A DNA stretch of 64,000 bases, taken from assembly GCA_016795155.1 (NCBI GenBank), contig JAEUIE010000002.1, positions 124,001 to 188,000 of the forward strand, written 5' to 3'. The notes under the pieces were generated by a model. It saw only the letters and a list, made by a program, of their open reading frames with translations, had not been told where the DNA came from and searched no databases. Positions 1 to 64,000 of this stretch are shown here, one piece after another. Source of the stretch: Planctomycetia bacterium (GTDB lineage: Bacteria; Planctomycetota; Planctomycetia; Gemmatales; HRBIN36). Numbering within the stretch: the first letter of the stretch is position 1; the number at the start of each line of letters is the position of its first letter. The translations under genes were made by a program, and so were the position numbers.

Positions 1-252
1 AGCGATTTCCAGACCGCCCTGTTTGAGCGTGCTGCCGGCGTGAGCAAGCGTAAGGATGATTTCCCGGAAGCTTTGACTCACGATGCAGCGCTTCGTTCAC
101 AGCAGATGGGTGGCCCGCTGTTGAACCTGGCAGGGCAGGCTATAGGCCTCAATATCGCCCGGTTCGATCGCACCTGTTCCTATGCAATAACCTACAAGAC
201 CCTTCAGCCTCTTATTGAAAAGTTGAAGGAGGGGGACAAGAAGAAAGACTGA
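1..252 (+). CDS. HtrA-like serine protease homologue, C-terminal part (5' end outside window)
   Basis: The frame is open from the first base and ends with TGA at 250-252, so only the last 83 residues are present. The stretch MGGPLLNLAGQAIGLNIARF matches the end of the chymotrypsin-like fold of the HtrA/DegP (S1C) family, where the usual motif is GNSGGPL-x-N-x-x-G-x-(V/A)-x-G-(I/L)-N. Here the nucleophile position reads QQMGG, so the catalytic serine appears to be methionine and the protein is probably not an active protease. Planctomycetes carry many HtrA-like proteins with this kind of change. No PDZ domain follows; a short Lys/Asp-rich tail ends the protein. A hairpin with a T-run follows 22 bases after the stop. 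Confidence 0.75.
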   Translation, partial: SDFQTALFERAAGVSKRKDDFPEALTHDAALRSQQMGGPLLNLAGQAIGLNIARFDRTCSYAITYKTLQPLIEKLKEGDKKKD

Positions 253-274
253 GAAACAACTGATGAACTGAAGC

Positions 275-304
275 AACAGGCTGGCATGGGCTAGCCTGTT
301 TTGC
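275..304 (+). terminator. Hairpin terminator between convergent genes
   Basis: The arms at 275-282 and 293-300 are perfect 8-bp complements (AACAGGCT/AGCCTGTT) with a 10-base loop, followed by a short T-run. It sits just after the HtrA-like stop and overlaps the stop codon of the convergent acetyltransferase at 291-293. Confidence 0.6.
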
Positions 305-770
305 TTTGAGATAAATTTATCAACGATTCTCCTGTGAGCCGATAGACGGTCCATTCATCATTCGGCCGGGCACCCAGTGATTCGTAGAATCCGATGGCGG
401 GTTTATTCCAGTCGAGGACGGCCCATTCGAGTCGGCCACAGCCACGCTCCATTGCGAGTTTGGCGAGTGTTGCCAGCAACTCTTTGCCATGCCCCTGGCC
501 CCGGCATTCAGGTTTCACGAACAGATCTTCCAGATAGATGCCGGGCTGGCCCAGAAATGTGGAGAAGTTATGGAAGAAGAGTGCAAACCCGACTCCGACG
601 CCATCCTGTTCAGCGATGATCACTTCTGCATACGGTCGTGGGCCGAAGAGATGCTCGTTCAGTTTTGCTTCTGAGAAGACGACATCCTGGCTGAGTTTTT
701 CGTATTCAGCCAGGTCGCGAATAAGTTGAGCGATGAGGGGTAAATCGTCGGGGGTGGCTTGTCGGATCAT
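291..770 (-). CDS. GNAT family N-acetyltransferase
   Basis: This 159-residue protein fits a single-domain GNAT acetyltransferase, which transfers acetyl from acetyl-CoA to an amine. The acetyl-CoA loop is visible as V-K-P-E-C-R-G-Q-G-H-G-K (canonical R/Q-x-x-G-x-G/A), preceded by the YLEDLFV strand. It is followed by the NKPAIGFYESLGA segment typical of the spermidine/thialysine acetyltransferase-like subgroup. The start MIRQATPDD is chosen because it begins the fold and has GAGAAAG upstream; a longer reading frame to 848 would overlap the upstream transporter gene. The start lies 11 bases after the transporter stop, so the two are probably cotranscribed. The true substrate is not known. Confidence 0.85.
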   Translation of the reverse strand: MIRQATPDDLPLIAQLIRDLAEYEKLSQDVVFSEAKLNEHLFGPRPYAEVIIAEQDGVGVGFALFFHNFSTFLGQPGIYLEDLFVKPECRGQGHGKELLATLAKLAMERGCGRLEWAVLDWNKPAIGFYESLGARPNDEWTVYRLTGESLINLSQSKTG

Positions 771-781
771 GGCTTTCTCGT

Positions 782-2122
782 TTATTTCGTCGTAATTCTT
801 GTTGGTGCAAGTTCGGTATCTTTCTGCAGGTATCTGACTCCCATCCACCAGAGTAATCCACTGACGACGATGAGGCCTGAGATGATGAGGAATGCGTTCT
901 TCAGGCTACCAGTGGTTTCTGCAAGGAAGCCGATGATGGAAGGGGAGATTACATCGCCGAAAGTGTGGATGACCAGAATGCAGATGGCCACCGCCATCTG
1001 TCGCATGGAGGGATGTACCACATTGGCAAGGATGGTATTGGTAGGCCCGGTGTTGAGAAACAAACAACAGATGGCCAGGAAGATGGCGTACCAGGCATAC
1101 TGTAAGGGCAGGTAGAGAACAGCCAGGAAAAAGAGGAAGCCCAGGAACATACCGACGGCAGAGACCAGGAAATAGGCGCCGCTGTACTTCTTCTGCAAGC
1201 GATCAGCCAGCCAGGCACCGAACATCGTGGACAGCAACCCAGAAAGTATAATCACGATCCCCATCTTTTGATTGATGGGAGCCAGCGCCTTTTCTTTCTG
1301 TGCATCATCCTGAAGGTTGATGCCGGCAACAGCTCCTTCGTCTACTTCGCGTCCGAGCATGTAATCGGGCATCCAGTTGATGATTCCACCCATGACGAAG
1401 GTCATGGCAGTCATGCCGAGTACGCAGTAGACAAACGAGCGGGTTTGCAGGATGAGCTTGTAATCAGCCCAGGTGGGTGGGAGTGGCTTTTCAACGACTC
1501 CTCCATCCACTTCTCCCCGTTTGGGTTCACGCATGAACAGGCAGAGAAGCGCCAGCACCAGACCGGGCCACAACATGAAATGGAAGGCATTCCGCCAGCC
1601 CCAGTGTTCGAGAATATAACCAGCCACCAGGAAGCTGAGGGCAGAGCCAACGGGAATGGCGATGTAGAAAATCGCAATGACTTTGCCTCGAAGCCGCAGT
1701 GGAAACATGTCAGCCAGGATGGCCGGTGCCGCCGGACCATAGGCTGCCTCACCAACCCCGACCAGGCAGCGAAAGAACAGCATGGACCAGAAACCTGTTG
1801 CGTACCCACTGGCCCATGTGGCAACACTCCACAGTAGGATGCCCAATACGATGATTCGCCAGCGAGAATAGCGATCACTCAGCCAGCCAAAGAGCGGAGC
1901 GAACAGCATGTAGGTGACCATGAACACGCCGAACAGTATCCCCAGTTTCGTCTTGGGAAAGTCTTCATGGGCTAACAGTTCTGTCTGAACTACAGGCCCG
2001 ACCGCTGCGAGAGTGTAGCGATCAACATAGTTCAGCATGTTGATGATAAACAGTAGTGCCAGAGTCAGGTAAGCGCCCTTGACTGGATTGCTTTGAGAGG
2101 CTGCTGCAGCAGGCGATGTCAT
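782..2122 (-). CDS. MFS transporter, spinster/ACS-like
   Basis: This 446-residue protein has twelve hydrophobic segments and belongs to the major facilitator superfamily. Helix 1 carries NYVDRYTLA, and the loop between helices 2 and 3 has GWLSDRYSRWR, the family's G-x-x-x-D-R-x-x-R signature. Around residue 125 CLVGVGEAAYGPAAP resembles the spinster-like and anion/cation symporter branches. It acts in the inner membrane, moving a small solute with a proton or other ion; the substrate cannot be read from the sequence. AAGG lies upstream of the ATG. The acetyltransferase gene follows 11 bases downstream, which suggests a two-gene operon. Confidence 0.88.
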   Translation of the reverse strand: MTSPAAAASQSNPVKGAYLTLALLFIINMLNYVDRYTLAAVGPVVQTELLAHEDFPKTKLGILFGVFMVTYMLFAPLFGWLSDRYSRWRIIVLGILLWSVATWASGYATGFWSMLFFRCLVGVGEAAYGPAAPAILADMFPLRLRGKVIAIFYIAIPVGSALSFLVAGYILEHWGWRNAFHFMLWPGLVLALLCLFMREPKRGEVDGGVVEKPLPPTWADYKLILQTRSFVYCVLGMTAMTFVMGGIINWMPDYMLGREVDEGAVAGINLQDDAQKEKALAPINQKMGIVIILSGLLSTMFGAWLADRLQKKYSGAYFLVSAVGMFLGFLFFLAVLYLPLQYAWYAIFLAICCLFLNTGPTNTILANVVHPSMRQMAVAICILVIHTFGDVISPSIIGFLAETTGSLKNAFLIISGLIVVSGLLWWMGVRYLQKDTELAPTRITTK

Positions 2123-2198
2123 AATCTGCCTTCATGTGGACTAAGTTGATTGTCTGGTTATCAACTCTGGAGGCGTGTTTGTCAACCAAGTAATAGCG

Positions 2199-3848
2199 TC
2201 AACTGACAATTCGGTTTCTTTTCTGGTTCTGAACTATCTTCATACTCATCAACGCAGCAATTGGTTTCCACCAGTTTCGCCAATGGGCTTGCTCTTCTGG
2301 CTTCAGGTAAAGTTTGAGGAATCTCAACAGATCGGTTCTGCTGGCTGAGAGTGATGTCAAGGCACTCAATGCCAGCCGGGCCAGGTCTTTCTTTTTTCTG
2401 CTGTTGCTCAGCCAGCGTGAATGAGAGACGCCGCGCAGGTCGATCAGGTATAAATCGGGCGAAGCCTCTTCAGCTTGTCGGACCAGGATATTGATGACTT
2501 TCAAATCGCGATGCGACATGCGAAACATGTGGAGCCTTTGAACTAAATCGGCAAGTTTGACCAGGCATGACTGACGTTGTTGATCACTGGCCTGGCTCCA
2601 GTAGTCGCCCAGGGAAACAGTCTGCTGCAGATGCTCCATGATGACATAGCTCATTTCCAGCCTGCCGTGCCTTCGTTTTTCAACAACAGCGAGCGGGCGG
2701 GCCGTGGGAATCTGAGCGGTTTCCAGGCGATACGCCATACGGTAACAATGGTAGGCGGGAGATCGTCGATAACGGCTCAGCCAGCGGTCGGCGGCATGTC
2801 GAGGCTTGAACTGCTTGACCACCACAGACTGTTTCCCGGCAGGCAGGACTGCAACCATCCCATGGCGGGACACTTTGAGGATAGTGGACCTGGGATGGTG
2901 GATTTGCAGGGCTGGATCGAAGAGGAATTCATTAAGCCAATCGGCAGGAAGTTTGCGGCTGGCCCAGGCATGGAAACGCCGGACACTCTGTTCATAAAAA
3001 TCACGGTTGGCCTTGGTGTTGCGATTGGCCCGATCATTCCAGATGTAATAAATCTGTTGGTGCACTTTCTGATGCAGTTCGGCAAGGAATACGCGTTCTT
3101 CTTTCCGCTCGAAATGAAAGCCGCTGGCACGCCGCAATTCGACCCAGGCACGCAGGCGATCGTGTGCGGTTACTTCATACCAGAACGTATGGCTTAAAAG
3201 CACCAGGGCATTCAGGAAGGACTTGCGATCACAGGGCGGTAAGGTCCCAACACTGTAGGGATCGATCAGGTACCAGATCCTCTGGCCCAAATCATTGCGG
3301 TGCAGGAGGATATTACCGGGATGTAGATCGTGATGGTTGATCCCTCCCTGGATGATCTGGGCGATGAACCGTGCCATTTCCGTCATAAGCAGACGGCATT
3401 CGCGATGTTGTCCCGCTTGTTTCCATGCTGTCCAGTGTAGCTGAAAATATTGTTGCAATGGTTGAGCGTGTGGAATTTCTTCGGTGATAATGTAGCTGCC
3501 ATGCACGGGGTGTTTGCCAACGGCGACCGGTTTCACGGTGGGGACAGAACGTTCACGGAGCACGAGGGTGCGCTGCCATTCAATCCATGCCTTGGCGGAA
3601 CGGATCCATTGCCTGATACGCGAGAGGAAATCCTGTTCAGGGTAGTATTTCACAAAGATCGATTTATCGGGCAACCCCACACGATAAATGGTACGGTGTT
3701 CGGAATCTTTGATGATTTCGACATTCCCGGCCCGGGTCCATTCCTCCAGACGCAGCCCTTCTTCGCCGAGCAAATGCTGCTGCCAATCGGGATCGACCAC
3801 CCAACGCTCTGTGCCGCAGTCAATCTGTTTCCAGGACGTGGAACTCAT
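2199..3848 (-). CDS. Tandem WaaP/InaA-type lipopolysaccharide kinase-like protein
   Basis: This 549-residue protein contains two protein-kinase-like domains in a row. The first has HHDLHPGN at about 172-179 and the Mg-binding YLIDPYS at about 193-199. The second has SHRDLKVIN at about 445-453 and LYLIDLRGV at about 466-474. Both resemble the Kdo kinase/WaaP/InaA branch, which phosphorylates sugars of lipopolysaccharide cores. Each half keeps the catalytic Asp and the metal-binding Asp, so both could be active. Its ATG overlaps the TGA of the glycosyltransferase gene before it (ATGA), which points to translational coupling and a shared role in making a cell-surface glycan. The second domain has K-V in place of the usual H-P before the Asn. 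Confidence 0.8.
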   Translation of the reverse strand: MSSTSWKQIDCGTERWVVDPDWQQHLLGEEGLRLEEWTRAGNVEIIKDSEHRTIYRVGLPDKSIFVKYYPEQDFLSRIRQWIRSAKAWIEWQRTLVLRERSVPTVKPVAVGKHPVHGSYIITEEIPHAQPLQQYFQLHWTAWKQAGQHRECRLLMTEMARFIAQIIQGGINHHDLHPGNILLHRNDLGQRIWYLIDPYSVGTLPPCDRKSFLNALVLLSHTFWYEVTAHDRLRAWVELRRASGFHFERKEERVFLAELHQKVHQQIYYIWNDRANRNTKANRDFYEQSVRRFHAWASRKLPADWLNEFLFDPALQIHHPRSTILKVSRHGMVAVLPAGKQSVVVKQFKPRHAADRWLSRYRRSPAYHCYRMAYRLETAQIPTARPLAVVEKRRHGRLEMSYVIMEHLQQTVSLGDYWSQASDQQRQSCLVKLADLVQRLHMFRMSHRDLKVINILVRQAEEASPDLYLIDLRGVSHSRWLSNSRKKKDLARLALSALTSLSASRTDLLRFLKLYLKPEEQAHWRNWWKPIAALMSMKIVQNQKRNRIVS

Positions 3849-4888
3849 GCAGCATTCCTGTTGGTGGAGTTATTCTGAAGCGTCTCAGGTTTTTCAAGCT
3901 GTAACGCGACCTTCCAGCGATTGATGAGTTGCGTGGTGCTGTATTGCTGTTCCACCTGCTGTCTGCCTCGCTGGCCCATCAGCTGTCTGAGTCGAGGCTG
4001 GTGCGTTAACTTTTCAATGGCCGCGATCCACTCTTCCGCTGTCGTAGCCCAGTAGCCATGCTGTTCCGGCTCGACCATGGAGCGATGAACGCCGACGGGA
4101 GTGGTGATGACTGGCAAACCAGCAGCCTGGTACTGGAGTACTTTCAAGCCGCATTTACCGCGATTCCATGAGTCGTCAGGCATCCAGGCAATGCCAATAT
4201 CGCAGGATGCCAGCAGCGATGCTTCGGTCTCCATGGACCAGGAGTGCGGTATGATTTTTACTTCAGGCCATTTTGGGAAGCGGTCACATATCAGATGAAA
4301 TTCCAGGCTTGGAAATGCCTGTTGAATGGCAGCCCACAGAGATCGCTGCTGGGCAAAGACTTTCAATGTGCTGGAGGAGCCGATCCATGCCAGACGGATA
4401 CCGAGACCATTGCGCTCGTGTTGTGCCAGTGGATAACGGCTGACATCGACACAGGTGGGCATGATTTTGATTTTGGAATGGCTGGTGAACTGGCTCGCAT
4501 ATTCGGCCAGCCAGGCGTTGCCTGCGAATACCTGGTCAGCAGCCTGTACCATGGCTTTGAAGCGAGCCTGACGGCGCGGCGATTCAGGTTGATGATGGAG
4601 AGAATTTCGCTGAAAGAAGGCATCGTCAAAATCAAAAATGAGCTGTTTACTGGCACGACGGAGTAATGGTACTTCCCAGGGGGACAGAAGTCTGCGCTGC
4701 ACGATCACCGTGCTGACCCGTTTCAATTCATGGTACAGCGACCAACGGCCCCAGGGAGTCTTGGGCATGGTCTGTACGCTGAACCAGTGCCCTTCCATAC
4801 GCAGAGCAGCCCGTACCGGTTCGATACGGTATCGGAGGCAGGCGTGATGCAGTTCTTTGCCGAGTGTAATGAGATTCATGAGTCGCAT
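3845..4888 (-). CDS. Glycosyltransferase, GT4-like
   Basis: This 347-residue protein has the GT-B fold pattern of family 4 glycosyltransferases. The N-terminal half ends near FDFDDAFF and ADQVFAGNAWLAEYA. The C-terminal half has LAWIGSSST, and CDIGIAWMPDDSWNRGKCGLK followed by LQYQAAGLPVITTPVG, the donor-binding region where an E-x7-E motif usually lies; here it is degenerate. It most likely transfers a sugar from a nucleotide donor onto a surface glycan. Its stop overlaps the start of the tandem kinase gene. The upstream ribosome site is weak, and an ATG three codons later (4879) is possible. Confidence 0.8.
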   Translation of the reverse strand: MRLMNLITLGKELHHACLRYRIEPVRAALRMEGHWFSVQTMPKTPWGRWSLYHELKRVSTVIVQRRLLSPWEVPLLRRASKQLIFDFDDAFFQRNSLHHQPESPRRQARFKAMVQAADQVFAGNAWLAEYASQFTSHSKIKIMPTCVDVSRYPLAQHERNGLGIRLAWIGSSSTLKVFAQQRSLWAAIQQAFPSLEFHLICDRFPKWPEVKIIPHSWSMETEASLLASCDIGIAWMPDDSWNRGKCGLKVLQYQAAGLPVITTPVGVHRSMVEPEQHGYWATTAEEWIAAIEKLTHQPRLRQLMGQRGRQQVEQQYSTTQLINRWKVALQLEKPETLQNNSTNRNAA

Positions 4889-4911
4889 CCATGCTTCATG
4901 AAACGGTGTAA

Positions 4912-5391
4912 TCAGCGACGGCGTGACAGGGCACGCTCGATGTCGCGTTTAGCATCCTTTTGCTTGAGTGTTTGCCGTTTGTCGTGCAGTTGTTTTCCCC
5001 TGCCTACAGCAAGCTCGAGTTTCACTTTGCCATCCTTGAAATACATCTGCAAAGGGATGAGGGTGAAACCTTTCTGCTGGGTCTTTTCACCGAGCTTGTT
5101 GACTTCACGTCGATGCAGCAGGAGCTTGCGAGGCCGTTTGGGTTTATGGTTGTTGTAGGTGCCCTCTTTGTATTCGGGGATTTCGCAGCCAATGAGCCAT
5201 AGTTCGTTGTCATCGAGGCGGGCGTAGGCGTCTTCCAGCATGGCTTTGCCTTCACGCAGGCTCTTCACTTCGGTGCCGGTAAGAACCAGTCCCGCCTCCA
5301 CTTTTTCGATCAGCTCATATTCATGAGTAGCGCGACGGTTGCGGCAAATCACTTTGATGTTCGATTTAACTGCTGCGGCTTTACCGGCCAT
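4912..5391 (-). CDS. smpB: SsrA-binding protein SmpB
   Basis: At 159 residues this is a typical SmpB length. SmpB binds tmRNA and delivers it to stalled ribosomes in trans-translation. Family hallmarks are present: NRRATHEYELIEKVEAGLVL, the TGTEVKSLREGK segment, and YNNHKPKRPRKLLLHRREV. The C-terminal basic tail begins at GRGKQLHDKR and ends in ERALSRRR; it folds in the ribosomal A site. The start MAGKAAAVKSN is chosen because GGGAGAAG lies just upstream, so the 44 extra codons of the longer open frame are not needed. No ssrA gene was found in the window. Confidence 0.97.
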   Translation of the reverse strand: MAGKAAAVKSNIKVICRNRRATHEYELIEKVEAGLVLTGTEVKSLREGKAMLEDAYARLDDNELWLIGCEIPEYKEGTYNNHKPKRPRKLLLHRREVNKLGEKTQQKGFTLIPLQMYFKDGKVKLELAVGRGKQLHDKRQTLKQKDAKRDIERALSRRR

Positions 5392-5489
5392 ACGCTTCTC
5401 CCGGTGGGCAGTGTAGCAGAGAAGTGAAGGGTGAGGGAAGGGCAGTCTAGGCCAGGTAATCACGCCAAAGTAACTATGAAGTGGATGGG

Positions 5490-5519
5490 CACGGTTAGCG
5501 TGAGTACACGCAAACCGTG
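5490..5519. repeat. Extended inverted repeat upstream of smpB
   Basis: Two 13-base arms (5490-5502 and 5507-5519) pair with one mismatch around the loop AGTA. It lies between the CoxG-like stop and the smpB start. There is no T-run on either strand, so it is not a standard terminator. It could be an intergenic palindromic repeat or a processing structure. Confidence 0.6.
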
Positions 5520-5536
5520 TCACCCGACCCGAATGC

Positions 5537-5986
5537 TTATGCAGTATTACTGAGGCGCTGTTCCAGTGAGGTCAGCCAGCCTTCGATCACTTTATTGGCA
5601 GCGCCTTTTAACAAGCCTGATGGCACCAGCTTTAGCAAGCCGCCTAACTCCAGTACCTGGGCCTGCCATTGCAGTAACGTTTCATTTTCGACTTGAGACA
5701 GGTTGAACGAGGCACTGACTTTCATGGAAGTGCCAATGCCTTTGGAGATTACTTGTAGCGTTGCATGCGTGGGTGGTGTAGCAACCGTTCGGTCGATGGT
5801 GGTTTCCAACTCACCCTTTACGAAACTCAAGTTCGGAGCAACGACCACGACTGCATGGTCTTCTTTCACTTCCTTAACAGTTTTTATGTCAGGCAGAGTT
5901 TTGACGAGATTCTGTAAATCTGCCAACTCAGAATAAAGCTGTTCACTTGGAACTGCTATTCTCTTTTCGCCTTGAAGCTGAATCAT
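5537..5986 (-). CDS. SRPBCC (CoxG-like) family protein
   Basis: This 149-residue protein resembles the CoxG (carbon monoxide dehydrogenase subunit G) branch of the START/SRPBCC hydrophobic-pocket fold. It starts with GEKRIAVPSEQLYSELADLQNL, has the central strand KGELETTIDR, and ends with a long helix, LLKGAANKVIEGWLTSLEQRL, that caps the pocket. Family members bind hydrophobic ligands. No CO dehydrogenase genes are nearby, so the name gives only the fold. Its start lies 3 bases after the receiver-HTH stop, so the two are probably cotranscribed and coupled. Confidence 0.75.
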   Translation of the reverse strand: MIQLQGEKRIAVPSEQLYSELADLQNLVKTLPDIKTVKEVKEDHAVVVVAPNLSFVKGELETTIDRTVATPPTHATLQVISKGIGTSMKVSASFNLSQVENETLLQWQAQVLELGGLLKLVPSGLLKGAANKVIEGWLTSLEQRLSNTA

Positions 5987-5989
5987 GCG

Positions 5990-6688
5990 TTATGCCCTGA
6001 TGGCAATGAACAACTCTGACATTTTGATGCCTAATCCGAGGCAGATTTTGTAGAGTGTTTCGATAGATGCTGAGTTTTTACCCAGCTCAATCTGTGACAG
6101 GTAGCCCAGTGAAACCTTGGTACGATCAGAAAGTTGAGCCAGCGTCAAATCCATGCCTTTACGACGTTCACGAAGTACTTTGCCCAGGTTCTCACGCAAG
6201 GCATCTTCGGACATTCTCAGAATGCCTTTTGATTCCAGGCAATGATGAACCGTTTCACGGAGTTTGTTGATATCGAACGGCTTGGTGATGTAATCGTAGG
6301 CTCGGGCACGCAAGCTGCTAAGTGCACTATCAACGGACGGATAACCAGTCATGACAATGACGCTGGCATCGGGTTGATTCAGCTTAACCTGATCGAACAG
6401 AGAGTTCGGATCAATGCCCGGCAGGACATAATCCATAATGATCAGGTTATAGTTGCCATTCCGCAGGGCAGCATCAATCTGATCGCGTTGATTGACAGTA
6501 TCAATGGCAAAATGAGGTTGTGCCAAAGCTCGTTCGATGACTTGGCAAATAGCTGCTTCATCATCAATGACTAAAATGCGCACATCAGCTGGACAGTAGA
6601 ACAGTTGATGGGTAGATTCGCCTACAGCTTCGGTGACAGTTCCATTATCAGAATTGAATTTTGCGCGTTTGGACCAAAGATCGAACAT
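5990..6688 (-). CDS. Response regulator with C-terminal XRE-type helix-turn-helix
   Basis: This 232-residue protein joins a receiver domain to a Cro/C1-type DNA-binding domain. The receiver has the acidic pair in ILVIDDEAA, the phosphorylatable Asp in LIIMDYVLPG, the Thr in VIVMTGYPS and the Lys in YITKPFD. The C-terminal part (about 165-232) reads LGKVLRERRKGMDLTLAQLS, then TKVSLGYLSQIELGKNSAS, a clear XRE helix-turn-helix. Receiver domains are usually joined to winged-helix, NarL or Fis-type outputs, so this pairing is less common. The start ATG at 6688 follows the GTGAGG ribosome site; the upstream GTG at 6700 is part of that site. No histidine kinase lies next to it. Its promoter is given separately. 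Confidence 0.88.
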   Translation of the reverse strand: MFDLWSKRAKFNSDNGTVTEAVGESTHQLFYCPADVRILVIDDEAAICQVIERALAQPHFAIDTVNQRDQIDAALRNGNYNLIIMDYVLPGIDPNSLFDQVKLNQPDASVIVMTGYPSVDSALSSLRARAYDYITKPFDINKLRETVHHCLESKGILRMSEDALRENLGKVLRERRKGMDLTLAQLSDRTKVSLGYLSQIELGKNSASIETLYKICLGLGIKMSELFIAIRA

Positions 6689-6744
6689 GGGCAACCTCAC
6701 GAAATTTTTTGAGAATATTCATAGCAAGTGAACATCCATAATTA

Positions 6745-6773
6745 ATCATATAGTTGCAATTCAGCTTTGACAA
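6745..6773 (-). promoter_or_regulatory. Sigma-70-like promoter for the receiver-HTH gene
   Basis: On the minus strand, TTGTCA (6773-6768) and TATGAT (6750-6745) are separated by exactly 17 bases, each one mismatch from consensus. It lies about 60 bases upstream of the ATG at 6688, so the regulator can be transcribed separately from the adaptor operon behind it. Confidence 0.65.
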
Positions 6774-6796
6774 GAAGTTAATGTTATCAAGTCGAT

Positions 6797-9019
6797 TTAT
6801 AATCTCCAATTTAAGGTACTATTAAGATAACGATAAAATCGCCAAGCGAGAGTACGCGGCGGTACCATTACTTTCACTTTGCCCATAACGCCTGGGTGAA
6901 TGGCTGGAGAAAGTTCATCCAGATTGATCGTCACCATGAAATGCTGGCTTTGCGGACGTTCCACCTGACGTTGTTCTGATTCAAGTGCCTTGGTTTCGGT
7001 AGCAACATCGCCGCCGTACTTGGAAGAAAGCTGATAAGGGATTTCCGCCGTTTCCTTATTGGCGATGCTGGTGATATGGCCTTTCCAGTAGTTGTACCCC
7101 AAGCCATGGATACGTAGCAGGGCTTCATCATTTTCCTGGATCAGGTCTTTATCAGAAGGTTCAACCAGAAAAATGGCTCGCAGTTTAGTGACATCGCCCA
7201 CGATACATAGCTCAGTGCCTCGTGGAACATGGTTGCCCAGTTGTTCCTTGGGGATGAGCTTCATGACGGTGCCATCCTGTGGTGCACGCAGCACAAGACG
7301 TTCCTGCTGCTTGCGGAGCAGTTGCTGATTATGCTCCATCTTGTCGAGTTCACCCTGAGCTTTGACCAGCTGATTGCTGATAGGGCCAGCCCGGCTGCCA
7401 CTGGATTGCTGCTGTTGAATGAGAGATTGAATCTGTTTCTTCACCAGGGGAATCTGATTCAGTGTCAGTTCATAATTAATGCTGAGATCAAGATTCTGGA
7501 AGCGGGCGAGAGGCTGACCTGCTTTGACCGTTTCACCGTCCTTGACATACAGTTCAGCCAGGAAATTGCCTTCATCTTCGACTACGACTGATCGCTGATA
7601 CATGGGGTCAGGCTGAACCAGCGTGGTGGCTTTCACCCGCATGGGGAAAGGGATCAGCATGAGTGTGGTAAGCACGGTGACCAGCACCACCGAACTGATG
7701 ATAACACGTGCCGGTTTCATATCTGGTATTCTCCCACGTCGGTGTATGGACTTTCCGAGTTTGTACAATGGCATGCCAAGCATGGCAGCAAGGGAAATGG
7801 TGCCTAGCAGGTAACTGATCGAGCCAAGCTTATACGGCTCCAGGAAGGTGTACATGAAGCCGAGAATGCTGAATGTGATGAGCCAGCGATAAAGCCAGCT
7901 CACAATGGCAAAGGTGACAAACAGTATTTTCCGGTTCAGAGTCATGTAGGGTTGCGGAGGCACTTCGATGCCCAGGCAGTATTCCTGAACTACTTCGCCC
8001 AGATATTTGTTGGCTTTTTCACGGAGGTTGGGAATTTCAAGCCAGTCGGCCAGCACATAATAGCCGTCAAAACGCATTAACGGATTGGCATTGAAAACAA
8101 AGGTGCTGATGCTGCAGACGACCATCAGGCTCATGCACATGTTGTTCACAAATGTGCCATTGTCGGTAGACCACCAGACAAAGGTAGCCAGAGCTGCAAT
8201 CAGCAGTTCCACGTAGATGCCCGCGGCGCTGATGACGATGCGCTGCCATTTGCTGGGCAGGGTCCAGGCATCGGAAACATTACAGTACATGCACGGCGAG
8301 AAGACGAGAAAGAGCAGGCCCATCTCATGCACTTCACCGCCAAAGGTTTTACATGAAAGCCCATGCCCGAATTCATGTATCACTTTGACAGCACCGAGGG
8401 CTACCCACAGGTAGGCCATGGTTTTCAGCGTAAAGAACTCGTGATAGGCGGGCATCTTGGAAACAAAAGTGTTCCAATGGGTGGCCACCAGCATGACGGC
8501 GCCCAGCATGACCATGATCGAGAGAAACAGGAAGAATCTGGTAAAAATGAACCCGAACAGGGGGACCATCTTCTCCAGAACGCGATCAGGATCAAACAGG
8601 GGAATCTTGATGTAGAAGATGTTCATGAACGACTGCATGATCTTGCGATTGCGTCGTTTCTTGTAACGTGTGAATAACTGTTTGCCTGCACCGGCATTTT
8701 CGTTTTGTGCCAGCCCCGCTTGTAACAACTGGCTGGTAAAGGCTTCCAGATCTTCCAGCGTCAGGCGTTCGGGGCGAAATTGCAGTTCGAAGGCTTTCTG
8801 CGCGTCGTCGAGAGTACGTGCCCCGTCCATATAGTCGAGCAGAAACCGTTCATGTTCCTTGAAGCGATAGTAGCGCAGTGAAACAGGATCTTTGACGACG
8901 TAAAAGGTTTTGCCTTCGTATTTATGCTTGCCGATGTGCAGATCCGGACGCAGTCGTACCCGCACCTTCTTGCGGCGTTCGAGCTCGGAGATTTCTCCCA
9001 GGTTCAGCGTCGGATTCAT
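6797..9019 (-). CDS. PqqD-like / M50 site-2 protease / HlyD adaptor fusion protein
   Basis: This 740-residue protein has three parts. Residues about 15-105 resemble a PqqD-like winged-helix peptide-binding module. Residues about 150-460 form a multi-pass membrane protease: HEFGH at 215-219 is the zinc site, and NANPLMRFDGYY at about 310-321 supplies the conserved second Asp motif of the M50 (site-2 protease) family. After the last membrane segment, residues about 465-700 form a HlyD-type adaptor: a lipoyl half (YVKDGETVKAGQPLARF), a coiled hairpin (about 515-575), the second half (LVLRAPQDGTV) and a beta-barrel. The start has AGGAAACGG upstream, 18 bases after the stop of the WD40 adaptor gene. 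Cleaved substrate and exported cargo are unknown. Confidence 0.85.
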   Translation of the reverse strand: MNPTLNLGEISELERRKKVRVRLRPDLHIGKHKYEGKTFYVVKDPVSLRYYRFKEHERFLLDYMDGARTLDDAQKAFELQFRPERLTLEDLEAFTSQLLQAGLAQNENAGAGKQLFTRYKKRRNRKIMQSFMNIFYIKIPLFDPDRVLEKMVPLFGFIFTRFFLFLSIMVMLGAVMLVATHWNTFVSKMPAYHEFFTLKTMAYLWVALGAVKVIHEFGHGLSCKTFGGEVHEMGLLFLVFSPCMYCNVSDAWTLPSKWQRIVISAAGIYVELLIAALATFVWWSTDNGTFVNNMCMSLMVVCSISTFVFNANPLMRFDGYYVLADWLEIPNLREKANKYLGEVVQEYCLGIEVPPQPYMTLNRKILFVTFAIVSWLYRWLITFSILGFMYTFLEPYKLGSISYLLGTISLAAMLGMPLYKLGKSIHRRGRIPDMKPARVIISSVVLVTVLTTLMLIPFPMRVKATTLVQPDPMYQRSVVVEDEGNFLAELYVKDGETVKAGQPLARFQNLDLSINYELTLNQIPLVKKQIQSLIQQQQSSGSRAGPISNQLVKAQGELDKMEHNQQLLRKQQERLVLRAPQDGTVMKLIPKEQLGNHVPRGTELCIVGDVTKLRAIFLVEPSDKDLIQENDEALLRIHGLGYNYWKGHITSIANKETAEIPYQLSSKYGGDVATETKALESEQRQVERPQSQHFMVTINLDELSPAIHPGVMGKVKVMVPPRTLAWRFYRYLNSTLNWRL

Positions 9020-9037
9020 CTATTCCGTTTCCTGAAG

Positions 9038-11095
9038 TTACTTCGAATCCACAGCATCGGGATAAACAATCATGGATACACGCTTGCCTGTCTCCAGTCT
9101 GGTTTTGCCGGAATTGTCGTATTCCGCTTGAATGCGAATGAGGCCTGTGCCACTTTCGACCTGCGAACTTTTGAAAATCAGCTTGGCGAGAATGGGTGAT
9201 GTCAATTCAGTAGCAGGTGGCATCTGCCAGACACGGATTTTGTTGTCGGTACTGCCCATGAAAACATATGTCTGCTTGGCGGAAGGCAGGAAGAGTGCAC
9301 AATTGGATCGCACTGCTTCCGGCAACATGAAGTGTGCACCGATGGATGCATCCTTGAGCCAGTATTCGGTGGAAGTCTGTGTTTTGCCCGGTACACCAAC
9401 AGGTATCTCACCCGATGCATCAGTTTCTTTGCCTAGATGTGGCAGACGAATCAGCAGATTGCGGCCCTGATCGGTTGCAGCGACGGCCCACTCACCATTG
9501 GGTGAGAGTTCCGCGAACTGCACAAAGCGGCCCTGACGGCGACTGCTGAGCACGCTGACAGGTTCCAGTGTCTGTGAATCGAGCAGACGAAGTTCATCGC
9601 CATGTTCCGAGAAAAGATAACGGCCATTGTCAGCCAGGTTGATGTGGCGCACATCGCCGGTACGGCCCATCACCATCTTGACCAGTTCACTGTTGTTGGG
9701 GCCAAGTTTCCAGCGACGGATGGCATTATCAGTTCCCGAGGTCAGCAGATACTGGCCATCCTTGCTGAAGATAACTGAGGTAATGCCGCCGAAATGCGTG
9801 CTGGCGTGTCCTGCGACATCGGCCTGCACCCAATAGAGTTTCTTGCCATCATTCACATTCCAGATGGCAACACGGCGATCGTCACTGCCTGAGGCTGCAT
9901 ATTTGCCGTCACTGCGGAAAGCGATGGTATTTACTGATTGATCGTGCACTTTATCAAGCGTCTTGGCTTCCACCTTGGGTGGGGTAGTGCCGGTGATTTT
10001 GACAGTCCATTGAATGACGGAGCCATCGGCAAAACCTGCCAGGATCTGGTAACTGTCGTTATTGACAGCAGGTGATACTGCCACGCATTTACAGGCGACT
10101 CGACGCTGATCGCCTCGTTCCAGTCGAACCCAGGGCAGCGAGGAGACGGCATGCATATCCCACAAAATGACAGAACCATCGTCGCTGGAGGATGCCAGGA
10201 AGCGTGAAAGAGGCGCCAGAGCCAAGCCGGTGACAGGTCCGGTGTGGCCGTTGTAAACAAACTTGGCTTCGCGATCGTTATCGGGTTCCAGGATGACGGT
10301 CATGCCTTCACGAAGACTTTCCGAGAAGCCTGATTCAAAAGCACCTTCCACAATCAGGGATTTGTCGTTGATTACCTGCAGGATGGATTCGCCATTGCGA
10401 ACGCTGTTGCCCACCTTCTTATAGACTTTGATGACTTTTCCAGGGATACGCGATTTGATCTGGAACAGCGCATGCTGCCGTTCGACTTCGATAAGCCGGG
10501 CTTGTTCAAATTTCTGTTCACTTTTGGCTTTGACAATGTCATGCTGAGCCTGATTGCGGCGGGCAAGTGCCAGATCAAGTTCAGACTGACTGGTGGCGCC
10601 GGTTTTGATCATCTGTTCCTGGCGAGCGACTTCCTTGACATAGACCTCCAGAGCATTTTCAGCTGCCTTGATCTTGGATTCACTGATTTCACCAGCCTGG
10701 ATGCGCTGCGCATCAAGTCGAGCTTTGGCGAGAATGTCTTCGAGGATTACCAGAGTATCGCCGGGCTTTACTTCACTGCCAATGCCTTTAGGAATTTCAA
10801 GAATCGAGGCATTGGCATTTTCGACTTCAAAGGTGAGATCCATTTCCTCTTTGGGTTTGAGTTCGGCAGGAATGACAATGGCGCCACCAGTTTTGATGCT
10901 GCTGATCATTTCGCTGGTGGTGGTGACATTGACGACAGGCGATTTGGCCGCATCAAGCGGGGTAGCAACGACCTGTTTCGCAGCTTCCTTCTGCATGGTC
11001 TGAATCAGTTTGTTATCCTCAGCCTGGCCTTTGTAATAAAAGACCGCTGCCAATCCTGCGAGCACCAGAAGTACGAAGCCAACAAAACGCCACAT
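9038..11095 (-). CDS. HlyD-type adaptor with an inserted WD40 propeller
   Basis: This 685-residue protein has one N-terminal membrane anchor (about 4-21). A lipoyl/barrel region (about 75-125) follows, then a helical hairpin (about 125-212) and the returning strand FQIKSRIPGKVIKVYKKVGN. From about 280 to 630 there is a WD40 propeller. Clear blades end in GSVILWDM, GSVIQWTV, RRVAIWNV, NAIRRWKL and NKIRVWQM, with GH or H-x-x-x-V at the blade starts. The final 55 residues (LAKLIFKSSQVESGTGLIRI to the end) look like the adaptor beta-barrel, so the propeller is inserted in the adaptor rather than added at its end. AGGTGACTT precedes the ATG. It lies 50 bases after the GAF-HlyD gene. Confidence 0.85.
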   Translation of the reverse strand: MWRFVGFVLLVLAGLAAVFYYKGQAEDNKLIQTMQKEAAKQVVATPLDAAKSPVVNVTTTSEMISSIKTGGAIVIPAELKPKEEMDLTFEVENANASILEIPKGIGSEVKPGDTLVILEDILAKARLDAQRIQAGEISESKIKAAENALEVYVKEVARQEQMIKTGATSQSELDLALARRNQAQHDIVKAKSEQKFEQARLIEVERQHALFQIKSRIPGKVIKVYKKVGNSVRNGESILQVINDKSLIVEGAFESGFSESLREGMTVILEPDNDREAKFVYNGHTGPVTGLALAPLSRFLASSSDDGSVILWDMHAVSSLPWVRLERGDQRRVACKCVAVSPAVNNDSYQILAGFADGSVIQWTVKITGTTPPKVEAKTLDKVHDQSVNTIAFRSDGKYAASGSDDRRVAIWNVNDGKKLYWVQADVAGHASTHFGGITSVIFSKDGQYLLTSGTDNAIRRWKLGPNNSELVKMVMGRTGDVRHINLADNGRYLFSEHGDELRLLDSQTLEPVSVLSSRRQGRFVQFAELSPNGEWAVAATDQGRNLLIRLPHLGKETDASGEIPVGVPGKTQTSTEYWLKDASIGAHFMLPEAVRSNCALFLPSAKQTYVFMGSTDNKIRVWQMPPATELTSPILAKLIFKSSQVESGTGLIRIQAEYDNSGKTRLETGKRVSMIVYPDAVDSK

Positions 11096-11145
11096 AAGTC
11101 ACCTGTCGATATCTGTGTGTTGGGGAAGAGTGTTTCGAATCCACA

Positions 11146-13176
11146 TTAAAAGACAATGTGTTCGAAGAAAAACTCCCAGAGTTGATAAAACCAGACATAG
11201 CCGATGGAACGCTGGCCACAATTGACCTTGGCCTGCACCATGACTTCGACCGGCATGCCATCACCTTTGAGCTGTTCGATCTTGGCACGCAGATCGTCGC
11301 CGATTTCCACGCGGCATTTGAGCACCACTTCGCTTTCGGTGATATGACTCACCATGCCACCCATGCCATTTTCATTAAGCGTGCCCTGGTAGTAGGTATT
11401 GGGTTCGGTGCTGATCCAGAGTCTGACATCGAGTTGCCGTTTTTCTGACTGATTCAGTGCTTCACGGATTTTGCCAATGTGGGCTTCAGGAATATTGAGC
11501 TGTACTTCCCAGGCACCATCGATCTTGGCGACTTCGAGCAGCTTTTCACCCGGCTTGACGGTCTTGCCTTTCAGATCGGTAACGTCGAACGTGGTGACGA
11601 CGCCATCAATCGGTGAACGTACGGAGAAGAGATCGCCGCCAGTATACTTGGTGAAGGTTTCAAGGGATTCCTTGGCCTTGCGCATGTTGGATTCGCTTTC
11701 AATCAACATGCCCCGGTATTGATCCTGCTGTTCAAGAGATAAGCCAGGTTGATTGAGTGCTGCCGCCGCCCGTGCCCGCATTTTGCTGTTGGTATCGTAA
11801 TCGCTGCGAAGCTCGATCATTTTGGCACGGAGGTCTTTGGAATCGATTCGCAGCAGTTCCTGTCCGACACTGACGCGGTCGCCATGGCGGACCATGGGTT
11901 CGGCTTTGCCTTCAAACATGGCCGTGATCGTATGCCTGTCTTTGGGCACCAGGTTACCCTTGGCAAAAAGGCGCAGTGGCCAGGGGATGAGTACCAGGGC
12001 AGCAACAAGCAGTGCTGCAGCAGCTGCAATCACCATGGCCCAGGTGCCACGTTTGCCACGTAAGGAATCGCGGATGTTGGCAATAGGTAGCAAGGCCCAT
12101 CGGAAGGGGACCCGGTGATGCTCCAATACGTTGTACATCGCTGGGGCCGAGTGCTTGATCAGCACATCGATGCGTGCCAGCAATGCTTCTGCAGTCAGAT
12201 TTGGTTCGAAACACTCGATGACCATGGCGGATCGGCAGGGTCGTTCCTTGTCTTCGCGGTCATCACGGAGCGGAGCGACAATCAGCATCTTGCTGTTGCT
12301 TTCCGCCAGGTATTTATCGAGTGCTGTCAGAACCTTGGGGGGCAGTGTTTCATCCCGTTCACCGTTGTAGACCAGTCTGTCGTTCCAGACCAGGACGGCA
12401 TCGCATAACTGTTTCATGCACTGAATCAGACTGCTGCGCTTTTCGACGACATCAGCCCCACTGACCGCTTCGATCTGCGTGTTGCCACCCAGACGGCTGG
12501 CTACACTGATTCGATCAACCGCGAGAAGCCGTCGGCTTTCGTTGACCATCACGAAAGTGGCTTCGCGAAGGTTCAGCGTACTGTGAATCTGCTTGGTGAA
12601 AGCTTCGAGTTGTGTCCAGACCTGCTGCTGACCAAGGACAGTGCGGAACTGCTGATTGCGGAAATAGTTGCCTGCGTAGGAGCACATGTCTGTCATGAAC
12701 TGCAGGAAGCCGCGGATAGCCGCCGGGTTGCGGTTCGGCTCCAGGGCAACTTCCAGGATGCCCTGCACCTGTCGTTCAATGACAATGGGAGCGAGGAGCA
12801 GGATCATATTGGTGAGGTTAGCCGGGGCAGGGGCGCCTTCCATCAAGCCAGGCCCGCTCTTGGGAGGCATGGAAATGGGTTTACCCTGCTCGATGACAGC
12901 ACGGAGCACCTGATCGTGGCTGGCGCGAGCGCCCTCAATGTTATCGAGATTGAGATCTGCAATGCCAATCTGGTACTGCTGTTGCAGATTGCCCTGGGGC
13001 GTGCGCAGCCAGATGGCGCCAACATTGGTGGCCAATGCGAGCAGGATACGCTGGAGAAACTCCTGACCAAACTCAGGAGGACTCATGGTCGATTCGGCAA
13101 GGCGGGCGATTTCCTCAATCAGTTGATTGATCTGCTGCCTTTTCTCTTCAACCGGATCGATGGGGTTCGCACTCAC
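11146..13176 (-). CDS. GAF-domain HlyD-type membrane fusion protein
   Basis: This 676-residue protein begins with a cytoplasmic part made of two GAF-like domains (about 15-175 and 185-345). A single membrane helix follows at about 378-400, ending in LIPWPLRLF. The periplasmic HlyD-type adaptor (about 405-660) has AEPMVRHGDRVSVGQELLRI and FSVRSPIDGVVTTFDV as its two lipoyl halves, with a short hairpin between. GAF domains bind small ligands, so this adaptor may report a cytoplasmic signal to an envelope complex. The start is GTG, supported by GGAGG seven bases upstream. It is the first gene of the three-adaptor operon, with a good promoter upstream. The cytoplasmic sensory half on an adaptor is unusual. 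Confidence 0.85.
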   Translation of the reverse strand: MSANPIDPVEEKRQQINQLIEEIARLAESTMSPPEFGQEFLQRILLALATNVGAIWLRTPQGNLQQQYQIGIADLNLDNIEGARASHDQVLRAVIEQGKPISMPPKSGPGLMEGAPAPANLTNMILLLAPIVIERQVQGILEVALEPNRNPAAIRGFLQFMTDMCSYAGNYFRNQQFRTVLGQQQVWTQLEAFTKQIHSTLNLREATFVMVNESRRLLAVDRISVASRLGGNTQIEAVSGADVVEKRSSLIQCMKQLCDAVLVWNDRLVYNGERDETLPPKVLTALDKYLAESNSKMLIVAPLRDDREDKERPCRSAMVIECFEPNLTAEALLARIDVLIKHSAPAMYNVLEHHRVPFRWALLPIANIRDSLRGKRGTWAMVIAAAAALLVAALVLIPWPLRLFAKGNLVPKDRHTITAMFEGKAEPMVRHGDRVSVGQELLRIDSKDLRAKMIELRSDYDTNSKMRARAAAALNQPGLSLEQQDQYRGMLIESESNMRKAKESLETFTKYTGGDLFSVRSPIDGVVTTFDVTDLKGKTVKPGEKLLEVAKIDGAWEVQLNIPEAHIGKIREALNQSEKRQLDVRLWISTEPNTYYQGTLNENGMGGMVSHITESEVVLKCRVEIGDDLRAKIEQLKGDGMPVEVMVQAKVNCGQRSIGYVWFYQLWEFFFEHIVF

Positions 13177-13232
13177 TGGCTTTCCTCCGGATCGCGAACA
13201 TGCGAAAACGCATGCCTAATCTGCCGAAAGTG

Positions 13233-13261
13233 ACTATACGGGTTGTGAGAAGCTGCGCCAA
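13233..13261 (-). promoter_or_regulatory. Promoter of the three-adaptor operon
   Basis: On the minus strand, TTGGCG (13261-13256) and TATAGT (13238-13233) are 17 bases apart. The leader of about 50 bases contains a perfect 6-bp hairpin with an AAAA loop at 13199-13214, just before the GGAGG ribosome site of the GAF-HlyD gene. That hairpin could influence translation. Confidence 0.55.
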
Positions 13262-13458
13262 GCACAGCCTTCGTCGTTAAATCCGGAACAAACCACCTGT
13301 TTGGTAATTTGCGTAATCTGGTCAATCATGTTCCAGATAGAAACATTATCACCATTAAGTCTCATTTTCGCACTTAATTCTTTTGACGGAAAGAGCAAGC
13401 GCATAGTTCATTCCGATGCAAAGAGAGTAATTGGCAAGTTGTGCCGGAGAGCGAAACC

Positions 13459-13839
13459 ATGATGTTGAATCGAAACCTCCTAGCCTTGGCATGTGGGCTG
13501 TTAGCGAGCAGTGCAGCCTGGTCTCAGGAGTATACTTCTACCTTTGCAACTATTGGCCGGCAGGAAGAGTGTCCGAAGGCACATCGCATTTGCGACAAAA
13601 TTCATGATAAGTTCGACCGCTTTCCCTGCTGTGGTTACGGCAAATCCCACAATGAAATGGGGGTTCCGGGCTTTCGGGGCACCAGCGTTTTTCTGTGGGG
13701 CAGCAGTTGCGAGTTCTTTGTGGAACCCTGTCGCACTCCACCGACACGAAAACAGGTTACCAGGGAACGCAACGCAGCCCAACGCATGTATGATGAAATG
13801 TTTGGTAGCAGTGGTTCGTGTACCAGTTGCGGCCAGTAA
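13459..13839 (+). CDS. Small exported cysteine-rich protein
   Basis: I do not recognise a family. The 126-residue product starts with a signal peptide (MMLNRNLLALACGLLASSAAWSQ, cut after A-W-S or nearby). The mature part has eight cysteines, including a CC pair and a final SCTSCG, which suggests disulfide bonds in the periplasm or outside the cell. The ATG at 13459 follows GGAGAG; a GTG further up would only add a few polar residues in front of the signal peptide. It stands alone on the plus strand between two minus-strand genes, with a strong shared terminator behind it. Confidence 0.6.
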   Translation: MMLNRNLLALACGLLASSAAWSQEYTSTFATIGRQEECPKAHRICDKIHDKFDRFPCCGYGKSHNEMGVPGFRGTSVFLWGSSCEFFVEPCRTPPTRKQVTRERNAAQRMYDEMFGSSGSCTSCGQ

Positions 13840-13860
13840 CAGTTACGAGTAGATAAATAA

Positions 13861-13890
13861 AGAGCCCACCAGAAACTGGTGGGCTCTTTG
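13861..13890. terminator. Bidirectional terminator
   Basis: Arms AGAGCCCACCAG and CTGGTGGGCTCT pair perfectly over 12 bp around a three-base loop, with A-rich and T-rich flanks on the two sides. It serves the Cys-rich gene (plus) and the M36 peptidase gene (minus), which converge here. Confidence 0.85.
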
Positions 13891-13907
13891 TGCATGAGTG
13901 CAACTGC

Positions 13908-16900
13908 TTATGGAGCAGTGATGTTGATGTTGTAGTTGCCCCAGCCATTGTTATAGCCCGCAACGGCGAAGTAGTAGGTGATACCTGCTCCTACTGCGAT
14001 ATTGACTGTTTCACTGGCACCTCTGGTACGGGTGACACCCTGACCAATCTTGGTGAGAGCGGTCGGTGACCCGTTTTTGGAGCGGTAAACATAGAGGTCA
14101 ATATCACCGGCACTAGTCGCAACGTCTACATTGATGGTCAAAATTCCAGCGCTGGTAGCAGTGAACTTGAACCAATCGCGGTCCTGGGCACGGCCAGCCT
14201 GAGGCTGTTTGATCTGCAGGTCGTCCACACTCGTTGCACCAGTGGGAAGAGTTCCGAGATCGAAAGCCCGATTGGAAGTTTCATTCGGCTCATAGAAGTT
14301 ATCGTTGCTGCCATTGCCACCAGGAGGTGGTGGAGGTGGAGGCACATTGGTGAAGTCAGGTTGTGTAAAATCTTCCTGCAGAGTCCAGGGTACAGGAGGA
14401 TTTTCAGCAGGATCATCAGGATCGGGTGTAGCAGCAATAGCACGCACACCCAGGCCACGCCGTGCCATGGCATCCCATATTTCCCGCTGATAGGCGCCAC
14501 CGTACTGGAACTGGTCAGCTGCTACCAAGGCATTACGTGCTTCGATAGAGCTCGGAGCAAAAGGCGTCAATGCCATAGCGGCTACAACCAGCTTGAATGC
14601 ACGATTATTACCAGCATCGCCATTCAGCATGTCTGCATTGTAGCCGTAGTTTTCCGTCATGTTCAGAGTGAAGTCATTCAGAGCATTCGCCCAGATTTCG
14701 CCCATGGTGTAATAGGAGTAGAATCCGTTGCCATCGCCATGGGACGATTGTTGTTGATCAAAATCGGAGTAGGTATAGGGGCTGATAACCTGGTTATAGC
14801 TATAGGGGTAATTGCGGATGCCATTGCCAGCAGCATTCTGACCCTGGACCCAGTTTCCAACTGTTTGTCGAGTTGTTTTGTTGTCAGTTTGCTTCTGACC
14901 GAGAACAAGAGCCATATAGTCGGCCCAGCCTTCGCCCAAACCTCGACCTTCAAAAGTTTGTGATAACGAACCTGCGTATTGAGGACCTCCTACCAGACGT
15001 GTGGAGAGACCATGTCCCAGTTCGTGGAAAATGATATCGTTGTCAAGGTCGGTGTCACGTACACCTGCAGAACCGGCCCAGATGAAGAAGTGTGTTCTTG
15101 GTGCAATACCGTCTGGGGTTGGTGCAAAGAATGCATTGTTGGAGTAGCCGATTTGTGACCCCGACTGGGCAAATGCCCGAATTGGATCATTCTGTGAGGT
15201 AGTGGGGCCTCTGCCGTAATTATTCTGCTGGAAATTCCCCGCAACTTCGTTGAAACCAGCCCGATAAGTTACGTCATGGAAGTAATTGACTGCGTAGAAC
15301 AACTGTGTGGTAGCTGAATTGGAATAAGAATTCGGATGCAGTGCTACATTCAGTGGGAAGTCGTAGTTATTGCCACCGACACCAAATGCCGGAGTACCAT
15401 TTAAAATTGGTGGATCAGCTTCATGATCGGCAAGAGGTGCCCAGATGGTAGAAGTATTGTTACCACGGGTGTAGAAGTACTCAGCACCGGTTCTCCCGTT
15501 GATGTCATGCCAGCCGTATGGGGAAGCCAGGGGGTCAGCAGGATTCACCACAAGTGTTCGGGAACCATCTCCCGGATTGGACACAGGTGCCTGGAAAACG
15601 CGATAGCTGTCGCCAGCAACCCAGTTAGTCCGGTTCCAGGCTTGCCCGGTTACAGCATCAATGTTGTACTCAAACATGTAAGCTGAGCCGGGAATAAAGA
15701 TACGGGTATTGTAAACCAGCCTGGTTTCACCGGGGCCGATGGGCAAATATTGCAGACTCACCGGAATTGGATCGATGGAGATGCTGGCATTGATAAAGGT
15801 AGGAACCTGTTCAACACCTCGTGGAGTGGTGCTGGCGAGAGTACCTCTGACTGTGAGGCCAGCATCCTGGGCTGCACGCAGAATAGCTTGTTGAGCTGTC
15901 AGTACTGGAGTTGTGGCATTGATTGTACTTGAAACATTCGGAATCATGCCATTGTTGAGAATCACCAGTGAGCCATCTGCCCGGACAGCAGAGCCGGAGT
16001 TGGTTCCGATGACAGGACGATTGTTGACATATTGCTGTAAGTGAACGATGCCACCACCAGTGCTCCAGTTGTACGAGCCAACATCTCGGAGGGTGTTGAC
16101 GTCAGTTGCGGAGATGCCAAGGAATTGAGCGTTTTGTGAGATAAAATCCTTGGTGATGTTGATCGCAGAGCCGACGCGTGGTCCAGTCAGCGGAGACGAA
16201 AGATTTATCATGCTGCTCGGTATGCCGAATACCGAGTCAACGGTATAGTTGAGATCCGTTGCAGTCTGCCGGAGAAGAGCTTCGCCCTGCAACTGTGAGG
16301 CATTCAAAGTGGAGATTGGTGCGTTCTGTCTTAGATCACTGCGAGTGTCGTATCCACCACTGTCGCCATCGGCTAACTTATAAATACTATTGGGGGAATT
16401 GTTAGTGTTATTAGCTGGAGGCGTGGGAGTCTTTGACGTAGATGGCAGGATACCTACTCCGCCAATGCTCGTCTTGATGCTGTTAGACAAAGATCCCAAC
16501 GAGCTTGAGCCACTACTTTGTGTACTGGATGCGGCATTGATCAGATTAGTCAGGTTTTGAACTGCCTGTTCAAAGGAGTCTTTCCGGAAGGTCATGTTGG
16601 TTCCGGAAGACTGGTTACTTAATGAAGTGTCGATTACTGACCCTGATTTGCTCTGGCTTGGTTGGCTGGTACGGTTAAAAATACCGTTGACCAACTGTTT
16701 GGCTGCAGCTCGTACCAGATCGAAGTTGTCTTGTACTGAAGTGGAAGTAGTGGTTCTCAGGGAAGCAACTGCGTTGTTAACTGCAGTGCTGGTAAGCAGA
16801 GGAGACTTCTGGCCGGAGACGGCAAAGGGAAGTTCGATTCCCGAGGGGCCGAGAATCATATTCCCCGGTATCGAACGATCTTCCAGGGTCTCAATATTGG

Positions 16901-16952
16901 GTTTATAACGGTTTAACTGAGACACAAGATTGGCTGATCGCTGTACTCGCAT
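13908..16952 (-). CDS. M36 (fungalysin-like) metallopeptidase with PPC domain
   Basis: This exported protease has about 1014 residues. The N-terminus has no classic signal peptide; it carries a basic stretch and LEDRSIPGN near residue 25, the N-terminal motif seen on exported proteins of Gemmataceae. Residues about 260-345 resemble the fungalysin propeptide (SAINITKDFISQNAQFLGIS). The zinc site HELGH lies at about 643-647 and the third ligand is in GRGLGEGWADYMAL. A PPPPPPPGG linker leads to a C-terminal PPC domain (about 885-1014: DRDWFKFTATSAGILTINV), which normally helps secretion or binding. The ATG at 16952 is chosen because GGAGAGA lies in front; the GTG at 16967 lies in that ribosome site. 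Confidence 0.9.
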   Translation of the reverse strand: MRVQRSANLVSQLNRYKPNIETLEDRSIPGNMILGPSGIELPFAVSGQKSPLLTSTAVNNAVASLRTTTSTSVQDNFDLVRAAAKQLVNGIFNRTSQPSQSKSGSVIDTSLSNQSSGTNMTFRKDSFEQAVQNLTNLINAASSTQSSGSSSLGSLSNSIKTSIGGVGILPSTSKTPTPPANNTNNSPNSIYKLADGDSGGYDTRSDLRQNAPISTLNASQLQGEALLRQTATDLNYTVDSVFGIPSSMINLSSPLTGPRVGSAINITKDFISQNAQFLGISATDVNTLRDVGSYNWSTGGGIVHLQQYVNNRPVIGTNSGSAVRADGSLVILNNGMIPNVSSTINATTPVLTAQQAILRAAQDAGLTVRGTLASTTPRGVEQVPTFINASISIDPIPVSLQYLPIGPGETRLVYNTRIFIPGSAYMFEYNIDAVTGQAWNRTNWVAGDSYRVFQAPVSNPGDGSRTLVVNPADPLASPYGWHDINGRTGAEYFYTRGNNTSTIWAPLADHEADPPILNGTPAFGVGGNNYDFPLNVALHPNSYSNSATTQLFYAVNYFHDVTYRAGFNEVAGNFQQNNYGRGPTTSQNDPIRAFAQSGSQIGYSNNAFFAPTPDGIAPRTHFFIWAGSAGVRDTDLDNDIIFHELGHGLSTRLVGGPQYAGSLSQTFEGRGLGEGWADYMALVLGQKQTDNKTTRQTVGNWVQGQNAAGNGIRNYPYSYNQVISPYTYSDFDQQQSSHGDGNGFYSYYTMGEIWANALNDFTLNMTENYGYNADMLNGDAGNNRAFKLVVAAMALTPFAPSSIEARNALVAADQFQYGGAYQREIWDAMARRGLGVRAIAATPDPDDPAENPPVPWTLQEDFTQPDFTNVPPPPPPPGGNGSNDNFYEPNETSNRAFDLGTLPTGATSVDDLQIKQPQAGRAQDRDWFKFTATSAGILTINVDVATSAGDIDLYVYRSKNGSPTALTKIGQGVTRTRGASETVNIAVGAGITYYFAVAGYNNGWGNYNINITAP

Positions 16953-17374
16953 GACGTCTCTCTCCACAATAGCTGGTGCGGTTGGTCATCCTGACAAAGC
17001 GGAAAGGCACCAACAAAAAAGATGGGCCACGAAGATAAAGCTAACCGCCTGCCACGACCTCGCAAGTTAAAATGTGGGAAATACCCTGAGTTACCGGCCC
17101 GAAAAGCTCCACTATTCCGCAAACCATGCGTAACTCTGAGAAACTCTCTGAATCATGCAACATCCTCAGGATTTTTCCTTAAGTCTCTAGACGCATAAGA
17201 GGGGCGATTAGTTCCAACATTCAATGCGCCAAGTTCAGCAGTCCCATTATGACAAGGCATGAATCAAAGTGCAAGCGCCACTTTGGATGTTCCATATCTT
17301 TATGTTTACCAAGCCGATTTCTGAAATGATAGCACTACTATAATGTTCATATCTCCTTGCAGCAGGATCACGAC
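16953..17374. other. Intergenic region between divergent genes
   Basis: These 422 bases separate the minus-strand M36 gene from the plus-strand DUF4159 gene. A perfect TATAAT lies at 17339-17344, about 30 bases before the DUF4159 start, but no good -35 box was found 16-18 bases upstream. The side facing the peptidase has no convincing promoter and no riboswitch I can recognise. No small gene is supported. Confidence 0.4.
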
Positions 17375-19759
17375 ATGAAGTATCAACTCTCCACGATCCT
17401 CATACTCTGCCTGGCTTTTCCTGAACCGATTCTGGCTCAGGCTCCGGAAATTACGCCGCAGCAGGTTCGCGAAGCCATCCAGAAAGGCATCGATTTCCTG
17501 AAACGTACTCAGGATAACCAGACCGGGAATTGGGAGAGATTTAACGCTGCTCCGATTCAACTAGGCGACTACACAGGCGGAGTTACGGCACTGGCCACGA
17601 TTGCACTGCTGGAATCGGGAGTGCCACCCTCTGATCCTGTCATGAAAAAGGCGCTCGATTATCTTGAGAAATTGCCTCCGAAGAAGACCTATGTGGCCAG
17701 CCTGCAGGCGATTGCCCTTTCGCAGGCTGACCCGCAGCGATACGGGCCTAAGATCAGGGAAATCATTGATTGGCTGATCCAGGTGGCCGATGCATCGGCT
17801 CAAGGCTCTATGATTGCCTGGGGTTACCCCATGGGAGGAATAAACCGGCCTGATCATTCCAATACTCAATATGCCGTGCTGGCATTGCGAGAGGCTCATG
17901 CAGCGGGAATCACGGTGAAGCCTGAAATCTGGCAGAAGGTCAAGAAGATGTACCTGGCGAGCCAGAATGCCTCTGGAGGCTGGGGTTACAACATCGAAGG
18001 CGATGGCAGCGAGCGGCTGACCATGACATCTGCTGGAGTTTGTGGGCTGCTCATCTGCGATATGAGTTTGCCGATTATTCAAGGCCCACCCAATGCCGAT
18101 GGCGAGTATGCCAACTGTGGAATGCGTGATGTCGACAACGAAAAAGCAATCGAGCGGGGATTAAGGCAGATTGGAAACAAGTTCAACATCGATATTGGCC
18201 GTAATATCTTTCAGGGCACCTCGTTTCCCTTTTACAACATTTATGGTATCGAGCGTGTAGGCCGTTTTTCCGGTCTTCGATTTTTCAATCGTGGTGGCAC
18301 CATGATTGACTGGTATCGTCAGGGGGTTAAGACGCTGCTGGCTGTACAAAGTCAAGCAGGGAAATGGGAGAGCAGGGCACTCATCGATGGCGATCCGGTA
18401 CTGGCGACCAGTTTCAGCCTGCTGTTTCTGGCCAAGGGCAAGATGCCTATTCTGGTACAAAAGATCGCACATGGCCCCACGCCGCGTGGTTACACTGGCA
18501 ACTGGAATATTCATCACAATGATGTCAGGAACCTTACCGATTTCTGTTCCAAGCAGGTTTTCAAGAAAGAGAACCGAGCGGTACCGATGACCTGGCAGAT
18601 TTTTGATGCAGCCCGGCAGGCTGTTGGTCGCGATGTTTCTCAGGATGTCATCCTGCAAGACCTGTTACAGGCCCCGATCTGTTACATCAACGGCAGCGAA
18701 GCACCCAAGTTTTCCGAGGGAGAGAAGACACTGCTCAAACGATATGTCGAGCAGGGTGGCTTCATTCTGGCAGAAGCCTGTTGTGGTAGTGGTGACTTTG
18801 ATCAAGGATTCCGGAAGCTTTGCAAAGAGCTGTTCCCTGATCGTGAGTTGACACCATTGGCAGCGGGGCATCCTATTTGGAATGCGGCATTTCCGGTTGA
18901 ACCAGGCAGCTTTTCACTGCAGGGAATTGACCTGGGCTGCAAGACATGCCTAGCTTATGCACCCAAGGGTATTTCTTCGCACTGGGAAGCCAACCTGCAC
19001 AAGGAATTCCCTAAGACCAAATTGGCGTTTCACCTTGGTGCCAACATCGTGGCATATGCTACGGGTCTGGAGCCGCCGGAAGACAAGCTGAGCAAGAAAA
19101 CGCTGGTTCAGAATGAAGAATCAGCCATCCAACGAAACTTCCTGCAGATTGCTCAGGTCAACTATGGCAGCAAGAACTGGCAGCCTGCCCCTAATGCCAT
19201 GCGCGTGCTGATGACGGAAGCCTCGAAGCAGGGTCTGGATGTTATTCTGCAGACCAAAGCACTGACGTTGGATGATGCAGATTTATTCAATAGCAAGTTT
19301 CTGTACATGCATGGCCGGGGTGATTTCACCTGGACGGAGGAGCAATCGAAGCGGCTTCGCGGGCATCTTGAGAATGGCGGGGCACTGCTGTGCGATGCCT
19401 GCTGTGGCGACAAGACTTTTGACAAGCGATTCCGCGAGAATATCAAAGCTACTTTCGGAAGAGAACTGGAGGCTATTCCTATCAGTGATCCACTCTATTC
19501 CAAGCGCGTCAGCGGGAAAGAGATTCAACGACTCAATTGTCGAACGGAATCGGGCAAGGCTTATGCTCCGATGGAGCCTGCGCTGGAAGGGATAAGGCTG
19601 GATCCCAAAGACCCCACCAGTCCCTGGGTGGTGATGTACAGCAAGTATGACATAGGCTGCGCTTTGGATCGCCATGCCTCAGCAGATTGCGTAGGGTATC
19701 AGCATGAGAGTGCATTGGAACTGGCCATGCAGGTGCTGCTATATGCGATGAAGGAGTAA
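17375..19759 (+). CDS. Squalene-cyclase-like toroid protein with two DUF4159 domains
   Basis: The 794-residue product has a signal peptide ending near P-I-L-A-Q-A. Residues about 30-370 form an alpha/alpha toroid resembling prenyltransferase/squalene-hopene cyclase repeats (for example NASGGWGYNIEGDGSERLTM), without a clear catalytic D-x-D-D. Two DUF4159-like domains follow. The first has ICYINGSEAPKFSEGEKTLL and GGFILAEACCGS; the second has LYMHGRGDFTWTEEQSKRL and GGALLCDACCGD. DUF4159 is common in planctomycetes and has a Rossmann/GATase-like look; its function is unknown. The doubled DUF4159 and its conserved A-C-C-G are worth noting. The ATG at 17375 has AGGA upstream. Confidence 0.8.
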   Translation: MKYQLSTILILCLAFPEPILAQAPEITPQQVREAIQKGIDFLKRTQDNQTGNWERFNAAPIQLGDYTGGVTALATIALLESGVPPSDPVMKKALDYLEKLPPKKTYVASLQAIALSQADPQRYGPKIREIIDWLIQVADASAQGSMIAWGYPMGGINRPDHSNTQYAVLALREAHAAGITVKPEIWQKVKKMYLASQNASGGWGYNIEGDGSERLTMTSAGVCGLLICDMSLPIIQGPPNADGEYANCGMRDVDNEKAIERGLRQIGNKFNIDIGRNIFQGTSFPFYNIYGIERVGRFSGLRFFNRGGTMIDWYRQGVKTLLAVQSQAGKWESRALIDGDPVLATSFSLLFLAKGKMPILVQKIAHGPTPRGYTGNWNIHHNDVRNLTDFCSKQVFKKENRAVPMTWQIFDAARQAVGRDVSQDVILQDLLQAPICYINGSEAPKFSEGEKTLLKRYVEQGGFILAEACCGSGDFDQGFRKLCKELFPDRELTPLAAGHPIWNAAFPVEPGSFSLQGIDLGCKTCLAYAPKGISSHWEANLHKEFPKTKLAFHLGANIVAYATGLEPPEDKLSKKTLVQNEESAIQRNFLQIAQVNYGSKNWQPAPNAMRVLMTEASKQGLDVILQTKALTLDDADLFNSKFLYMHGRGDFTWTEEQSKRLRGHLENGGALLCDACCGDKTFDKRFRENIKATFGRELEAIPISDPLYSKRVSGKEIQRLNCRTESGKAYAPMEPALEGIRLDPKDPTSPWVVMYSKYDIGCALDRHASADCVGYQHESALELAMQVLLYAMKE

Positions 19760-19768
19760 TTTGTGGAG

Positions 19769-20158
19769 TCAGGGATGCAGAACAGATCGAACACGAATGG
19801 TGATGCGGTCTACACCTCGTTTTGCAACCAACAGAAATGGAGGCTCAAGATCAGGATCGTGTTGAAGTACATTATTGATGGTGTCTATGGTGACCGATGC
19901 GTCAAAATGGCCAGGTCTGATGTAGAAGATTCCTATCAGTGGCTGGTTTTGCTGAACAGCTAATGAACCGAAGTCAGCATCATGCGTCACAACAACTCGA
20001 CCTTCGCTGTAAGCTATAGCAAGTAAGTGTGAGTCCAATTGGCCTTCCCAGCCTCTTTCGCTGACATCAATAACGTCAAATCCTATCTGGCGTAGATATG
20101 CAATTACTTCCGGAATGATGTTCTCATCAGTAAGCAGAGGAAAGTCACGGAGCTTCAT
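19769..20158 (-). CDS. DUF5615 PIN-like toxin
   Basis: This 129-residue protein matches the DUF5615 (Mut7-C/PIN-like) family: FPLLTDENIIPEVIAYLRQIGFDV at the start, then AIAYSEGRVVVTHDADFG, which supplies the Asp residues of a PIN-like metal site. It is paired with a DUF433 gene whose stop overlaps its ATG (ATGA). Such DUF433/DUF5615 pairs are treated as toxin-antitoxin modules in which the PIN-like partner is a presumed RNase. The evidence here is family and gene order only. Confidence 0.85.
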   Translation of the reverse strand: MKLRDFPLLTDENIIPEVIAYLRQIGFDVIDVSERGWEGQLDSHLLAIAYSEGRVVVTHDADFGSLAVQQNQPLIGIFYIRPGHFDASVTIDTINNVLQHDPDLEPPFLLVAKRGVDRITIRVRSVLHP

Positions 20159-20385
20159 GCCGGAATCCGTACGGTGGATTCGACTTCATTACGGACACGG
20201 TTGGCGGCGAATAACATCGCTTGCTTCACATCTTCTTCGGAGACATGAGGATAGGTTTCAACAAACTTCTGAATAGTGCCACCACTAGCCATGTATTCAA
20301 GAACAAATTCAACACTGAGACGTGTACCGGCAATGACAGGCTTGCCACCGAGGATGCCGGGGTTCGATGTAATGCGATCGTACAT
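20155..20385 (-). CDS. DUF433 antitoxin
   Basis: This 76-residue protein is a typical DUF433 member: ITSNPGILGGKPVIAGTRLSVEFVLEYMASG, followed by a helix-turn-helix-like second half (TYPHVSEEDVKQAMLFAANR). DUF433 proteins act as the antitoxin and probable autoregulator of the DUF5615 partner encoded right behind it with a 4-base overlap. AGGAGATACCC precedes the ATG. Confidence 0.88.
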   Translation of the reverse strand: MYDRITSNPGILGGKPVIAGTRLSVEFVLEYMASGGTIQKFVETYPHVSEEDVKQAMLFAANRVRNEVESTVRIPA

Positions 20386-20476
20386 GGGTATCTCCTGCAG
20401 GATGATTGTACCCCATCAACCAGGCTTTAACAATTATCTTACTCGAAACGATGCCTGTTTTAGAACAAGGACCGAC

Positions 20477-21835
20477 TCAACGACACCCACCTTTCGGTCT
20501 GCTCATCACCAGATACCGCAGAGGCCAGGGGATGATCAGAATCCAGGCGAGGTATCGTGTCCACTGCAGTGTCGTATTCCATTCCACAGTATGAATTGGA
20601 TATGCGCTGAGGGAGTAGTTGATAAGCTTGTTGTCTTTCATAACACTGCTGAGCATGATCAGCTTGTGCCAGTCGGGAGAATGTTGAAACTCCTCGTTTG
20701 CTAATCCTTCAATGTGACGAAGGGGTTTCTGGCTGTCGAGATCACGAATGGTGATGGATCTTTTCTGGCTGTAATCCTGCGTGATGCCAACGATGCTGAA
20801 GAATTTTTCCAGGGTTGCCAGGAATGGTGAGGCAAAAGGTTTGTTCTCCTGATGAGTTACTTCGATGAGATGAGGAGGAACTATGAAAGTACCCTGCTTG
20901 AATGTCAGTCCATGCAACGGATGGCTGTCGAGTTCCTGAAGAACCTGCGATTTGGGGTCGATGCGGTAACAACGGAACTGCTGTTGCAGTGTAGAATTCG
21001 CAGGATTCGATTTGATGTAGTTATTCAGGATGATGGTATCATCCGGTAGAAACTGAACGTGGTAGGAAAGGAAGCCTTGGATCGGTTGGCTGGTGTATTG
21101 CACGGTCCAATCGCGTGTGTTGTACAGTTCAATGAGATACTTGTCTTGTGCACGAAACAGCAGCAGATAGAGGCGATCAGGAGTTAAGGCTGCGTGGAGG
21201 GGCTTCATCTCATTGACGGCGAATTCCTTGATAACTTTGCCAGTGGAAAGATTGATTATCGCACTGGGGGAAGGGTTTTGCGATTTGTTTGCGGAACCAG
21301 GTAAAGTGAATGAACTTCGCAAGGCCCAATAATCTTGTTGGTTTTTCGCTCGCTCCAGCACGAACAATAATTCGTTGGTTTTTGCTTCAATCACCGGGCC
21401 AACAGGTTTGCCATCATTGCGGGAAACGAAGCAGTTCATATAGCCTTCTGCTGAGGGTGTCTGCAGGGTAGAGAAAATGAGCAATTCTGAGTGGCTACTG
21501 CCTGCGAGTTTGTATGGTGGGTGTTTTCCTTTTACATTGACCGGCAGTTCAATCTCGATCTTCTGGAGTAGATCGCCAGCAGTCAAACTGCGTCGTTCGA
21601 TGTATCGATGCACTTCTTTTGTCACCGTGTCGAAACATTCGACATAGCAGGATGACTGATCATTCAAAGCAACCTCGCCGACCAGTTGACTCGATCGCAT
21701 TTCATATCGGACCGTATCGATCAGCGGCACTTGCCAGGTGGGTCTGGGAATGCTGTACCAGTAGGCCCAGGCAAAGAGGGCCAGGCCTGCAAAGATAGCC
21801 AGATCAAAATGCCAGCGGCGAAGATGTTTCAACAT
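20477..21835 (-). CDS. Envelope protein of unknown function with a membrane segment at each end
   Basis: I do not recognise a family. The 452-residue product has one membrane segment near residues 12-29 (FDLAIFAGLALFAWAYWYSI) and another near the C-terminus (YLAWILIIPWPLRYLVM). The roughly 390-residue region between them is rich in beta strands and polar residues and could fold as a propeller-like domain in the periplasm. The tail is short and basic (SRPKGGCR). A similar LIPWPLR membrane-exit sequence occurs in the GAF-HlyD protein. It stands alone, with divergent genes upstream and the toxin pair downstream. Confidence 0.6.
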   Translation of the reverse strand: MLKHLRRWHFDLAIFAGLALFAWAYWYSIPRPTWQVPLIDTVRYEMRSSQLVGEVALNDQSSCYVECFDTVTKEVHRYIERRSLTAGDLLQKIEIELPVNVKGKHPPYKLAGSSHSELLIFSTLQTPSAEGYMNCFVSRNDGKPVGPVIEAKTNELLFVLERAKNQQDYWALRSSFTLPGSANKSQNPSPSAIINLSTGKVIKEFAVNEMKPLHAALTPDRLYLLLFRAQDKYLIELYNTRDWTVQYTSQPIQGFLSYHVQFLPDDTIILNNYIKSNPANSTLQQQFRCYRIDPKSQVLQELDSHPLHGLTFKQGTFIVPPHLIEVTHQENKPFASPFLATLEKFFSIVGITQDYSQKRSITIRDLDSQKPLRHIEGLANEEFQHSPDWHKLIMLSSVMKDNKLINYSLSAYPIHTVEWNTTLQWTRYLAWILIIPWPLRYLVMSRPKGGCR

Positions 21836-21919
21836 AGCGGCATAATCATAGCAGCAGGCGGGGCAGGTTCACTATAACAAAGCATAAGTGTTAAGTGCTT
21901 TTAATCAGGAGAAAGAGAC

Positions 21920-22279
21920 ATGTTCTGTCATATGCTGATTGGTTTAATGATGCTGGTGCCTGGGGCAGCAGCCGACGAAAAGATTGATGGCAAGCTGCTG
22001 GTGGGCAAATGGGAACCAGCCAAATTACCTGATGGTGTAGACAAACTGGTGGTGGAATACACCAAGGATAATAAGGTCACTGTGGAGGTAGAAACCCAGG
22101 GAATGAAGCTGAAATTCGAAGGTACGTACAAACTCGATGGCGATAAGCTCAATGTGAAAGTCGATGTTAATGGCAATGAGCAGGATCAGACACGGAAGAT
22201 AACCAAGCTGACAACTGATGAGATGGTAACTAACGATGATGAGAAGAAAGAAGAACGGAAGTACAAGAAGGTGAAGTAG
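21920..22279 (+). CDS. Lipocalin-like small exported protein (Gemmata TIGR03066-type)
   Basis: This 119-residue protein has a short signal peptide ending at AAADEK, then KLLVGKWEPAKLPDGVDKLV and a series of short beta strands (KVTVEVETQGMKLKFEGTYK, LDGDKLNVKVDVNGNE). It ends in a Lys/Glu-rich tail. The opening GKW motif and strand pattern match the small lipocalin-like paralogue family expanded in Gemmata (TIGR03066). These bind unknown ligands. AGGAGAAAGAGAC precedes the ATG. Confidence 0.7.
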   Translation: MFCHMLIGLMMLVPGAAADEKIDGKLLVGKWEPAKLPDGVDKLVVEYTKDNKVTVEVETQGMKLKFEGTYKLDGDKLNVKVDVNGNEQDQTRKITKLTTDEMVTNDDEKKEERKYKKVK

Positions 22280-22373
22280 GTTTCCTGTTCACGAAATTCC
22301 ATGCCCATCCATGGAAATGGATGGGCAGTTGAGTTGTTCAGTTAACAGGCAAACGACGAAGAAGGAGAAAATC

Positions 22374-22607
22374 ATGACCATCGAATTGAAGTTGCCTGCT
22401 GAACTTGAAATATTAGCTCGCGCCCGCGCAGATGAATCCTTCAACGGCGACATGCAAGTTATGCTCGAAACGGTCCTGCGTGATTATCTGGCAAGCGATG
22501 GATACGACGAAGAACTGGATCAACTACTGTTGGAGGCTGTAAACACGCCCCTCATCCCGATGCCCCAAGACTGGCGAGAATTAATCAAAAAGAAGCAACC
22601 CGGATAA
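22374..22607 (+). CDS. ParD-like antitoxin candidate
   Basis: This 77-residue acidic protein lies 8 bases upstream of a ParE-like toxin gene and is its likely antitoxin. It starts with MTIELKLPAELEILARARAD, which suits a ribbon-helix-helix-like or ParD-type N-terminus, and ends with a toxin-wrapping tail (PMPQDWRELIKKKQPG). The ATG at 22374 is preceded by GAAGGAGAAAATC, so the longer open frame starting at 22311 is not used. The family match is weak; the call rests mainly on size and gene order. Confidence 0.65.
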   Translation: MTIELKLPAELEILARARADESFNGDMQVMLETVLRDYLASDGYDEELDQLLLEAVNTPLIPMPQDWRELIKKKQPG

Positions 22608-22615
22608 AGTCTGGC

Positions 22616-22936
22616 ATGCTCATCCCATTTCTTTTCCAGAGTGCTGTTGTAGACATTCAGGGACTTCATGCCTATTTTGAGGAACGGCAAAGCGCACCAT
22701 TGGCTGAGCGATTTGTCAGCGCAGTTTTTGCTGCTATGGGCTACGTTGCAGAGTTTCCTGAAATGGGAGCTATCCATCAAACCCGCAACAAGCAATTGGT
22801 GGATGTCAGGTACTGGACAATTCGTGAGTTTCCGAACTACGTCATCTACTATCGAACCGATGGAAAGCGATTAATGGTCATGAGAGTGGTTCACGGCGCC
22901 AGAAAAGTGAACAAGTTGCTTCGAGACCTTAATTGA
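22616..22936 (+). CDS. ParE/RelE-superfamily toxin
   Basis: This 106-residue protein has the ParE-type pattern. An N-terminal helical pair (VVDIQGLHAYFEERQSAPL, AERFVSAVFAAMGYVAEFPE) is followed by the strands VRYWTIREFPNYVIYYRTDG and LMVMRVVHGARKV; the V-x-H-G-x-R end is typical. Family members inhibit DNA gyrase or cleave mRNA on the ribosome. The gene follows the antitoxin candidate by 8 bases in the same orientation. It has a methionine at 22616 but only a weak ribosome site, as expected for a coupled toxin gene. Confidence 0.82.
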   Translation: MLIPFLFQSAVVDIQGLHAYFEERQSAPLAERFVSAVFAAMGYVAEFPEMGAIHQTRNKQLVDVRYWTIREFPNYVIYYRTDGKRLMVMRVVHGARKVNKLLRDLN

Positions 22937-22991
22937 ACAAGATTGTTTAGGAAATCAACTTGGTATTATCGCCGTATGCTTGATTAGAGGT

Positions 22992-24863
22992 TTAGGAACG
23001 TACCACAAACTTCTCCGTCGGCTTATCATCTTTCGCAGCAGCCATCACGCCCAGTTGAATAACGCTTCGCTGTTGTTCCTTTTCCAGATAGCCTCGGCCT
23101 TTCTTGACATTGACATGATCCCATGCCAGGCGTTCGGTGGTTGGCCTTTGGCGGTGAACGAAGAAATCGAAGTCGATGCACAGGTCCATCACTACCTGCC
23201 ACCAGAGTTCGGGACGGAAACACTCGCTCCAGGCATCGAGCCTGGCTCCGCGTCGATAGGCTTCCAGAATCACCTGGGCAATGCGACGATCACCTCGTGT
23301 CAGCAATCCTTCGAGCATGCTGCAATCCAATCCATGTTGTTTGATCTTTACCCAGCGAAGGGTGCATTTGCTTCGCATGTATTTGCCCGCCCATTGCAGG
23401 TATTCACGGGTCTGCATGCCATTCCACTGGTACGGCGTGTGGGGCTTGGGAACAAAGTTGGAAACCGCAGCGACCACTTCAACGAACTTCCCGGTAACTT
23501 CCTTGCCGATGCGTGAAATGGTTTCAGCCATCTCAACAATGCCTTCGAGATCAACGGGGCGTTCGCCTGGCAGACCAATGAGGAAGTAGAGTTTGACATG
23601 CTTCCAACCGAGTCGGAACGCTTCGCGACAACCGGCGAATAAATCTTCGTTACTGACCGGCTTACGAATCTGTTCCCGCATATCGTTGCGGGCGACTTCG
23701 GGAGCCAGCGTCAGGCCTTGTTTTCGGGCACCTTTGATGAGTTTGGGCAGGTTTCTGAACTGGTGATTAACCCGCAGTGAAGGCAGAGAAACGTTCACAC
23801 CTAGAGGGTTGAACACTTCGTGCATCCGCTGGACAAGTTGTTCAAATTCAGGGTAATCGCTGCTGGATAGACTCAGCAAGCTGATTTCGTTGTAACCCGT
23901 ATTCCGGTAGCTTTCCAATGCTGATTGCACGATGCATTCGACGCTGCGCGTGCGAAGCGGACGCTTAATAACAGTGCTCTGGCAGAACCGGCATTGCCAG
24001 GGGCAGCCCCGCATGATTTCGATGGCAATGCGGTCGTGGGTGGTTTCAACGAATGAAACAATCGGAGCTAATGGAAGCTGGTAGTCATCAAAATCACGCT
24101 GGATGGCCGCAGCGGTTACTTCGAGAGGCACATCAGGCCGAGTGCGATGCATGGCAGCCAGGGTGCCATCGGCATGGTATTCGGGTTCGTAAAAGCGGGG
24201 AGCGTACAGGCAGGTGAGTGCTGAGTCTTGACTGCTGAGTCCTGAGACAAGTCGTGCGATCAATTCTTCACGGCTAACTGGGTTTTCGGAAAATTGGTTT
24301 TGCTCTTTCAGCGACATCCAGCGGTGCATGAGTTGGGGGAGGATATCTTCGCCGTCGCCGATAACGAAGACATCAATGAATGGTGCAAGGGGTTCCGGAT
24401 TTTGTGCACCGGGGCCACCACAAATGACCAATGGATGTTCGAGTGTGCGATCAACGCTATGCAGCGGTATCTGGCCAAGATCGAGCATGGCCAGCACATT
24501 GGTGTAACAGATTTCATACTGCAGGCTGAAACCGAGCAAGTCGTATTGATGCAGGGGAGTGTAGGATTCCAGGCCATAGAGTGGGAGTTGGTGTTTCCGG
24601 AGTTGGTGTTCCATATCGAACCAGGGCATGAAACAGCGTTCGCAGGCCCACTGCGGATCGCGATTCATCTGGCTGTAGAGAACCTGCATGCCGTGATGAC
24701 TCATTCCCAGTGAGTAAGTGTCTGGGAATGCCAGGCATAAGGTGCCACGAACAGAACGATGATCTTTATGCACACTGTTCAATTCGTTGCCGAGGTACTG
24801 AGCTGGTTTCAATACACGCAACAGTAACTTCTGGATGGACTGTTTGAGTGCCTGATTGGTCAT
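22992..24863 (-). CDS. TIGR03960-type B12-binding radical SAM protein
   Basis: This 623-residue protein has a cobalamin-binding-like N-terminal part (SLGMSHHGMQVLYSQMNR, VICGGPGAQNPEPLAPFIDVF) and a radical SAM core with CPWQCRFC near residue 270, the Cx3Cx2C cluster-binding motif. Residues after it follow the family pattern (LPSLRVNHQF, TLAPEVARNDMREQIRKPV, HVKLYFLIGLPGE). It corresponds to the larger partner of the TIGR03960/TIGR03936 set, in which the two parts are separate or fused; the DUF2344 partner is absent here. The substrate is unknown. The gene diverges from the PEP-CTERM gene. Confidence 0.85.
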   Translation of the reverse strand: MTNQALKQSIQKLLLRVLKPAQYLGNELNSVHKDHRSVRGTLCLAFPDTYSLGMSHHGMQVLYSQMNRDPQWACERCFMPWFDMEHQLRKHQLPLYGLESYTPLHQYDLLGFSLQYEICYTNVLAMLDLGQIPLHSVDRTLEHPLVICGGPGAQNPEPLAPFIDVFVIGDGEDILPQLMHRWMSLKEQNQFSENPVSREELIARLVSGLSSQDSALTCLYAPRFYEPEYHADGTLAAMHRTRPDVPLEVTAAAIQRDFDDYQLPLAPIVSFVETTHDRIAIEIMRGCPWQCRFCQSTVIKRPLRTRSVECIVQSALESYRNTGYNEISLLSLSSSDYPEFEQLVQRMHEVFNPLGVNVSLPSLRVNHQFRNLPKLIKGARKQGLTLAPEVARNDMREQIRKPVSNEDLFAGCREAFRLGWKHVKLYFLIGLPGERPVDLEGIVEMAETISRIGKEVTGKFVEVVAAVSNFVPKPHTPYQWNGMQTREYLQWAGKYMRSKCTLRWVKIKQHGLDCSMLEGLLTRGDRRIAQVILEAYRRGARLDAWSECFRPELWWQVVMDLCIDFDFFVHRQRPTTERLAWDHVNVKKGRGYLEKEQQRSVIQLGVMAAAKDDKPTEKFVVRS

Positions 24864-25175
24864 CGTTGACTTTCAATGCGGGACAGTGACAAATCCATTG
24901 TAAGCAAATACGCGAGACATCAAAAGTCAGCAGGGAACTATTAAAATCAATCAGTTGGTAAAGTCTAGGATGATAGTGAAACTGGGCAATTTGCGTTGCA
25001 GGTTGATTTAATGATGTTATCGTTGCCTGCATACGAAGTAAATTGTGTAAAGATGAGTAAAATAACGGAAAGTTCTAATTTTCTGGTTGACACATGCTCC
25101 CTGAACGTTAGATTGTACCACTGAGACTTGAGTTGTCCCCATCGGCTCAGGTTGCCCAAAGGAGTATTATACATC
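24864..25175. promoter_or_regulatory. Divergent intergenic region with promoter for the PEP-CTERM gene
   Basis: In these 312 bases, TTGACA at 25087-25092 and TAGATT at 25109-25114 are 16 bases apart and face the PEP-CTERM gene; transcription would begin about 55 bases before its ATG. AGGAG is visible about 12 bases before that ATG. Nothing else with clear structure was seen, and no small gene is supported. Confidence 0.5.
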
Positions 25176-25991
25176 ATGAGGACGTCATTCATGTCATCAT
25201 TGCGTTGGGCATTGGCAGCAGTGCTAGTGACGGTAGGAATTCAGTCATCCATAAGTGCTCAGACCGTTTTCTTTGATAACTTCCAATACGCCAATCCAAA
25301 TGGCGCTTTGCCTTTTACCACGACTTATGGACACATTGCGAACACGGTTCCCAATGGATTGGCACCTCTTGGCAGCTTCATGATCTCCAATAACATCGCT
25401 GCTGATCTGGGTGGTGGCATTGCCGCTCACGAAATTATTCCCGTTGCCGGTGACGGCAATCCCAATTTCTTCGATCACACTTTCGGCAATGCCGAAGGCC
25501 TCTATATGGCAATCAACGCCAGTGGTGCTACCAACATTTACGGCCGCAGTGGCATCGCTGTAACTCCCAACCAGGAATACCGATTCAGTGTATGGCTGAA
25601 TTCCTGGACTAATCTGGATGGCTTCTTTGGTCAGTTGGATGTCCAGATTACTGGAAACAACACTGGTCTGCTTGCTGCTAATCCTGTACTGGTGGCACCG
25701 ACCGTTGGTGATTATCCAGCTTGGGGTCAAAACTGGACCGAGCGTACCTTTGTCTTCAATGTTGGTAATAACGATACCATTTCATTCGAAATGATTAATC
25801 TGTTTACCAACGCACTGGGTAATGACTACCAGATTGATGACATCAGCATCGTTGCTGTACCTGAACCCAGTGCCATAGCACTAAGTGGATTGGGTCTTGC
25901 AGCTGTTGGTGCAGCAGTTTACAACCGTGTTCAGGCTCGACGTCGACGCAAGCTGCGAGCCAAGCAACAAGCTGAAGCGCAAATCGCTTAA
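25176..25991 (+). CDS. PEP-CTERM sorting-signal exported protein
   Basis: This 271-residue protein has a signal peptide (MRTSFMSSLRWALAAVLVTV, cut near S-I-S-A-Q). The middle is rich in strands and Asn/Gly, with a pattern like the carbohydrate-binding jelly-roll domains common in this class (YDIDD-like YQIDDISIV). It ends in V-P-E-P-S, a membrane segment (AIALSGLGLAAVGAAVY) and a basic tail RVQARRRRKLRAKQQ. This is the PEP-CTERM tripartite signal processed by an exosortase in other bacteria. No exosortase is in the window. The ATG at 25176 is preceded by AGGAG. A terminator follows. Confidence 0.88.
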   Translation: MRTSFMSSLRWALAAVLVTVGIQSSISAQTVFFDNFQYANPNGALPFTTTYGHIANTVPNGLAPLGSFMISNNIAADLGGGIAAHEIIPVAGDGNPNFFDHTFGNAEGLYMAINASGATNIYGRSGIAVTPNQEYRFSVWLNSWTNLDGFFGQLDVQITGNNTGLLAANPVLVAPTVGDYPAWGQNWTERTFVFNVGNNDTISFEMINLFTNALGNDYQIDDISIVAVPEPSAIALSGLGLAAVGAAVYNRVQARRRRKLRAKQQAEAQIA

Positions 25992-26011
25992 TGCTCATGA
26001 TGAGTTTTAAC

Positions 26012-26040
26012 ACAGCCGAGAGTTTCTCCTCGGCTGTTTT
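26012..26040 (+). terminator. Terminator of the PEP-CTERM gene
   Basis: Arms ACAGCCGAG and CTCGGCTGT pair perfectly over 9 bp around an 8-base loop, with TTTT following. It lies 20 bases after the stop. Confidence 0.8.
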
Positions 26041-26106
26041 CCTGCGCTGACAACTTGACCGGTTCCGGTAATTATGTGACCATGGACGTTAACGTGAGGA
26101 AAGACC

Positions 26107-27009
26107 ATGTATCAGTCCTGGCTATCTCTATTCATCCTGCTGCTGGTTAATGTTCCTGGCATATGCCAGTCGGGGAAAGCAGTACGTCTGGAATGGAAGT
26201 TCAAAGAAGGAGAAAAGTTCTGGGTAGACACGCAGACCAAGATTGAGCAGTCGGAGAAGTTCAATACCCAGGTTGCAGCCAATATTGTGCATATGCGTAC
26301 GATCACCAGTTATCTGGTCAAAAAAGTTACTGAGAACAACTCTATTGAACTTGAAGCAAAAATTGAGTCAATGCAGTATCGCAACAATCAGACGCCTGAC
26401 AGCGAAAAGATGTCGACGCTGTACAGCAGGCTGCAAGGCGCCACATTCCGGCTGATACTGGGGGCAGACCTGCAGGTACAAAAGCTGGAAGGGTACAACG
26501 AATGGCTGCTCAAGCTCAGTAACATGATTCCGGTATCAGAAGTAGATCGCATCAGGGCGCTGATGCCGGAAGCGGATCTCCGCAATGCCATCAGTGAGGG
26601 GTTCGGATTTCTTCCGGACAAGGATGTCACCTTGAACCAGACCTGGAAGAAGAAGACTGACTTGAACCTGGCACCGGCAGGAACGCTGACGACGAACCTG
26701 ACCTATACCTATCGCGGTACAGATAAAGGAAAAGAAAAGATAACTATCGATTGTAAAGAGCAGGGTAAGTTTACCATGTCACCCGGGCTGGCCACTCCTG
26801 GTACGCAATCGGAATTTGTGATGGATAACCGGACAGGAACCATCTTGTTCAATAACCAGACTGGGAAGATGGAACAGGCGGAACACCAGTATCAGACACG
26901 GGGTACGATACTTCTGCCGGCATCGGTTAATTCTGCTCCAGCTACCATGCTGGTCATCAACAAGATACATGTCTGGCAATCTGTTTCACCAAAGCCACCG
27001 TCAAAATAG
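26107..27009 (+). CDS. Exported protein, DUF6263-like
   Basis: This 300-residue protein has a signal peptide (SWLSLFILLLVNVPGICQ). It contains segments of the DUF6263 kind, including LEWKFKEGEKFWVDTQTKIE at the start, EGFGFLPDKDVTLNQTWKKK and TYTYRGTDKGKEKITIDCKE. This family is described only by sequence, and its members appear to be secreted or lipoproteins. No motif suggests catalysis. It is the first of five plus-strand genes (26107-30045) with short gaps; the 78-base gap to the next gene leaves the operon boundary open. Confidence 0.6.
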   Translation: MYQSWLSLFILLLVNVPGICQSGKAVRLEWKFKEGEKFWVDTQTKIEQSEKFNTQVAANIVHMRTITSYLVKKVTENNSIELEAKIESMQYRNNQTPDSEKMSTLYSRLQGATFRLILGADLQVQKLEGYNEWLLKLSNMIPVSEVDRIRALMPEADLRNAISEGFGFLPDKDVTLNQTWKKKTDLNLAPAGTLTTNLTYTYRGTDKGKEKITIDCKEQGKFTMSPGLATPGTQSEFVMDNRTGTILFNNQTGKMEQAEHQYQTRGTILLPASVNSAPATMLVINKIHVWQSVSPKPPSK

Positions 27010-27087
27010 ACCAGTAATTTTCGAGCCAGCCAGCACACTTCAGCGTAGCATGAAGAGTAAGTTGTCAGATCGCATGAGGGATCGAAC

Positions 27088-27624
27088 GTGTGGAAATTCT
27101 GGTTTGCATTAATCTTCGGCACCATCGTCATCTCTGCTGGCTTGACCTATCTCAAGCTGCATCGAGGCGCACAGACTCTTGATTTCCCGGCACCTGCAGA
27201 GAAGTCCAAACACCCGCTGGTGGAATTCCTGCCCGTCAGCGAAAGCAAGTACAAGATGGAAACCTCGGCGAATGTGGTTACTATCACTGTTCCCGAATCG
27301 ACCATCGATCAGGTTGAGGAAGTCAGTTTCAAGGCACTCAATAAAGGTGAAGCAGACTTGGAACTTTCACTGCTGACCAAGTCGTGTACTTGTGCAGATG
27401 TATTGATTGATGATCAGCGTATCAGCGGAACATCGCACATGACAAAGATTGCACCGGGGAAATCGGCTGTCATCAAGATCATATACAAGCTCAAACAGGA
27501 GCAGACACCTGCCAAGGCTGGTGAGAAGGTACGATTGAAGGCGATCTTCTACCATAACGACGAGCGTTATGTAGATAACCTGCATTTTGAGATCGTTACG
27601 GCAGTAAAACCTGCTAAGAACTGA
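27088..27624 (+). CDS. DUF1573-like membrane-anchored protein
   Basis: This 178-residue protein starts at a GTG preceded by GAGGG, followed by one membrane anchor (FWFALIFGTIVISAGLTYL). Its soluble part is an immunoglobulin-like domain with VEEVSFKALNKGEADLELS and the SCTCADVLID segment that resembles the Ser-Cys-x-Cys motif of DUF1573. DUF1573 domains are widespread in Bacteroidetes and planctomycetes, and their function is not known. It lies 49 bases ahead of the multihaem lipoprotein gene, and the two are probably cotranscribed. Confidence 0.72.
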   Translation: MWKFWFALIFGTIVISAGLTYLKLHRGAQTLDFPAPAEKSKHPLVEFLPVSESKYKMETSANVVTITVPESTIDQVEEVSFKALNKGEADLELSLLTKSCTCADVLIDDQRISGTSHMTKIAPGKSAVIKIIYKLKQEQTPAKAGEKVRLKAIFYHNDERYVDNLHFEIVTAVKPAKN

Positions 27625-27673
27625 TCCAGTTCACCGACAACAAAATCATGGATGCTCTAAGGAAGGAGCAGAG

Positions 27674-29350
27674 ATGCAATTGATCAAACCAGCCCGAGGC
27701 ATGGATATATGTCTCATTGCCTGCGTTCTCTGGTCAGCGGGATGTAATCAGTCAACTAACCCGTCATCGGTTGCAATCACATCAGCTTCTTCTCCAGTCT
27801 CATCACAAACCAATGCACTGGATGGAGTCAAAAAGTTTTCACCAGGCAGGGCGTTTGCTGGTGGAGCCTGTGATCTCTGCCTGATTCTTTCCGGACAGAT
27901 GTATGGGTATCTGCAGCCTTGCGGCTGTTCCCGTCCTCAGACTGGTGGTCTGGAACGACGCCAGGAACTGATGAATCGCTTGAGTGGGCATGGCTATGCC
28001 CTGTCGGCGGCAGATCTGGGTGATCTGGCACCCAAGGAGCAGGCAGGGCCGCAAAACCGCTGGAAGTATGAAATGGCGGTCAAGTCGCTCAAGGCAATGT
28101 CCTATGCAGGAATGGCGCTGGGGCCAACCGAACTGGCTATGCGACATGATACTGCATTTGATCTGGCTCAGAACTATCAGCCACCGATCATCCTGGCTGC
28201 CAATTTGTTGGACCCCGAAACGCAGTTTCCGGATATGTTCAAACCCTGGGTGATGGATGATCCACGCAGAGTGGAAGACAATGTGAGCATGGTGGGACGA
28301 GTTGTTTCGCTCTTGGCCTGTCCAGTACCTGGTGTACAGATGGCGGTTGGATTTCAGGTCACCAGTGGCAGACCTCGAGTTGGCTACCTCGGACTGGTGG
28401 GTGGCAGCATTATCGATGATTGCAAAGCCAAGAACTATGAGGCGAAGTTCAGTGCGCCTGCCGATGCCTTGAAAAATGTTCTACCTGCCTTTCAGGCGGC
28501 ACATCCTGAGGTCAGGATTTTGCTCTTTCAGGGAAAACGTGAAGAAGCTGAGACTTTGTTGAACCGTTTTCCCAAGGCATTTGACCTGGTGCTCTGCAGG
28601 AATGATGCCAGCGATGGTGTCGCACCATCGCTGCCCATCAAGCATGATTCAGGCACGCTCATCATCATGGTGGGGCACAAAGGGCGCACCGTGGGTGTGG
28701 CTGCTTATCGGCGAGGCAAGCCTTTAGAATACCGTCTGGAAGAATTGGTGGAAGAACTGGAATTGCCCGACAATAAGACAAATGTTTGTCGGGAAATCAT
28801 GAAGGAATATGTCTGGGGCGTGTACCGCAATAACTATATGAACGATGTGCCGAAGATATCGCATCCGTTTCAACTCGATCCGGAACTCAAGGATGCAGTA
28901 TTTGTCGGTGCAGCGAAATGTCGTGAATGCCATCCGCAAGCGCATGCTCACTGGTCTGCTACCCAGCATAGCCACGCCTGGGAGAACTTGATCAAGTATG
29001 GTCGACCAATTGCAGAGGTTCCTCAAAAAGATTCAACCATGAAGATGATTGGCAGGCAGTATGATCCGGATTGCGTCAAATGTCATGTGACTGGCTATGG
29101 CTACAAGGGTGGGTTTGAAAGTGCTGAAAAGACACCGCACCTGTTCGGTAACGGCTGCGAAAACTGTCATGGGCCGGGCAGCCTGCATGCCGGTCAGCCG
29201 AGCAATCCGGTTTTTCGCAAGCCAATGTTCCTGTCGATGGAGGATAAAAAGAAAACCGGTGAGATGTGCATGAAGTGTCATGATCTGGACAATGATCCGC
29301 ACTTTGATATTGCCAAATGGGAGAAGATTAAACACGGACGAGAGAAATGA
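27674..29350 (+). CDS. Multihaem c-type cytochrome lipoprotein
   Basis: The 558-residue product has a lipoprotein signal (LIACVLWSAGC, cysteine acylated) and then two regions. Residues about 55-395 resemble metallophosphoesterase/UshA-like proteins, with YGYLQPCGCSRPQTGGLERR and LSAADLGDL; catalytic motifs are incomplete. The C-terminal region carries four haem-attachment sites: CRECH, CVKCH, CENCH and CMKCH, in the arrangement of cytochrome c-554-type proteins (SATQHSHAWENL supplies a distal histidine). It would sit in the envelope and move electrons; donor and acceptor are unknown. It is followed by a 158-residue gene with a 4-base gap. Confidence 0.85.
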   Translation: MQLIKPARGMDICLIACVLWSAGCNQSTNPSSVAITSASSPVSSQTNALDGVKKFSPGRAFAGGACDLCLILSGQMYGYLQPCGCSRPQTGGLERRQELMNRLSGHGYALSAADLGDLAPKEQAGPQNRWKYEMAVKSLKAMSYAGMALGPTELAMRHDTAFDLAQNYQPPIILAANLLDPETQFPDMFKPWVMDDPRRVEDNVSMVGRVVSLLACPVPGVQMAVGFQVTSGRPRVGYLGLVGGSIIDDCKAKNYEAKFSAPADALKNVLPAFQAAHPEVRILLFQGKREEAETLLNRFPKAFDLVLCRNDASDGVAPSLPIKHDSGTLIIMVGHKGRTVGVAAYRRGKPLEYRLEELVEELELPDNKTNVCREIMKEYVWGVYRNNYMNDVPKISHPFQLDPELKDAVFVGAAKCRECHPQAHAHWSATQHSHAWENLIKYGRPIAEVPQKDSTMKMIGRQYDPDCVKCHVTGYGYKGGFESAEKTPHLFGNGCENCHGPGSLHAGQPSNPVFRKPMFLSMEDKKKTGEMCMKCHDLDNDPHFDIAKWEKIKHGREK

Positions 29351-29354
29351 CACC

Positions 29355-29831
29355 ATGCTGATCCTGGGTATGGCTTTGTTGATAAGTGGAGATGATGTCC
29401 TTTCATGGCCTGAATACAGTCCGAAAGACGGGAGTTTCACAGCACGGTTTCCCCAGGCACCACAGGAACGGGCCAGTCGTACAGGGAAAACCTGGCAACA
29501 TTCCGAGAAAGATCGAGTGTACAATGTAGCTCGTTCGCCTTTGCCTGGTGGCGAAGGTGCTTCACCCGCAGATATTGAATCAGCTTTGAGTAAGGTGCGG
29601 GATAACATCAAGCAGCGGGTGGAGGCGAAGTTGAAGTCTGAGAAAAGGCTGAACCATCGCGGCATACCGGCACGTGAGTTCCTCTTTGAGTTGCCGGAAG
29701 GAAAGGGACTTTTGCGATTGCGATGTTTTGCAGTGAAAGATGAAGTCTGGGAGATCAAAGTCGGTGGACCGAAGGAATTTGTATCAGGCAAGCAGGCCGA
29801 TTTATTTCTTGAAGGGCTGAAAGTCAAATAA
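29355..29831 (+). CDS. Exported protein of unknown function, 158 residues
   Basis: I do not recognise a family. The N-terminus MLILGMALLISGDDV may be a short signal or anchor, followed by LSWPEYSPKDGSFTARFPQA, an opening seen in several planctomycete exported proteins. The middle holds a helix rich in Lys/Arg (DNIKQRVEAKLKSEKRL), then strands ending FLEGLKVK. The ATG at 29355 lies 4 bases after the cytochrome stop, so it is probably coupled to it. A longer frame that opens inside the cytochrome gene is not needed. Confidence 0.55.
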   Translation: MLILGMALLISGDDVLSWPEYSPKDGSFTARFPQAPQERASRTGKTWQHSEKDRVYNVARSPLPGGEGASPADIESALSKVRDNIKQRVEAKLKSEKRLNHRGIPAREFLFELPEGKGLLRLRCFAVKDEVWEIKVGGPKEFVSGKQADLFLEGLKVK

Positions 29832-29832
29832 C

Positions 29833-30045
29833 ATGGCATCGCGCATACCTGTCAAAGTGCATCGACGAGTCAGCCTGGTTTATACGGATGATGCCTTGCT
29901 GGCAGAGGAGCTGCTGGCACGCAAAAAGCTGGCAGAGGAGATTCTGGGCCGGCTTACACCACAGGTACTGCTGCTGCGACCAGGGAAAATACAAACGGTC
30001 GTGGAAGAACTGAAGAAAATGGGGCACTCGCCACGGGTGCTTTAA
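29833..30045 (+). CDS. Small basic hypothetical protein, 70 residues
   Basis: The ATG is one base after the previous stop. The product is MASRIPVKVHRRVSLVYTDD, then an amphipathic helix (LLAEELLARKKLAEEILGRL), a strand and a final helix with SPRVL. It may be a short regulatory or DNA-associated protein, but no family is recognised. The close spacing and sensible protein composition support it. Its last 4 bases overlap the end of the convergent VanZ gene. Confidence 0.45.
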   Translation: MASRIPVKVHRRVSLVYTDDALLAEELLARKKLAEEILGRLTPQVLLLRPGKIQTVVEELKKMGHSPRVL

Positions 30046-30530
30046 GATGATTCTGAGTTAGTATGTGGATTGGTTGTGGCCGGTCGAATCAGCGAAACAA
30101 AATAGACAAATAATAAGGCTGTCAACGCTCCGGATGAATCGATCAGTACATCCCAGACGCTGCCTGTTCGCTGATGGCTGATGAAGCCCTGCTGCAGTTC
30201 ATCCAGGCTGGCCCAGATGATGGTGGCAACAAGGGCGATCAGGAACCATGACCACTTCCATCGGGTAGCTGAATCGCCTCGTAGGGCACGAAGCCAGAGA
30301 TAAGCGAGCAGGGCGTATTCGAGGAAATGTGCGGTTTTACGCAGTAGGCCTTCGCCACTACTGATGGTGGGTACGTCAGGTCCTTCGCCAAAGAAAAGTC
30401 GCTTGATCCACCGGATGATGGGTTGCGTATTTTCGCTGGAGAAGAGATCCGTTCCCAGCGTCATGGTCACCGCCATCATGAGGGCAACCATGATCCACTG
30501 GAATCGGGACTGTGCTTTCAAATGAGCCAT
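30042..30530 (-). CDS. VanZ family membrane protein
   Basis: This 162-residue protein has four or five membrane helices and family features: GLLRKTAHFLEYALLAYLWL is the VanZ K-x-x-H-x-x-E-Y motif, and ATIIWASLDELQQGFISHQRTGSVWDVL carries the D-E-x-x-Q-x-F/S-x-x-R-x-x-x-x-x-D signature. VanZ proteins are linked to teicoplanin resistance in enterococci, but bacterial relatives have unknown roles in the membrane. The start overlaps the stop of the upstream repeat protein by one base (TAATG), so the two are translationally coupled. Confidence 0.85.
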   Translation of the reverse strand: MAHLKAQSRFQWIMVALMMAVTMTLGTDLFSSENTQPIIRWIKRLFFGEGPDVPTISSGEGLLRKTAHFLEYALLAYLWLRALRGDSATRWKWSWFLIALVATIIWASLDELQQGFISHQRTGSVWDVLIDSSGALTALLFVYFVSLIRPATTNPHTNSESS

Positions 30531-33148
30531 TAAGTAATGTTAATGGTCACCGTGGCGATATTCGAGACAAGGCCCAGATTATCTGTAATGGTGTAAGTGA
30601 AGCTGTCGGTAGGTGATGCTGATCCGTTATGCATGTAAGTCACGGTGCCGTTGTCATTGACGATAATCGAACCGTGTGATGGTTGATTCACGATGATGAT
30701 CGACGCCGGGTTGATGAATCCATCATCGGTGTCATTGGAAATAAGGTTGAATACCTTGACGTCGAAAACCAGAATGCTGAAGAAATCGTTTCCTGCTACA
30801 GGAGGCTGGTTACCGGCAGTGATAGTGATATTCACCTGAGCTTCGTTGGAAGTGGCGCCTTGCTGATCGTTAATGGTGTATTTGAATGAATCAGAAGTGG
30901 TTGCTGAGCCATTATGGGTGTAGGTGATAGTGCCATCGCCGTTAATGCTAAGGGTGCCGTTGGCGGGTGGTTGGGTGATGACGATGCTGTTCAGATCGAG
31001 AGAACTGTCTGCATCAGTATCATTGCCTGCCACGTTGACGACGACCGAGCCACCCTGAGTGATGGATTCCTGGTCATCGACTGCAACCGGTGCATCATTC
31101 TGTGGAGTTACGGTAATGGTAACGGTGGCAGTATTGGAGGTTGCTCCATCTGCATCTTTGATAGTGTAGGTGAAGGAATCAGAAGTGGTTTCTGAACCAT
31201 TGTGGGTGTAGGAAACCGTTCCATCGTTGTTAACAACAATGCTGCCGTTGGCGGGTTGATCCACAATGACGATGCTGGTCAGATCAAGCTGGTTCTCGGC
31301 ATCCGTGTCATTACCTGCAAGATTGATAACGATATTGCCACCTTCGGCAACAGTAGCCTCATCGTTGACAGCTACTGGATCATCATTGACAGGAGCGATG
31401 GTGACAGTAACCGTAGCTGCATTGGAGGTGTTGCCTTCGGTATCTTTAATGGTGTACTGAAAGGAATCAGTGGTGGATTCGGAGCCATCATGGAGATAGG
31501 TGACGGTGCCATCGTTATTCACCTGGATGCTGCCATGAGCAGGTTGCTGCGTGATGATTATGGTGGTGAGATCGAGACTGCCGTCAGGGTCGGAATCGTT
31601 CGACGCAAGATTAATGACTACGTTACCACCTTCATCGACGTTGGCTGCATCATTTACCGCTATCGGATCATCTGCTTGAGGAGTGACGGTGATGGTAACC
31701 GTGGCGGTATTGGAGGTGGTGCCCTGCGTATCCTTGATGGTGTAAGTGAAACTGTCAGTCGTGGTGTTCGAATTATTGTGGAGGTAAGTGACGGTGCCGT
31801 TGTTGTTGACCGTCACGGAACCGTTGGCAGGCTGTGCGACGATGACAATGGAGGTTAAATCCAGACTGTTTTCCGGATCAGTATCGTTGGATGCAACATT
31901 GATGATTACACTGCCACCTTCATCGACTGTGGCTGTATCATTGACTGCAACAGGTGGATCATTTACTGGCGTAATCGTGATATTAACGGTAGCAGTATTG
32001 GAAGTAGCCCCGAGGTTATCCTTGATGGTGTAGGTGAAAGTGTTCGTAGTCGTTTCTGAGCCATTATGTGTATAGGACACCGTGCCGTTATTATTCACGG
32101 TCACGGAGCCGTTAGCTGGCTGCTGGACAATCGTAATGCTGTTGAGAGCCAGAGTGCCATCGCTGTCGGAATCATTAGAAGCCACATTGATGCTGACAGT
32201 TCCACCTTCAGCTACGGTTGCGGTGTCGTTCAGGGCAGCAGGTGGATCGTTGACAGGCGTGATCGTGATGCTGACGGTGGCTTCCTGAGAAGTTTTTCCA
32301 TTGGTGTTGCTGATGGTGTAGGTAAATGAGTCCGATGTGGTGTTGGATCCATCGTGCACATAAGTTACGGTACCATCGTCGTTCACGGTCACTACACCGT
32401 TGGTTGGCTCATCGACAATGACAATGGAAGTGAGGTCGAGTTGGCCAAGCAGGCTGAAATCGTTGGCAGCGACATCGATATCTACTTGACCGCCTTCGAG
32501 TAGAGTGGCTGAATCATCTCCTGCTGTGGGTAGAATCTCGCTGCTCTTGAACTGGAAGTTTTCGAGTTTGACGTTGTGTCCCCATTTGTTCCCTTGGGCA
32601 GTGAAGGTATCGTTATCCCTACCGCCATCAATGCGGCTGTGCCTGCCTATTCTGGTGTTGACGATACCGACCTGATCATCGCCGTCATTAGCGTAAATGG
32701 CTAATTCCTTGCGGAAGGAACTGTCGGTAATGGCAATGACGTCATCACCATCACCACCTTTAATAGTAGAAGGCTTCTTGGCATGCACATTATCCAGTAG
32801 CAGATAATCGTTGCCATCGCCGAGGTTGAGTCCAATCTCACGTTTCAAATCAACATTGGAAATGGTAAGCTGATCATCGCCGCCGAGCAGGTAGCCTGCG
32901 ATGCCTTTGGTAACATTCCAGAAGACGAGTGGGCCATCTTCGCCGTTGATGGTTGTGGCATCGGAACCAGATTCGATTCGCACACCACCGTTGCCGATGC
33001 CTGTGATACTGATGTGGTTGGCTTCATCATCACCAGTGAAATAGAGAGTACCACCCGTGACCGAGGCAGTGATATTGCCCGCCGGTACGGTTCGACTTTC
33101 GAGATTGTCGAACGAGGGAACAAAACGACGGCGGCGGCAGTTACTCAT
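30530..33148 (-). CDS. RTX-like / cadherin-like repeat exported protein
   Basis: This 872-residue protein has no classic signal peptide. It starts with RRRRF and LESRTVPAG, the N-terminal LE(D/S)R-type motif of exported Gemmataceae proteins. Residues about 90-175 contain four glycine/Asp-rich RTX-like turns (LGDGNDYLLL, GGDGDDVIAI, ANDGDDQVGI, GGRDNDTFTA) that would bind calcium. From about residue 211 to the end are seven repeats of 96-97 residues (the last 85), each starting near D-x-A-T-V-x-E-G-G and ending in I-T-P-V-N-D-P-P. This is the tandem cadherin/Ig-like repeat pattern found in bacterial adhesins. It probably forms a surface fibre. Confidence 0.85.
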   Translation of the reverse strand: MSNCRRRRFVPSFDNLESRTVPAGNITASVTGGTLYFTGDDEANHISITGIGNGGVRIESGSDATTINGEDGPLVFWNVTKGIAGYLLGGDDQLTISNVDLKREIGLNLGDGNDYLLLDNVHAKKPSTIKGGDGDDVIAITDSSFRKELAIYANDGDDQVGIVNTRIGRHSRIDGGRDNDTFTAQGNKWGHNVKLENFQFKSSEILPTAGDDSATLLEGGQVDIDVAANDFSLLGQLDLTSIVIVDEPTNGVVTVNDDGTVTYVHDGSNTTSDSFTYTISNTNGKTSQEATVSITITPVNDPPAALNDTATVAEGGTVSINVASNDSDSDGTLALNSITIVQQPANGSVTVNNNGTVSYTHNGSETTTNTFTYTIKDNLGATSNTATVNITITPVNDPPVAVNDTATVDEGGSVIINVASNDTDPENSLDLTSIVIVAQPANGSVTVNNNGTVTYLHNNSNTTTDSFTYTIKDTQGTTSNTATVTITVTPQADDPIAVNDAANVDEGGNVVINLASNDSDPDGSLDLTTIIITQQPAHGSIQVNNDGTVTYLHDGSESTTDSFQYTIKDTEGNTSNAATVTVTIAPVNDDPVAVNDEATVAEGGNIVINLAGNDTDAENQLDLTSIVIVDQPANGSIVVNNDGTVSYTHNGSETTSDSFTYTIKDADGATSNTATVTITVTPQNDAPVAVDDQESITQGGSVVVNVAGNDTDADSSLDLNSIVITQPPANGTLSINGDGTITYTHNGSATTSDSFKYTINDQQGATSNEAQVNITITAGNQPPVAGNDFFSILVFDVKVFNLISNDTDDGFINPASIIIVNQPSHGSIIVNDNGTVTYMHNGSASPTDSFTYTITDNLGLVSNIATVTINIT
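30533..32518 (-). repeat. Seven tandem 96-codon repeats inside the RTX/cadherin-like gene
   Basis: The units are about 288 bases long. The middle five are the most alike in protein and often in DNA; the first and last differ most. Repeat seven lacks the conserved E-G-G opening (it reads D-F-F-S-I-L), as often seen for a terminal unit. Such DNA repeats can change in number by recombination or slippage. Confidence 0.85.
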
Positions 33149-33532
33149 CGGTTGAAACTCCAGGGTGCGGCATCTCAGTGTGGTTCAGACACGATGCAAG
33201 CTTTGTCAGAATACTTTGAATTAGCATCGGATAGCATACTCATGAAGTTTGACGGTTTACAAGAAGAATTGTTCCATTCAATATGCCAGACTGATGATTA
33301 ACCATGAATAATCAAACGCACGGTATTATCAGAAAAACCAGCATAATCGGTATCATGGTCGCGAGTGAAGTTCCCTTTTCAAGTGCACTCTTTTTCTGTA
33401 TTTCAATGGTAAGTTGAACCGTCAGCAGTCATGGACAAGCCTCTCTACCACCCCGGCTTGTGTCAAACTGTTGCGCTAGTGTATAACAACAACACTAACT
33501 GATTTTTCTCTTTAGCAGCGATACCCAAGACC
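33149..33532. promoter_or_regulatory. Divergent intergenic region with possible aceE promoter
   Basis: These 384 bases separate the minus-strand repeat gene from aceE. Facing aceE, TTGTGT (33458-33463) and TATAAC (33482-33487) are 18 bases apart, giving a leader of about 40 bases. The -35 is weak. No ribosome site is obvious before the aceE ATG. No convincing promoter was seen toward the repeat gene, and no small gene is supported. Confidence 0.4.
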
Positions 33533-36277
33533 ATGAATTATGACTCGACAGAGCTCGATGCCGTCAGCAGTGATGAAGCAATCAATCCAGAATCTAATGG
33601 CGAATTTCATGCAGCAATGATAGACCACGATCCTGTGGAAACCCAGGAGTGGAGACAATCGCTCCAGAGTGTGGTGGAACAGAGTGGTGCCGATCGTGGA
33701 CGATATCTGCTGGAAACACTGAAGGAAGAAAGCGAAAAGCTCGGCGCTGCTCCGCCATTCACTGCGAATACCGCCTACGTCAACACGATTCTGGCGGAAG
33801 CGGAGCCTGAATATCCCGGTGACCGGGAAATGGAACGGCGCATCAAAGGCATCAATCGCTGGAATGCGGTAGCGATGGTAGTACGAGGAATCAAGCGTTC
33901 CAAGGGTCTGGGTGGGCACCTGGCAACCTATGCGTCGTCGGCCACGCTGTACCAGGTAGCCATGATGCATTTCTTCCGAGGCAAGGAAGACGGTCTGGGT
34001 GGAGATCAGATTTATTTCCAGGGACACGGTTCTCCTGGCATTTATGCCCAGGCATTCCTGGAAGGAACTTTATCTGAGCAGAAGCTGATCAACTTCCGTC
34101 GGGAACTGGCGGAGGGTGGTGGATTATCGTCCTACCCGCATCCCTGGTTGATGCCGGATTTCTGGGAATTCCCGACAGTTTCGATGGGCCTGGGACCACT
34201 GATGAGCATCTACCAGGCACGGTTCAACCGTTACCTGCAGGCTCGCGGCCTGGCTGATACCAGCAATTCTCGCGTATGGGCTTTCCTGGGTGATGGTGAA
34301 ATGGATGAGCCTGAATCGCTGGGCGCCATCACCATGGGTGCTCGCGAACATTTAGACAACCTGACATGGGTGATCAACTGTAATCTGCAGCGACTGGATG
34401 GACCGGTTCGAGGCAATGGAAAAATCATCCAGGAGCTGGAAGGCATCTTCCGTGGTGCCGGGTGGAACGTCATCAAGTTGCTTTGGGGCAGCGCCTGGGA
34501 TGAGCACTTCGCCCAGGATCATGATGGCGCCTTGGCAAAGCGACTGATGGAAGTGGTAGATGGTCAGTTCCAGAAATATACCGTGGAAACCGGTGAATAC
34601 ATCCGCCAGGATTTCATTGGTGATCGGCCTGAGTTGCAGGAATTTGGCGCTCGGCTGACTGATGATGAACTGCGAAAGCTCTTCTTCAAACGAGGCGGGC
34701 ATGATCCGATCAAGGTGTATGCTGCGTTTCATCAGGCTACCCATCACACAGGGCAACCTACCGTAGTACTGGCACACACCGTCAAAGGCTACGCACTGGG
34801 TGAAACCATTGCAGGTCGCAATACCGCTCACCAGAAAAAGGAAGTGGAAAAGACCGCATTGAAAGAGATGCGGGACCGCTATCATCTGCCGATTCCAGAT
34901 GACCATATCGAAGAGATGCCTTTTTATCATCCGGGGAAAGAAAGCCCGGAAGTGCAGTATCTGCTGGCTCGCCGAAAGGAACTGCATGGTCTGGTGCCTC
35001 GTCGCGTTGTTCGCAATAAACCATTTGCCAAAATCGATGAAGCCAATTTCGAGGAATCCCGTAAGGGTACTGGCAAGCGTGAAGTTTCCACGACCATGGC
35101 GTTTGTCTCGATCCTGAGCCGCATGCTCAAGGACAAGGAATTCGGCAAGCTCATTGTGCCGATTGTGCCCGATGAATCGCGAACATTCGGCCTCGATCCG
35201 CTGTTCTCGCAGGCCGGTATTTACTCTTCCAAGGGCCAATTGTACGAGCCTGTCGATTCCGCTTCGGTGATGTACTACAAGGAATCGGAAAAGGGACAGA
35301 TACTCCAGGAAGGCATCAGTGAAGCTGGTGGCATGTCGAGTTTTGTTGCAGCAGGTACTGCCTATTCCACGCATGCCACGAACACGATTCCGTTCTACAT
35401 TTATTACTCCATGTTCGGCTTCCAGCGTATTGGAGACCTTATCTGGGCGAACGGCGATGCCCGTGGCAAGGGTTTCCTGCTGGGGGCCACCTATGGCAGA
35501 ACCACGCTCAATGGCGAAGGACTGCAGCACGAAGATGGCCACAGCATTCTGGTAGCCAGCACGGTTCCCAACTGTATTGCATATGATCCGGCATTCGCTT
35601 ACGAAGTGGGCGTGATCATCAAGGATGGCCTTCGCCGTATGTATCAAAAGGACGAAAGCATTTTCTATTACATCACGCTCTACAACGAAAACTACGTGAT
35701 GCCGCCATTGCCCGAAGGTGTGGAGGAAGGCATCCTGAAGGGGCTGTATAAGTACAAACCCGCATTTGACCCCAAGGGAAAACTGCGGGTGCATCTGTTT
35801 GGCAGCGGTGTGATTCTTCAGCAGGCACTGAAGGCTCAGGAAATTCTCCATAAGGAATGTGGCATTGAAGCCGATGTCTGGAGTGCCACCAGTTACAGCG
35901 AACTCCGCCGCGATGCACTGGAGTGCGAACGATGGAACATGCTGCACCCGACCGAAAAGGCCAGGATTCCCTACATCAGCCAGGTGTTGGCTGCTGAGCC
36001 ATTCCCTGTGGTATCGGTCAGTGACAATATGAAAGTGGTAGCAGACCAGATCAGCCGGTTCCTGCCTGGTGGGTTCCATCCGCTGGGAACCGATGGTTTT
36101 GGCCGCTCAGAAGATCGCAAAGATCTTCGCCGACATTTTGAGATTGATCCAGAATGCGTAGCGATAGCCGCGGCTTACTCGTTGTGCAAGAAGGGGCAGT
36201 TCCCGGCTAATAAGGTTGCCGAACTCATCAAGAAACTGGGTGTGAATCCGGAGAAGGTCAGTGCCCAGTACGCCTAA
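33533..36277 (+). CDS. aceE: Pyruvate dehydrogenase E1 component, homodimeric type
   Basis: This 914-residue protein is close to the 887 of the E. coli enzyme. It decarboxylates pyruvate with thiamine diphosphate and passes acetyl groups to the E2 lipoyl domain. Family features are plain: GGHLATYASSATLYQVAMMHFF, YFQGHGSPGIYAQAFLEG, the ThDP-binding GDGEMDEPES with NLQRLDGPVRGN, and the C-terminal transketolase-like half (SMFGFQRIGDLIWANGD, LNGEGLQHEDGHSI). The first 30 residues are longer and more acidic than usual. E2 and E3 genes are not adjacent. A perfect 13-bp hairpin terminator follows the stop. Confidence 0.97.
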   Translation: MNYDSTELDAVSSDEAINPESNGEFHAAMIDHDPVETQEWRQSLQSVVEQSGADRGRYLLETLKEESEKLGAAPPFTANTAYVNTILAEAEPEYPGDREMERRIKGINRWNAVAMVVRGIKRSKGLGGHLATYASSATLYQVAMMHFFRGKEDGLGGDQIYFQGHGSPGIYAQAFLEGTLSEQKLINFRRELAEGGGLSSYPHPWLMPDFWEFPTVSMGLGPLMSIYQARFNRYLQARGLADTSNSRVWAFLGDGEMDEPESLGAITMGAREHLDNLTWVINCNLQRLDGPVRGNGKIIQELEGIFRGAGWNVIKLLWGSAWDEHFAQDHDGALAKRLMEVVDGQFQKYTVETGEYIRQDFIGDRPELQEFGARLTDDELRKLFFKRGGHDPIKVYAAFHQATHHTGQPTVVLAHTVKGYALGETIAGRNTAHQKKEVEKTALKEMRDRYHLPIPDDHIEEMPFYHPGKESPEVQYLLARRKELHGLVPRRVVRNKPFAKIDEANFEESRKGTGKREVSTTMAFVSILSRMLKDKEFGKLIVPIVPDESRTFGLDPLFSQAGIYSSKGQLYEPVDSASVMYYKESEKGQILQEGISEAGGMSSFVAAGTAYSTHATNTIPFYIYYSMFGFQRIGDLIWANGDARGKGFLLGATYGRTTLNGEGLQHEDGHSILVASTVPNCIAYDPAFAYEVGVIIKDGLRRMYQKDESIFYYITLYNENYVMPPLPEGVEEGILKGLYKYKPAFDPKGKLRVHLFGSGVILQQALKAQEILHKECGIEADVWSATSYSELRRDALECERWNMLHPTEKARIPYISQVLAAEPFPVVSVSDNMKVVADQISRFLPGGFHPLGTDGFGRSEDRKDLRRHFEIDPECVAIAAAYSLCKKGQFPANKVAELIKKLGVNPEKVSAQYA

Positions 36278-36305
36278 GTGATCGACCTCTGCTAAACAAT
36301 AAAAG

Positions 36306-36335
36306 AAGGCCACCTGTTGCAGAACAGGTGGCCTT
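36306..36335 (+). terminator. Terminator of aceE
   Basis: Arms AAGGCCACCTGTT (36306-36318) and its exact complement (36323-36335) form a perfect 13-bp stem with loop GCAG. It starts 29 bases after the stop. The T-run is short, so efficiency is uncertain. Confidence 0.75.
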
Positions 36336-36477
36336 GAGTATTTCAGTGAACATCATCGTTCGCAGTCATTAACTTGGCGATCCTTGGCTGCTTGGCGGTT
36401 CATCATTTTTTTACCGCCAAGATGCGCCAAGGGATATCTGTAGAGACGTTAAAACAAGCGATTTTGCTCAGTTGGAG

Positions 36478-37806
36478 TTATGATTCGTTCTGCTGTTCTT
36501 TAGGCGGATGGAACAGGAAGAGCAGTAGAAATGCGCCGATCAATGCTGCCAGCATCGAATAGATGAAGACCGACTGGTAGTCAATAATATTGTTGAGAGA
36601 GTACATGTTCTTCAAATCGCTGCAGACGAAATTGGCAGCAATGGGGCCAATGCCCAGAATCAGCACGTTGAATAACCCCTGGGCACTGCTGCGAATATCC
36701 TTGGGGAAGTATTTGTCGACAAAGATGTAAACCGTGGCGAAGAAGAAGGCGTAACAGATGCCGTGAATCAGGATAATGCCAATGACTGCATACTTGCTGA
36801 AAGGGAAGAAGGCGAACACGGCAAAGCGCAGAGCGTGTCCCAGAACACCGATAATCAAGGTGGATTTCCAGCCCAGTCTTTTGAGCACATAGCCAAGGAT
36901 CAGCATGGTAAGGATTTCAGCAATCTGGCCAATTTTCATCACAGGCCCGGCCCAGTTGGCCGGAATATGGACTTCATCCTTCAGGTAATCATAGGTCCAG
37001 AAGAAGTAGCTTTGATGCACTGCAGCATCAATGAAGGTGACGAGGAAAAGTATTAGCAGAAATGGCTTAGCCAGGAATTTCATAGCTTTGAGCCAGGCGA
37101 GTTTGTCTTCTCCTGTTGCGGGTTTGGGCGGTGTGTGAGGCAGGGTGAGGCTGAACATTGCCAGTAATAGCGAGGCAATACCAGCAACCAGAAAGACGTA
37201 ACTTTGGCCTTTGGCCAGGGCATCGCCAGAGAGCGAGTGCGAAAATGCTTCACCCAGCCATTTGGTGAAGCCTACGTCAGCCAGGGCAGGCACTTTGGTC
37301 CAATCGACCAGGATGAAAATAAATGGCCAGGAAGCTACGATCCAGCCAATGGTTCCCCAGACGCGAATCGGTCCAAATTCCTTTTCCGGGTCTTTCATCG
37401 CATTGAATGCAATGGAATTGGTGATGGAGATAGTGGGTACATAGAAAAGCGAATGGACGAGCATCAGTCCGAAGAAGAGCCAGAAATCAGCCTGTTTACC
37501 AGGTTCGGGATGAAGGAAGAACAAGCCGAGGATAGCGAGGCCGCCGATCAGGTGGCTGAAAGCGAGGAACTTCTCTGCAGCGAAATGGCGATCAGCAAAC
37601 TGGGTGCTGAAAAAGAGCGCTGCCAGGGCGCCGATATTGAATGCTGCAAAGAACAACGGGTTCATCCAGCTTTCGGGAAATTTCAGCCCTGGAATGTAGG
37701 AAAAGGCGATTTCAAACCATGCACCCCAGATTACAAACTGGAGGAACATCATCATGGCAAGTTTGAACTTGAGTCCGAAGGAGGAACTGGCGGGTGCATT
37801 GGACAT
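36478..37806 (-). CDS. Nucleoside:H+ symporter-type MFS transporter (NupG-like)
   Basis: The 442-residue product has twelve membrane helices and matches the nucleoside:proton symporter branch. Helix 1 has MMMFLQFVIWGAWFEIAFSY, the IWGAW signature of this branch, and later MLVHSLFYVPTISITNSIAF and FGPIRVWGTIGWIVASW, with KDPEKEFGPIRVWG as the conserved loop. It likely imports nucleosides with protons, but relatives in planctomycetes may carry other compounds. The ATG at 37806 has GGAG about 11 bases upstream; a TTG further up is possible but would add residues with no ribosome site. Confidence 0.85.
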   Translation of the reverse strand: MSNAPASSSFGLKFKLAMMMFLQFVIWGAWFEIAFSYIPGLKFPESWMNPLFFAAFNIGALAALFFSTQFADRHFAAEKFLAFSHLIGGLAILGLFFLHPEPGKQADFWLFFGLMLVHSLFYVPTISITNSIAFNAMKDPEKEFGPIRVWGTIGWIVASWPFIFILVDWTKVPALADVGFTKWLGEAFSHSLSGDALAKGQSYVFLVAGIASLLLAMFSLTLPHTPPKPATGEDKLAWLKAMKFLAKPFLLILFLVTFIDAAVHQSYFFWTYDYLKDEVHIPANWAGPVMKIGQIAEILTMLILGYVLKRLGWKSTLIIGVLGHALRFAVFAFFPFSKYAVIGIILIHGICYAFFFATVYIFVDKYFPKDIRSSAQGLFNVLILGIGPIAANFVCSDLKNMYSLNNIIDYQSVFIYSMLAALIGAFLLLFLFHPPKEQQNES

Positions 37807-37875
37807 CGCGGTCACTATCTCCGATGGGGAAATCAGCCTCAAAGAATGTATGCGGTTCGTTTACTGGATGCAATG

Positions 37876-37905
37876 AAAAAAAGCCTGCGGATGAACCGTA
37901 GGCTT
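37876..37905 (-). terminator. Rho-independent terminator of rpsT
   Basis: On the minus strand, AAGCCTACGG pairs with CCGCAGGCTT (one G-U) around a four-base loop, followed by seven T. It ends about 25 bases after the rpsT stop. Confidence 0.85.
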
Positions 37906-37928
37906 GATAGATGATAGAATCTTAACGC

Positions 37929-38201
37929 TTAATTGGCAGTAGCGGTCTTTTTCATCATGCGTGCCAGGCGAGCTTTCTTGCGGGCGGCAGTGTTCTTGTG
38001 GATGACACCCTTGGCGGCAGCCTGATCGATCAGCTTCATGCTGACTTTGCTTTGGTCGGCCAGCTTGCCTGCATCACCGCTCTTAATGGCGGCTTCAAAT
38101 GCCTTGTGTTGCAGCTTTAAACCCTTGGTAACTTTGCGATTACGAGTACGGCGTTCGGCACTGGTGCGCATTCTTTTCTTGGCACTTTTGGTATGTGGCA
38201 T
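37929..38201 (-). CDS. rpsT: 30S ribosomal protein S20
   Basis: This 90-residue basic protein is a full-length S20: MPHTKSAKKRMRTSAERRTR, then NRKVTKGLKLQHKAFEAAI, AGKLADQSKVSMKLIDQAAA and KGVIHKNTAARKKARLARMM. S20 is an early 16S rRNA-binding protein of the small subunit. AGCGAGAG and GGAG lie before the ATG. It is a single gene with its own terminator and a probable promoter. Confidence 0.97.
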   Translation of the reverse strand: MPHTKSAKKRMRTSAERRTRNRKVTKGLKLQHKAFEAAIKSGDAGKLADQSKVSMKLIDQAAAKGVIHKNTAARKKARLARMMKKTATAN

Positions 38202-38235
38202 CTCTCGCTCCGGTTTCTGCTTAAATCAGACTATC

Positions 38236-38263
38236 TTTCTACAATCCAACCTGAGACTGACAA
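38236..38263 (-). promoter_or_regulatory. Probable rpsT promoter
   Basis: On the minus strand, TTGTCA (38263-38258) and TAGAAA (38241-38236) are 16 bases apart, about 35 bases before the rpsT ATG. The -10 matches four of six bases. Confidence 0.4.
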
Positions 38264-38286
38264 GTAGAACTTGTTCGATAAACAGG

Positions 38287-38742
38287 CTAGGATTGCCTGA
38301 ATTTGCGATAACATCGCCAATTCCAGAGGGTGATTCCCACACTGATGAGGGCAACTGCCAGCGAAAGCCCTGCTGCTACCCAGGGAAACTCACCTGCTGC
38401 AGCCTGGGGCAGGGCAATGCTGGCAATCATGCTCGTGAAAATGGAGACTGCGGAGAAAATATACATCCTCTGCAGATACATTTTGGATAACAACTGGCTG
38501 ATGAGATTGATGAAGCCCTGGCTCACATCAGTTTTCCAGCCCTGCTCATGCATCACGGACTGCAATTCATCCAGTGATCGGCCTGAACGGAGTTCGCGAA
38601 CCACTAATAGGGTGGCCTCCTGTACGGCATCCCGTTGTTCCTGTGACAGTTTGCCTGTAGGGTGTTCCTGGCGTTGCAACAGAATCGGGCCTGCTGTTTT
38701 CAGTACATCGCGCATGGTGGAGGAGTGTAAATCAGTGCTCAT
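38287..38742 (-). CDS. Small membrane protein of unknown function
   Basis: I do not recognise a family. The 151-residue product has a soluble N-terminal part that reads as a helical bundle (QEHPTGKLSQEQRDAVQEATL, LRSGRSLDELQSVMHEQGWK) and two membrane helices near 95-113 and 117-136, ending in a basic tail (CYRKFRQS). The stop of the upstream AhpD-like gene overlaps its ATG (ATGA), so both are translated together. The pairing may connect a redox enzyme to a membrane partner, but this is a guess. Confidence 0.55.
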   Translation of the reverse strand: MSTDLHSSTMRDVLKTAGPILLQRQEHPTGKLSQEQRDAVQEATLLVVRELRSGRSLDELQSVMHEQGWKTDVSQGFINLISQLLSKMYLQRMYIFSAVSIFTSMIASIALPQAAAGEFPWVAAGLSLAVALISVGITLWNWRCYRKFRQS

Positions 38743-39092
38743 GATGATGGTGGTGCGGTGAACTCGACAAGTGCTTCCAAAGCTCGAGTGGAATAGACAA
38801 CGGATGGCCCGCCACCCATGGCAACAGCAACGCCCAGCGCTTCGGTAACTTCTTCCACGGTAGCGCCGGCACGAACTGCATGTTTGGTATGTACGGCGAT
38901 GCAGCCATCACAACGGATTGCGACACCGATGGCCACTGCAATCAATTCCTTGGTTTTAGCATCCAGCACGCCGGCTTCAAAGGCTGCCTTATCCAAAGCT
39001 GAGAATGTTTCTGTCACTTTTGGATTCAACTTTTTCATCGTAACCAGGCCCTGTGTGAGCCGGCTGAGAATCTCTTTGTTGGTCCCTGCCAT
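38739..39092 (-). CDS. Carboxymuconolactone decarboxylase / AhpD-like protein
   Basis: This 117-residue protein is a single CMD domain. The motif RCDGCIAVHTKHA carries the C-x2-C-x3-H pair used by AhpD-type peroxidases, and GATVEEVTEALGVAVAMGGG continues the fold. AhpD relatives work as alkylhydroperoxidases using the CxxC as a redox pair, usually as oligomers. Which substrate is reduced here cannot be told. GGAGACTCATC precedes the ATG, and the last codons overlap the next gene. Confidence 0.88.
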   Translation of the reverse strand: MAGTNKEILSRLTQGLVTMKKLNPKVTETFSALDKAAFEAGVLDAKTKELIAVAIGVAIRCDGCIAVHTKHAVRAGATVEEVTEALGVAVAMGGGPSVVYSTRALEALVEFTAPPSS

Positions 39093-39118
39093 GATGAGTC
39101 TCCAGAGAGGATATTGAT

Positions 39119-39676
39119 CTAAATGACTTCAATTTCTGCGGCAGCCAGCACCATGGGGTTTTGCCCGGATGGCAGTGGTTGCAGTTTCAAAGCAGTAGCT
39201 TTCCAGCCCCGATGTCGAACGGTTCCTGTATAGGGTGGACTAGTACCCAGGTTGCCAACCACACGAATCGATGAAGGATCGTAACCGCTGTTTACGGTCA
39301 TGGATTCATCCTCAGCGGTTTCGATAACCGGAATAAGTGGAACATGACTGTTCAAGGCTGCACGGCATTTGCTGTGTACTTCGCGAACTGCAGCGCCAAT
39401 CTGGGCATCAGGTAGCGATTGAATGTCTTCCATCAGGAAGTCGATCAAGCGGCCTTCACGCTGAAGAATAGCCAGCAATTGCAGTGGATCGAGAACTGGT
39501 TTGGCTGGTGGCTTTTCTTCCACAAGAGCTTTCGTTTCAGCTTGGACGGCGACTGTTTGACCGTTCAATAACTGGCTCAACTGTTGTGCGAAAGCAGGCT
39601 GAGTCAGACTGCGAAGCCACGATTTCCATGCAGTAAGGAAACGGGAACCAAATCCGGGGAGTGGGTTTGAACTCAT
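39119..39676 (-). CDS. DUF2760 domain protein
   Basis: This 185-residue protein has a proline/alanine-rich N-terminal region and a C-terminal DUF2760 part. Visible family segments are LQLLAILQREGRLIDFLMED, IGAAVREVHSKCRAALNSHV, and VRHRGWKATALKLQPLP. DUF2760 genes are often next to Hsp70-type chaperone genes, but none is here; the AhpD-like gene follows. The ATG at 39676 is chosen; a TTG immediately upstream is less likely. Confidence 0.72.
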   Translation of the reverse strand: MSSNPLPGFGSRFLTAWKSWLRSLTQPAFAQQLSQLLNGQTVAVQAETKALVEEKPPAKPVLDPLQLLAILQREGRLIDFLMEDIQSLPDAQIGAAVREVHSKCRAALNSHVPLIPVIETAEDESMTVNSGYDPSSIRVVGNLGTSPPYTGTVRHRGWKATALKLQPLPSGQNPMVLAAAEIEVI

Positions 39677-39809
39677 CAAAAGATGCCTTGCTTAAATGAT
39701 GTCTTCAAAACTTATTATATTAGAGCATGCAGCATAGCCACGGTGAGCTTGTCGAGTTGCTGGAAAGTTGTCATAATCCCGATGTTCAAATGTTTGGAAG
39801 GAGCCAGCC

Positions 39810-41063
39810 GTGAAGACATGGAATGGAATCGTCATCGTCGTATTATTTGCCGTCATCAGCTTGAGCAGCATTGAAGCAACGCAGCCACCACAGGAACCGC
39901 AGCCTGCGCTGGAAGCGATGCATCCAGCTCATCGCGCGTTGTATTTCGCTGTTCGCCGTGGAACAGAATGGCTGATCCAGGCACAGCAGCCGAATGGGTT
40001 GTTTCATCAGGGGTATCAGGTAGCGTTCAACACGCCTTTGGAGCCTGCACATTATTACCATCAGGCGGAAGCAGTAGTTGCCTTGGCGAAGGTAAGCAGA
40101 CTGACAGCTAACCCGCGTTACCATGCTTGTTCACAGCGGGCGATGTTGACGTTGCTGGCGAGTACCAAGGTTGATCCGCAAGATGGAAAGATTCGCTACA
40201 CTGCATTTCCTGAATCGATTGTAAATCGATTGGGAAGTGCCGGGCTGCTCATGCGAGCTGTGCATGAGATGCCGGTGCCTGTGGAGGTACGATTGAAGGA
40301 GGCAGATGGCCTGGCTCAGTTTGTGAAGACCATGCAATCAACTTCGGGCCTGCTGGATCAAGCTGGTTCCGGGGTGGTTCAGGCGAGTGCCAGCAAATTG
40401 CCGGAAAACACCATGCGGCTTCATGAGGCACTGGCTCTGGAGGGGTTAGCCATCAGCATGAATTACAGCCCGGCACCTTGGAAAGCAGAAGTATTGCAAA
40501 AGGCAGTCAAGGCCTATGAACAGGAACGCAAGCAGTTGCCCATGACCAGTTTCCCTCATTTCATGACCTGTTTTGCGGAAACCTATTTCCGCACCAAGGA
40601 TCAGGCCTGTGCTGTCGCAGTATTCAACATGGCTGATGCACTTTGCAACGTACAGAGACAGGCTGAAGCGGGGAAAATCGCCTGGGCAGGAGGTTTTTGT
40701 TTGGAAGGAAATGGATCGATGGTTTCACCAGGAACTGGCGAAACTGCCCGCTGTGTTAGTGCACTATGCGATGCGTATCGCGTTGCCAGGCAGGTGGGCG
40801 ATCAGGCAAGAATTGAAAAATATCGATTGGCTGCTGCCGGTGGTGTGCAGTTCATAGCAGCTCAACAGTTTACTGGAAGTGGTGTGGAACACTTTGCAGA
40901 GAGCTATCAAACCAAGGTTTTAGGGGCATTTCGCAGCTCACCGACAGAAGGCGTAATCCGTCTGCAGGATACTTCCGAGTGTGTCTTAGCCATGGCAACC
41001 TATCTGTCGGATGTGTGTGGCGTATCGCTCTCGCCGGTACAGGCACCACCCATCAAACCATAA
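39810..41063 (+). CDS. Exported alpha/alpha-toroid protein of unknown function
   Basis: The 417-residue product starts at GTG with AGGAG seven bases upstream, and has a signal peptide (MKTWNGIVIVVLFAVISLSS, cut near S-I-E-A). The mature part is helical and repetitive, with segments such as RRGTEWLIQAQQPNGLFHQG, QAEAVVALAKVSRLTANPRY and FIAAQQFTGSGVEHF, resembling the paired helices of terpenoid-cyclase/glycosidase toroids (N-acylglucosamine epimerase-like or polysaccharide-processing folds). No catalytic motif is certain. It stands alone on the plus strand. Confidence 0.6.
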   Translation: MKTWNGIVIVVLFAVISLSSIEATQPPQEPQPALEAMHPAHRALYFAVRRGTEWLIQAQQPNGLFHQGYQVAFNTPLEPAHYYHQAEAVVALAKVSRLTANPRYHACSQRAMLTLLASTKVDPQDGKIRYTAFPESIVNRLGSAGLLMRAVHEMPVPVEVRLKEADGLAQFVKTMQSTSGLLDQAGSGVVQASASKLPENTMRLHEALALEGLAISMNYSPAPWKAEVLQKAVKAYEQERKQLPMTSFPHFMTCFAETYFRTKDQACAVAVFNMADALCNVQRQAEAGKIAWAGGFCLEGNGSMVSPGTGETARCVSALCDAYRVARQVGDQARIEKYRLAAAGGVQFIAAQQFTGSGVEHFAESYQTKVLGAFRSSPTEGVIRLQDTSECVLAMATYLSDVCGVSLSPVQAPPIKP

Positions 41064-41252
41064 GGGTGAATCTTTGCAGAATCTGCCATTAAACAATTGA
41101 CGCTGTCAGGGGTTCGGGTTAGCCTGTATAAGTGAGAGGTTCTTCAGTAATTCCGTAAAACCAGCCAACACGGCATTGGTTTTGCATACATCAATCCGTT
41201 GGATTGAATCCATACCATCTGCGGGAAATTGATTATGAAACAAGGAAAGCAC

Positions 41253-42410
41253 ATGCCCCGCTTTGTTATCCGCCGTCGAGCATTTACCCTGGTCGAGTTA
41301 CTGGTGGTAATCACGATTATTGTGTTACTGGTTGCTTTGTTGTTGCCTGCCATTCAGCGGGCTCGTGAAGCTGCGAACAGTCTGAGTTGCACTAATAATC
41401 TGAGGAGTATTGGCCAAGCGGTAATTGCTTTTGCAGCTGATAAATCGCTTCCATCAGCAGGTACACATGTAAATGGTGCGATTCCTTTTACACCATTTGA
41501 CGTTGTTGGAACTCCTCTTACATTGATGAGCAGAAATAACCCAGGATTTCCTTCTGGTGTCAACGGGTTAAACAATTTTGTGCCAATGACCAAGTATAAC
41601 CAACCTTGGGGATTCTTCTATCAGATTCTTCCAAATCTTGAAAACGATAACGCTTGGAAGATGTCAGGTACCACAGCTGCACAGAATTTACTTGCTGAAC
41701 AACAGATTAGAGCGACAGTGATTCCAAGTTACTTCTGTCCAAGCCGCCGAAGCCCTCAGTCTTTGTTTGATGGATTGACTGGAACGAATGCACAGCTTGG
41801 TGCATGTGATTATGCAGTCAATTTTGGACCAGGTGGGACTACTTTTTTCGTAGGCACAACTGTTGTCGAGTATTTTGGCGTTGCCAACCCATCCATGCAG
41901 TACAATTCTGCAGTTGCTGGATTCGTACCTGGATTTGCTGTTAAAATATCAGATATTTCCGATGGAGTTGGTAATACCATACTTGTAAGCGAAAAGGCAA
42001 TCGATTCTGATGATATTGCACATCGATCAACCAACGGTGTTCAACAATATGGTGATTGTTTCGGATTTACAGCGGGTTTCGATAAATTTGAAACTACTCG
42101 TGTTGGAGCTAACACTCCTCTTCGAGATGGACCTAGAAGTCCAAGTACACCTAGATTGCCAGCACTGACAGCACCACCACATAACTTGTATCAAGGATTT
42201 GGTTCGGCACATATTGGTGGAATTAATGCACTAATGTGTGATGGTTCAGTTAAGACCTTTAGCTTTGCTATCAATCCAGCGCCAACAGGTAACTACAATC
42301 TGAGATTGCCTGATGGTTCGTTAACTCCACCTCAATCTCTTACACTTTTTCAACGATTATGTGCACGCAACGATGCTAGTACCATTAACTCGACCGAGTT
42401 AGATCAATAA
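41253..42410 (+). CDS. DUF1559 protein with prepilin-type N-terminus
   Basis: This 385-residue protein matches the DUF1559 (SBP-like/type IV pilin-like) family, which is greatly expanded in planctomycetes. The N-terminus [20 protein letters not shown] is a prepilin-peptidase site with the conserved Glu after the cut. It is followed by [20 protein letters not shown], the family helix. The C-terminus has [20 protein letters not shown], the family's H-x-G-G-x-N and D-G-S motif. It should be exported and processed to a pilin-like surface protein. The ATG at 41253 has AGGAAAG upstream; an ATG at 41235 would add six residues. A terminator follows. Confidence 0.92.
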
Positions 42411-42431
42411 TCTTGAAAAGTGAATCACTCG

Positions 42432-42461
42432 AAGCCTGTGATTTTGATCGCAGGCTTTTTT
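42432..42461 (+). terminator. Terminator of the DUF1559 gene
   Basis: Arms AAGCCTGTGAT and ATCGCAGGCTT pair over 11 bp with one wobble pair and loop TTTG, followed by T-rich sequence. It begins 22 bases after the stop. Confidence 0.75.
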
Positions 42462-42529
42462 CGTAAACCCAACGTTGCCAACTTTCAGACAACATTGAAA
42501 ATAGCAATATTCCACTTTGAGTACCCTTT

Positions 42530-43675
42530 ATGTTAGATAGCAAGCTCTTGCCTATTCGCGATAAAGTCCTGGCAAACGAGAGGCTCAGCCTGGAAGATGG
42601 ACTGACTCTTGAGGCTTCCGCTGACCTGACCACCTTGGGTGAGTTAGCCAACATCGTGCGTGAACGCAAGCATGGCAAGAATGCCTACTACAATGTGAAC
42701 GTACATATCAATCCGACCAATGTATGCGTGTATCGCTGTAACTTCTGTGCCTTCCGGTCTGATCTGAAAGACCCGCGTGGCTACCTCATGAGTGATGAGG
42801 AAATACTGCATCGAGCTGCCGAAGCGGACAGGCGTGGCGCCACCGAGATGCACATTGTCGGCGGGTTGCATCACAAGATGCCTTACGAATGGTATCTCAA
42901 TGTGGTCCGCATCATTCACCAGGCTTACCCCAGGTTGCACCTGAAAGCCTACACTGCAGTCGAATGGGATTGGTTTCAGCGGCTCACCAAGCGAAGCCTG
43001 GCCGATATTCTGGCTGAGTTCAAGGCGAATGGCCTGGGTTCGCTGCCTGGTGGCGGGGCGGAGATATTCCATCCTGAAATTCGCAACCAGATTTGTGAAC
43101 ACAAAGCTGATGCGGAAGAGTGGATCAATCTACACCGAACCGCACATCAGATGGGGCTGAAATCCAACGCCACCATGCTCTATGGCCACATTGAACGGGC
43201 GGAGCATCGCATTGATCATCTGCTGAGACTTCGGAACCTGCAGGATGAAACCGGCGGATTCCAGACGTTTATTCCACTTGCATTCCATCCGGATAACACC
43301 AAGCTGGCAGCGCTCAGAAACCTGTCCAAGCCCAGCGTTCTGATGGATTTGAAAACGATGGCCATCAGCCGATTGATGCTCGATAACTTCCCGCACATCA
43401 AGGCATACTGGGTCATGCTGGGTATCAAGACGGCACAGATTTCACTTCATTACGGTGCAGATGATATCGACGGCACGGTGGTGCACGAAAAGATTTATCA
43501 TGATGCCGGTTCGACGGTACCCCAGGAAATGACGGTCGCGGAACTACGAGCGTTGATCGAAGAAACGGGTCGCATTCCGATAGAACGTGATACGCTCTAT
43601 CGCGAAGTGAAGCGTGATCAGGATAGCTGGAAACTGGGTGAAGCGCTGCAGGCGACTTTGACGGTGAAGGCATAA
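42530..43675 (+). CDS. mqnE: Aminofutalosine synthase MqnE
   Basis: This 381-residue radical SAM enzyme catalyses the carbon-carbon bond formation that makes aminofutalosine in the futalosine pathway of menaquinone. The cluster motif is CVYRCNFC (Cx3Cx2C), preceded by VNVHINPTN. Family features follow: LKAYTAVEWDWFQRL, ANGLGSLPGGGAEIFHPEIR, and ATMLYGHIERAEHRIDHLL. The paralogues MqnC and CofG/H differ in these segments, so mqnE is favoured. No other mqn genes are in the window. The gene follows a terminator, and its own promoter is not obvious. The stop is 1 base from the end of the convergent MutS-like gene. Confidence 0.92.
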   Translation: MLDSKLLPIRDKVLANERLSLEDGLTLEASADLTTLGELANIVRERKHGKNAYYNVNVHINPTNVCVYRCNFCAFRSDLKDPRGYLMSDEEILHRAAEADRRGATEMHIVGGLHHKMPYEWYLNVVRIIHQAYPRLHLKAYTAVEWDWFQRLTKRSLADILAEFKANGLGSLPGGGAEIFHPEIRNQICEHKADAEEWINLHRTAHQMGLKSNATMLYGHIERAEHRIDHLLRLRNLQDETGGFQTFIPLAFHPDNTKLAALRNLSKPSVLMDLKTMAISRLMLDNFPHIKAYWVMLGIKTAQISLHYGADDIDGTVVHEKIYHDAGSTVPQEMTVAELRALIEETGRIPIERDTLYREVKRDQDSWKLGEALQATLTVKA

Positions 43676-43676
43676 A

Positions 43677-45464
43677 TCAAACCTGCAGGCCGACTGCCCG
43701 CATGAGGGCCAAAGCGTTGCCGTGGCTTACTACGCCGGGGTATAACTGGTAATCGAAACTGATTTTCTCGTCTTTCCAGGTGTCAGCAAAGTGCATGTTG
43801 CGGGCACGTGGTTGCCAGCCTGCGGCAATTTCGGTGAGTGCCAGATCGTGAGTGGTCGCCAGACCGATAGCACCACGATCGAGTAGTGCCTGCAGGATGC
43901 CTGCAGCGCCCTTTTGGCGTTCTGCCGAGTTGGTGCCTGCAAGAATTTCATCGACCAGAAAGAGCAGGGGTTTTTCCTGGGCCAGGTCGAGCAGTTGCCT
44001 GAGCCGCAAAATCTCGGCATAAAAACGGCTAATGCCTGATTGAAGTGAATCCTGAACACGCAGGGTTGCACCGGGATAAAGAACGGACAGCCTGAGTGCT
44101 TTTGCTTTCACCGGAGCGCCGGCCAGTGATAACACGACACTGATGCCAACCGTTCGCAGCAGTGTGCTCTTGCCTGACATGTTGGAACCACTGATGAGGA
44201 GCATCTGCGGTTCTTGGCCGAAAGAGACATCGTTGCAGCGGCATTGTTCTGCTTTCAGCAATGGGTGGCCCAACTGCTCAGCTTCAAACACCCGGCCTTC
44301 CGCAATGATATCAGGGAATGTGTAGTCAGGATGTTCAAAAGAAAATGCAGCCAGGCTGTGTAGTGTTTCAAGCTGTCCCAGGGCTTCGAGCCAATGGTTG
44401 ACATGAGCACCGGCAAAGTTTCTCCAGTCTGATACTTTGAATGCAAGCCTGGTCCACCACAGTAGCAGCAAAGCGATGGGAATGAAGAAAGCATTGCGAG
44501 GCCAATCGAGTTTCTGTGCCAGCCCCGCCAGTTCAGCTATGGCAGTTGAAGCCTGCGTGCCTGATTTCAAGTCTCCCAGTAGTTTGCGTAATAAAGGGGA
44601 CTGATACGTTTGTTGCTCGAAGAAACGGAGTAACTCAGCCAGAGTTTGCAGACGTTCGGACTGGCGATCCAGGCCGCGTAAAGTATCCGAAGTACGTGGG
44701 TTTAAACGGTTACTCCACCAGATCATGGCAACCAGCGAAACCAGTGGGGCGTAGCCGGGGATATAGCCACCGAGCCAGGCTGCCAGGCAGACTGCGTTTA
44801 GAACGACGATAATGTCGGTGGCGAATCGTTCCCATGAAAGCCAAACTGGTGGGGGTTGATTCACCCATTCCCGCAGATGCTGGTCCTGAAAATCAGACAG
44901 TCCGATGGCCAGCACCGCTGCCTTTTCGCGCTCATCGGTTCTTGGCGACAACTCTTTCACAGCATCCTGACGATCAAGTGCTGTGACTCGATCAGCAGGG
45001 TGCAAGAGCCAGTTGGAAAGTGATTGATCGCCCATGGGCGACCAGCCCAGGCGAAGCAGTTCAAAGAGCGAGCCAGTTCCAAACAGGTCCAGATCAGCAG
45101 CATACGGATGTTCCACTCCTGGTTCATAAGGCGTAGTGGTTACGACACCGGAACCTGCCCAGCGATCTTCAATGCGTTGCAGACCGCGGTCAAAAAACTG
45201 AACCAAGGCTCTGCTGGCTTCAGCTTGGGAATATGCTTGGCGATACCGAGCCACCAGCCAACTGAAAAGAACCAGTGAGACTACCACGACCACCAGGCTG
45301 GCATATCCAGACCAGGCCGCTGCCAGTAACGACAGGAGTACGCCGATGCCGAAAACAATCAGACGTGCATTGGAGAGTCGATTCACCCGTTGCTGCTGGT
45401 TGTTCAGTTCATGAGTGTAATGAGCCAGGCGATCTCGGTAGTATTCTGCCGGGAGGTTATTCAT
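43677..45464 (-). CDS. Membrane-anchored MutS-family ATPase
   Basis: This 595-residue protein has two adjacent membrane helices near residues 32-67 and two more near 220-250, then a MutS-type core and ATPase. The C-terminal part has Walker A GSNMSGKSTLLRT, the Walker B line PLLFLVDEILAGTNSAERQK, and the H-loop THDLALTE. It lacks the MutS DNA-mismatch-binding domain and the MutS2 Smr domain. Membrane MutS-like proteins of this sort occur in Bacteroidetes and planctomycetes and are not known to work in mismatch repair. The role is unknown; the clamp/lever geometry would suggest work on DNA or RNA at the membrane. Confidence 0.8.
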   Translation of the reverse strand: MNNLPAEYYRDRLAHYTHELNNQQQRVNRLSNARLIVFGIGVLLSLLAAAWSGYASLVVVVVSLVLFSWLVARYRQAYSQAEASRALVQFFDRGLQRIEDRWAGSGVVTTTPYEPGVEHPYAADLDLFGTGSLFELLRLGWSPMGDQSLSNWLLHPADRVTALDRQDAVKELSPRTDEREKAAVLAIGLSDFQDQHLREWVNQPPPVWLSWERFATDIIVVLNAVCLAAWLGGYIPGYAPLVSLVAMIWWSNRLNPRTSDTLRGLDRQSERLQTLAELLRFFEQQTYQSPLLRKLLGDLKSGTQASTAIAELAGLAQKLDWPRNAFFIPIALLLLWWTRLAFKVSDWRNFAGAHVNHWLEALGQLETLHSLAAFSFEHPDYTFPDIIAEGRVFEAEQLGHPLLKAEQCRCNDVSFGQEPQMLLISGSNMSGKSTLLRTVGISVVLSLAGAPVKAKALRLSVLYPGATLRVQDSLQSGISRFYAEILRLRQLLDLAQEKPLLFLVDEILAGTNSAERQKGAAGILQALLDRGAIGLATTHDLALTEIAAGWQPRARNMHFADTWKDEKISFDYQLYPGVVSHGNALALMRAVGLQV

Positions 45465-45486
45465 GTTCGAGCTTGTTTGAGGAGTA

Positions 45487-45873
45487 TTACCAAATACGAT
45501 TCACGCCATAATCATCGAATGCTGCATCGTTTCCCACAAGGGGAAGGCTTTCAACGATTGCCTGGGCGATAATCAAACGATCGAAAGGATCACGATGATG
45601 TTCCGGTTGGGTTGTTAGTTGGCTTGTATGACTTACTGAAACGGGCAGTATTTCAAAATCATTACCAACGATTCCTTTTTTCATGAACTCATCGTAACTA
45701 CAGAGTAGTTCCAGATTCCCTTTTCTTACTTTGATTGCCATTTCCCAATAACTGGCTGGGCTTATGAAGACATCCGTATTGGAATCTTCTAATACTTGTC
45801 GTGCATTTTGAGAAAGTTGGCTGCTGTTTAAGACGAACCAGAGGAATGTGTGTGTATCAAGGAGTACTTTCAT
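45487..45873 (-). CDS. VapC-like PIN toxin
   Basis: This 128-residue protein is a PIN-domain RNase. The N-terminus MKVLLDTHTFLWFV holds the first Asp. ISPASYWEMAIKVRKGNL holds the Glu of the second metal-binding motif, and HRDPFDRLIIAQAIVESLPLVGNDAAFDDYG gives the D-x-x-D and final Asp. This subgroup (DTHxxLW) commonly pairs with Phd/YefM-type antitoxins, and here the ATG overlaps the stop of such an antitoxin gene (ATGA). Confidence 0.9.
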   Translation of the reverse strand: MKVLLDTHTFLWFVLNSSQLSQNARQVLEDSNTDVFISPASYWEMAIKVRKGNLELLCSYDEFMKKGIVGNDFEILPVSVSHTSQLTTQPEHHRDPFDRLIIAQAIVESLPLVGNDAAFDDYGVNRIW

Positions 45874-46100
45874 TCCATGTATTCCTTGAAATCTTCGAGG
45901 TGCTCCTCGTCGTCAGCAATGATCTTCGCCATGCCCTGGCAGTTACCTGCTTTACGTGCCATTCGATGAGGCTTGTGTTCGGCAACCAGACGTGCGACCG
46001 GTTTGGTATTCCTGGTTATCAGGACTTCTTCGCCATCCTGCAAACTGTCGATCAATGAGGATAATTCTTTTTGAGCTTCTTCAATAGTGACGGTAGACAT
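45870..46100 (-). CDS. Phd/YefM-type antitoxin
   Basis: This 76-residue protein starts MSTVTIEEAQKELSSLIDSL and has the family segment GEEVLITRNTKPVARLVAEH, which forms the DNA-binding Phd/YefM fold; the acidic tail (EEHLEDFKEYME) would contact the toxin. It is expected to repress its own promoter and neutralise the VapC-like toxin behind it. AAGGAGATTGAG precedes the ATG at 46100; a longer open frame to 46136 would start before the ribosome site. Confidence 0.9.
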   Translation of the reverse strand: MSTVTIEEAQKELSSLIDSLQDGEEVLITRNTKPVARLVAEHKPHRMARKAGNCQGMAKIIADDEEHLEDFKEYME

Positions 46101-46159
46101 CTCAATCTCCTTCTTGGTGCATTTTACACATTCCACATCATTATGTTAACGTGTCACCA

Positions 46160-48211
46160 CTACTTCGAAGGTCCGTTGCCAATGTACTTGCTGATCCAGG
46201 CGAAGACTTCCTTATGCCAGAGCAACGAGTTTTGTGGTTTCAGTACCCAGTGGTTTTCATCGGGGAAGTAGAGGAACCGGGTGGGAACCCCTTTTTGTCG
46301 AAGCGTGTTGTAGTATTCCATGCCCTGAGTGACTGGCACACGGTAGTCTTTTTCGCCATGAATCACTAGGGTAGGCGTTTTGAAATTGGCGGCATAGCGC
46401 TGGGCATTCTGCTTATCAACTTTGGTCAGATCGCCCCAGGGTGGTGCGCCGAGTGATCGTTCCCGGCCACGGACGAGATCGCTGGCGACCATGCTATGCC
46501 AGTTGTAGACTCCGGCATGGCAGACCATCGTTTTGAAAAAGTCAGTGTGTCCATTCAGCCACGCCATCATGTAGCCGCCGTAACTGGCGCCTGCTGCTGC
46601 TACCCGAGTCTTGTCGATCCAGGGTTTGGCGCAGAGGAATTCGGTAGCTTTCATGATGTCGGTCATGGGTTTCGTGCCCATATCGCCGGTGATGCTGTCG
46701 GTAAAGTCTTGCCCAAAACCGCTAGACCCATGGAAATTGACGATGGCAATGACCCAGCCTTGCGCCGCCCAGACCTGGGGGTTCCACCGGAAACTGAAAT
46801 CGTTGGTGAAGGCATTGTGCGGCCCGCCATGCACCATCTGCACTAATGGCCATTTTCTGTTTTCATCGAAAACGGGTGGATAGACCAGAAACATCTGGAT
46901 GTCTTTTTCGTCAGCGCCTTGGTAGGTGATATTTTCGACCTTCCCGAGTTTCCACTGTTTGACGAGATCATCGTTAAAGTGTTCTAACTGGATGGGTGCA
47001 CTACCTGGCCCGTGAGCATAGATAGTTGGTGGCTTATTGAAAGAGGATACCTTGTAGACGCCAACTCGCTTTGTCTGAGCAAAACTAATCGCCCGTTCGC
47101 TGACCGGCTCTTTGGGTCGCATGAGTTTGCCATCGAGTGAAACGAAGCCGATGTTCGTGTATCCTGAATCCTCAATTTCCACTGCAATGCGCTGAGAATC
47201 GGGCAGCCAGACGGGGTTGCCACAGGATCGATCCAGAGATGCGGTCAGTTCTTTTGCCTGATAGTTGCTAGTATCAGCAAGCATCAAGCGGAAACGGTCA
47301 GCATAAAAAAACTTGGTGGTCTGTCGTAGAAATGCAAGGTGTTTGCCATCTGGGCTGTAGACAGGGTTGGTGTCGTTGGCTTCGTTGTCTTTGGTGATGT
47401 TGACTGGTTCAGCATCGAGCTTGGTGAGATCAAGCGTGTAGATATCGTGGTTAGTATCGAGGCCAAGGACTTTGACATTTTCGCTGACAAAGGCGAGAGT
47501 TTTGCCATCCGGGGAAACGGAGTAATCACGTTCAGAAGCTTCGTAAGGAGGCAGATGCCGTTTGCAGTGAGCCAGCAGATTGCGGTGATTGCCTGATTCA
47601 ACATCGACAGCCCAGACAACGGGGCGTTTGCCATCAGCAATCCAGCGATCCCAATAGCGGAAAGTGCCTTCCTCGATGATGTAAGCCTGCACCTTGTTGT
47701 CTTTGAGTTCCCGTGATCGCTTTTTGAATGCCTCATCATCGGGAGTATCATGCCAGGTCCAGGCGGTGCAATAAATCGTTTTGTTATCATTCGACCATTT
47801 GATGCCAAAGGGAGCCATGGGCATGCGGCTGACACGTCGTGCTTCGCCCCCTTCGGTTGCGATGACATATATCTGTGTCACCTCATCGCCGGCTCGTTGA
47901 CTGAGAAATGCGATCCATTTGCCATCAGGCGACCACTTGGGCGAAGAGTTCTTGCCGCCACTGCGAGTCAACTGCTTTTGCGTTTTACCATCGGTGCTGA
48001 GCAGCCAGAGTTCGGAAGAGGTATCATTTTTTGCGATATCTACCGTACCGACATCAACCACGGCCCATTGTCCATCGGGTGAGGTGGAGGGAGAACCCAA
48101 ACGTTTGACGTTCCAGAGGTCTTCGGCCTTGATGGGTCGTAGTGCTTCCTGGGCCGAGAGGGAAACTGTAAAAAGATAGAATAGAACTGCAGTTAAACGG
48201 TAAAGAACCAT
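46160..48211 (-). CDS. S9 family prolyl oligopeptidase, exported
   Basis: The 683-residue product has a signal peptide (MVLYRLTAVLFYLFTVSLSAQ). Residues about 30-420 form a TolB/WD40-like propeller (PSTSPDGQWAVVDV, PKWSPDGKWIAFLS, PVYSPDGKHLAFLR) that covers the catalytic site. The C-terminal alpha/beta-hydrolase domain has the triad Ser543 in GASYGGY, Asp622 in GEKDYRV and His654 in DENHWV. It cleaves short peptides, often near proline or at the N-terminus as a dipeptidyl- or acylaminoacyl-peptidase. The ATG at 48211 has CCGGAG upstream; earlier starts (48232, 48295) are less likely. Confidence 0.92.
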   Translation of the reverse strand: MVLYRLTAVLFYLFTVSLSAQEALRPIKAEDLWNVKRLGSPSTSPDGQWAVVDVGTVDIAKNDTSSELWLLSTDGKTQKQLTRSGGKNSSPKWSPDGKWIAFLSQRAGDEVTQIYVIATEGGEARRVSRMPMAPFGIKWSNDNKTIYCTAWTWHDTPDDEAFKKRSRELKDNKVQAYIIEEGTFRYWDRWIADGKRPVVWAVDVESGNHRNLLAHCKRHLPPYEASERDYSVSPDGKTLAFVSENVKVLGLDTNHDIYTLDLTKLDAEPVNITKDNEANDTNPVYSPDGKHLAFLRQTTKFFYADRFRLMLADTSNYQAKELTASLDRSCGNPVWLPDSQRIAVEIEDSGYTNIGFVSLDGKLMRPKEPVSERAISFAQTKRVGVYKVSSFNKPPTIYAHGPGSAPIQLEHFNDDLVKQWKLGKVENITYQGADEKDIQMFLVYPPVFDENRKWPLVQMVHGGPHNAFTNDFSFRWNPQVWAAQGWVIAIVNFHGSSGFGQDFTDSITGDMGTKPMTDIMKATEFLCAKPWIDKTRVAAAGASYGGYMMAWLNGHTDFFKTMVCHAGVYNWHSMVASDLVRGRERSLGAPPWGDLTKVDKQNAQRYAANFKTPTLVIHGEKDYRVPVTQGMEYYNTLRQKGVPTRFLYFPDENHWVLKPQNSLLWHKEVFAWISKYIGNGPSK

Positions 48212-48275
48212 TGCAAAACTCCGGTGTGTCATTCGCTTCAGATCATGATAAGATGCCGCTCTAAGAGGAACAACC

Positions 48276-49067
48276 ATGAGAAAAAATACGGTCAAGCAAT
48301 TGCTTCATGAAGGCAAACCAGCGGTAGGCACCTGGATTTCACTGGGGCATGTTCTGGCCACCCGTTTCATGGCCCGTGCGGGGTTCGATTGGCTGACGGT
48401 TGACATGGAACACGGAGCCATTGATTGGGAACAGGCTTCGACCTTGTTTGCAGTCATTGCAGATGCTGGTGGCGTTCCACTTGTCAGGGTTCCCTGCAGT
48501 GATCACGATCATATCAAGCGGGCATTGGATGCAGGGGCCTATGGCATCGTAGTGCCTATGGTGATGTCGCGTGCTGAAGCGGAGAAGGCCGTGCGTGCAG
48601 CGAAGTATCCTCCGGAAGGAAACCGAAGCGTGGGTGGTGGAGCATTTACATTGAATTTTGCAACTACTTCGACCGAGTATTATGCCAAGGCCAACGATGA
48701 ACTGCTGGTAGTGTTGCAATGCGAACACATTGATGCGGTTGATTCCTTTGAAGAAATATTCTCAGTGCCCGGCATCGATGCAGTGTTTGTTGGCCCCAAT
48801 GATCTGGCTCGAAGCCAGTATACGGCAGAAGGTAAACCACCTTCAGCGAATCAACAGGAAGTAGCGATCCAACGGATACTGCAGGCTGGCAAAAGAATTC
48901 GTGTTCCTGTTGGCATTCATACTTTCACACCAGAAGATGCTGCCCGTCGGGTCAAAGAAGGCTGGCAGTTCGTTGCCATCAACAGTGAATTGCGATTTAT
49001 GATGGATGGTGCTGCGTTGGCGCTGAAGCCATTTCAAGATGCAGCCAAGCTTATGGTAAGTTATTAA
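48276..49067 (+). CDS. HpcH/HpaI family aldolase
   Basis: This 263-residue enzyme is a class II (metal-dependent) aldolase of the HpcH/HpaI family, which makes or breaks hydroxy-oxo acids with pyruvate. Family features are WLTVDMEHGAIDW, VPLVRVPCSDHDHIKRALDA, GAYGIVVPMV, LLVVLQCEHIDAVDSFEEIF and DAVFVGPNDLA. The Glu and Asp of these segments bind the metal. The substrate cannot be told; the closest named relatives are 2-dehydro-3-deoxyglucarate aldolase and 4-hydroxy-2-oxovalerate aldolase. AGAGGAACAACC precedes the ATG. It diverges from the S9 gene. Confidence 0.9.
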   Translation: MRKNTVKQLLHEGKPAVGTWISLGHVLATRFMARAGFDWLTVDMEHGAIDWEQASTLFAVIADAGGVPLVRVPCSDHDHIKRALDAGAYGIVVPMVMSRAEAEKAVRAAKYPPEGNRSVGGGAFTLNFATTSTEYYAKANDELLVVLQCEHIDAVDSFEEIFSVPGIDAVFVGPNDLARSQYTAEGKPPSANQQEVAIQRILQAGKRIRVPVGIHTFTPEDAARRVKEGWQFVAINSELRFMMDGAALALKPFQDAAKLMVSY

Positions 49068-49196
49068 CCAATTTTCCTATTCAGTTATTGTTGGATGATT
49101 TTGTTATTTGTAGAAGCCCGAAAAAAATGCGCTTAGGGTTTGTTTGAGACAACGTGTCTATATCCTGATGTGCTCACCAATTCATGGAGGTACATC

Positions 49197-49625
49197 ATGT
49201 TTCGTCTTATCAGTTTGTTTGCAGTGATGCTGGGTGTGTTGCCTGTGTTGGATCGCCTCAAGCCCAAAGATACCACACCTGCCCTGGTGAAGAGTATCAA
49301 TGCATATCGTGCTCAACACGGCTTGCCGCCGATGATTCATAGCCCGGAATTGACCAAAGCGGCTGAGCGTCATGCCAGTGATATGGCTCGCTATAACCGG
49401 CTGGATCACATGGGAACAGATGGCTCATCGTTTTCCCATCGCGCACGGGCTGCTGGTTTCCCCATGCTGGGCGGCGGAGAAATCATTGCCGGTGGCAGTG
49501 CTGATGAAGCGGTTCGCATGTGGGCACAATCGCCCGGTCACAACGCCCAGATGCTTGGCAGTTGCCGCTATGTTGGTGCAGCGGGGGTTGGGCAATATTC
49601 CTGTGCCGTGTTTGGCGACAGGTAA
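49197..49625 (+). CDS. CAP (SCP/PR1) domain exported protein
   Basis: This 142-residue protein has a signal peptide (MFRLISLFAVMLGVLPV) and a compact CAP domain: LVKSINAYRAQHGLPPMIHS, ELTKAAERHASDMARYNRLDHMGTDG, GGEIIAGGSADEAVRMWAQSPGHNAQML, and VGAAGVGQYSCAVF. The pattern of conserved His, Glu and His (AERH, GEII, PGHN) fits the CAP cavity. These proteins are secreted and bind lipids or small molecules; bacterial roles are not established. GGAGG lies seven bases before the ATG at 49197. A strong terminator follows. Confidence 0.88.
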   Translation: MFRLISLFAVMLGVLPVLDRLKPKDTTPALVKSINAYRAQHGLPPMIHSPELTKAAERHASDMARYNRLDHMGTDGSSFSHRARAAGFPMLGGGEIIAGGSADEAVRMWAQSPGHNAQMLGSCRYVGAAGVGQYSCAVFGDR

Positions 49626-49636
49626 CATGAGTCAAG

Positions 49637-49670
49637 GGAGAAGCATTGCGTTCGATGCTTCTCCTTTTTT
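49637..49670. terminator. Terminator between the CAP and CotH genes
   Basis: Arms GGAGAAGCAT and ATGCTTCTCC pair perfectly over 10 bp around an 8-base loop, with TTTTTT on the plus side. The CotH stop codon lies at its edge (49669-49671), so it may stop both convergent genes. Confidence 0.85.
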
Positions 49671-51273
49671 ATTTCCTTCTGACACGAACAAGCTTGAGTG
49701 AGTCTTCACGAAAAGTGACTGTACCAGCAGTCGCCCGGAGCTCGACTACTAGTTCTATTTCGCGTGTGGGCTCATCAATTTTGATCTCATGCACCAGGAG
49801 TTTCCAATCAGTTGTGCCAGTTAACTGATTGGTACGCTGACTTCCTGAAATACGAATACCGGCACCTGTGCAGGGGTGTTCCGAAGTTGCCTGAATGTTG
49901 TCGGCCTTCGCCAATACTGCGAAGCGATAGGTTCCTGTTGGCAGAACTACTTTGGTTCGGAAAGATGCGACACAATGCCCAGACGGGCCAGCTGTGATTT
50001 TGAATTGCTTCGGTTGACCTTCCGGTGAAAGTTTTTCGAGCTTTGCATCTTCGGTTTCCTTGCGTTCTTCCCAGCCTGTCAGCCGTGCGATGCCTGCCGC
50101 GTCAAATAACAGTCCCCTGGGATCAGCCATGGTATTGAGCTTTTCGAGGCTTTGGCTGCGTTGCTTGATCCGTTCTATCACCCCGTTTTTGTGATTGATA
50201 GCATCCTGGGCGGCATCCTTGTTCCATTTATTCAGTTCAGGCTGAATGTGGTTGCTGATTGCTTCCACCCGTTCGATCAGTTTGGTCGCAGGCACGAATG
50301 TAGGCATCAGTTCATTGAGTTTGTCACGATACGTCGCTCTCCAGGTGGGATTGGTCATGACATTGCTGGCAACCAGAGCCTGTGGAATGTGTGTGATGGG
50401 ATAATTCGGGTCACCAAACATCTGATCCATGCCATGCGGAATGAAATATGCTTTTCTGGTTTTGGCATCGATGTAAACCCGGTAGTTGTTTCGCTGCTGG
50501 CTGTAGCCATCCCAATGGCAGGTCATGTGCTCCAGTGCCATGAAGGCGATGAAGTTATCGATGTCGATGAGTTCATCCATCTTCTTCCAGCGAAGTTCCT
50601 GGTTGGGTTCTCGACAGGCAGCTACTATTGCCTTCAAATCCGCTCGATTGAGTTCGCCCTGGCCTGACATTCGCTTGAGTTCCGCATCGATCTCCTGCAG
50701 AAAGCCTCCATCGTACAGGTTGCCTGATGCATCCAGAAAGTGGCGTCGCAGGAAACCTTTGTTATAACCCTCTTTCAGGACATAAAAACCCAGGTCACGG
50801 CCATTGAGCCAGACTCGTGTATGGCTGGTGCGTGCGGTAGGCACCTTGTTTTGAAGGAAAAGTTCGCCACACAGTTTTTCGGTGATGTAAGAAGGATCCT
50901 GCACCGAGTTATTCAGGTGCAGCTTATCCATGCCGTGAAAAAGCTGCTTGGTGAATTTGTCGAAATTGAGTGTCAGGGCAGGGCGATCTTCCAGCGGGCG
51001 AAAGCTGCCTGCTGCCCCTTTGAGATGAATGCCCACTTCATGGTATTTCTTATGGTCGTTTTCTATGATGGTGCATTTGACATATTCACGATCACGCTGC
51101 CTGAGTTTATCCATTTCCTCTTTGCTGATTTCAATCTTGAGATGCGGAATTGTGCCTTCCTTGAAGAACCGATCTGACTCGTCGGGTTTCAGCGGAGTGG
51201 TACGGAGGGCAGACTGGGCATGTATGCTGGTGAAGAGGGAGAAGATACAAAAGAGAGTCAAGAACACCCGCAT
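49669..51273 (-). CDS. CotH kinase family exported protein
   Basis: The 534-residue product has a signal peptide (MRVFLTLFCIFSLFTSIHAQ). It contains a CotH-type domain: IHLKGAAGSFRPLEDRPALTLNF, HGMDKLHLNNSVQDPSYITE, then LWLN-like HTRVWLNGRDLGFYVLKEGY and FIPHGMDQMFGD, where the Asp/Asn residues would hold ATP-Mg in the protein-kinase-like fold of CotH. Related planctomycete proteins are large and secreted. The last 130 residues (from FDAAGIARLTGWEERKE) form a beta-rich, carbohydrate-binding-like domain (YRFAVLAKADNIQATSEHPC, REIELVVELRATAGTVTF). Its substrate is unknown. Confidence 0.85.
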   Translation of the reverse strand: MRVFLTLFCIFSLFTSIHAQSALRTTPLKPDESDRFFKEGTIPHLKIEISKEEMDKLRQRDREYVKCTIIENDHKKYHEVGIHLKGAAGSFRPLEDRPALTLNFDKFTKQLFHGMDKLHLNNSVQDPSYITEKLCGELFLQNKVPTARTSHTRVWLNGRDLGFYVLKEGYNKGFLRRHFLDASGNLYDGGFLQEIDAELKRMSGQGELNRADLKAIVAACREPNQELRWKKMDELIDIDNFIAFMALEHMTCHWDGYSQQRNNYRVYIDAKTRKAYFIPHGMDQMFGDPNYPITHIPQALVASNVMTNPTWRATYRDKLNELMPTFVPATKLIERVEAISNHIQPELNKWNKDAAQDAINHKNGVIERIKQRSQSLEKLNTMADPRGLLFDAAGIARLTGWEERKETEDAKLEKLSPEGQPKQFKITAGPSGHCVASFRTKVVLPTGTYRFAVLAKADNIQATSEHPCTGAGIRISGSQRTNQLTGTTDWKLLVHEIKIDEPTREIELVVELRATAGTVTFREDSLKLVRVRRK

Positions 51274-51397
51274 GATCTGCCCTCATTAGATGGAACCTAA
51301 TCATGCTATGAGAAACACATGTCGAACTCATGAGTATCATTGTAACAGTGACTAACACAGCGACAGTCCATGAAATGATGCAGGCGAGTTATTGCAC

Positions 51398-51426
51398 TTG
51401 ACAAAATAATCAACTTGCTGCATAGG
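51398..51426 (+). promoter_or_regulatory. Probable promoter of the 51.5-kb gene pair
   Basis: TTGACA (51398-51403) is perfect, and CATAGG (51421-51426) lies 17 bases downstream, a weak -10 sequence. The expected leader of about 70 bases ends in GGGGGAG before the ATG at 51503. Confidence 0.4.
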
Positions 51427-51502
51427 CCCTCCGTCGTATCGGGGGATTCGATCTTATTCCCAGGGGAACCTGTCGATCTCTATCGACTGGCAGGGGGAGA
51501 TC

Positions 51503-52087
51503 ATGAAGCGAGTCTGGTGTTGTGCCGGGGCCTTGTGCGCCTTACTGATCCATGGCATCTGCCTTTATGCAGATGAATCGGATACGTACAGCAGCGTGAA
51601 AGACCTGGAAAAAGCGCGAAAACAACGAGCCATGTCGGGGCAAACTATCTGGTGGGAACGCCTGGTTCCTGGCCGGATGGAAGAGAAAAAGCGATATGCC
51701 GAAGAGCTTAAGGCATCAAAGTCTGCACCGCGACAAAGTGCCGACAGCAAGGACGAGGCACGGCCCAGAGCCAATGACGTTAATTCCAGGCAGATTGAAC
51801 TGAACAAAGCGCTGCGTCGCGAAGCAGTCTGTCAACGTCTTCGGGAAATTGCCGAAGAGACGAATGATCCGGAGTTGGCCAAACAGGCTGAACTACTCGA
51901 ATCACGATCATGGGCTGTCTATGAACAGAAGCTGACCACTGCCAAGTTGAATAAATTTACACCCATGACCGAGGAAGATGTGGAAGCCAAGCTGACCAAA
52001 TCGTTCAGAAAAGAGTCATCTTCTTCGGCCCGTGCTGAAGCCAATGCCGATGGCATCCGTTCGATTCGCAGTGAGAAGAAGGAGTAA
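51503..52087 (+). CDS. Exported charged coiled-coil-like protein
   Basis: I do not recognise a family. The 194-residue product has a signal peptide (CAGALCALLIHGICLYA) and a highly charged helical remainder (SVKDLEKARKQRAMSG, EEKKRYAEELKASK, REIAEETNDPELAKQAELLE) that looks like coiled coil. It is followed 3 bases later by a lipoprotein gene with which it is probably coexpressed and may work in the envelope. GGGGGAG lies before the ATG. Confidence 0.6.
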   Translation: MKRVWCCAGALCALLIHGICLYADESDTYSSVKDLEKARKQRAMSGQTIWWERLVPGRMEEKKRYAEELKASKSAPRQSADSKDEARPRANDVNSRQIELNKALRREAVCQRLREIAEETNDPELAKQAELLESRSWAVYEQKLTTAKLNKFTPMTEEDVEAKLTKSFRKESSSSARAEANADGIRSIRSEKKE

Positions 52088-52090
52088 CCC

Positions 52091-52312
52091 ATGAAATATG
52101 TAGTACTCGGTCTTCTCCTGTCCATCAGTGGCACTGGATGCAAAGTGCTAATGGACACCAATACCGAACAGCCACCGATTCAGGCGCCACCCTTAAAGGT
52201 AACGCAACGGGCTACTCCTATTCAGCCTGAAGAAGTCAATGCCGCCAACGCACACAGTAAGGCCAGACAATTGCTGGAAGAACTGGAGAATGACAACGGC
52301 GAAGACAAGTAA
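52091..52312 (+). CDS. Small lipoprotein
   Basis: The 73-residue product has a lipoprotein signal: LLLSISGTGC, with the acylated cysteine at 17. The mature part is proline/glutamine-rich (TEQPPIQAPPLKVTQRATPI) and ends in a charged helix (KARQLLEELENDNGEDK). It is the downstream partner of the coiled-coil-like protein, with AAGGAG before the ATG. The function is unknown. Confidence 0.7.
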   Translation: MKYVVLGLLLSISGTGCKVLMDTNTEQPPIQAPPLKVTQRATPIQPEEVNAANAHSKARQLLEELENDNGEDK

Positions 52313-52330
52313 GAACAGCTGAAACGATAA

Positions 52331-52356
52331 GGCCCACGGATTATTCTCCGTGGGCC
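52331..52356 (+). terminator. Terminator of the lipoprotein gene pair
   Basis: Arms GGCCCACGGA and TCCGTGGGCC pair perfectly over 10 bp around a 6-base loop, followed by T-rich sequence. It lies about 20 bases after the lipoprotein stop. Confidence 0.85.
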
Positions 52357-52378
52357 ATTTTGTTGTTCTTTGTAATCC

Positions 52379-52780
52379 TTAGAAATCATAATCAGATTTT
52401 GATTTCTGCAGGCCTGCTCGTTCGAGCAGTGGCTTGCCGAGAATGTCATCATCCATCATATCTTCGAGACGCTTGTCAGACGGCATGGTGTACTTGATGG
52501 TGTAGCGACGCTTGGCGATGCCAATTTCATCACCTGGAATGAGCAGCTTGCGGGTAGCCACCCGCATGTTGTTCACCTTGGTGCCATTCGTGCTGTTCTT
52601 ATCACTGATGTACCAGTACCCATCCTTGTAACTTAGTTCGCAGTGGATACTGGATATGTTCGGGAAGTCGAGGTATATGTCACACGATCGGCGTCGTCCC
52701 AGCGACAACAAAGATCGGGTGAGCGGGATTGTGTCCCCACCTCCCATCGGAACCAGCTCACCGTGTGGCTGATTGTTCAT
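52379..52780 (-). CDS. FHA domain protein
   Basis: This 133-residue protein is mostly one FHA domain (about 12-95), which binds phosphothreonine. The core motif is visible as LSLGRRRSCDIYL, ISSIHCELSYKDGYWYISD and NSTNGTKVNN. The short C-terminal tail (KRLEDMMDDDILGKPL) is acidic. It may read a phosphorylated partner; no kinase gene lies next to it. It stands between the lipoprotein pair and the PQQ gene. Confidence 0.9.
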   Translation of the reverse strand: MNNQPHGELVPMGGGDTIPLTRSLLSLGRRRSCDIYLDFPNISSIHCELSYKDGYWYISDKNSTNGTKVNNMRVATRKLLIPGDEIGIAKRRYTIKYTMPSDKRLEDMMDDDILGKPLLERAGLQKSKSDYDF

Positions 52781-52951
52781 GTGATTTCTCCGGAATACAG
52801 GAATGAGACTATAGATAACTGAAGTATACCTTCATCCTGAGTGGAGTTCCATCGTACACATGAAAATCTTGTCATGTTTTGACATGGCCAGGGCGGTTTG
52901 ATCAGCCCTGGTCAAAGCGTTTATCGGCAAATCTGTATGAACAACTTGTTA

Positions 52952-54280
52952 TTACTTGCTCAGGTCAACACAGATGCACTCTTTGTCGTTGCGTACATAC
53001 ATCCGTTTGTTGGCAAATGCAGGCATACACCAGACAACATCACGACCGAATGCGGTGTTAGTCATATCGATGACCTTGGCCCGATCGAGTTCCTTATAGC
53101 CTTGCGGGCTAAGCTCACAGATTATGATTTCGCCTAACTCATTAAAGAGCCAGTAGCGATCTCCCTGCTTGACGATGAAAGCAGTTTCGGAACCTGCGGG
53201 GCGCTTCTTCATGACATCGGTGGTTTGCCAGAGCCGTTTGCCTGTTGCCATTTCCATGCCATAGAACATGCCGCTTTGATCAAAGCCGTACAGCGTGCCA
53301 TTGTCCAGAAACGGTTGGACATTGACCGGGCAGATACCTGCACCACGTTTATCGCGCCAGACTTCCGTTGCGCCTGGCTTATCGGTGTTGAGTTTCAGTA
53401 ACAGGTTCTTGTTGGAAAAACCAGCAACATACATCAGATTGTTCCAGACTACCGGTGCCATGATAATGGAGCCGTTGGAAGCCTGATAGGGAACAGACCA
53501 GTATTCCTGGCCGTTCTCGGGATTAACGGAGGTGACTGCATCGGGACGGTAGAGAATGAGCTGACGAACACCTGCTAACTTGATGATGGTAGGTGGCGAG
53601 TAGCCTTGTTCGGATGAAGTCAGTGCTTTCCAGATTTCTTTGCCGGTGTCCTTATCAAAGGCTACAACATGGCTGCCTTCGCCGCCTACCAGTGTAATCA
53701 GTTTATTACCATCGATCAGAGGGTGAGCGGAATAACCCCAGAGCGCTGCTTTGGTGTTGTATTCCTTTGTCAGATCATGTGACCAGACGACTTTTCCGCT
53801 GGCTGCATCGAAGCAGTACAAATGCCCTTCAGCACCCAGGGTGTAGACTTTGCCTTGATGGACCACTGGTGTGCATCGTGGGCCAGCAGGATAGGAAATG
53901 GTGTAAATGACTGGGTATTCATGCTTCCAAAGTTCTTCACCATTCGCAGCATTCAGGCAGCGAACGCGTTCTTTTCCGGTGAAGCTCTGGTCGCGTTTGA
54001 AGTTTTCGACTTTGGAATTCTGTGTGGATGCATAATCGGTGACATAGAGTTTATCCCCTACCACAGCGGGGCCGGAGTAGCCACCCTCAGTTTTCACTCG
54101 CCAGAGAACCTTGGGGCCGCCGCTGGGGAACTTGTCGAGAAGGCCTGTTTCCCGCCAGGTGTTATCCCGTTCTGGTCCCATCCAGTGAGGCCAATCATCA
54201 GCATGGATGCAGGGAGTGGCCAGAAAGCCAAGGCAAACTAGCATGAGTTTCATTCGCTTGAATACTTGCGATATCATCAT
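52952..54280 (-). CDS. PQQ-type beta-propeller exported protein
   Basis: The 442-residue product has a signal peptide ([18 protein letters not shown]) and repeated propeller blades: [60 protein letters not shown] and [14 protein letters not shown]. This is the outer-membrane-assembly BamB/quinoprotein-like fold; catalytic residues of PQQ dehydrogenases are absent. It begins [20 protein letters not shown], a common opening in planctomycete PQQ-propeller proteins. Its ATG overlaps the stop of the thiS-thiG gene (ATGA), so they are coupled, although no functional link is known. Its role may be to bind proteins or sugars in the periplasm. Confidence 0.87.
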
Positions 54281-55371
54281 TTCACCTTTGCTGGTTGAGA
54301 GTGGATAAGACCTTCAGTGGGGCTTGATGCAGTAGCATATCGCTTCCGGGGCATACGACCAGCCAGGTAAGCCAGTCGCCCAGCCTCGCAGGCATGTTTC
54401 ATAGAATGTGCCATTTGCACGGGGTTACGTGCATGGGCAATGGCTGAATTGAGCAGTACTCCATCACAGCCCAGTTCCATGGCGAACGCAACATCGCTGG
54501 CTGTTCCCACACCGGCATCAATGATGACGGGATAATCGGGATCGCCTTCCTTCAGATATTCGAGGACGATCAGGATGTTGTTGGCATTGAGCACGCCTTG
54601 CCCGCTGCCGATGGGGGAGCCAGCAGGCATCACGCAGGCAGCGCCGGCTTCCTTGAGTCTGCGGGCCATGATGGGGTCATCACTGGTGTAGACCATCACC
54701 TGAAAGCCATCTTTGACCAGTTCGACGGTAGCTTCGAGTGTGGCAATAGGATCAGGCAACAGGGTTTTGGTATCTGCCAGGCATTCGAGTTTGACCCAGC
54801 GAGCCCCCGGGTTGTTGTAACCTTCAAGAATTTCTCTTCCTAACCGAGCGTGACGCACTGCATCAGGCGCGTTGAAACAGCCTGCGGTGTTGGGAAGTAT
54901 CGTGTAGCGATCCATGTCGATGAAATCGAGCAGGCTTTTACCTTCTTTATCAAAAAGACGTTCTCGGCGAACTGCGACGGTAAGTACATCACAGCCACTG
55001 GCTTGGAGACAGTCACGCATGACTTCGTGGCTGCTGTATTTACCAGAGCCGGTGATGAGTCTGCTGTTGAAGGTGAAGCCAGCGACTTGGAGGGGAGAGT
55101 CCAACGCTTCACTCTTCTGAGAAAACCCCTCACCCCCAACCCCTCTCCCCTGGGGGGAGAGGGGAGTATATGAGCCGCCGCCTACTAAAGTTACAATTTC
55201 AACCTGGTCGCCATCTTTGAGAACGGTTTGTGCATGTTGCTGTCGGGGAACGAGTTCCTGGTTGACTTCAATCGCCAATCGCTTGGGGTCGTGCTTGAGT
55301 TGTGAAATGAGATCGCAAAGTGTGCCTTCCGGTGCCTGGTATGGTTTACCATTGAGAATAATGTTGAGCAT
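54277..55371 (-). CDS. thiG: ThiS-ThiG fusion: sulfur carrier and thiazole synthase
   Basis: The 364-residue product joins a ThiS-like ubiquitin fold (1-66, ending VTLVGGG) to thiazole synthase ThiG (about 93-340). ThiG parts are [36 protein letters not shown] (the Schiff-base Lys), [17 protein letters not shown] and DCGVLLNS-like [12 protein letters not shown]. Normally ThiS ends in a free GG that carries the thiocarboxylate. Here GGG continues into a 26-residue linker. Fusions of this kind exist in other bacteria. The linker (about 69-82) is encoded by a palindromic repeat read in frame. ThiG makes the thiazole ring of thiamine. It is probably cotranscribed with the PQQ propeller gene behind it. 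Confidence 0.9.
55126..55167. repeat. Palindromic GC-rich repeat inside the thiS-thiG linker
   Basis: This 42-base stretch (exactly 14 codons) contains arms CCCCTCTCCC and GGGAGAGGGG that pair over 10 bp, preceded by a C-rich run. Its composition differs sharply from the surrounding gene. It resembles a widespread bacterial repeat of the form C-T-C-A-C-C-C-C-A-A-C-C-C-C-T-C-T-C-C-C. It lies exactly in the linker between ThiS and ThiG and keeps the frame. Confidence 0.8.
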
Positions 55372-55771
55372 GCGGTGCGGTCCATAGTTGAGGCAGGTAT
55401 TCTATGGTGAGAGCAGGGGAAAGGTGAGTGACTCGAAGGCAGGTTGGCGTTCGTGACCTGTGCCACACCCCGGCGTGTATTCACATCGGGGTATGGTTCG
55501 CAATGAACCGTGTGGCATCTCAATTTCTTATCAGTGTGAAACACGAGTTATCGAGGCGGACCTTGACATGAGTTTATGTCGAAGTGTGGCACGGGTGTCG
55601 AATTGCAAGGTCCCCAGGCTGTGGTAAATTCCTCCCATACCTGGTTTATCTCTATTGAAGTCATTGCCCTAGCTGAAAAGTGATAAGTACGCTATACAGG
55701 TTGCCCGTCCAACGGTGGATCAACATGGAGGTTCGCCGCCTCGTGGACATTCGTGGTTTGTGGAGACGTGT
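55372..55771. other. 400-base intergenic region with repeat-like and structured sequence
   Basis: It lies between the divergent thiS-thiG and zinc-ribbon genes. It contains the three-way-junction candidate (55461-55517) and another TGTGGCAC stretch near 55573-55581, a short sequence shared with the arms of that candidate. A TTGACAT/ATGTCGA inverted repeat lies at about 55564-55582. No TPP riboswitch landmarks were seen before thiS-thiG on the minus strand. No small gene is supported. AGGAG-like GGAGA precedes the zinc-ribbon ATG. Confidence 0.4.
55461..55517. ncRNA. Candidate three-way-junction structured element
   Basis: Three nested helices are fully complementary: P1 TGCCACA (55461-55467) with TGTGGCA (55511-55517); P2 CCCCG (55468-55472) with CGGGG (55487-55491), holding an inner GTG/CAC helix and TATT loop; P3 GGTTC (55495-55499) with GAACC (55505-55509). 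Their order gives a compact three-way junction. Because stems are symmetrical, the strand is not known; on the minus strand it would lie about 90 bases before thiS-thiG. It may be an RNA or an intergenic repeat. Confidence 0.45.
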
Positions 55772-56056
55772 ATGAGTAGTCCGAAGATGTGGCGTTCGAT
55801 GTGGGAAGCAACCGGCAAGCTGGCAGGATATGTTGGCCTGTCGGTTCCAGGACTGAGCGAAGAAAAACAGGCTGAAAGGCCTGCCACGCGCTGTCCACAG
55901 TGCGAGCAGAAGTTGCGTTATTCACACAACAAGGCAGGGCGTGAAGCTCAATGTCCTCGCTGTTCGCATCGTTTCATGCTTCCTTTGCGTGCACGGCCTG
56001 TCTTCCCGAAGTATAAAGCCCGGGTAGGCTACAGTGCAGTGCGCGAACGTCTGTAA
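55772..56056 (+). CDS. Small zinc-ribbon protein
   Basis: The 94-residue product has a helical N-terminal part (SPKMWRSMWEATGKLAGYVG) and a zinc ribbon: CPQCEQKLRYS, then CPRCSHRFML, giving the four Cys ligands of a CPxC-x17-CPxC knuckle. A basic stretch follows. Such proteins may bind nucleic acids or other proteins; the family is not identified. GGAGA lies before the ATG at 55772, and the longer open frame starting at 55715 is not needed. A terminator follows. Confidence 0.65.
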   Translation: MSSPKMWRSMWEATGKLAGYVGLSVPGLSEEKQAERPATRCPQCEQKLRYSHNKAGREAQCPRCSHRFMLPLRARPVFPKYKARVGYSAVRERL

Positions 56057-56112
56057 CGCGCCATCTCCTGGACGAGTAGTGATTCTTGCGATCACGTTCG
56101 TCAACTGACCGG

Positions 56113-56140
56113 CCTCCGGATGTCGCTATCCGGAGGTTTT
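56113..56140 (+). terminator. Terminator after the zinc-ribbon gene
   Basis: Arms CCTCCGGAT and ATCCGGAGG pair perfectly over 9 bp around a six-base loop, followed by TTTT. It sits about 57 bases after the stop and just before the convergent HIT gene end. Confidence 0.8.
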
Positions 56141-56141
56141 A

Positions 56142-56651
56142 TTATTCTTTTGCAAGACTCTCTACCAGCAAGTGACGGAAGGCTTCCAGCGATTGCGAGA
56201 TCACTTTGGTCTGTGCAAGCACCGGCATAAAATTGGTATCGCCATTCCAGCGGGGAACTACATGCCAGTGCAGGTGGCCCGGCAGACCGGCGCCAGCGAC
56301 GCGGCCCAAATTCAACCCGACGTTGTAACCATCAGGCTTCATGAAACGATCCATATGGTTCATCATCAACCGAACGTTGTGCTGCAAATCAAGCAATACA
56401 TCATCACTCAATTCATTCAACGTGGCGGAATGTGTGAGAGGGGCGATTAACAGGTGGCCATTGTTGTAGGGATATTTGTTGAGTTGCACGACGCTGAACT
56501 TGCTGCGGTAGGCAATCAAATGTGCAGCATCGTTATTATCCGCGATGCCCTGACAGATGAAACAGGTATGGGCAGGCTGTGGAGCAGGGGGTGTTGATAC
56601 TGCATTGGTGATGTATTCCAAACGCCAGGGGGCCCAGAGTCTATCCTGCAT
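56142..56651 (-). CDS. HIT family hydrolase
   Basis: This 169-residue protein is a histidine-triad nucleotide hydrolase or transferase. The active-site motif is HLHWHVVP (H-x-H-x-H), preceded by YNVGLNLGRVAGAGLPG. FICQGIADNNDAAHLIAYRS and APLTHSATLNELSDD are N-terminal family segments that resemble the Ap4A phosphorylase/HIT branch. It likely acts on dinucleoside polyphosphates or AMP esters. AAGGAATAGCC precedes the ATG. Confidence 0.9.
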   Translation of the reverse strand: MQDRLWAPWRLEYITNAVSTPPAPQPAHTCFICQGIADNNDAAHLIAYRSKFSVVQLNKYPYNNGHLLIAPLTHSATLNELSDDVLLDLQHNVRLMMNHMDRFMKPDGYNVGLNLGRVAGAGLPGHLHWHVVPRWNGDTNFMPVLAQTKVISQSLEAFRHLLVESLAKE

Positions 56652-56740
56652 ATGGCTATTCCTTCATTGACACGGGCATGCGATCTTTCAAGAATACTCT
56701 AAGGTTTTTATGAGTTAAGTCAGAGCATATCAATTTCTGC

Positions 56741-57481
56741 ATGCGTAATATCAAGCTCATAATCAGTTATGATGGTACCGACTTTTTTGGTTGGCAAAGG
56801 CAGAAAGAGTTCCGTACCGTTCAGCAGGAACTGGAAGATGTGTTGTTGCAATTAAGTTGTGGAAAAGAGATACGTTGTCATGCCAGTGGTAGAACGGATA
56901 CAGGTGTGCATGCAGTTGGACAGGTGGTGCATTTTCACTGCGAACTGAAAATGACTGCGGAGAAGCTGCTGCGAGCAATCAATGGCCTGTTGCCTAAGGA
57001 TATCGTGGCGAAATCGGCAGAAGATGTACCTCTTGAATTTGATGCCAGCAGATCTGCGAAACGCAAGTTGTATCGCTATGTGATTACTGATCAGCCTATG
57101 CCTGATGTTTTCATGCGAAGATACAGTTGGTTTTTTCCGTATGGCAGGCTGGATGTTGGCAAGATGAACCAGGCTGCACCATGCCTGCTGGGCACGCACG
57201 ATTTTCGTTGTTTCGAAACGGATTGGCCTAATCGCAAGTCATCGGTACGTACCATCACTTATCTGCAGGTGAATCGTGTTGAGCCTTATGTCTGGATTGA
57301 TGTGGAGGCTAACGGTTTTCTCTATAACATGGTGCGGGCCATTACGGGTACGCTGGTGAATGTAGGGCGAGGCTATTGGCCGGTTGAGCAGGTGAAGCAG
57401 ATTCTGGAAAGTATGGATCGAACCCAGGCGGGGCCGACAGCTCCGCCCGAAGGATTATTTCTCATGCGGGTGACTTATTGA
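56741..57481 (+). CDS. truA: tRNA pseudouridine synthase TruA
   Basis: This 246-residue protein is TruA, which makes pseudouridine at positions 38-40 of tRNA anticodon stems. Typical segments are IKLIISYDGTDFFGWQRQKE, the catalytic Asp in HASGRTDTGVHAVGQVVHF, and FLYNMVRAITGTLVNVGRG. It is full length. There is no strong ribosome site before the ATG at 56741. It diverges from the HIT gene and overlaps the end of the convergent GT39 gene by 7 bases. Confidence 0.95.
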   Translation: MRNIKLIISYDGTDFFGWQRQKEFRTVQQELEDVLLQLSCGKEIRCHASGRTDTGVHAVGQVVHFHCELKMTAEKLLRAINGLLPKDIVAKSAEDVPLEFDASRSAKRKLYRYVITDQPMPDVFMRRYSWFFPYGRLDVGKMNQAAPCLLGTHDFRCFETDWPNRKSSVRTITYLQVNRVEPYVWIDVEANGFLYNMVRAITGTLVNVGRGYWPVEQVKQILESMDRTQAGPTAPPEGLFLMRVTY

Positions 57482-59223
57482 CCTGTTGATTCAGCATTGA
57501 TCTGCTTGATCATGTTTTGATTGCTGATCAACAGAATGTCCTGTCCAGCAGTGAAATCATGTCGTTGAGTGTGGATAGTCAACTTGCCTGGCAACTGTTC
57601 TTCGAGATGAGGCCAGTCGCGTGCGGGGACAAACATGTAAACGGGTACTTTGGCCTGCAAGGTTTCTATTACCTGATCATGGTTTTTGCAGCGAATGACT
57701 TCCCGTTTCAGATAGAACACCATGCTCGGTCGGTTGTAATGATGATGAAAACCAACACGATAATCGCTCGTACCAATCTCGTGGAACAAGGCTTCAGCGA
57801 GTCGTTTACTGCCACGTTCCTGATCGGCAATCATCGGGCCAAAAGCACTGAGGCTGGCAGTTAGCAGTAAACTTCCTGCAACGAGGGTGCCTATGCCCCA
57901 TCCGATTTGCTGTTGTGACCACTTCTTCCAGGTCAGCCAGCCCGCAATCAACGGAATAAATCCAACCGGTAATAGCCAGACAAGATCTGGCAAAGTCCTT
58001 CCTTCCAGCGCGGTAAGAGGAATCCATCCAGATACCACAGGTAAGGCAACCAGCAACAAAACTCCAATGGTGATGAAACAGACGAGACAAGTTCGCCAGG
58101 CCCATGTGGGTATGATCGCAAAGCTACCACCACCAGGCTGAGCACTAAGTGACTTTTTCCACCAGTGCACCAGCCAGGCTGCAGTCAATAAAGCCAGCGG
58201 TGGATAAGTAGGCAGAACATAATTGGGCAGCTTGGTGGCAGCGATGGAAAAGACGATGAACCAGACTCCAACCCAACAGATGAGTAAGCGGTAGGCCCAG
58301 CTTTTAGAATCCACAAAGGGTTTCACACCAGTCTGGATGCTATGCCAGAGAGTTGGTCCCAGGAATATTGACCAGGGTGCGAACGCAATCAGAATGACAA
58401 TCAGATGGTAAAAGAACGGGCCCTGATGACCTTCCATGGGTGCATTGAAACGACTTATGTTATGAGTAAGGAAGAATCCCTTCAGGAATGCTCCACGCGT
58501 TTCATATCCCACATAGGCATACCAGGGTATCGCCAGCAGCAGACACCAGCCGATCGCTTGTAAAGTGCGGATTTGAAACAGGAATTTTATGTCACGTTGC
58601 CAAAGCAAAAACAGGATGATGACTGCTCCCGGAAGAGCGATGCCAACAGGGCCTTTGGTGAGCATGGCCAGGCCGGCACAACAGCCGGTGAATATCAACC
58701 AGATGGGTTGACGGCGATCATAGGCTATGATCCATGTCAGGAACGTCAGTTGCACCAGGAAAATCAGTATCGCATCAGGGGTGACTGCGTGGCTGGAAAC
58801 AGAAAACATAAAACTACTGCTGAGAATGAGCGCGGCAAGCAATCCCGTCACTTTGCTGAAAAGCCTTCGTCCTATTTCGTAACAGGTCAGGAGACTTCCT
58901 ATGCCAGCGAGGACTGATGGCAGTCGGGCAGACCATTCATTTACTCCAAACAGAGAATAACTTGCCTGTATCCACCAATAAAGCATGGCGGGCTTGTCAG
59001 TGCGCAGCTGGTAATTAAACGTTGGCACAACCAGATTACCGGCTTCGAGCATTTCGCGTGCACATTCTGCGTTATGTGCTTCATCCACATCCCAGAGGCC
59101 ATGTTGCCCCAGGTTTGGGAGAAACATTAATAAACCAGTGCAGATCAGAATGGTATAAGCGTAGTGCCTGCCTGCTAATCGCCTGATTTTATCCATTAAC
59201 TGGTCGGTATTCGATGCTGCCAT
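57475..59223 (-). CDS. GT39/ArnT-like membrane glycosyltransferase
   Basis: The 582-residue product has about a dozen membrane helices and follows the family 39 (protein mannosyltransferase/ArnT-like) pattern. After helix 1 it has QHGLWDVDEAHNAECAREM, the acidic pair in the first periplasmic loop that is essential in this group. It continues with TDKPAMLYWWIQASYSLFGV and a helical set ending near 460, then a periplasmic C-terminal region. It would transfer a sugar from a polyprenyl-phosphate donor to lipid A-like or protein acceptors. No accessory gene lies nearby. Confidence 0.87.
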   Translation of the reverse strand: MAASNTDQLMDKIRRLAGRHYAYTILICTGLLMFLPNLGQHGLWDVDEAHNAECAREMLEAGNLVVPTFNYQLRTDKPAMLYWWIQASYSLFGVNEWSARLPSVLAGIGSLLTCYEIGRRLFSKVTGLLAALILSSSFMFSVSSHAVTPDAILIFLVQLTFLTWIIAYDRRQPIWLIFTGCCAGLAMLTKGPVGIALPGAVIILFLLWQRDIKFLFQIRTLQAIGWCLLLAIPWYAYVGYETRGAFLKGFFLTHNISRFNAPMEGHQGPFFYHLIVILIAFAPWSIFLGPTLWHSIQTGVKPFVDSKSWAYRLLICWVGVWFIVFSIAATKLPNYVLPTYPPLALLTAAWLVHWWKKSLSAQPGGGSFAIIPTWAWRTCLVCFITIGVLLLVALPVVSGWIPLTALEGRTLPDLVWLLPVGFIPLIAGWLTWKKWSQQQIGWGIGTLVAGSLLLTASLSAFGPMIADQERGSKRLAEALFHEIGTSDYRVGFHHHYNRPSMVFYLKREVIRCKNHDQVIETLQAKVPVYMFVPARDWPHLEEQLPGKLTIHTQRHDFTAGQDILLISNQNMIKQINAESTGQ

Positions 59224-59348
59224 CGTTCACATCATCCGTGAGTCAGTATCTGTCCAGTCCGAATTGACGTAACTGGCGAGCGGGAGTATAGTTCGGCCCG
59301 TTGGTTCTGCCTAGTCGAACCTTGTACTTGATCCCGAAGGGGCTGAAC

Positions 59349-61361
59349 ATGGCCGGCATACTATTGCTTGCGCTTTGCATTCTGCCTCAGGGTCCGCCTC
59401 AAGATCAGCCACCTTCGGGCGGGTTGCCTTTGCCTCGGGCCATGGATGCAGCTCCGCTGCGGGAAATGCTCTACAACCGCAATCGACCCCAGGAACAGAG
59501 CCAGGCTGCCTTGCTGCTGATACAGTCCGATTCTGCTGAAGTAGCGGCACTGGTAACTTTTGAGATGAGTCGCTGGGATCGAGCCGACGTGTTTCAGGCG
59601 TTGGCATCAGCGATCCGGCTTCGCCGCGATCTTCGTTTCATGCCACCTCTGTTGGATGCATTGGCCGCGGAACAGGTTCCCATTCGGCAGGCTTCTATTG
59701 AAACACTGTCTACCTTGCCTGCAGCCCAGGTTCACGAGGCACTTGTCAGGATTGCACAGGATCGAGCTATGGTAGCACTGCGAAGGCAGGCTGCTGCGGA
59801 AGCCTTGGGAAGGATTGCCAGCAAGGCCTGTGTCGTTTCCCTGATTGATCTGGTCAAGAGTGATTCGCCTGGCGTCAGGCAGGCAGCAATACAGTCTTTG
59901 CAGGAAATCAGCGGGCAGGATTATGGCGCTGATCTCAGCCAGTGGGAACGATGGTGGCAGGCCTATGTTCCACTCAGCGACACCGAATGGCAGGCAACAC
60001 GCTTACGATTTTTTGCTGCACGTTCTCGACGATTGCGGGATGAGCTGGATCAGGCCGAATCGACATTGTTGCAGTTGCACAAGGAACTGCTCGATAAAGT
60101 GCTGCCTGCAGATTTGGCCAACACGTTACGCAATTTATCCAACAATCCTTATCCGGCAGTACGTGAACTTGCAGTTACCCGCATCGCAGAGCAGTTCAGT
60201 CGTAAAGATCTCGATCAACCTTCGCGCAAACAGTACACCGACATTCTTCTGACGCTCAGTAAGGATGCCAACGCCCTGGTGCAGCAGCGTGCTGTAGTAT
60301 CGTTGGAGAAGGCAGATTCGCCTGAGGTATATCGACTCCTCATCGAGTTGCTTAGAGACCGTTCTTACAAAGTGCGGGCAGCAGCTGCACGCAGCTTGGG
60401 AAACTATCGTGGTAAAATTCCCTTGCCCGATACTCAGGAAAGCACACTGGCGGCTTTGGAAGCTGCTTTGAAAGATTCATCTTCCAATGTAGTGGCCCAG
60501 GCTGCCATCAGCATCGGTGCATTGCGGTTGCCACGATCAGGTGTATTGCTGGCAAGACTGTTGAAACATCCCACGGAAGAAGTTCGGCTGGCGGCCAGCG
60601 CGGCGCTCGAAACCGTAGCGAGTTGCCAGGTATACTTCGAAGTAATTGACGCATTAGATACCGTTTCACCAGAAGCACGCTTATATCTCGTGGGCTGTTT
60701 AGCCACGATTGGCGAAGTAGATGGTTTGCCGGAAGTGGAGCAGGCGCGACTGCTGAAACGTCTGGAGCAGATTCTCACTCAGGATGGAGACCCTGGAGTT
60801 CGCAGCAAGGCAGCCGTTGCCTTGGGAAAAGTGGGAGGCACTTCTGTTTTGACACTGCTTTGGCAAAGAGTGTACGGCAATGAAGATTCCCGCGTGCAGG
60901 ATCATGCCTGGCGGGCGCTGGTCGATATCCTTTATCGGCAGCAGAGTTGGACCTTGCTTAATCAGTGGGAACGATACTTGGCAGATCAAGGGCAGGGCGG
61001 AAAACGATTGCAGTTGCTTCAGGAAATTCGAGATCGTTGGGCCAGGGTGGAAGAAACACGCCAATATGCCGAAGTGCTGACGATGGCACTCATCGATGCG
61101 GGACTTGCGCAAAAACAATGGTCACTCGTCATGCCGATCTGTCTGGAATTGATACGCAGTGCCCCGCAGGATTCACAACGAGAAGCAAGACTCAGGTTGC
61201 TTCTGATCGCTGGTCAACAGGCTGTTCAGGAAGGCAAGGGGAATGAGATCGTCATTATGCTGAAAGAAATCGATACTTATCTACCTGCATTCAAGGAATT
61301 GGCTGTAGCGTTTGATGATCTGAAAAGAAGAATTTCAGCATCACCCGGCGGGAATAAGTAA
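59349..61361 (+). CDS. Exported HEAT-repeat protein
   Basis: The 670-residue product has a signal peptide (MAGILLLALCILPQG) and a proline-rich segment, followed by tandem HEAT/PBS-lyase-type repeats. Repeats show as VALRRQAAAEALGRIASKAC, GVRQAAIQSLQEISG, KVRAAAARSLGNY, NVVAQAAISIGALRLPR, EVRLAASAALETVAS and GVRSKAAVALGKVGG. These form an alpha solenoid for protein binding. A coiled segment around 230-270 (ARSRRLRDELDQAESTLLQL) interrupts the repeats. The role is unknown; similar proteins are common in planctomycetes. AAGGGG precedes the ATG at 59349. Confidence 0.82.
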   Translation: MAGILLLALCILPQGPPQDQPPSGGLPLPRAMDAAPLREMLYNRNRPQEQSQAALLLIQSDSAEVAALVTFEMSRWDRADVFQALASAIRLRRDLRFMPPLLDALAAEQVPIRQASIETLSTLPAAQVHEALVRIAQDRAMVALRRQAAAEALGRIASKACVVSLIDLVKSDSPGVRQAAIQSLQEISGQDYGADLSQWERWWQAYVPLSDTEWQATRLRFFAARSRRLRDELDQAESTLLQLHKELLDKVLPADLANTLRNLSNNPYPAVRELAVTRIAEQFSRKDLDQPSRKQYTDILLTLSKDANALVQQRAVVSLEKADSPEVYRLLIELLRDRSYKVRAAAARSLGNYRGKIPLPDTQESTLAALEAALKDSSSNVVAQAAISIGALRLPRSGVLLARLLKHPTEEVRLAASAALETVASCQVYFEVIDALDTVSPEARLYLVGCLATIGEVDGLPEVEQARLLKRLEQILTQDGDPGVRSKAAVALGKVGGTSVLTLLWQRVYGNEDSRVQDHAWRALVDILYRQQSWTLLNQWERYLADQGQGGKRLQLLQEIRDRWARVEETRQYAEVLTMALIDAGLAQKQWSLVMPICLELIRSAPQDSQREARLRLLLIAGQQAVQEGKGNEIVIMLKEIDTYLPAFKELAVAFDDLKRRISASPGGNK

Positions 61362-61436
61362 ACCTTGGAATTGCTGCGAAGTCCTAAGAGCAGGTCTAGC
61401 CTGCAGTATGTCATAGTAGTAAACTTCAAGAGGATA

Positions 61437-61511
<75 letters not shown>

Positions 61512-61519
61512 CTGAAGTA

Positions 61520-61547
61520 AACCTCGGTGTTTTACCGGGGTTTTCTT
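61520..61547 (+). terminator. Terminator after tRNA-Pro
   Basis: Arms AACCTCGGT (61520-61528) and ACCGGGGTT (61534-61542) pair over 9 bp with one wobble, with a T-rich tail (TTTTCTT). It ends tRNA transcription before the recombinase gene. Confidence 0.75.
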
Positions 61548-61615
61548 ATTTGGTGGAGATCCCGTGTGTAGAATCTTGCGTCCAAAATGCACGGTTCATG
61601 CACGGATCTCCCACC

Positions 61616-62659
61616 ATGCGATCTCGCAAGCCCTGGTACCGCAAACAGACTGATGCCTGGTACGTCACCATCGATGGTACCCAGCACTGCTTAGCCACTG
61701 GAAAGAAGAACAAGAAGGAAGCCGATCTAGAATTCCACAAGCTCATGACCGAGCGGGGAATTCTGCCGAAGTCTCTGAAGAGATGTTCGGTCAAAACCAT
61801 CATTGATCTTTTCCTTGATTGGTCCAAGACTCATCACGAGCCTGAAACGGCCAAATTGCATCGTGCCTTTCTGACTGACTTCTCCGGTTTCAGCAATTAC
61901 AGTTCTCTGACCACTGATTCTATACTCCCCTTGCATGTTACACGTTGGGTTGATGCCAGGCCCACTTGGAAATCCAAGCGAGCTGCCATGGCCAGTGTCA
62001 AAAGGCTTTTCTCGTGGGCTGAGCAGGAAGGTTTACTGAAAGAAAACCGTCTACGCCGGATTAAGCTGCCTGCCAACAAGTCGAGAATGGTAACTCTTTC
62101 TGAGAAAGAACGGCACGAAGTTCTTGATGCAATCAAAGACAAAGCCTTCAAGCGTTTCGTAATCGCATTACAGAATACTGGGTGCAGACCGAGTGAGATT
62201 GCTCGCGTGACAGCAAGCGACGTTTATTTGGACAAGGGAATTTGGATTCTGCACAAGCACAAAACGGGGAAACACACTGGCAAGCCTCGTGTCATCTACT
62301 TGAACGATGAGATGATGAAACTCTGTACGGAACTGGTGGCTGAACATCCTACAGGACCGTTGTTCACAACCATGAAGCGAGTCAGAGTGAATGGCGAACT
62401 CCAAGAGCGTGGATTTTCCAAGAACGGCATTCGCTGTAGATTTCGGGAACTAAGGAAGAAACTCCCTCACCTCCAGCAACTGATTGCCTACGCGTATCGC
62501 CATTCGTTTGCTACTGATGCTTTGGAAAAAGGTGTTGGCGTTGCCCAGGTGGCGGAGTTGCTTGGCCATCAGTCGCTGGACATGCTCACCAAGCATTACT
62601 GCCATTTGAATCAGCGAATCGAACATCTTCGCCAAGCAGCCAATTCGGCGACTGCCTAG
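61616..62659 (+). CDS. Tyrosine recombinase / phage-type integrase
   Basis: The 347-residue product has an N-terminal arm/SAM-like region (about 1-165) and a C-terminal catalytic domain. Catalytic residues are Arg in TGCRPSEIARV, Lys in the HKTGKHTGKPR hairpin, Arg-His in AYAYRHSFATDAL, His in LLGHQSLDM and the nucleophile Tyr in KHYCHL. At the usual H-x-x-R position the histidine is replaced by Tyr (YAYR), as in some relatives. It integrates an element into a tRNA gene; the nearby tRNA-Pro fits. The start ATG at 61616 is chosen by its reading frame; the upstream open frame overlaps the tRNA and is not used. Confidence 0.92.
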   Translation: MRSRKPWYRKQTDAWYVTIDGTQHCLATGKKNKKEADLEFHKLMTERGILPKSLKRCSVKTIIDLFLDWSKTHHEPETAKLHRAFLTDFSGFSNYSSLTTDSILPLHVTRWVDARPTWKSKRAAMASVKRLFSWAEQEGLLKENRLRRIKLPANKSRMVTLSEKERHEVLDAIKDKAFKRFVIALQNTGCRPSEIARVTASDVYLDKGIWILHKHKTGKHTGKPRVIYLNDEMMKLCTELVAEHPTGPLFTTMKRVRVNGELQERGFSKNGIRCRFRELRKKLPHLQQLIAYAYRHSFATDALEKGVGVAQVAELLGHQSLDMLTKHYCHLNQRIEHLRQAANSATA

Positions 62660-62837
62660 AGACGGAATCTGACTTCGAAGAGAAGTTTATCGAGCGACGT
62701 AAACCTTTCACGTAAACCCGAATGTCAGGATTGTTGTAGCTGCAAGAACTCTGCCACCGTTTCGAGATGCCACTAGAAAACTTCCAGTGTCATCCAACGA
62801 ATCAGGGAGAGTCCTTTTGGTAATACCGAAACAGTTC

Positions 62838-63365
62838 TTACATAAGTGCTCCTGGCTCTCGGTCACGAAAGCTAAACGATTCCTTCGATGTAAGTATCAC
62901 GTGATCTAACAACCTTATGCCCATGACGCGACTGGCTTGAGCAATCTGAGCCGTTAGCTTTTTGTCAGCGTATGATGGCATCACTTGACCAGACGGGTGA
63001 TTATGGGCCACGAGAATGGCACAGCTTGCCGTTTGCAAGGCTATCCCAAGAATCAACCGAACATCTACGGGGCAATCCTGAAAACCACCCGAGTAGAGCT
63101 TAATCCATCCGTTGACATCCAGCGAATTTGACAAGCAGATCAGCATGAACTCTTCTCGAAGCTCAAGCGTGTCCTTATCCCAAAGTTGCCGCAAATAATG
63201 AATGGCTACCTCAGTGGAATCAATCCGATAACTTGGATAGTCCTGCTGCTTCCTTCGATAACTCAACTTGAGTTCAGCTAGCTGGGCAGTCTTCTTAAAT
63301 GCTGCTAAGGCAATGCGTTCCGATTTTGCTATTTCAGTTTCTGGTGTGTATGTGTTGATCGTCAT
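62838..63365 (-). CDS. Short RadC-like JAB/MPN-domain protein
   Basis: This 175-residue protein has the RadC JAB/MPN fold: LREEFMLICLSNSLDVNGWI, then LILGIALQTASCAILVAHNHPSGQVMPSYADKKL, which is the H-x-H-P-x-G...D metal-binding motif. Cellular RadC proteins are about 220 residues with a helix-hairpin-helix region in front; this one lacks most of it. Short RadC copies are typical of plasmids and integrated elements, where their role is unclear. AAGGAG precedes the ATG. It is the second gene of the tRNA-linked element. Confidence 0.88.
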   Translation of the reverse strand: MTINTYTPETEIAKSERIALAAFKKTAQLAELKLSYRRKQQDYPSYRIDSTEVAIHYLRQLWDKDTLELREEFMLICLSNSLDVNGWIKLYSGGFQDCPVDVRLILGIALQTASCAILVAHNHPSGQVMPSYADKKLTAQIAQASRVMGIRLLDHVILTSKESFSFRDREPGALM

Positions 63366-63381
63366 GTTTATTCTCCTTGAA

Positions 63382-63401
63382 GGTCAGGCGGACGCCTGAC
63401 C
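63382..63401. repeat. Short perfect inverted repeat between radC and the DUF6573-like gene
   Basis: GGTCAGGC (63382-63389) and GCCTGACC (63394-63401) form an 8-bp stem with loop GGAC. It lies in the 43-base gap between the two genes. With no T-run it may modulate translation or mRNA stability rather than terminate. A similar short palindrome, CACGGC-GTA-GCCGTG, lies at 63933-63947. Confidence 0.55.
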
Positions 63402-63408
63402 ATTTCGA

Positions 63409-63780
63409 TTAATCCTCTTCCGGCATCATGATGGTGAGACATGGATTCCCTGCATCGTCGTACCCTCTGAGCGATTTCAAGGTGACTTTTCTGGCTCCAT
63501 TCCCGTTGTCGACCTGGAGCGAGAAGAGAAGCCCCTCTTTTTGCGTCGTACATAGCCGAATGGCGTATCGAAGCATTTGGAGAACATCCCAGAGTCGTCC
63601 GGTTTCATCTTGCCAGTCTGCAGATGGTGGCACCTGCACATACTTGCCATGCACGGTAGAGGTCATCGCAACAGGCACTTTGAAACCCGCTTCCGCTGCA
63701 AGTTTTGAAACGTCTATTAGTACCCCGTCCTCGATTGCCTGGATTCTGGTGTAGCTATAAATGATGTTGTCTTTGTTCAT
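63409..63780 (-). CDS. Small mobile-element protein, DUF6573-like
   Basis: The 123-residue product starts MNKDNIIYSYTRIQAIEDGV and continues LIDVSKLAAEAGFKVPVAMT, a pattern seen in small DUF6573-like proteins of plasmids and integrative elements. TGRLWDVLQMLRYAIRL is a central helix. The function is not known. The ATG at 63780 has AGGAAAAAACAG upstream; the longer frame to 63903 is not needed. It lies 43 bases ahead of radC, and both are probably cotranscribed, with a hairpin between (63382-63401). Confidence 0.65.
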   Translation of the reverse strand: MNKDNIIYSYTRIQAIEDGVLIDVSKLAAEAGFKVPVAMTSTVHGKYVQVPPSADWQDETGRLWDVLQMLRYAIRLCTTQKEGLLFSLQVDNGNGARKVTLKSLRGYDDAGNPCLTIMMPEED

Positions 63781-64000
63781 CTGTTTTTTCCTGATGTCGA
63801 CTGATGCCCCCAAGCAGTCGAGCGTTACCCCGTAGCCGATTAGCAAAATCGCATTTTCGGCTTGAGGGGGGCCGGGTGTTTCTCGCCCCTTTGGGAAACA
63901 CACGGCCCCCCGATCCGAAAATACAAAACAGACACGGCGTAGCCGTGACCATCTGGTGTTAAACTGTTCGTAGTGGAAGAACGTAGCGAAGCGATTGCAA

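Follow-up and report, generated by a model that had tools for sequence, protein, structure and literature searches.

Three consecutive genes of a planctomycete genome, found in a window of 64,000 nucleotides (the whole stretch of DNA analysed here), each encode an adaptor of the HlyD type fused to a different second module, and no ABC exporter, TolC or RND gene adjoins them in the window (ORF list and Pfam). This raises the question of what such a set of adaptors does. A sequence-only reading of the locus, which had noted the same absence of neighbours, proposed one envelope complex that recognises and cleaves a peptide and then exports or signals. Our analysis suggests that the three proteins are probably the membrane core of a little-studied exporter, in which a spare copy of SecA pushes very large surface proteins out. 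The genes, here called A, B and C (ORF calls and Pfam), and the sequence upstream of A are:

11146-13176, minus strand: gene A, GAF-HlyD protein, 676 aa, GTG start
9038-11095, minus strand: gene B, HlyD protein with inserted WD40, 685 aa
6797-9019, minus strand: gene C, PqqD-like-M50-HlyD protein, 740 aa
13233-13261, minus strand: sigma-70-like match TTGGCG-17-TATAGT, upstream of A

The gaps between the genes are, as initially described, 50 bases (A-B) and 18 bases (B-C). The promoter-like sequence that had been assigned to them exists as well, but matches of this kind occur at the chance level (6 observed vs 5.7 expected), and it was dropped as the promoter of the operon. A response regulator-HTH gene (5990-6700) is located just downstream of C.

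The GAF, WD40 and M50 modules named in the initial reading are all recovered by Pfam. In particular, A consists of two N-terminal cytoplasmic GAF or GAF-like domains, one transmembrane helix (approximately residues 376-407) and a periplasmic HlyD adaptor region (HlyD_D23/HlyD_3). The GAF_3 match in A itself is sub-threshold (3.5e-4), and the A orthologue in the relative L049 has GAF at 3e-10. In E. coli and Azospirillum, A is about 450 aa long, which leaves no room for the GAF region.

The B protein has an N-terminal membrane anchor followed by an HlyD adaptor (HlyD_3) that is interrupted by a WD40 propeller (4.5e-31) at approximately residues 273-640. When these residues are deleted, the remainder aligns over the junction with WD40-free plain HlyD orthologues, and thus the WD40 is an insertion, expected to be located in the periplasm. 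It is also found in seven named relatives, including Gemmataceae, Singulisphaera and Pan216, while B of other planctomycetes is in most cases a plain HlyD protein of about 300-400 aa. The variant with WD40 in the adaptor, apparently described here for the first time, seems to be restricted to the family of the window's genome and its near relatives.

The C protein starts with a PqqD-like domain (approximately residues 20-110), which is followed by a multi-helix M50 intramembrane protease domain (Peptidase_M50, 4e-10) and a C-terminal HlyD adaptor (HlyD_D23/HlyD_3). The M50 motifs are HEFGH (215-219) and N312-P313...D318-G319. In an alignment of 20 diverse C proteins, 23-61% identical to the one of the window, the HExxH and NxNPxxxxDG residues are invariant (H215, E216, H219, N312, P313, D318), as is expected of a working protease. 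The PqqD-like assignment, also made initially, has a weak match in C itself (PF05402, E 0.05, 14.4 bits, below the gathering score of 23.4), but it gains from the orthologues, 12/42 of which match at E<=0.01 (best 4.7e-4), and from the AlphaFold model of C (mean pLDDT 87.8), where the N-terminal domain is predicted to form three strands and then helices. No match of this fold to a solved PqqD structure was obtained. Given the model, and with the Pfam match being weak, we read the domain as PqqD/RRE-like. The adaptor fold of the HlyD regions is confirmed for C, whose residues 458-724 match the MacA profile (E 8e-17), and the best Foldseek matches are MacA and Spr0693 (TM by target 0.54-0.72). 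The M50 relatives covered by the NCBIfam daptide and YydH/LiaK models act in peptide maturation.

The three-gene set recurs in other planctomycetes. C is present as a single copy in 7/7 genomes of the same family (the window's genome counted), flanked by A and by a WD40-containing B; in the relative L041 its frame had been masked in gene calling by a false ORF on the opposite strand. Among 294 genomes sampled from the phylum, 88 match C at E<=0.001, some of these matches being weak or covering HlyD or M50 only. A contig scan with a single-protein query found no relatives, and an alignment-based query found them (80 loci kept, all from planctomycetes). The A-B-C order recurs across Planctomycetota, and A and C also occur together on proteobacterial plasmids. 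As the set is conserved while most other planctomycete B proteins are plain HlyD, this is a real operon, with the WD40 as an addition specific to the lineage.

The module was reported computationally by Kamneva, Poudel and Ward in 2015 (PMC4452313), who located it via secondary SecA_DEAD proteins, and the view of it as wholly unreported was abandoned. Their locus comprises GAF-HlyD, Peptidase_M50-HlyD, HlyD/biotin-lipoyl and secondary SecA_DEAD genes, sometimes with OEP, in Planctomycetes, Proteobacteria and others, its parts being sometimes scattered in the genome. The authors proposed that SecA is the ATPase and that M50 could be a pore, and called the broader role "completely unknown"; DUF3467, LEPR, WD40, PqqD and any cargo are absent from the main text. 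The initial statement that no characterised system has this set is thus outdated in the sense of "none known", and it holds for characterisation proper, as we found no experimental study of the module in the open-access literature, though later work may exist. The locus studied here shares with the 2015 module the adjacent GAF-HlyD, M50-HlyD and HlyD genes and a secondary SecA_DEAD gene in the genome, the latter being on another contig, which the published description allows. It differs in the WD40 insertion of B, and the present analysis adds a proposed cargo class and loci without SecA.

Clustering of neighbours at 40 loci brought out very large repeat proteins as well as three partners whose identity Pfam confirms, namely a SecA paralogue (633-694 aa), an OEP/TolC protein and a DUF3467 protein; no ABC exporter is among the identified recurrent neighbours of C in the relatives. 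The short SecA has only three SecA domain matches (SecA_DEAD, P-loop and preprotein-binding) and scores below all SecA2 cut-offs. It was called by hand, as a one-piece match extending beyond the point where canonical SecA matches split, using as the query an in-frame slice that begins 12 codons ahead of the ORF start and ends 13 codons short of the stop. Of the 48 C-positive genomes, 35 encode it, against 0/48 C-negative ones (Fisher p=2e-15, or p=6e-14 if an ambiguous 831-aa frame in one C-negative genome is counted). The p-values of this and the other genome comparisons overstate independence, since the sampled genomes share ancestry. Still, SecA is not universal, as 13 of the 48 C-positive genomes have no intact copy (one copy is degenerate) and some loci described below have no SecA nearby.

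The window's genome encodes these partners elsewhere: a 655-aa short SecA on contig C25 (SecA_DEAD 8e-100, with motifs GEGKT, DEAD and GRSGRQGDPG intact), a TolC orthologue on contig C3 (E 6e-134) and a DUF3467 protein on contig C12, the latter two likewise unlinked to A-B-C. They were missed initially because of this scattering. In the relative L104, whose B also contains WD40, TolC is followed on one strand by A-B-C and a 2308-aa protein with the leader LEDRCLLS. A role of DUF3467 as a SecB-like chaperone was considered and is not claimed, since the model is too poor (pLDDT 60) and no convincing PDB profile match was found.

The proteins encoded beside C in the relatives indicate the candidate cargo. 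These are surface proteins of 1,000 to 13,000 residues, of the Ig/cadherin type, whose N terminus has a basic stretch and then the LExR motif (LEPR-XLL and variants). Their leaders lack a signal-peptide-like hydrophobic core, the maximal 12-residue hydropathy being about 1.3 or less (n=9) vs 2.5 in OmpA. On proteobacterial plasmids, 11/13 loci with C have an LExR-leader giant (p=1e-13, the background among other ORFs being about 4.5%); in the two exceptions, Phyllobacterium has an HrpK-type protein and the Indioceanicola locus is cut by the record end. The giant of Pseudosulfitobacter is 12,900 aa long, the one of Tistrella lies a few kilobases away from C, and in Alisedimentitalea the leader precedes the start annotated for a frame of 8,199 aa. 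Moreover, the LEPR family NF012209 is found above the cut-off in 21/34 C-positive vs 1/33 C-negative genomes (p=1.6e-7). For draft planctomycete genomes, the adjacency of LExR proteins was left without a p-value, since greedy ORF calling yields false long frames where the DNA is GC-rich.

The loci are of two kinds. LEPRxLLS giants are often accompanied by the short SecA, by DUF3467 or by the two together (both in Mesorhizobium, SecA in Pseudosulfitobacter and Ensifer, DUF3467 only in Thalassospira, with the order giant-DUF3467-A-C-B-TolC). On plasmids, the closest SecA-like matches are near C in 7 records. Where the giants are of the DUF4347 or LExRxxFD type (Azospirillum, Burkholderia, Niveispirillum, Cupriavidus and E. 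coli plasmids), the order is TolC-B-A-C, with no short SecA nearby; this SecA-less variant, including the one on E. coli plasmids, is apparently new here.

In the window, two genes encode candidate cargo:

13908-16967, minus strand: M36 fungalysin-like protease, 1019 aa, leader RYKPNIETLEDRSIPG, the next gene upstream of A
30530-33148, minus strand: protein with 7 cadherin/Big_9-type repeats, 872 aa, N-terminal leader FVPSFDNLESRTVPAG

The leader of the protease contains IETLEDRSIPG and no hydrophobic signal-peptide core, and the cadherin-repeat protein bears N-terminal FDNLESRTVPAG. In the 895 kb of the window's genome, 5/7 LExRxxP matches fall within the first 60 residues (p=0.0016). As this enrichment is modest and NF012209 has 0 matches above the cut-off in this genome, the LE[DS]RxxP variant is tied to LEPR by resemblance and position only. 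The comparison across bacteria points to the LExR leader as a mark of the exporter's cargo, and giant LExR-leader proteins without a signal peptide are the likely cargo, apparently a new assignment.

Taken as a whole, the data make it likely that A, B and C are the core of a type-I-like exporter of LExR proteins with SecA as the motor in place of an ABC pump; export through the adaptors is supported by the recurrence of the three genes across phyla beside TolC and the SecA-like ATPase. A, B and C would form the inner-membrane and periplasmic core, and the cargo would be large proteins, at the surface or extracellular, that lack a signal peptide and bear the leader LEPRxLLS, LEPRxxFDAA or, in the family of the window's genome, LE[DS]RxxP. 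The PqqD-like domain of C may bind the leader, the M50 domain may remove or process it at the membrane, the short SecA-like motor would drive the polypeptide chain, and the HlyD parts would build a periplasmic conduit to the TolC channel. The GAF domains of A may gate or sense from the cytoplasm, and the WD40 of B may serve as a lineage-specific periplasmic docking surface. In the window's genome SecA-like, TolC and DUF3467 proteins come from other loci. The sequences show the gene content, the adaptor fold of C, its conserved catalytic residues, the co-occurrence of the partners and the statistical association with the leader. We infer the direct interaction of the proteins in a physical complex, the recognition of the leader, the order of the steps and the direction of transport. 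The chance that M50 cleaves the leader is about even. Somewhat below even is our estimate for the broader proposal of a separate Gram-negative secretion class, in which a SecA paralogue, an adaptor-fused intramembrane protease and TolC export giants with no signal peptide, PqqD-M50 reading and cleaving the N-terminal LExR leader.

The same genes could be explained in other ways. M50 enzymes are known for regulated intramembrane proteolysis, and C might sense a peptide or the state of the envelope via its PqqD-like and adaptor regions and cut a membrane protein, with signalling by GAF of A and no bulk export. The GAF domains and the response regulator-HTH gene next to C agree with this, but the recurrent neighbours are export components and giant surface proteins rather than signalling genes, and A of E. 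coli and Azospirillum is too short for GAF, which makes such a role quite unlikely. PqqD-like domains bind leaders, and maturation of a small, RiPP-like peptide, with a short precursor bound by the PqqD-like domain, trimmed by M50 and exported by the adaptors, would account for the matches of C to the daptide (NF041824, 192 bits, residues 33-408, that is, PqqD-like and M50) and YydH/LiaK (NF058609, 52 bits) protease models. Both models have much higher equivalog cut-offs (300 and 225), the identified recurrent neighbours include giant proteins and no radical-SAM or other modifying enzyme, and we regard this reading as very improbable. The initially proposed envelope exporter complex is supported, and its cargo is probably not a small peptide, since the genes of the relatives adjoin giant LExR-leader proteins; peptide recognition by PqqD and cleavage by M50 are plausible, with the leader of the giants as the likelier target.

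The remaining alternative keeps the same exporter with the M50 region as a membrane pore, so that no protease function is needed. This role was put forward in PMC4452313 and is consistent with the multi-helix membrane region of C, but it is unlikely given the invariant catalytic residues.

The preferred reading, an exporter of LExR proteins, has features in common with several known systems. As in type I secretion (HlyB-HlyD-TolC) and MacAB-TolC, there are HlyD/MacA-type adaptors, a TolC-family channel (unlinked in the window's genome, adjacent to the module in relatives) and giant repeat cargo, while a SecA-like ATPase, M50 and PqqD-like domains are present here instead of an ABC exporter, and the putative signal is N-terminal. 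The accessory SecA2 of Gram-positives is likewise a second SecA paralogue tied to export of particular surface proteins; the short SecA, however, is about 650 aa long, occurs in diderm hosts and has HlyD, TolC and M50 partners. From the daptide and YydH/LiaK proteases, with which C shares the PqqD-like and M50 region covered by the daptide model, it differs by its sub-cut-off scores, its adaptor domain and giant-protein neighbours. The LEPR-XLL/LEPR-8K domain NF012209 corresponds to the N-terminal LExR motif of the cargo in the relatives, but does not match the LE[DS]RxxP variant of the window's genome. No useful open-access literature on LEPR-XLL, DUF4347 or daptides was found.

Some of the largest bacterial proteins are encoded by planctomycetes and many marine proteobacteria; these lack a signal peptide, and to our knowledge no exit route has been described for them. 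If the link between the LEPR-XLL leader and the module is true, it would provide a secretion machine for these giants, account for an orphan motif at the N terminus and offer the SecA-linked locus of 2015 a function that can be tested. The E. coli form of the C gene is found in 24/5426 E. coli genomes, and with this natural version on enterobacterial plasmids, work on the system in a laboratory strain of E. coli may be feasible.

In E. coli plasmids (NZ_CP081687; loci L183/L207), the genes are ordered giant-TolC-B-A-C, without the short SecA, the secondary paralogue proposed as the exporter motor. The giant, a very large surface-type protein and candidate cargo, is 4459 aa long here, with the leader FALESRQLFDGAA. 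Among 5426 E. coli genomes, 24 have the C gene of this form, mostly plasmid-borne.

In two proteobacterial loci a SapC-family gene is observed, and its product is a possible extra component of the module:

L181 (Pseudosulfitobacter), 14179-15000: SapC-family gene, placed between C and the short SecA
L241 (Alisedimentitalea), 43558-44355: SapC-family gene, divergent from the giant

The short SecA at L181 (14993-17017) is mislabelled 'prepilin peptidase' in the public annotation. The annotated start of the giant at L241 (18779-43378) is erroneously set downstream of the LEPR leader. The SecA-like copy adjoining C at another locus, L075 (11156-13108), no longer carries GEGKT and is apparently degenerate.

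Other features of the window are the following:

2199-3848: Kdo/WaaP-type kinase domain, matched by two stretches of a single protein
5990-6700, minus strand (as C): response-regulator receiver fused to HTH_3, directly downstream of C
13859-13889: 14-pair terminator-like hairpin, 3' of the M36 (fungalysin-like protease) gene, between it and A
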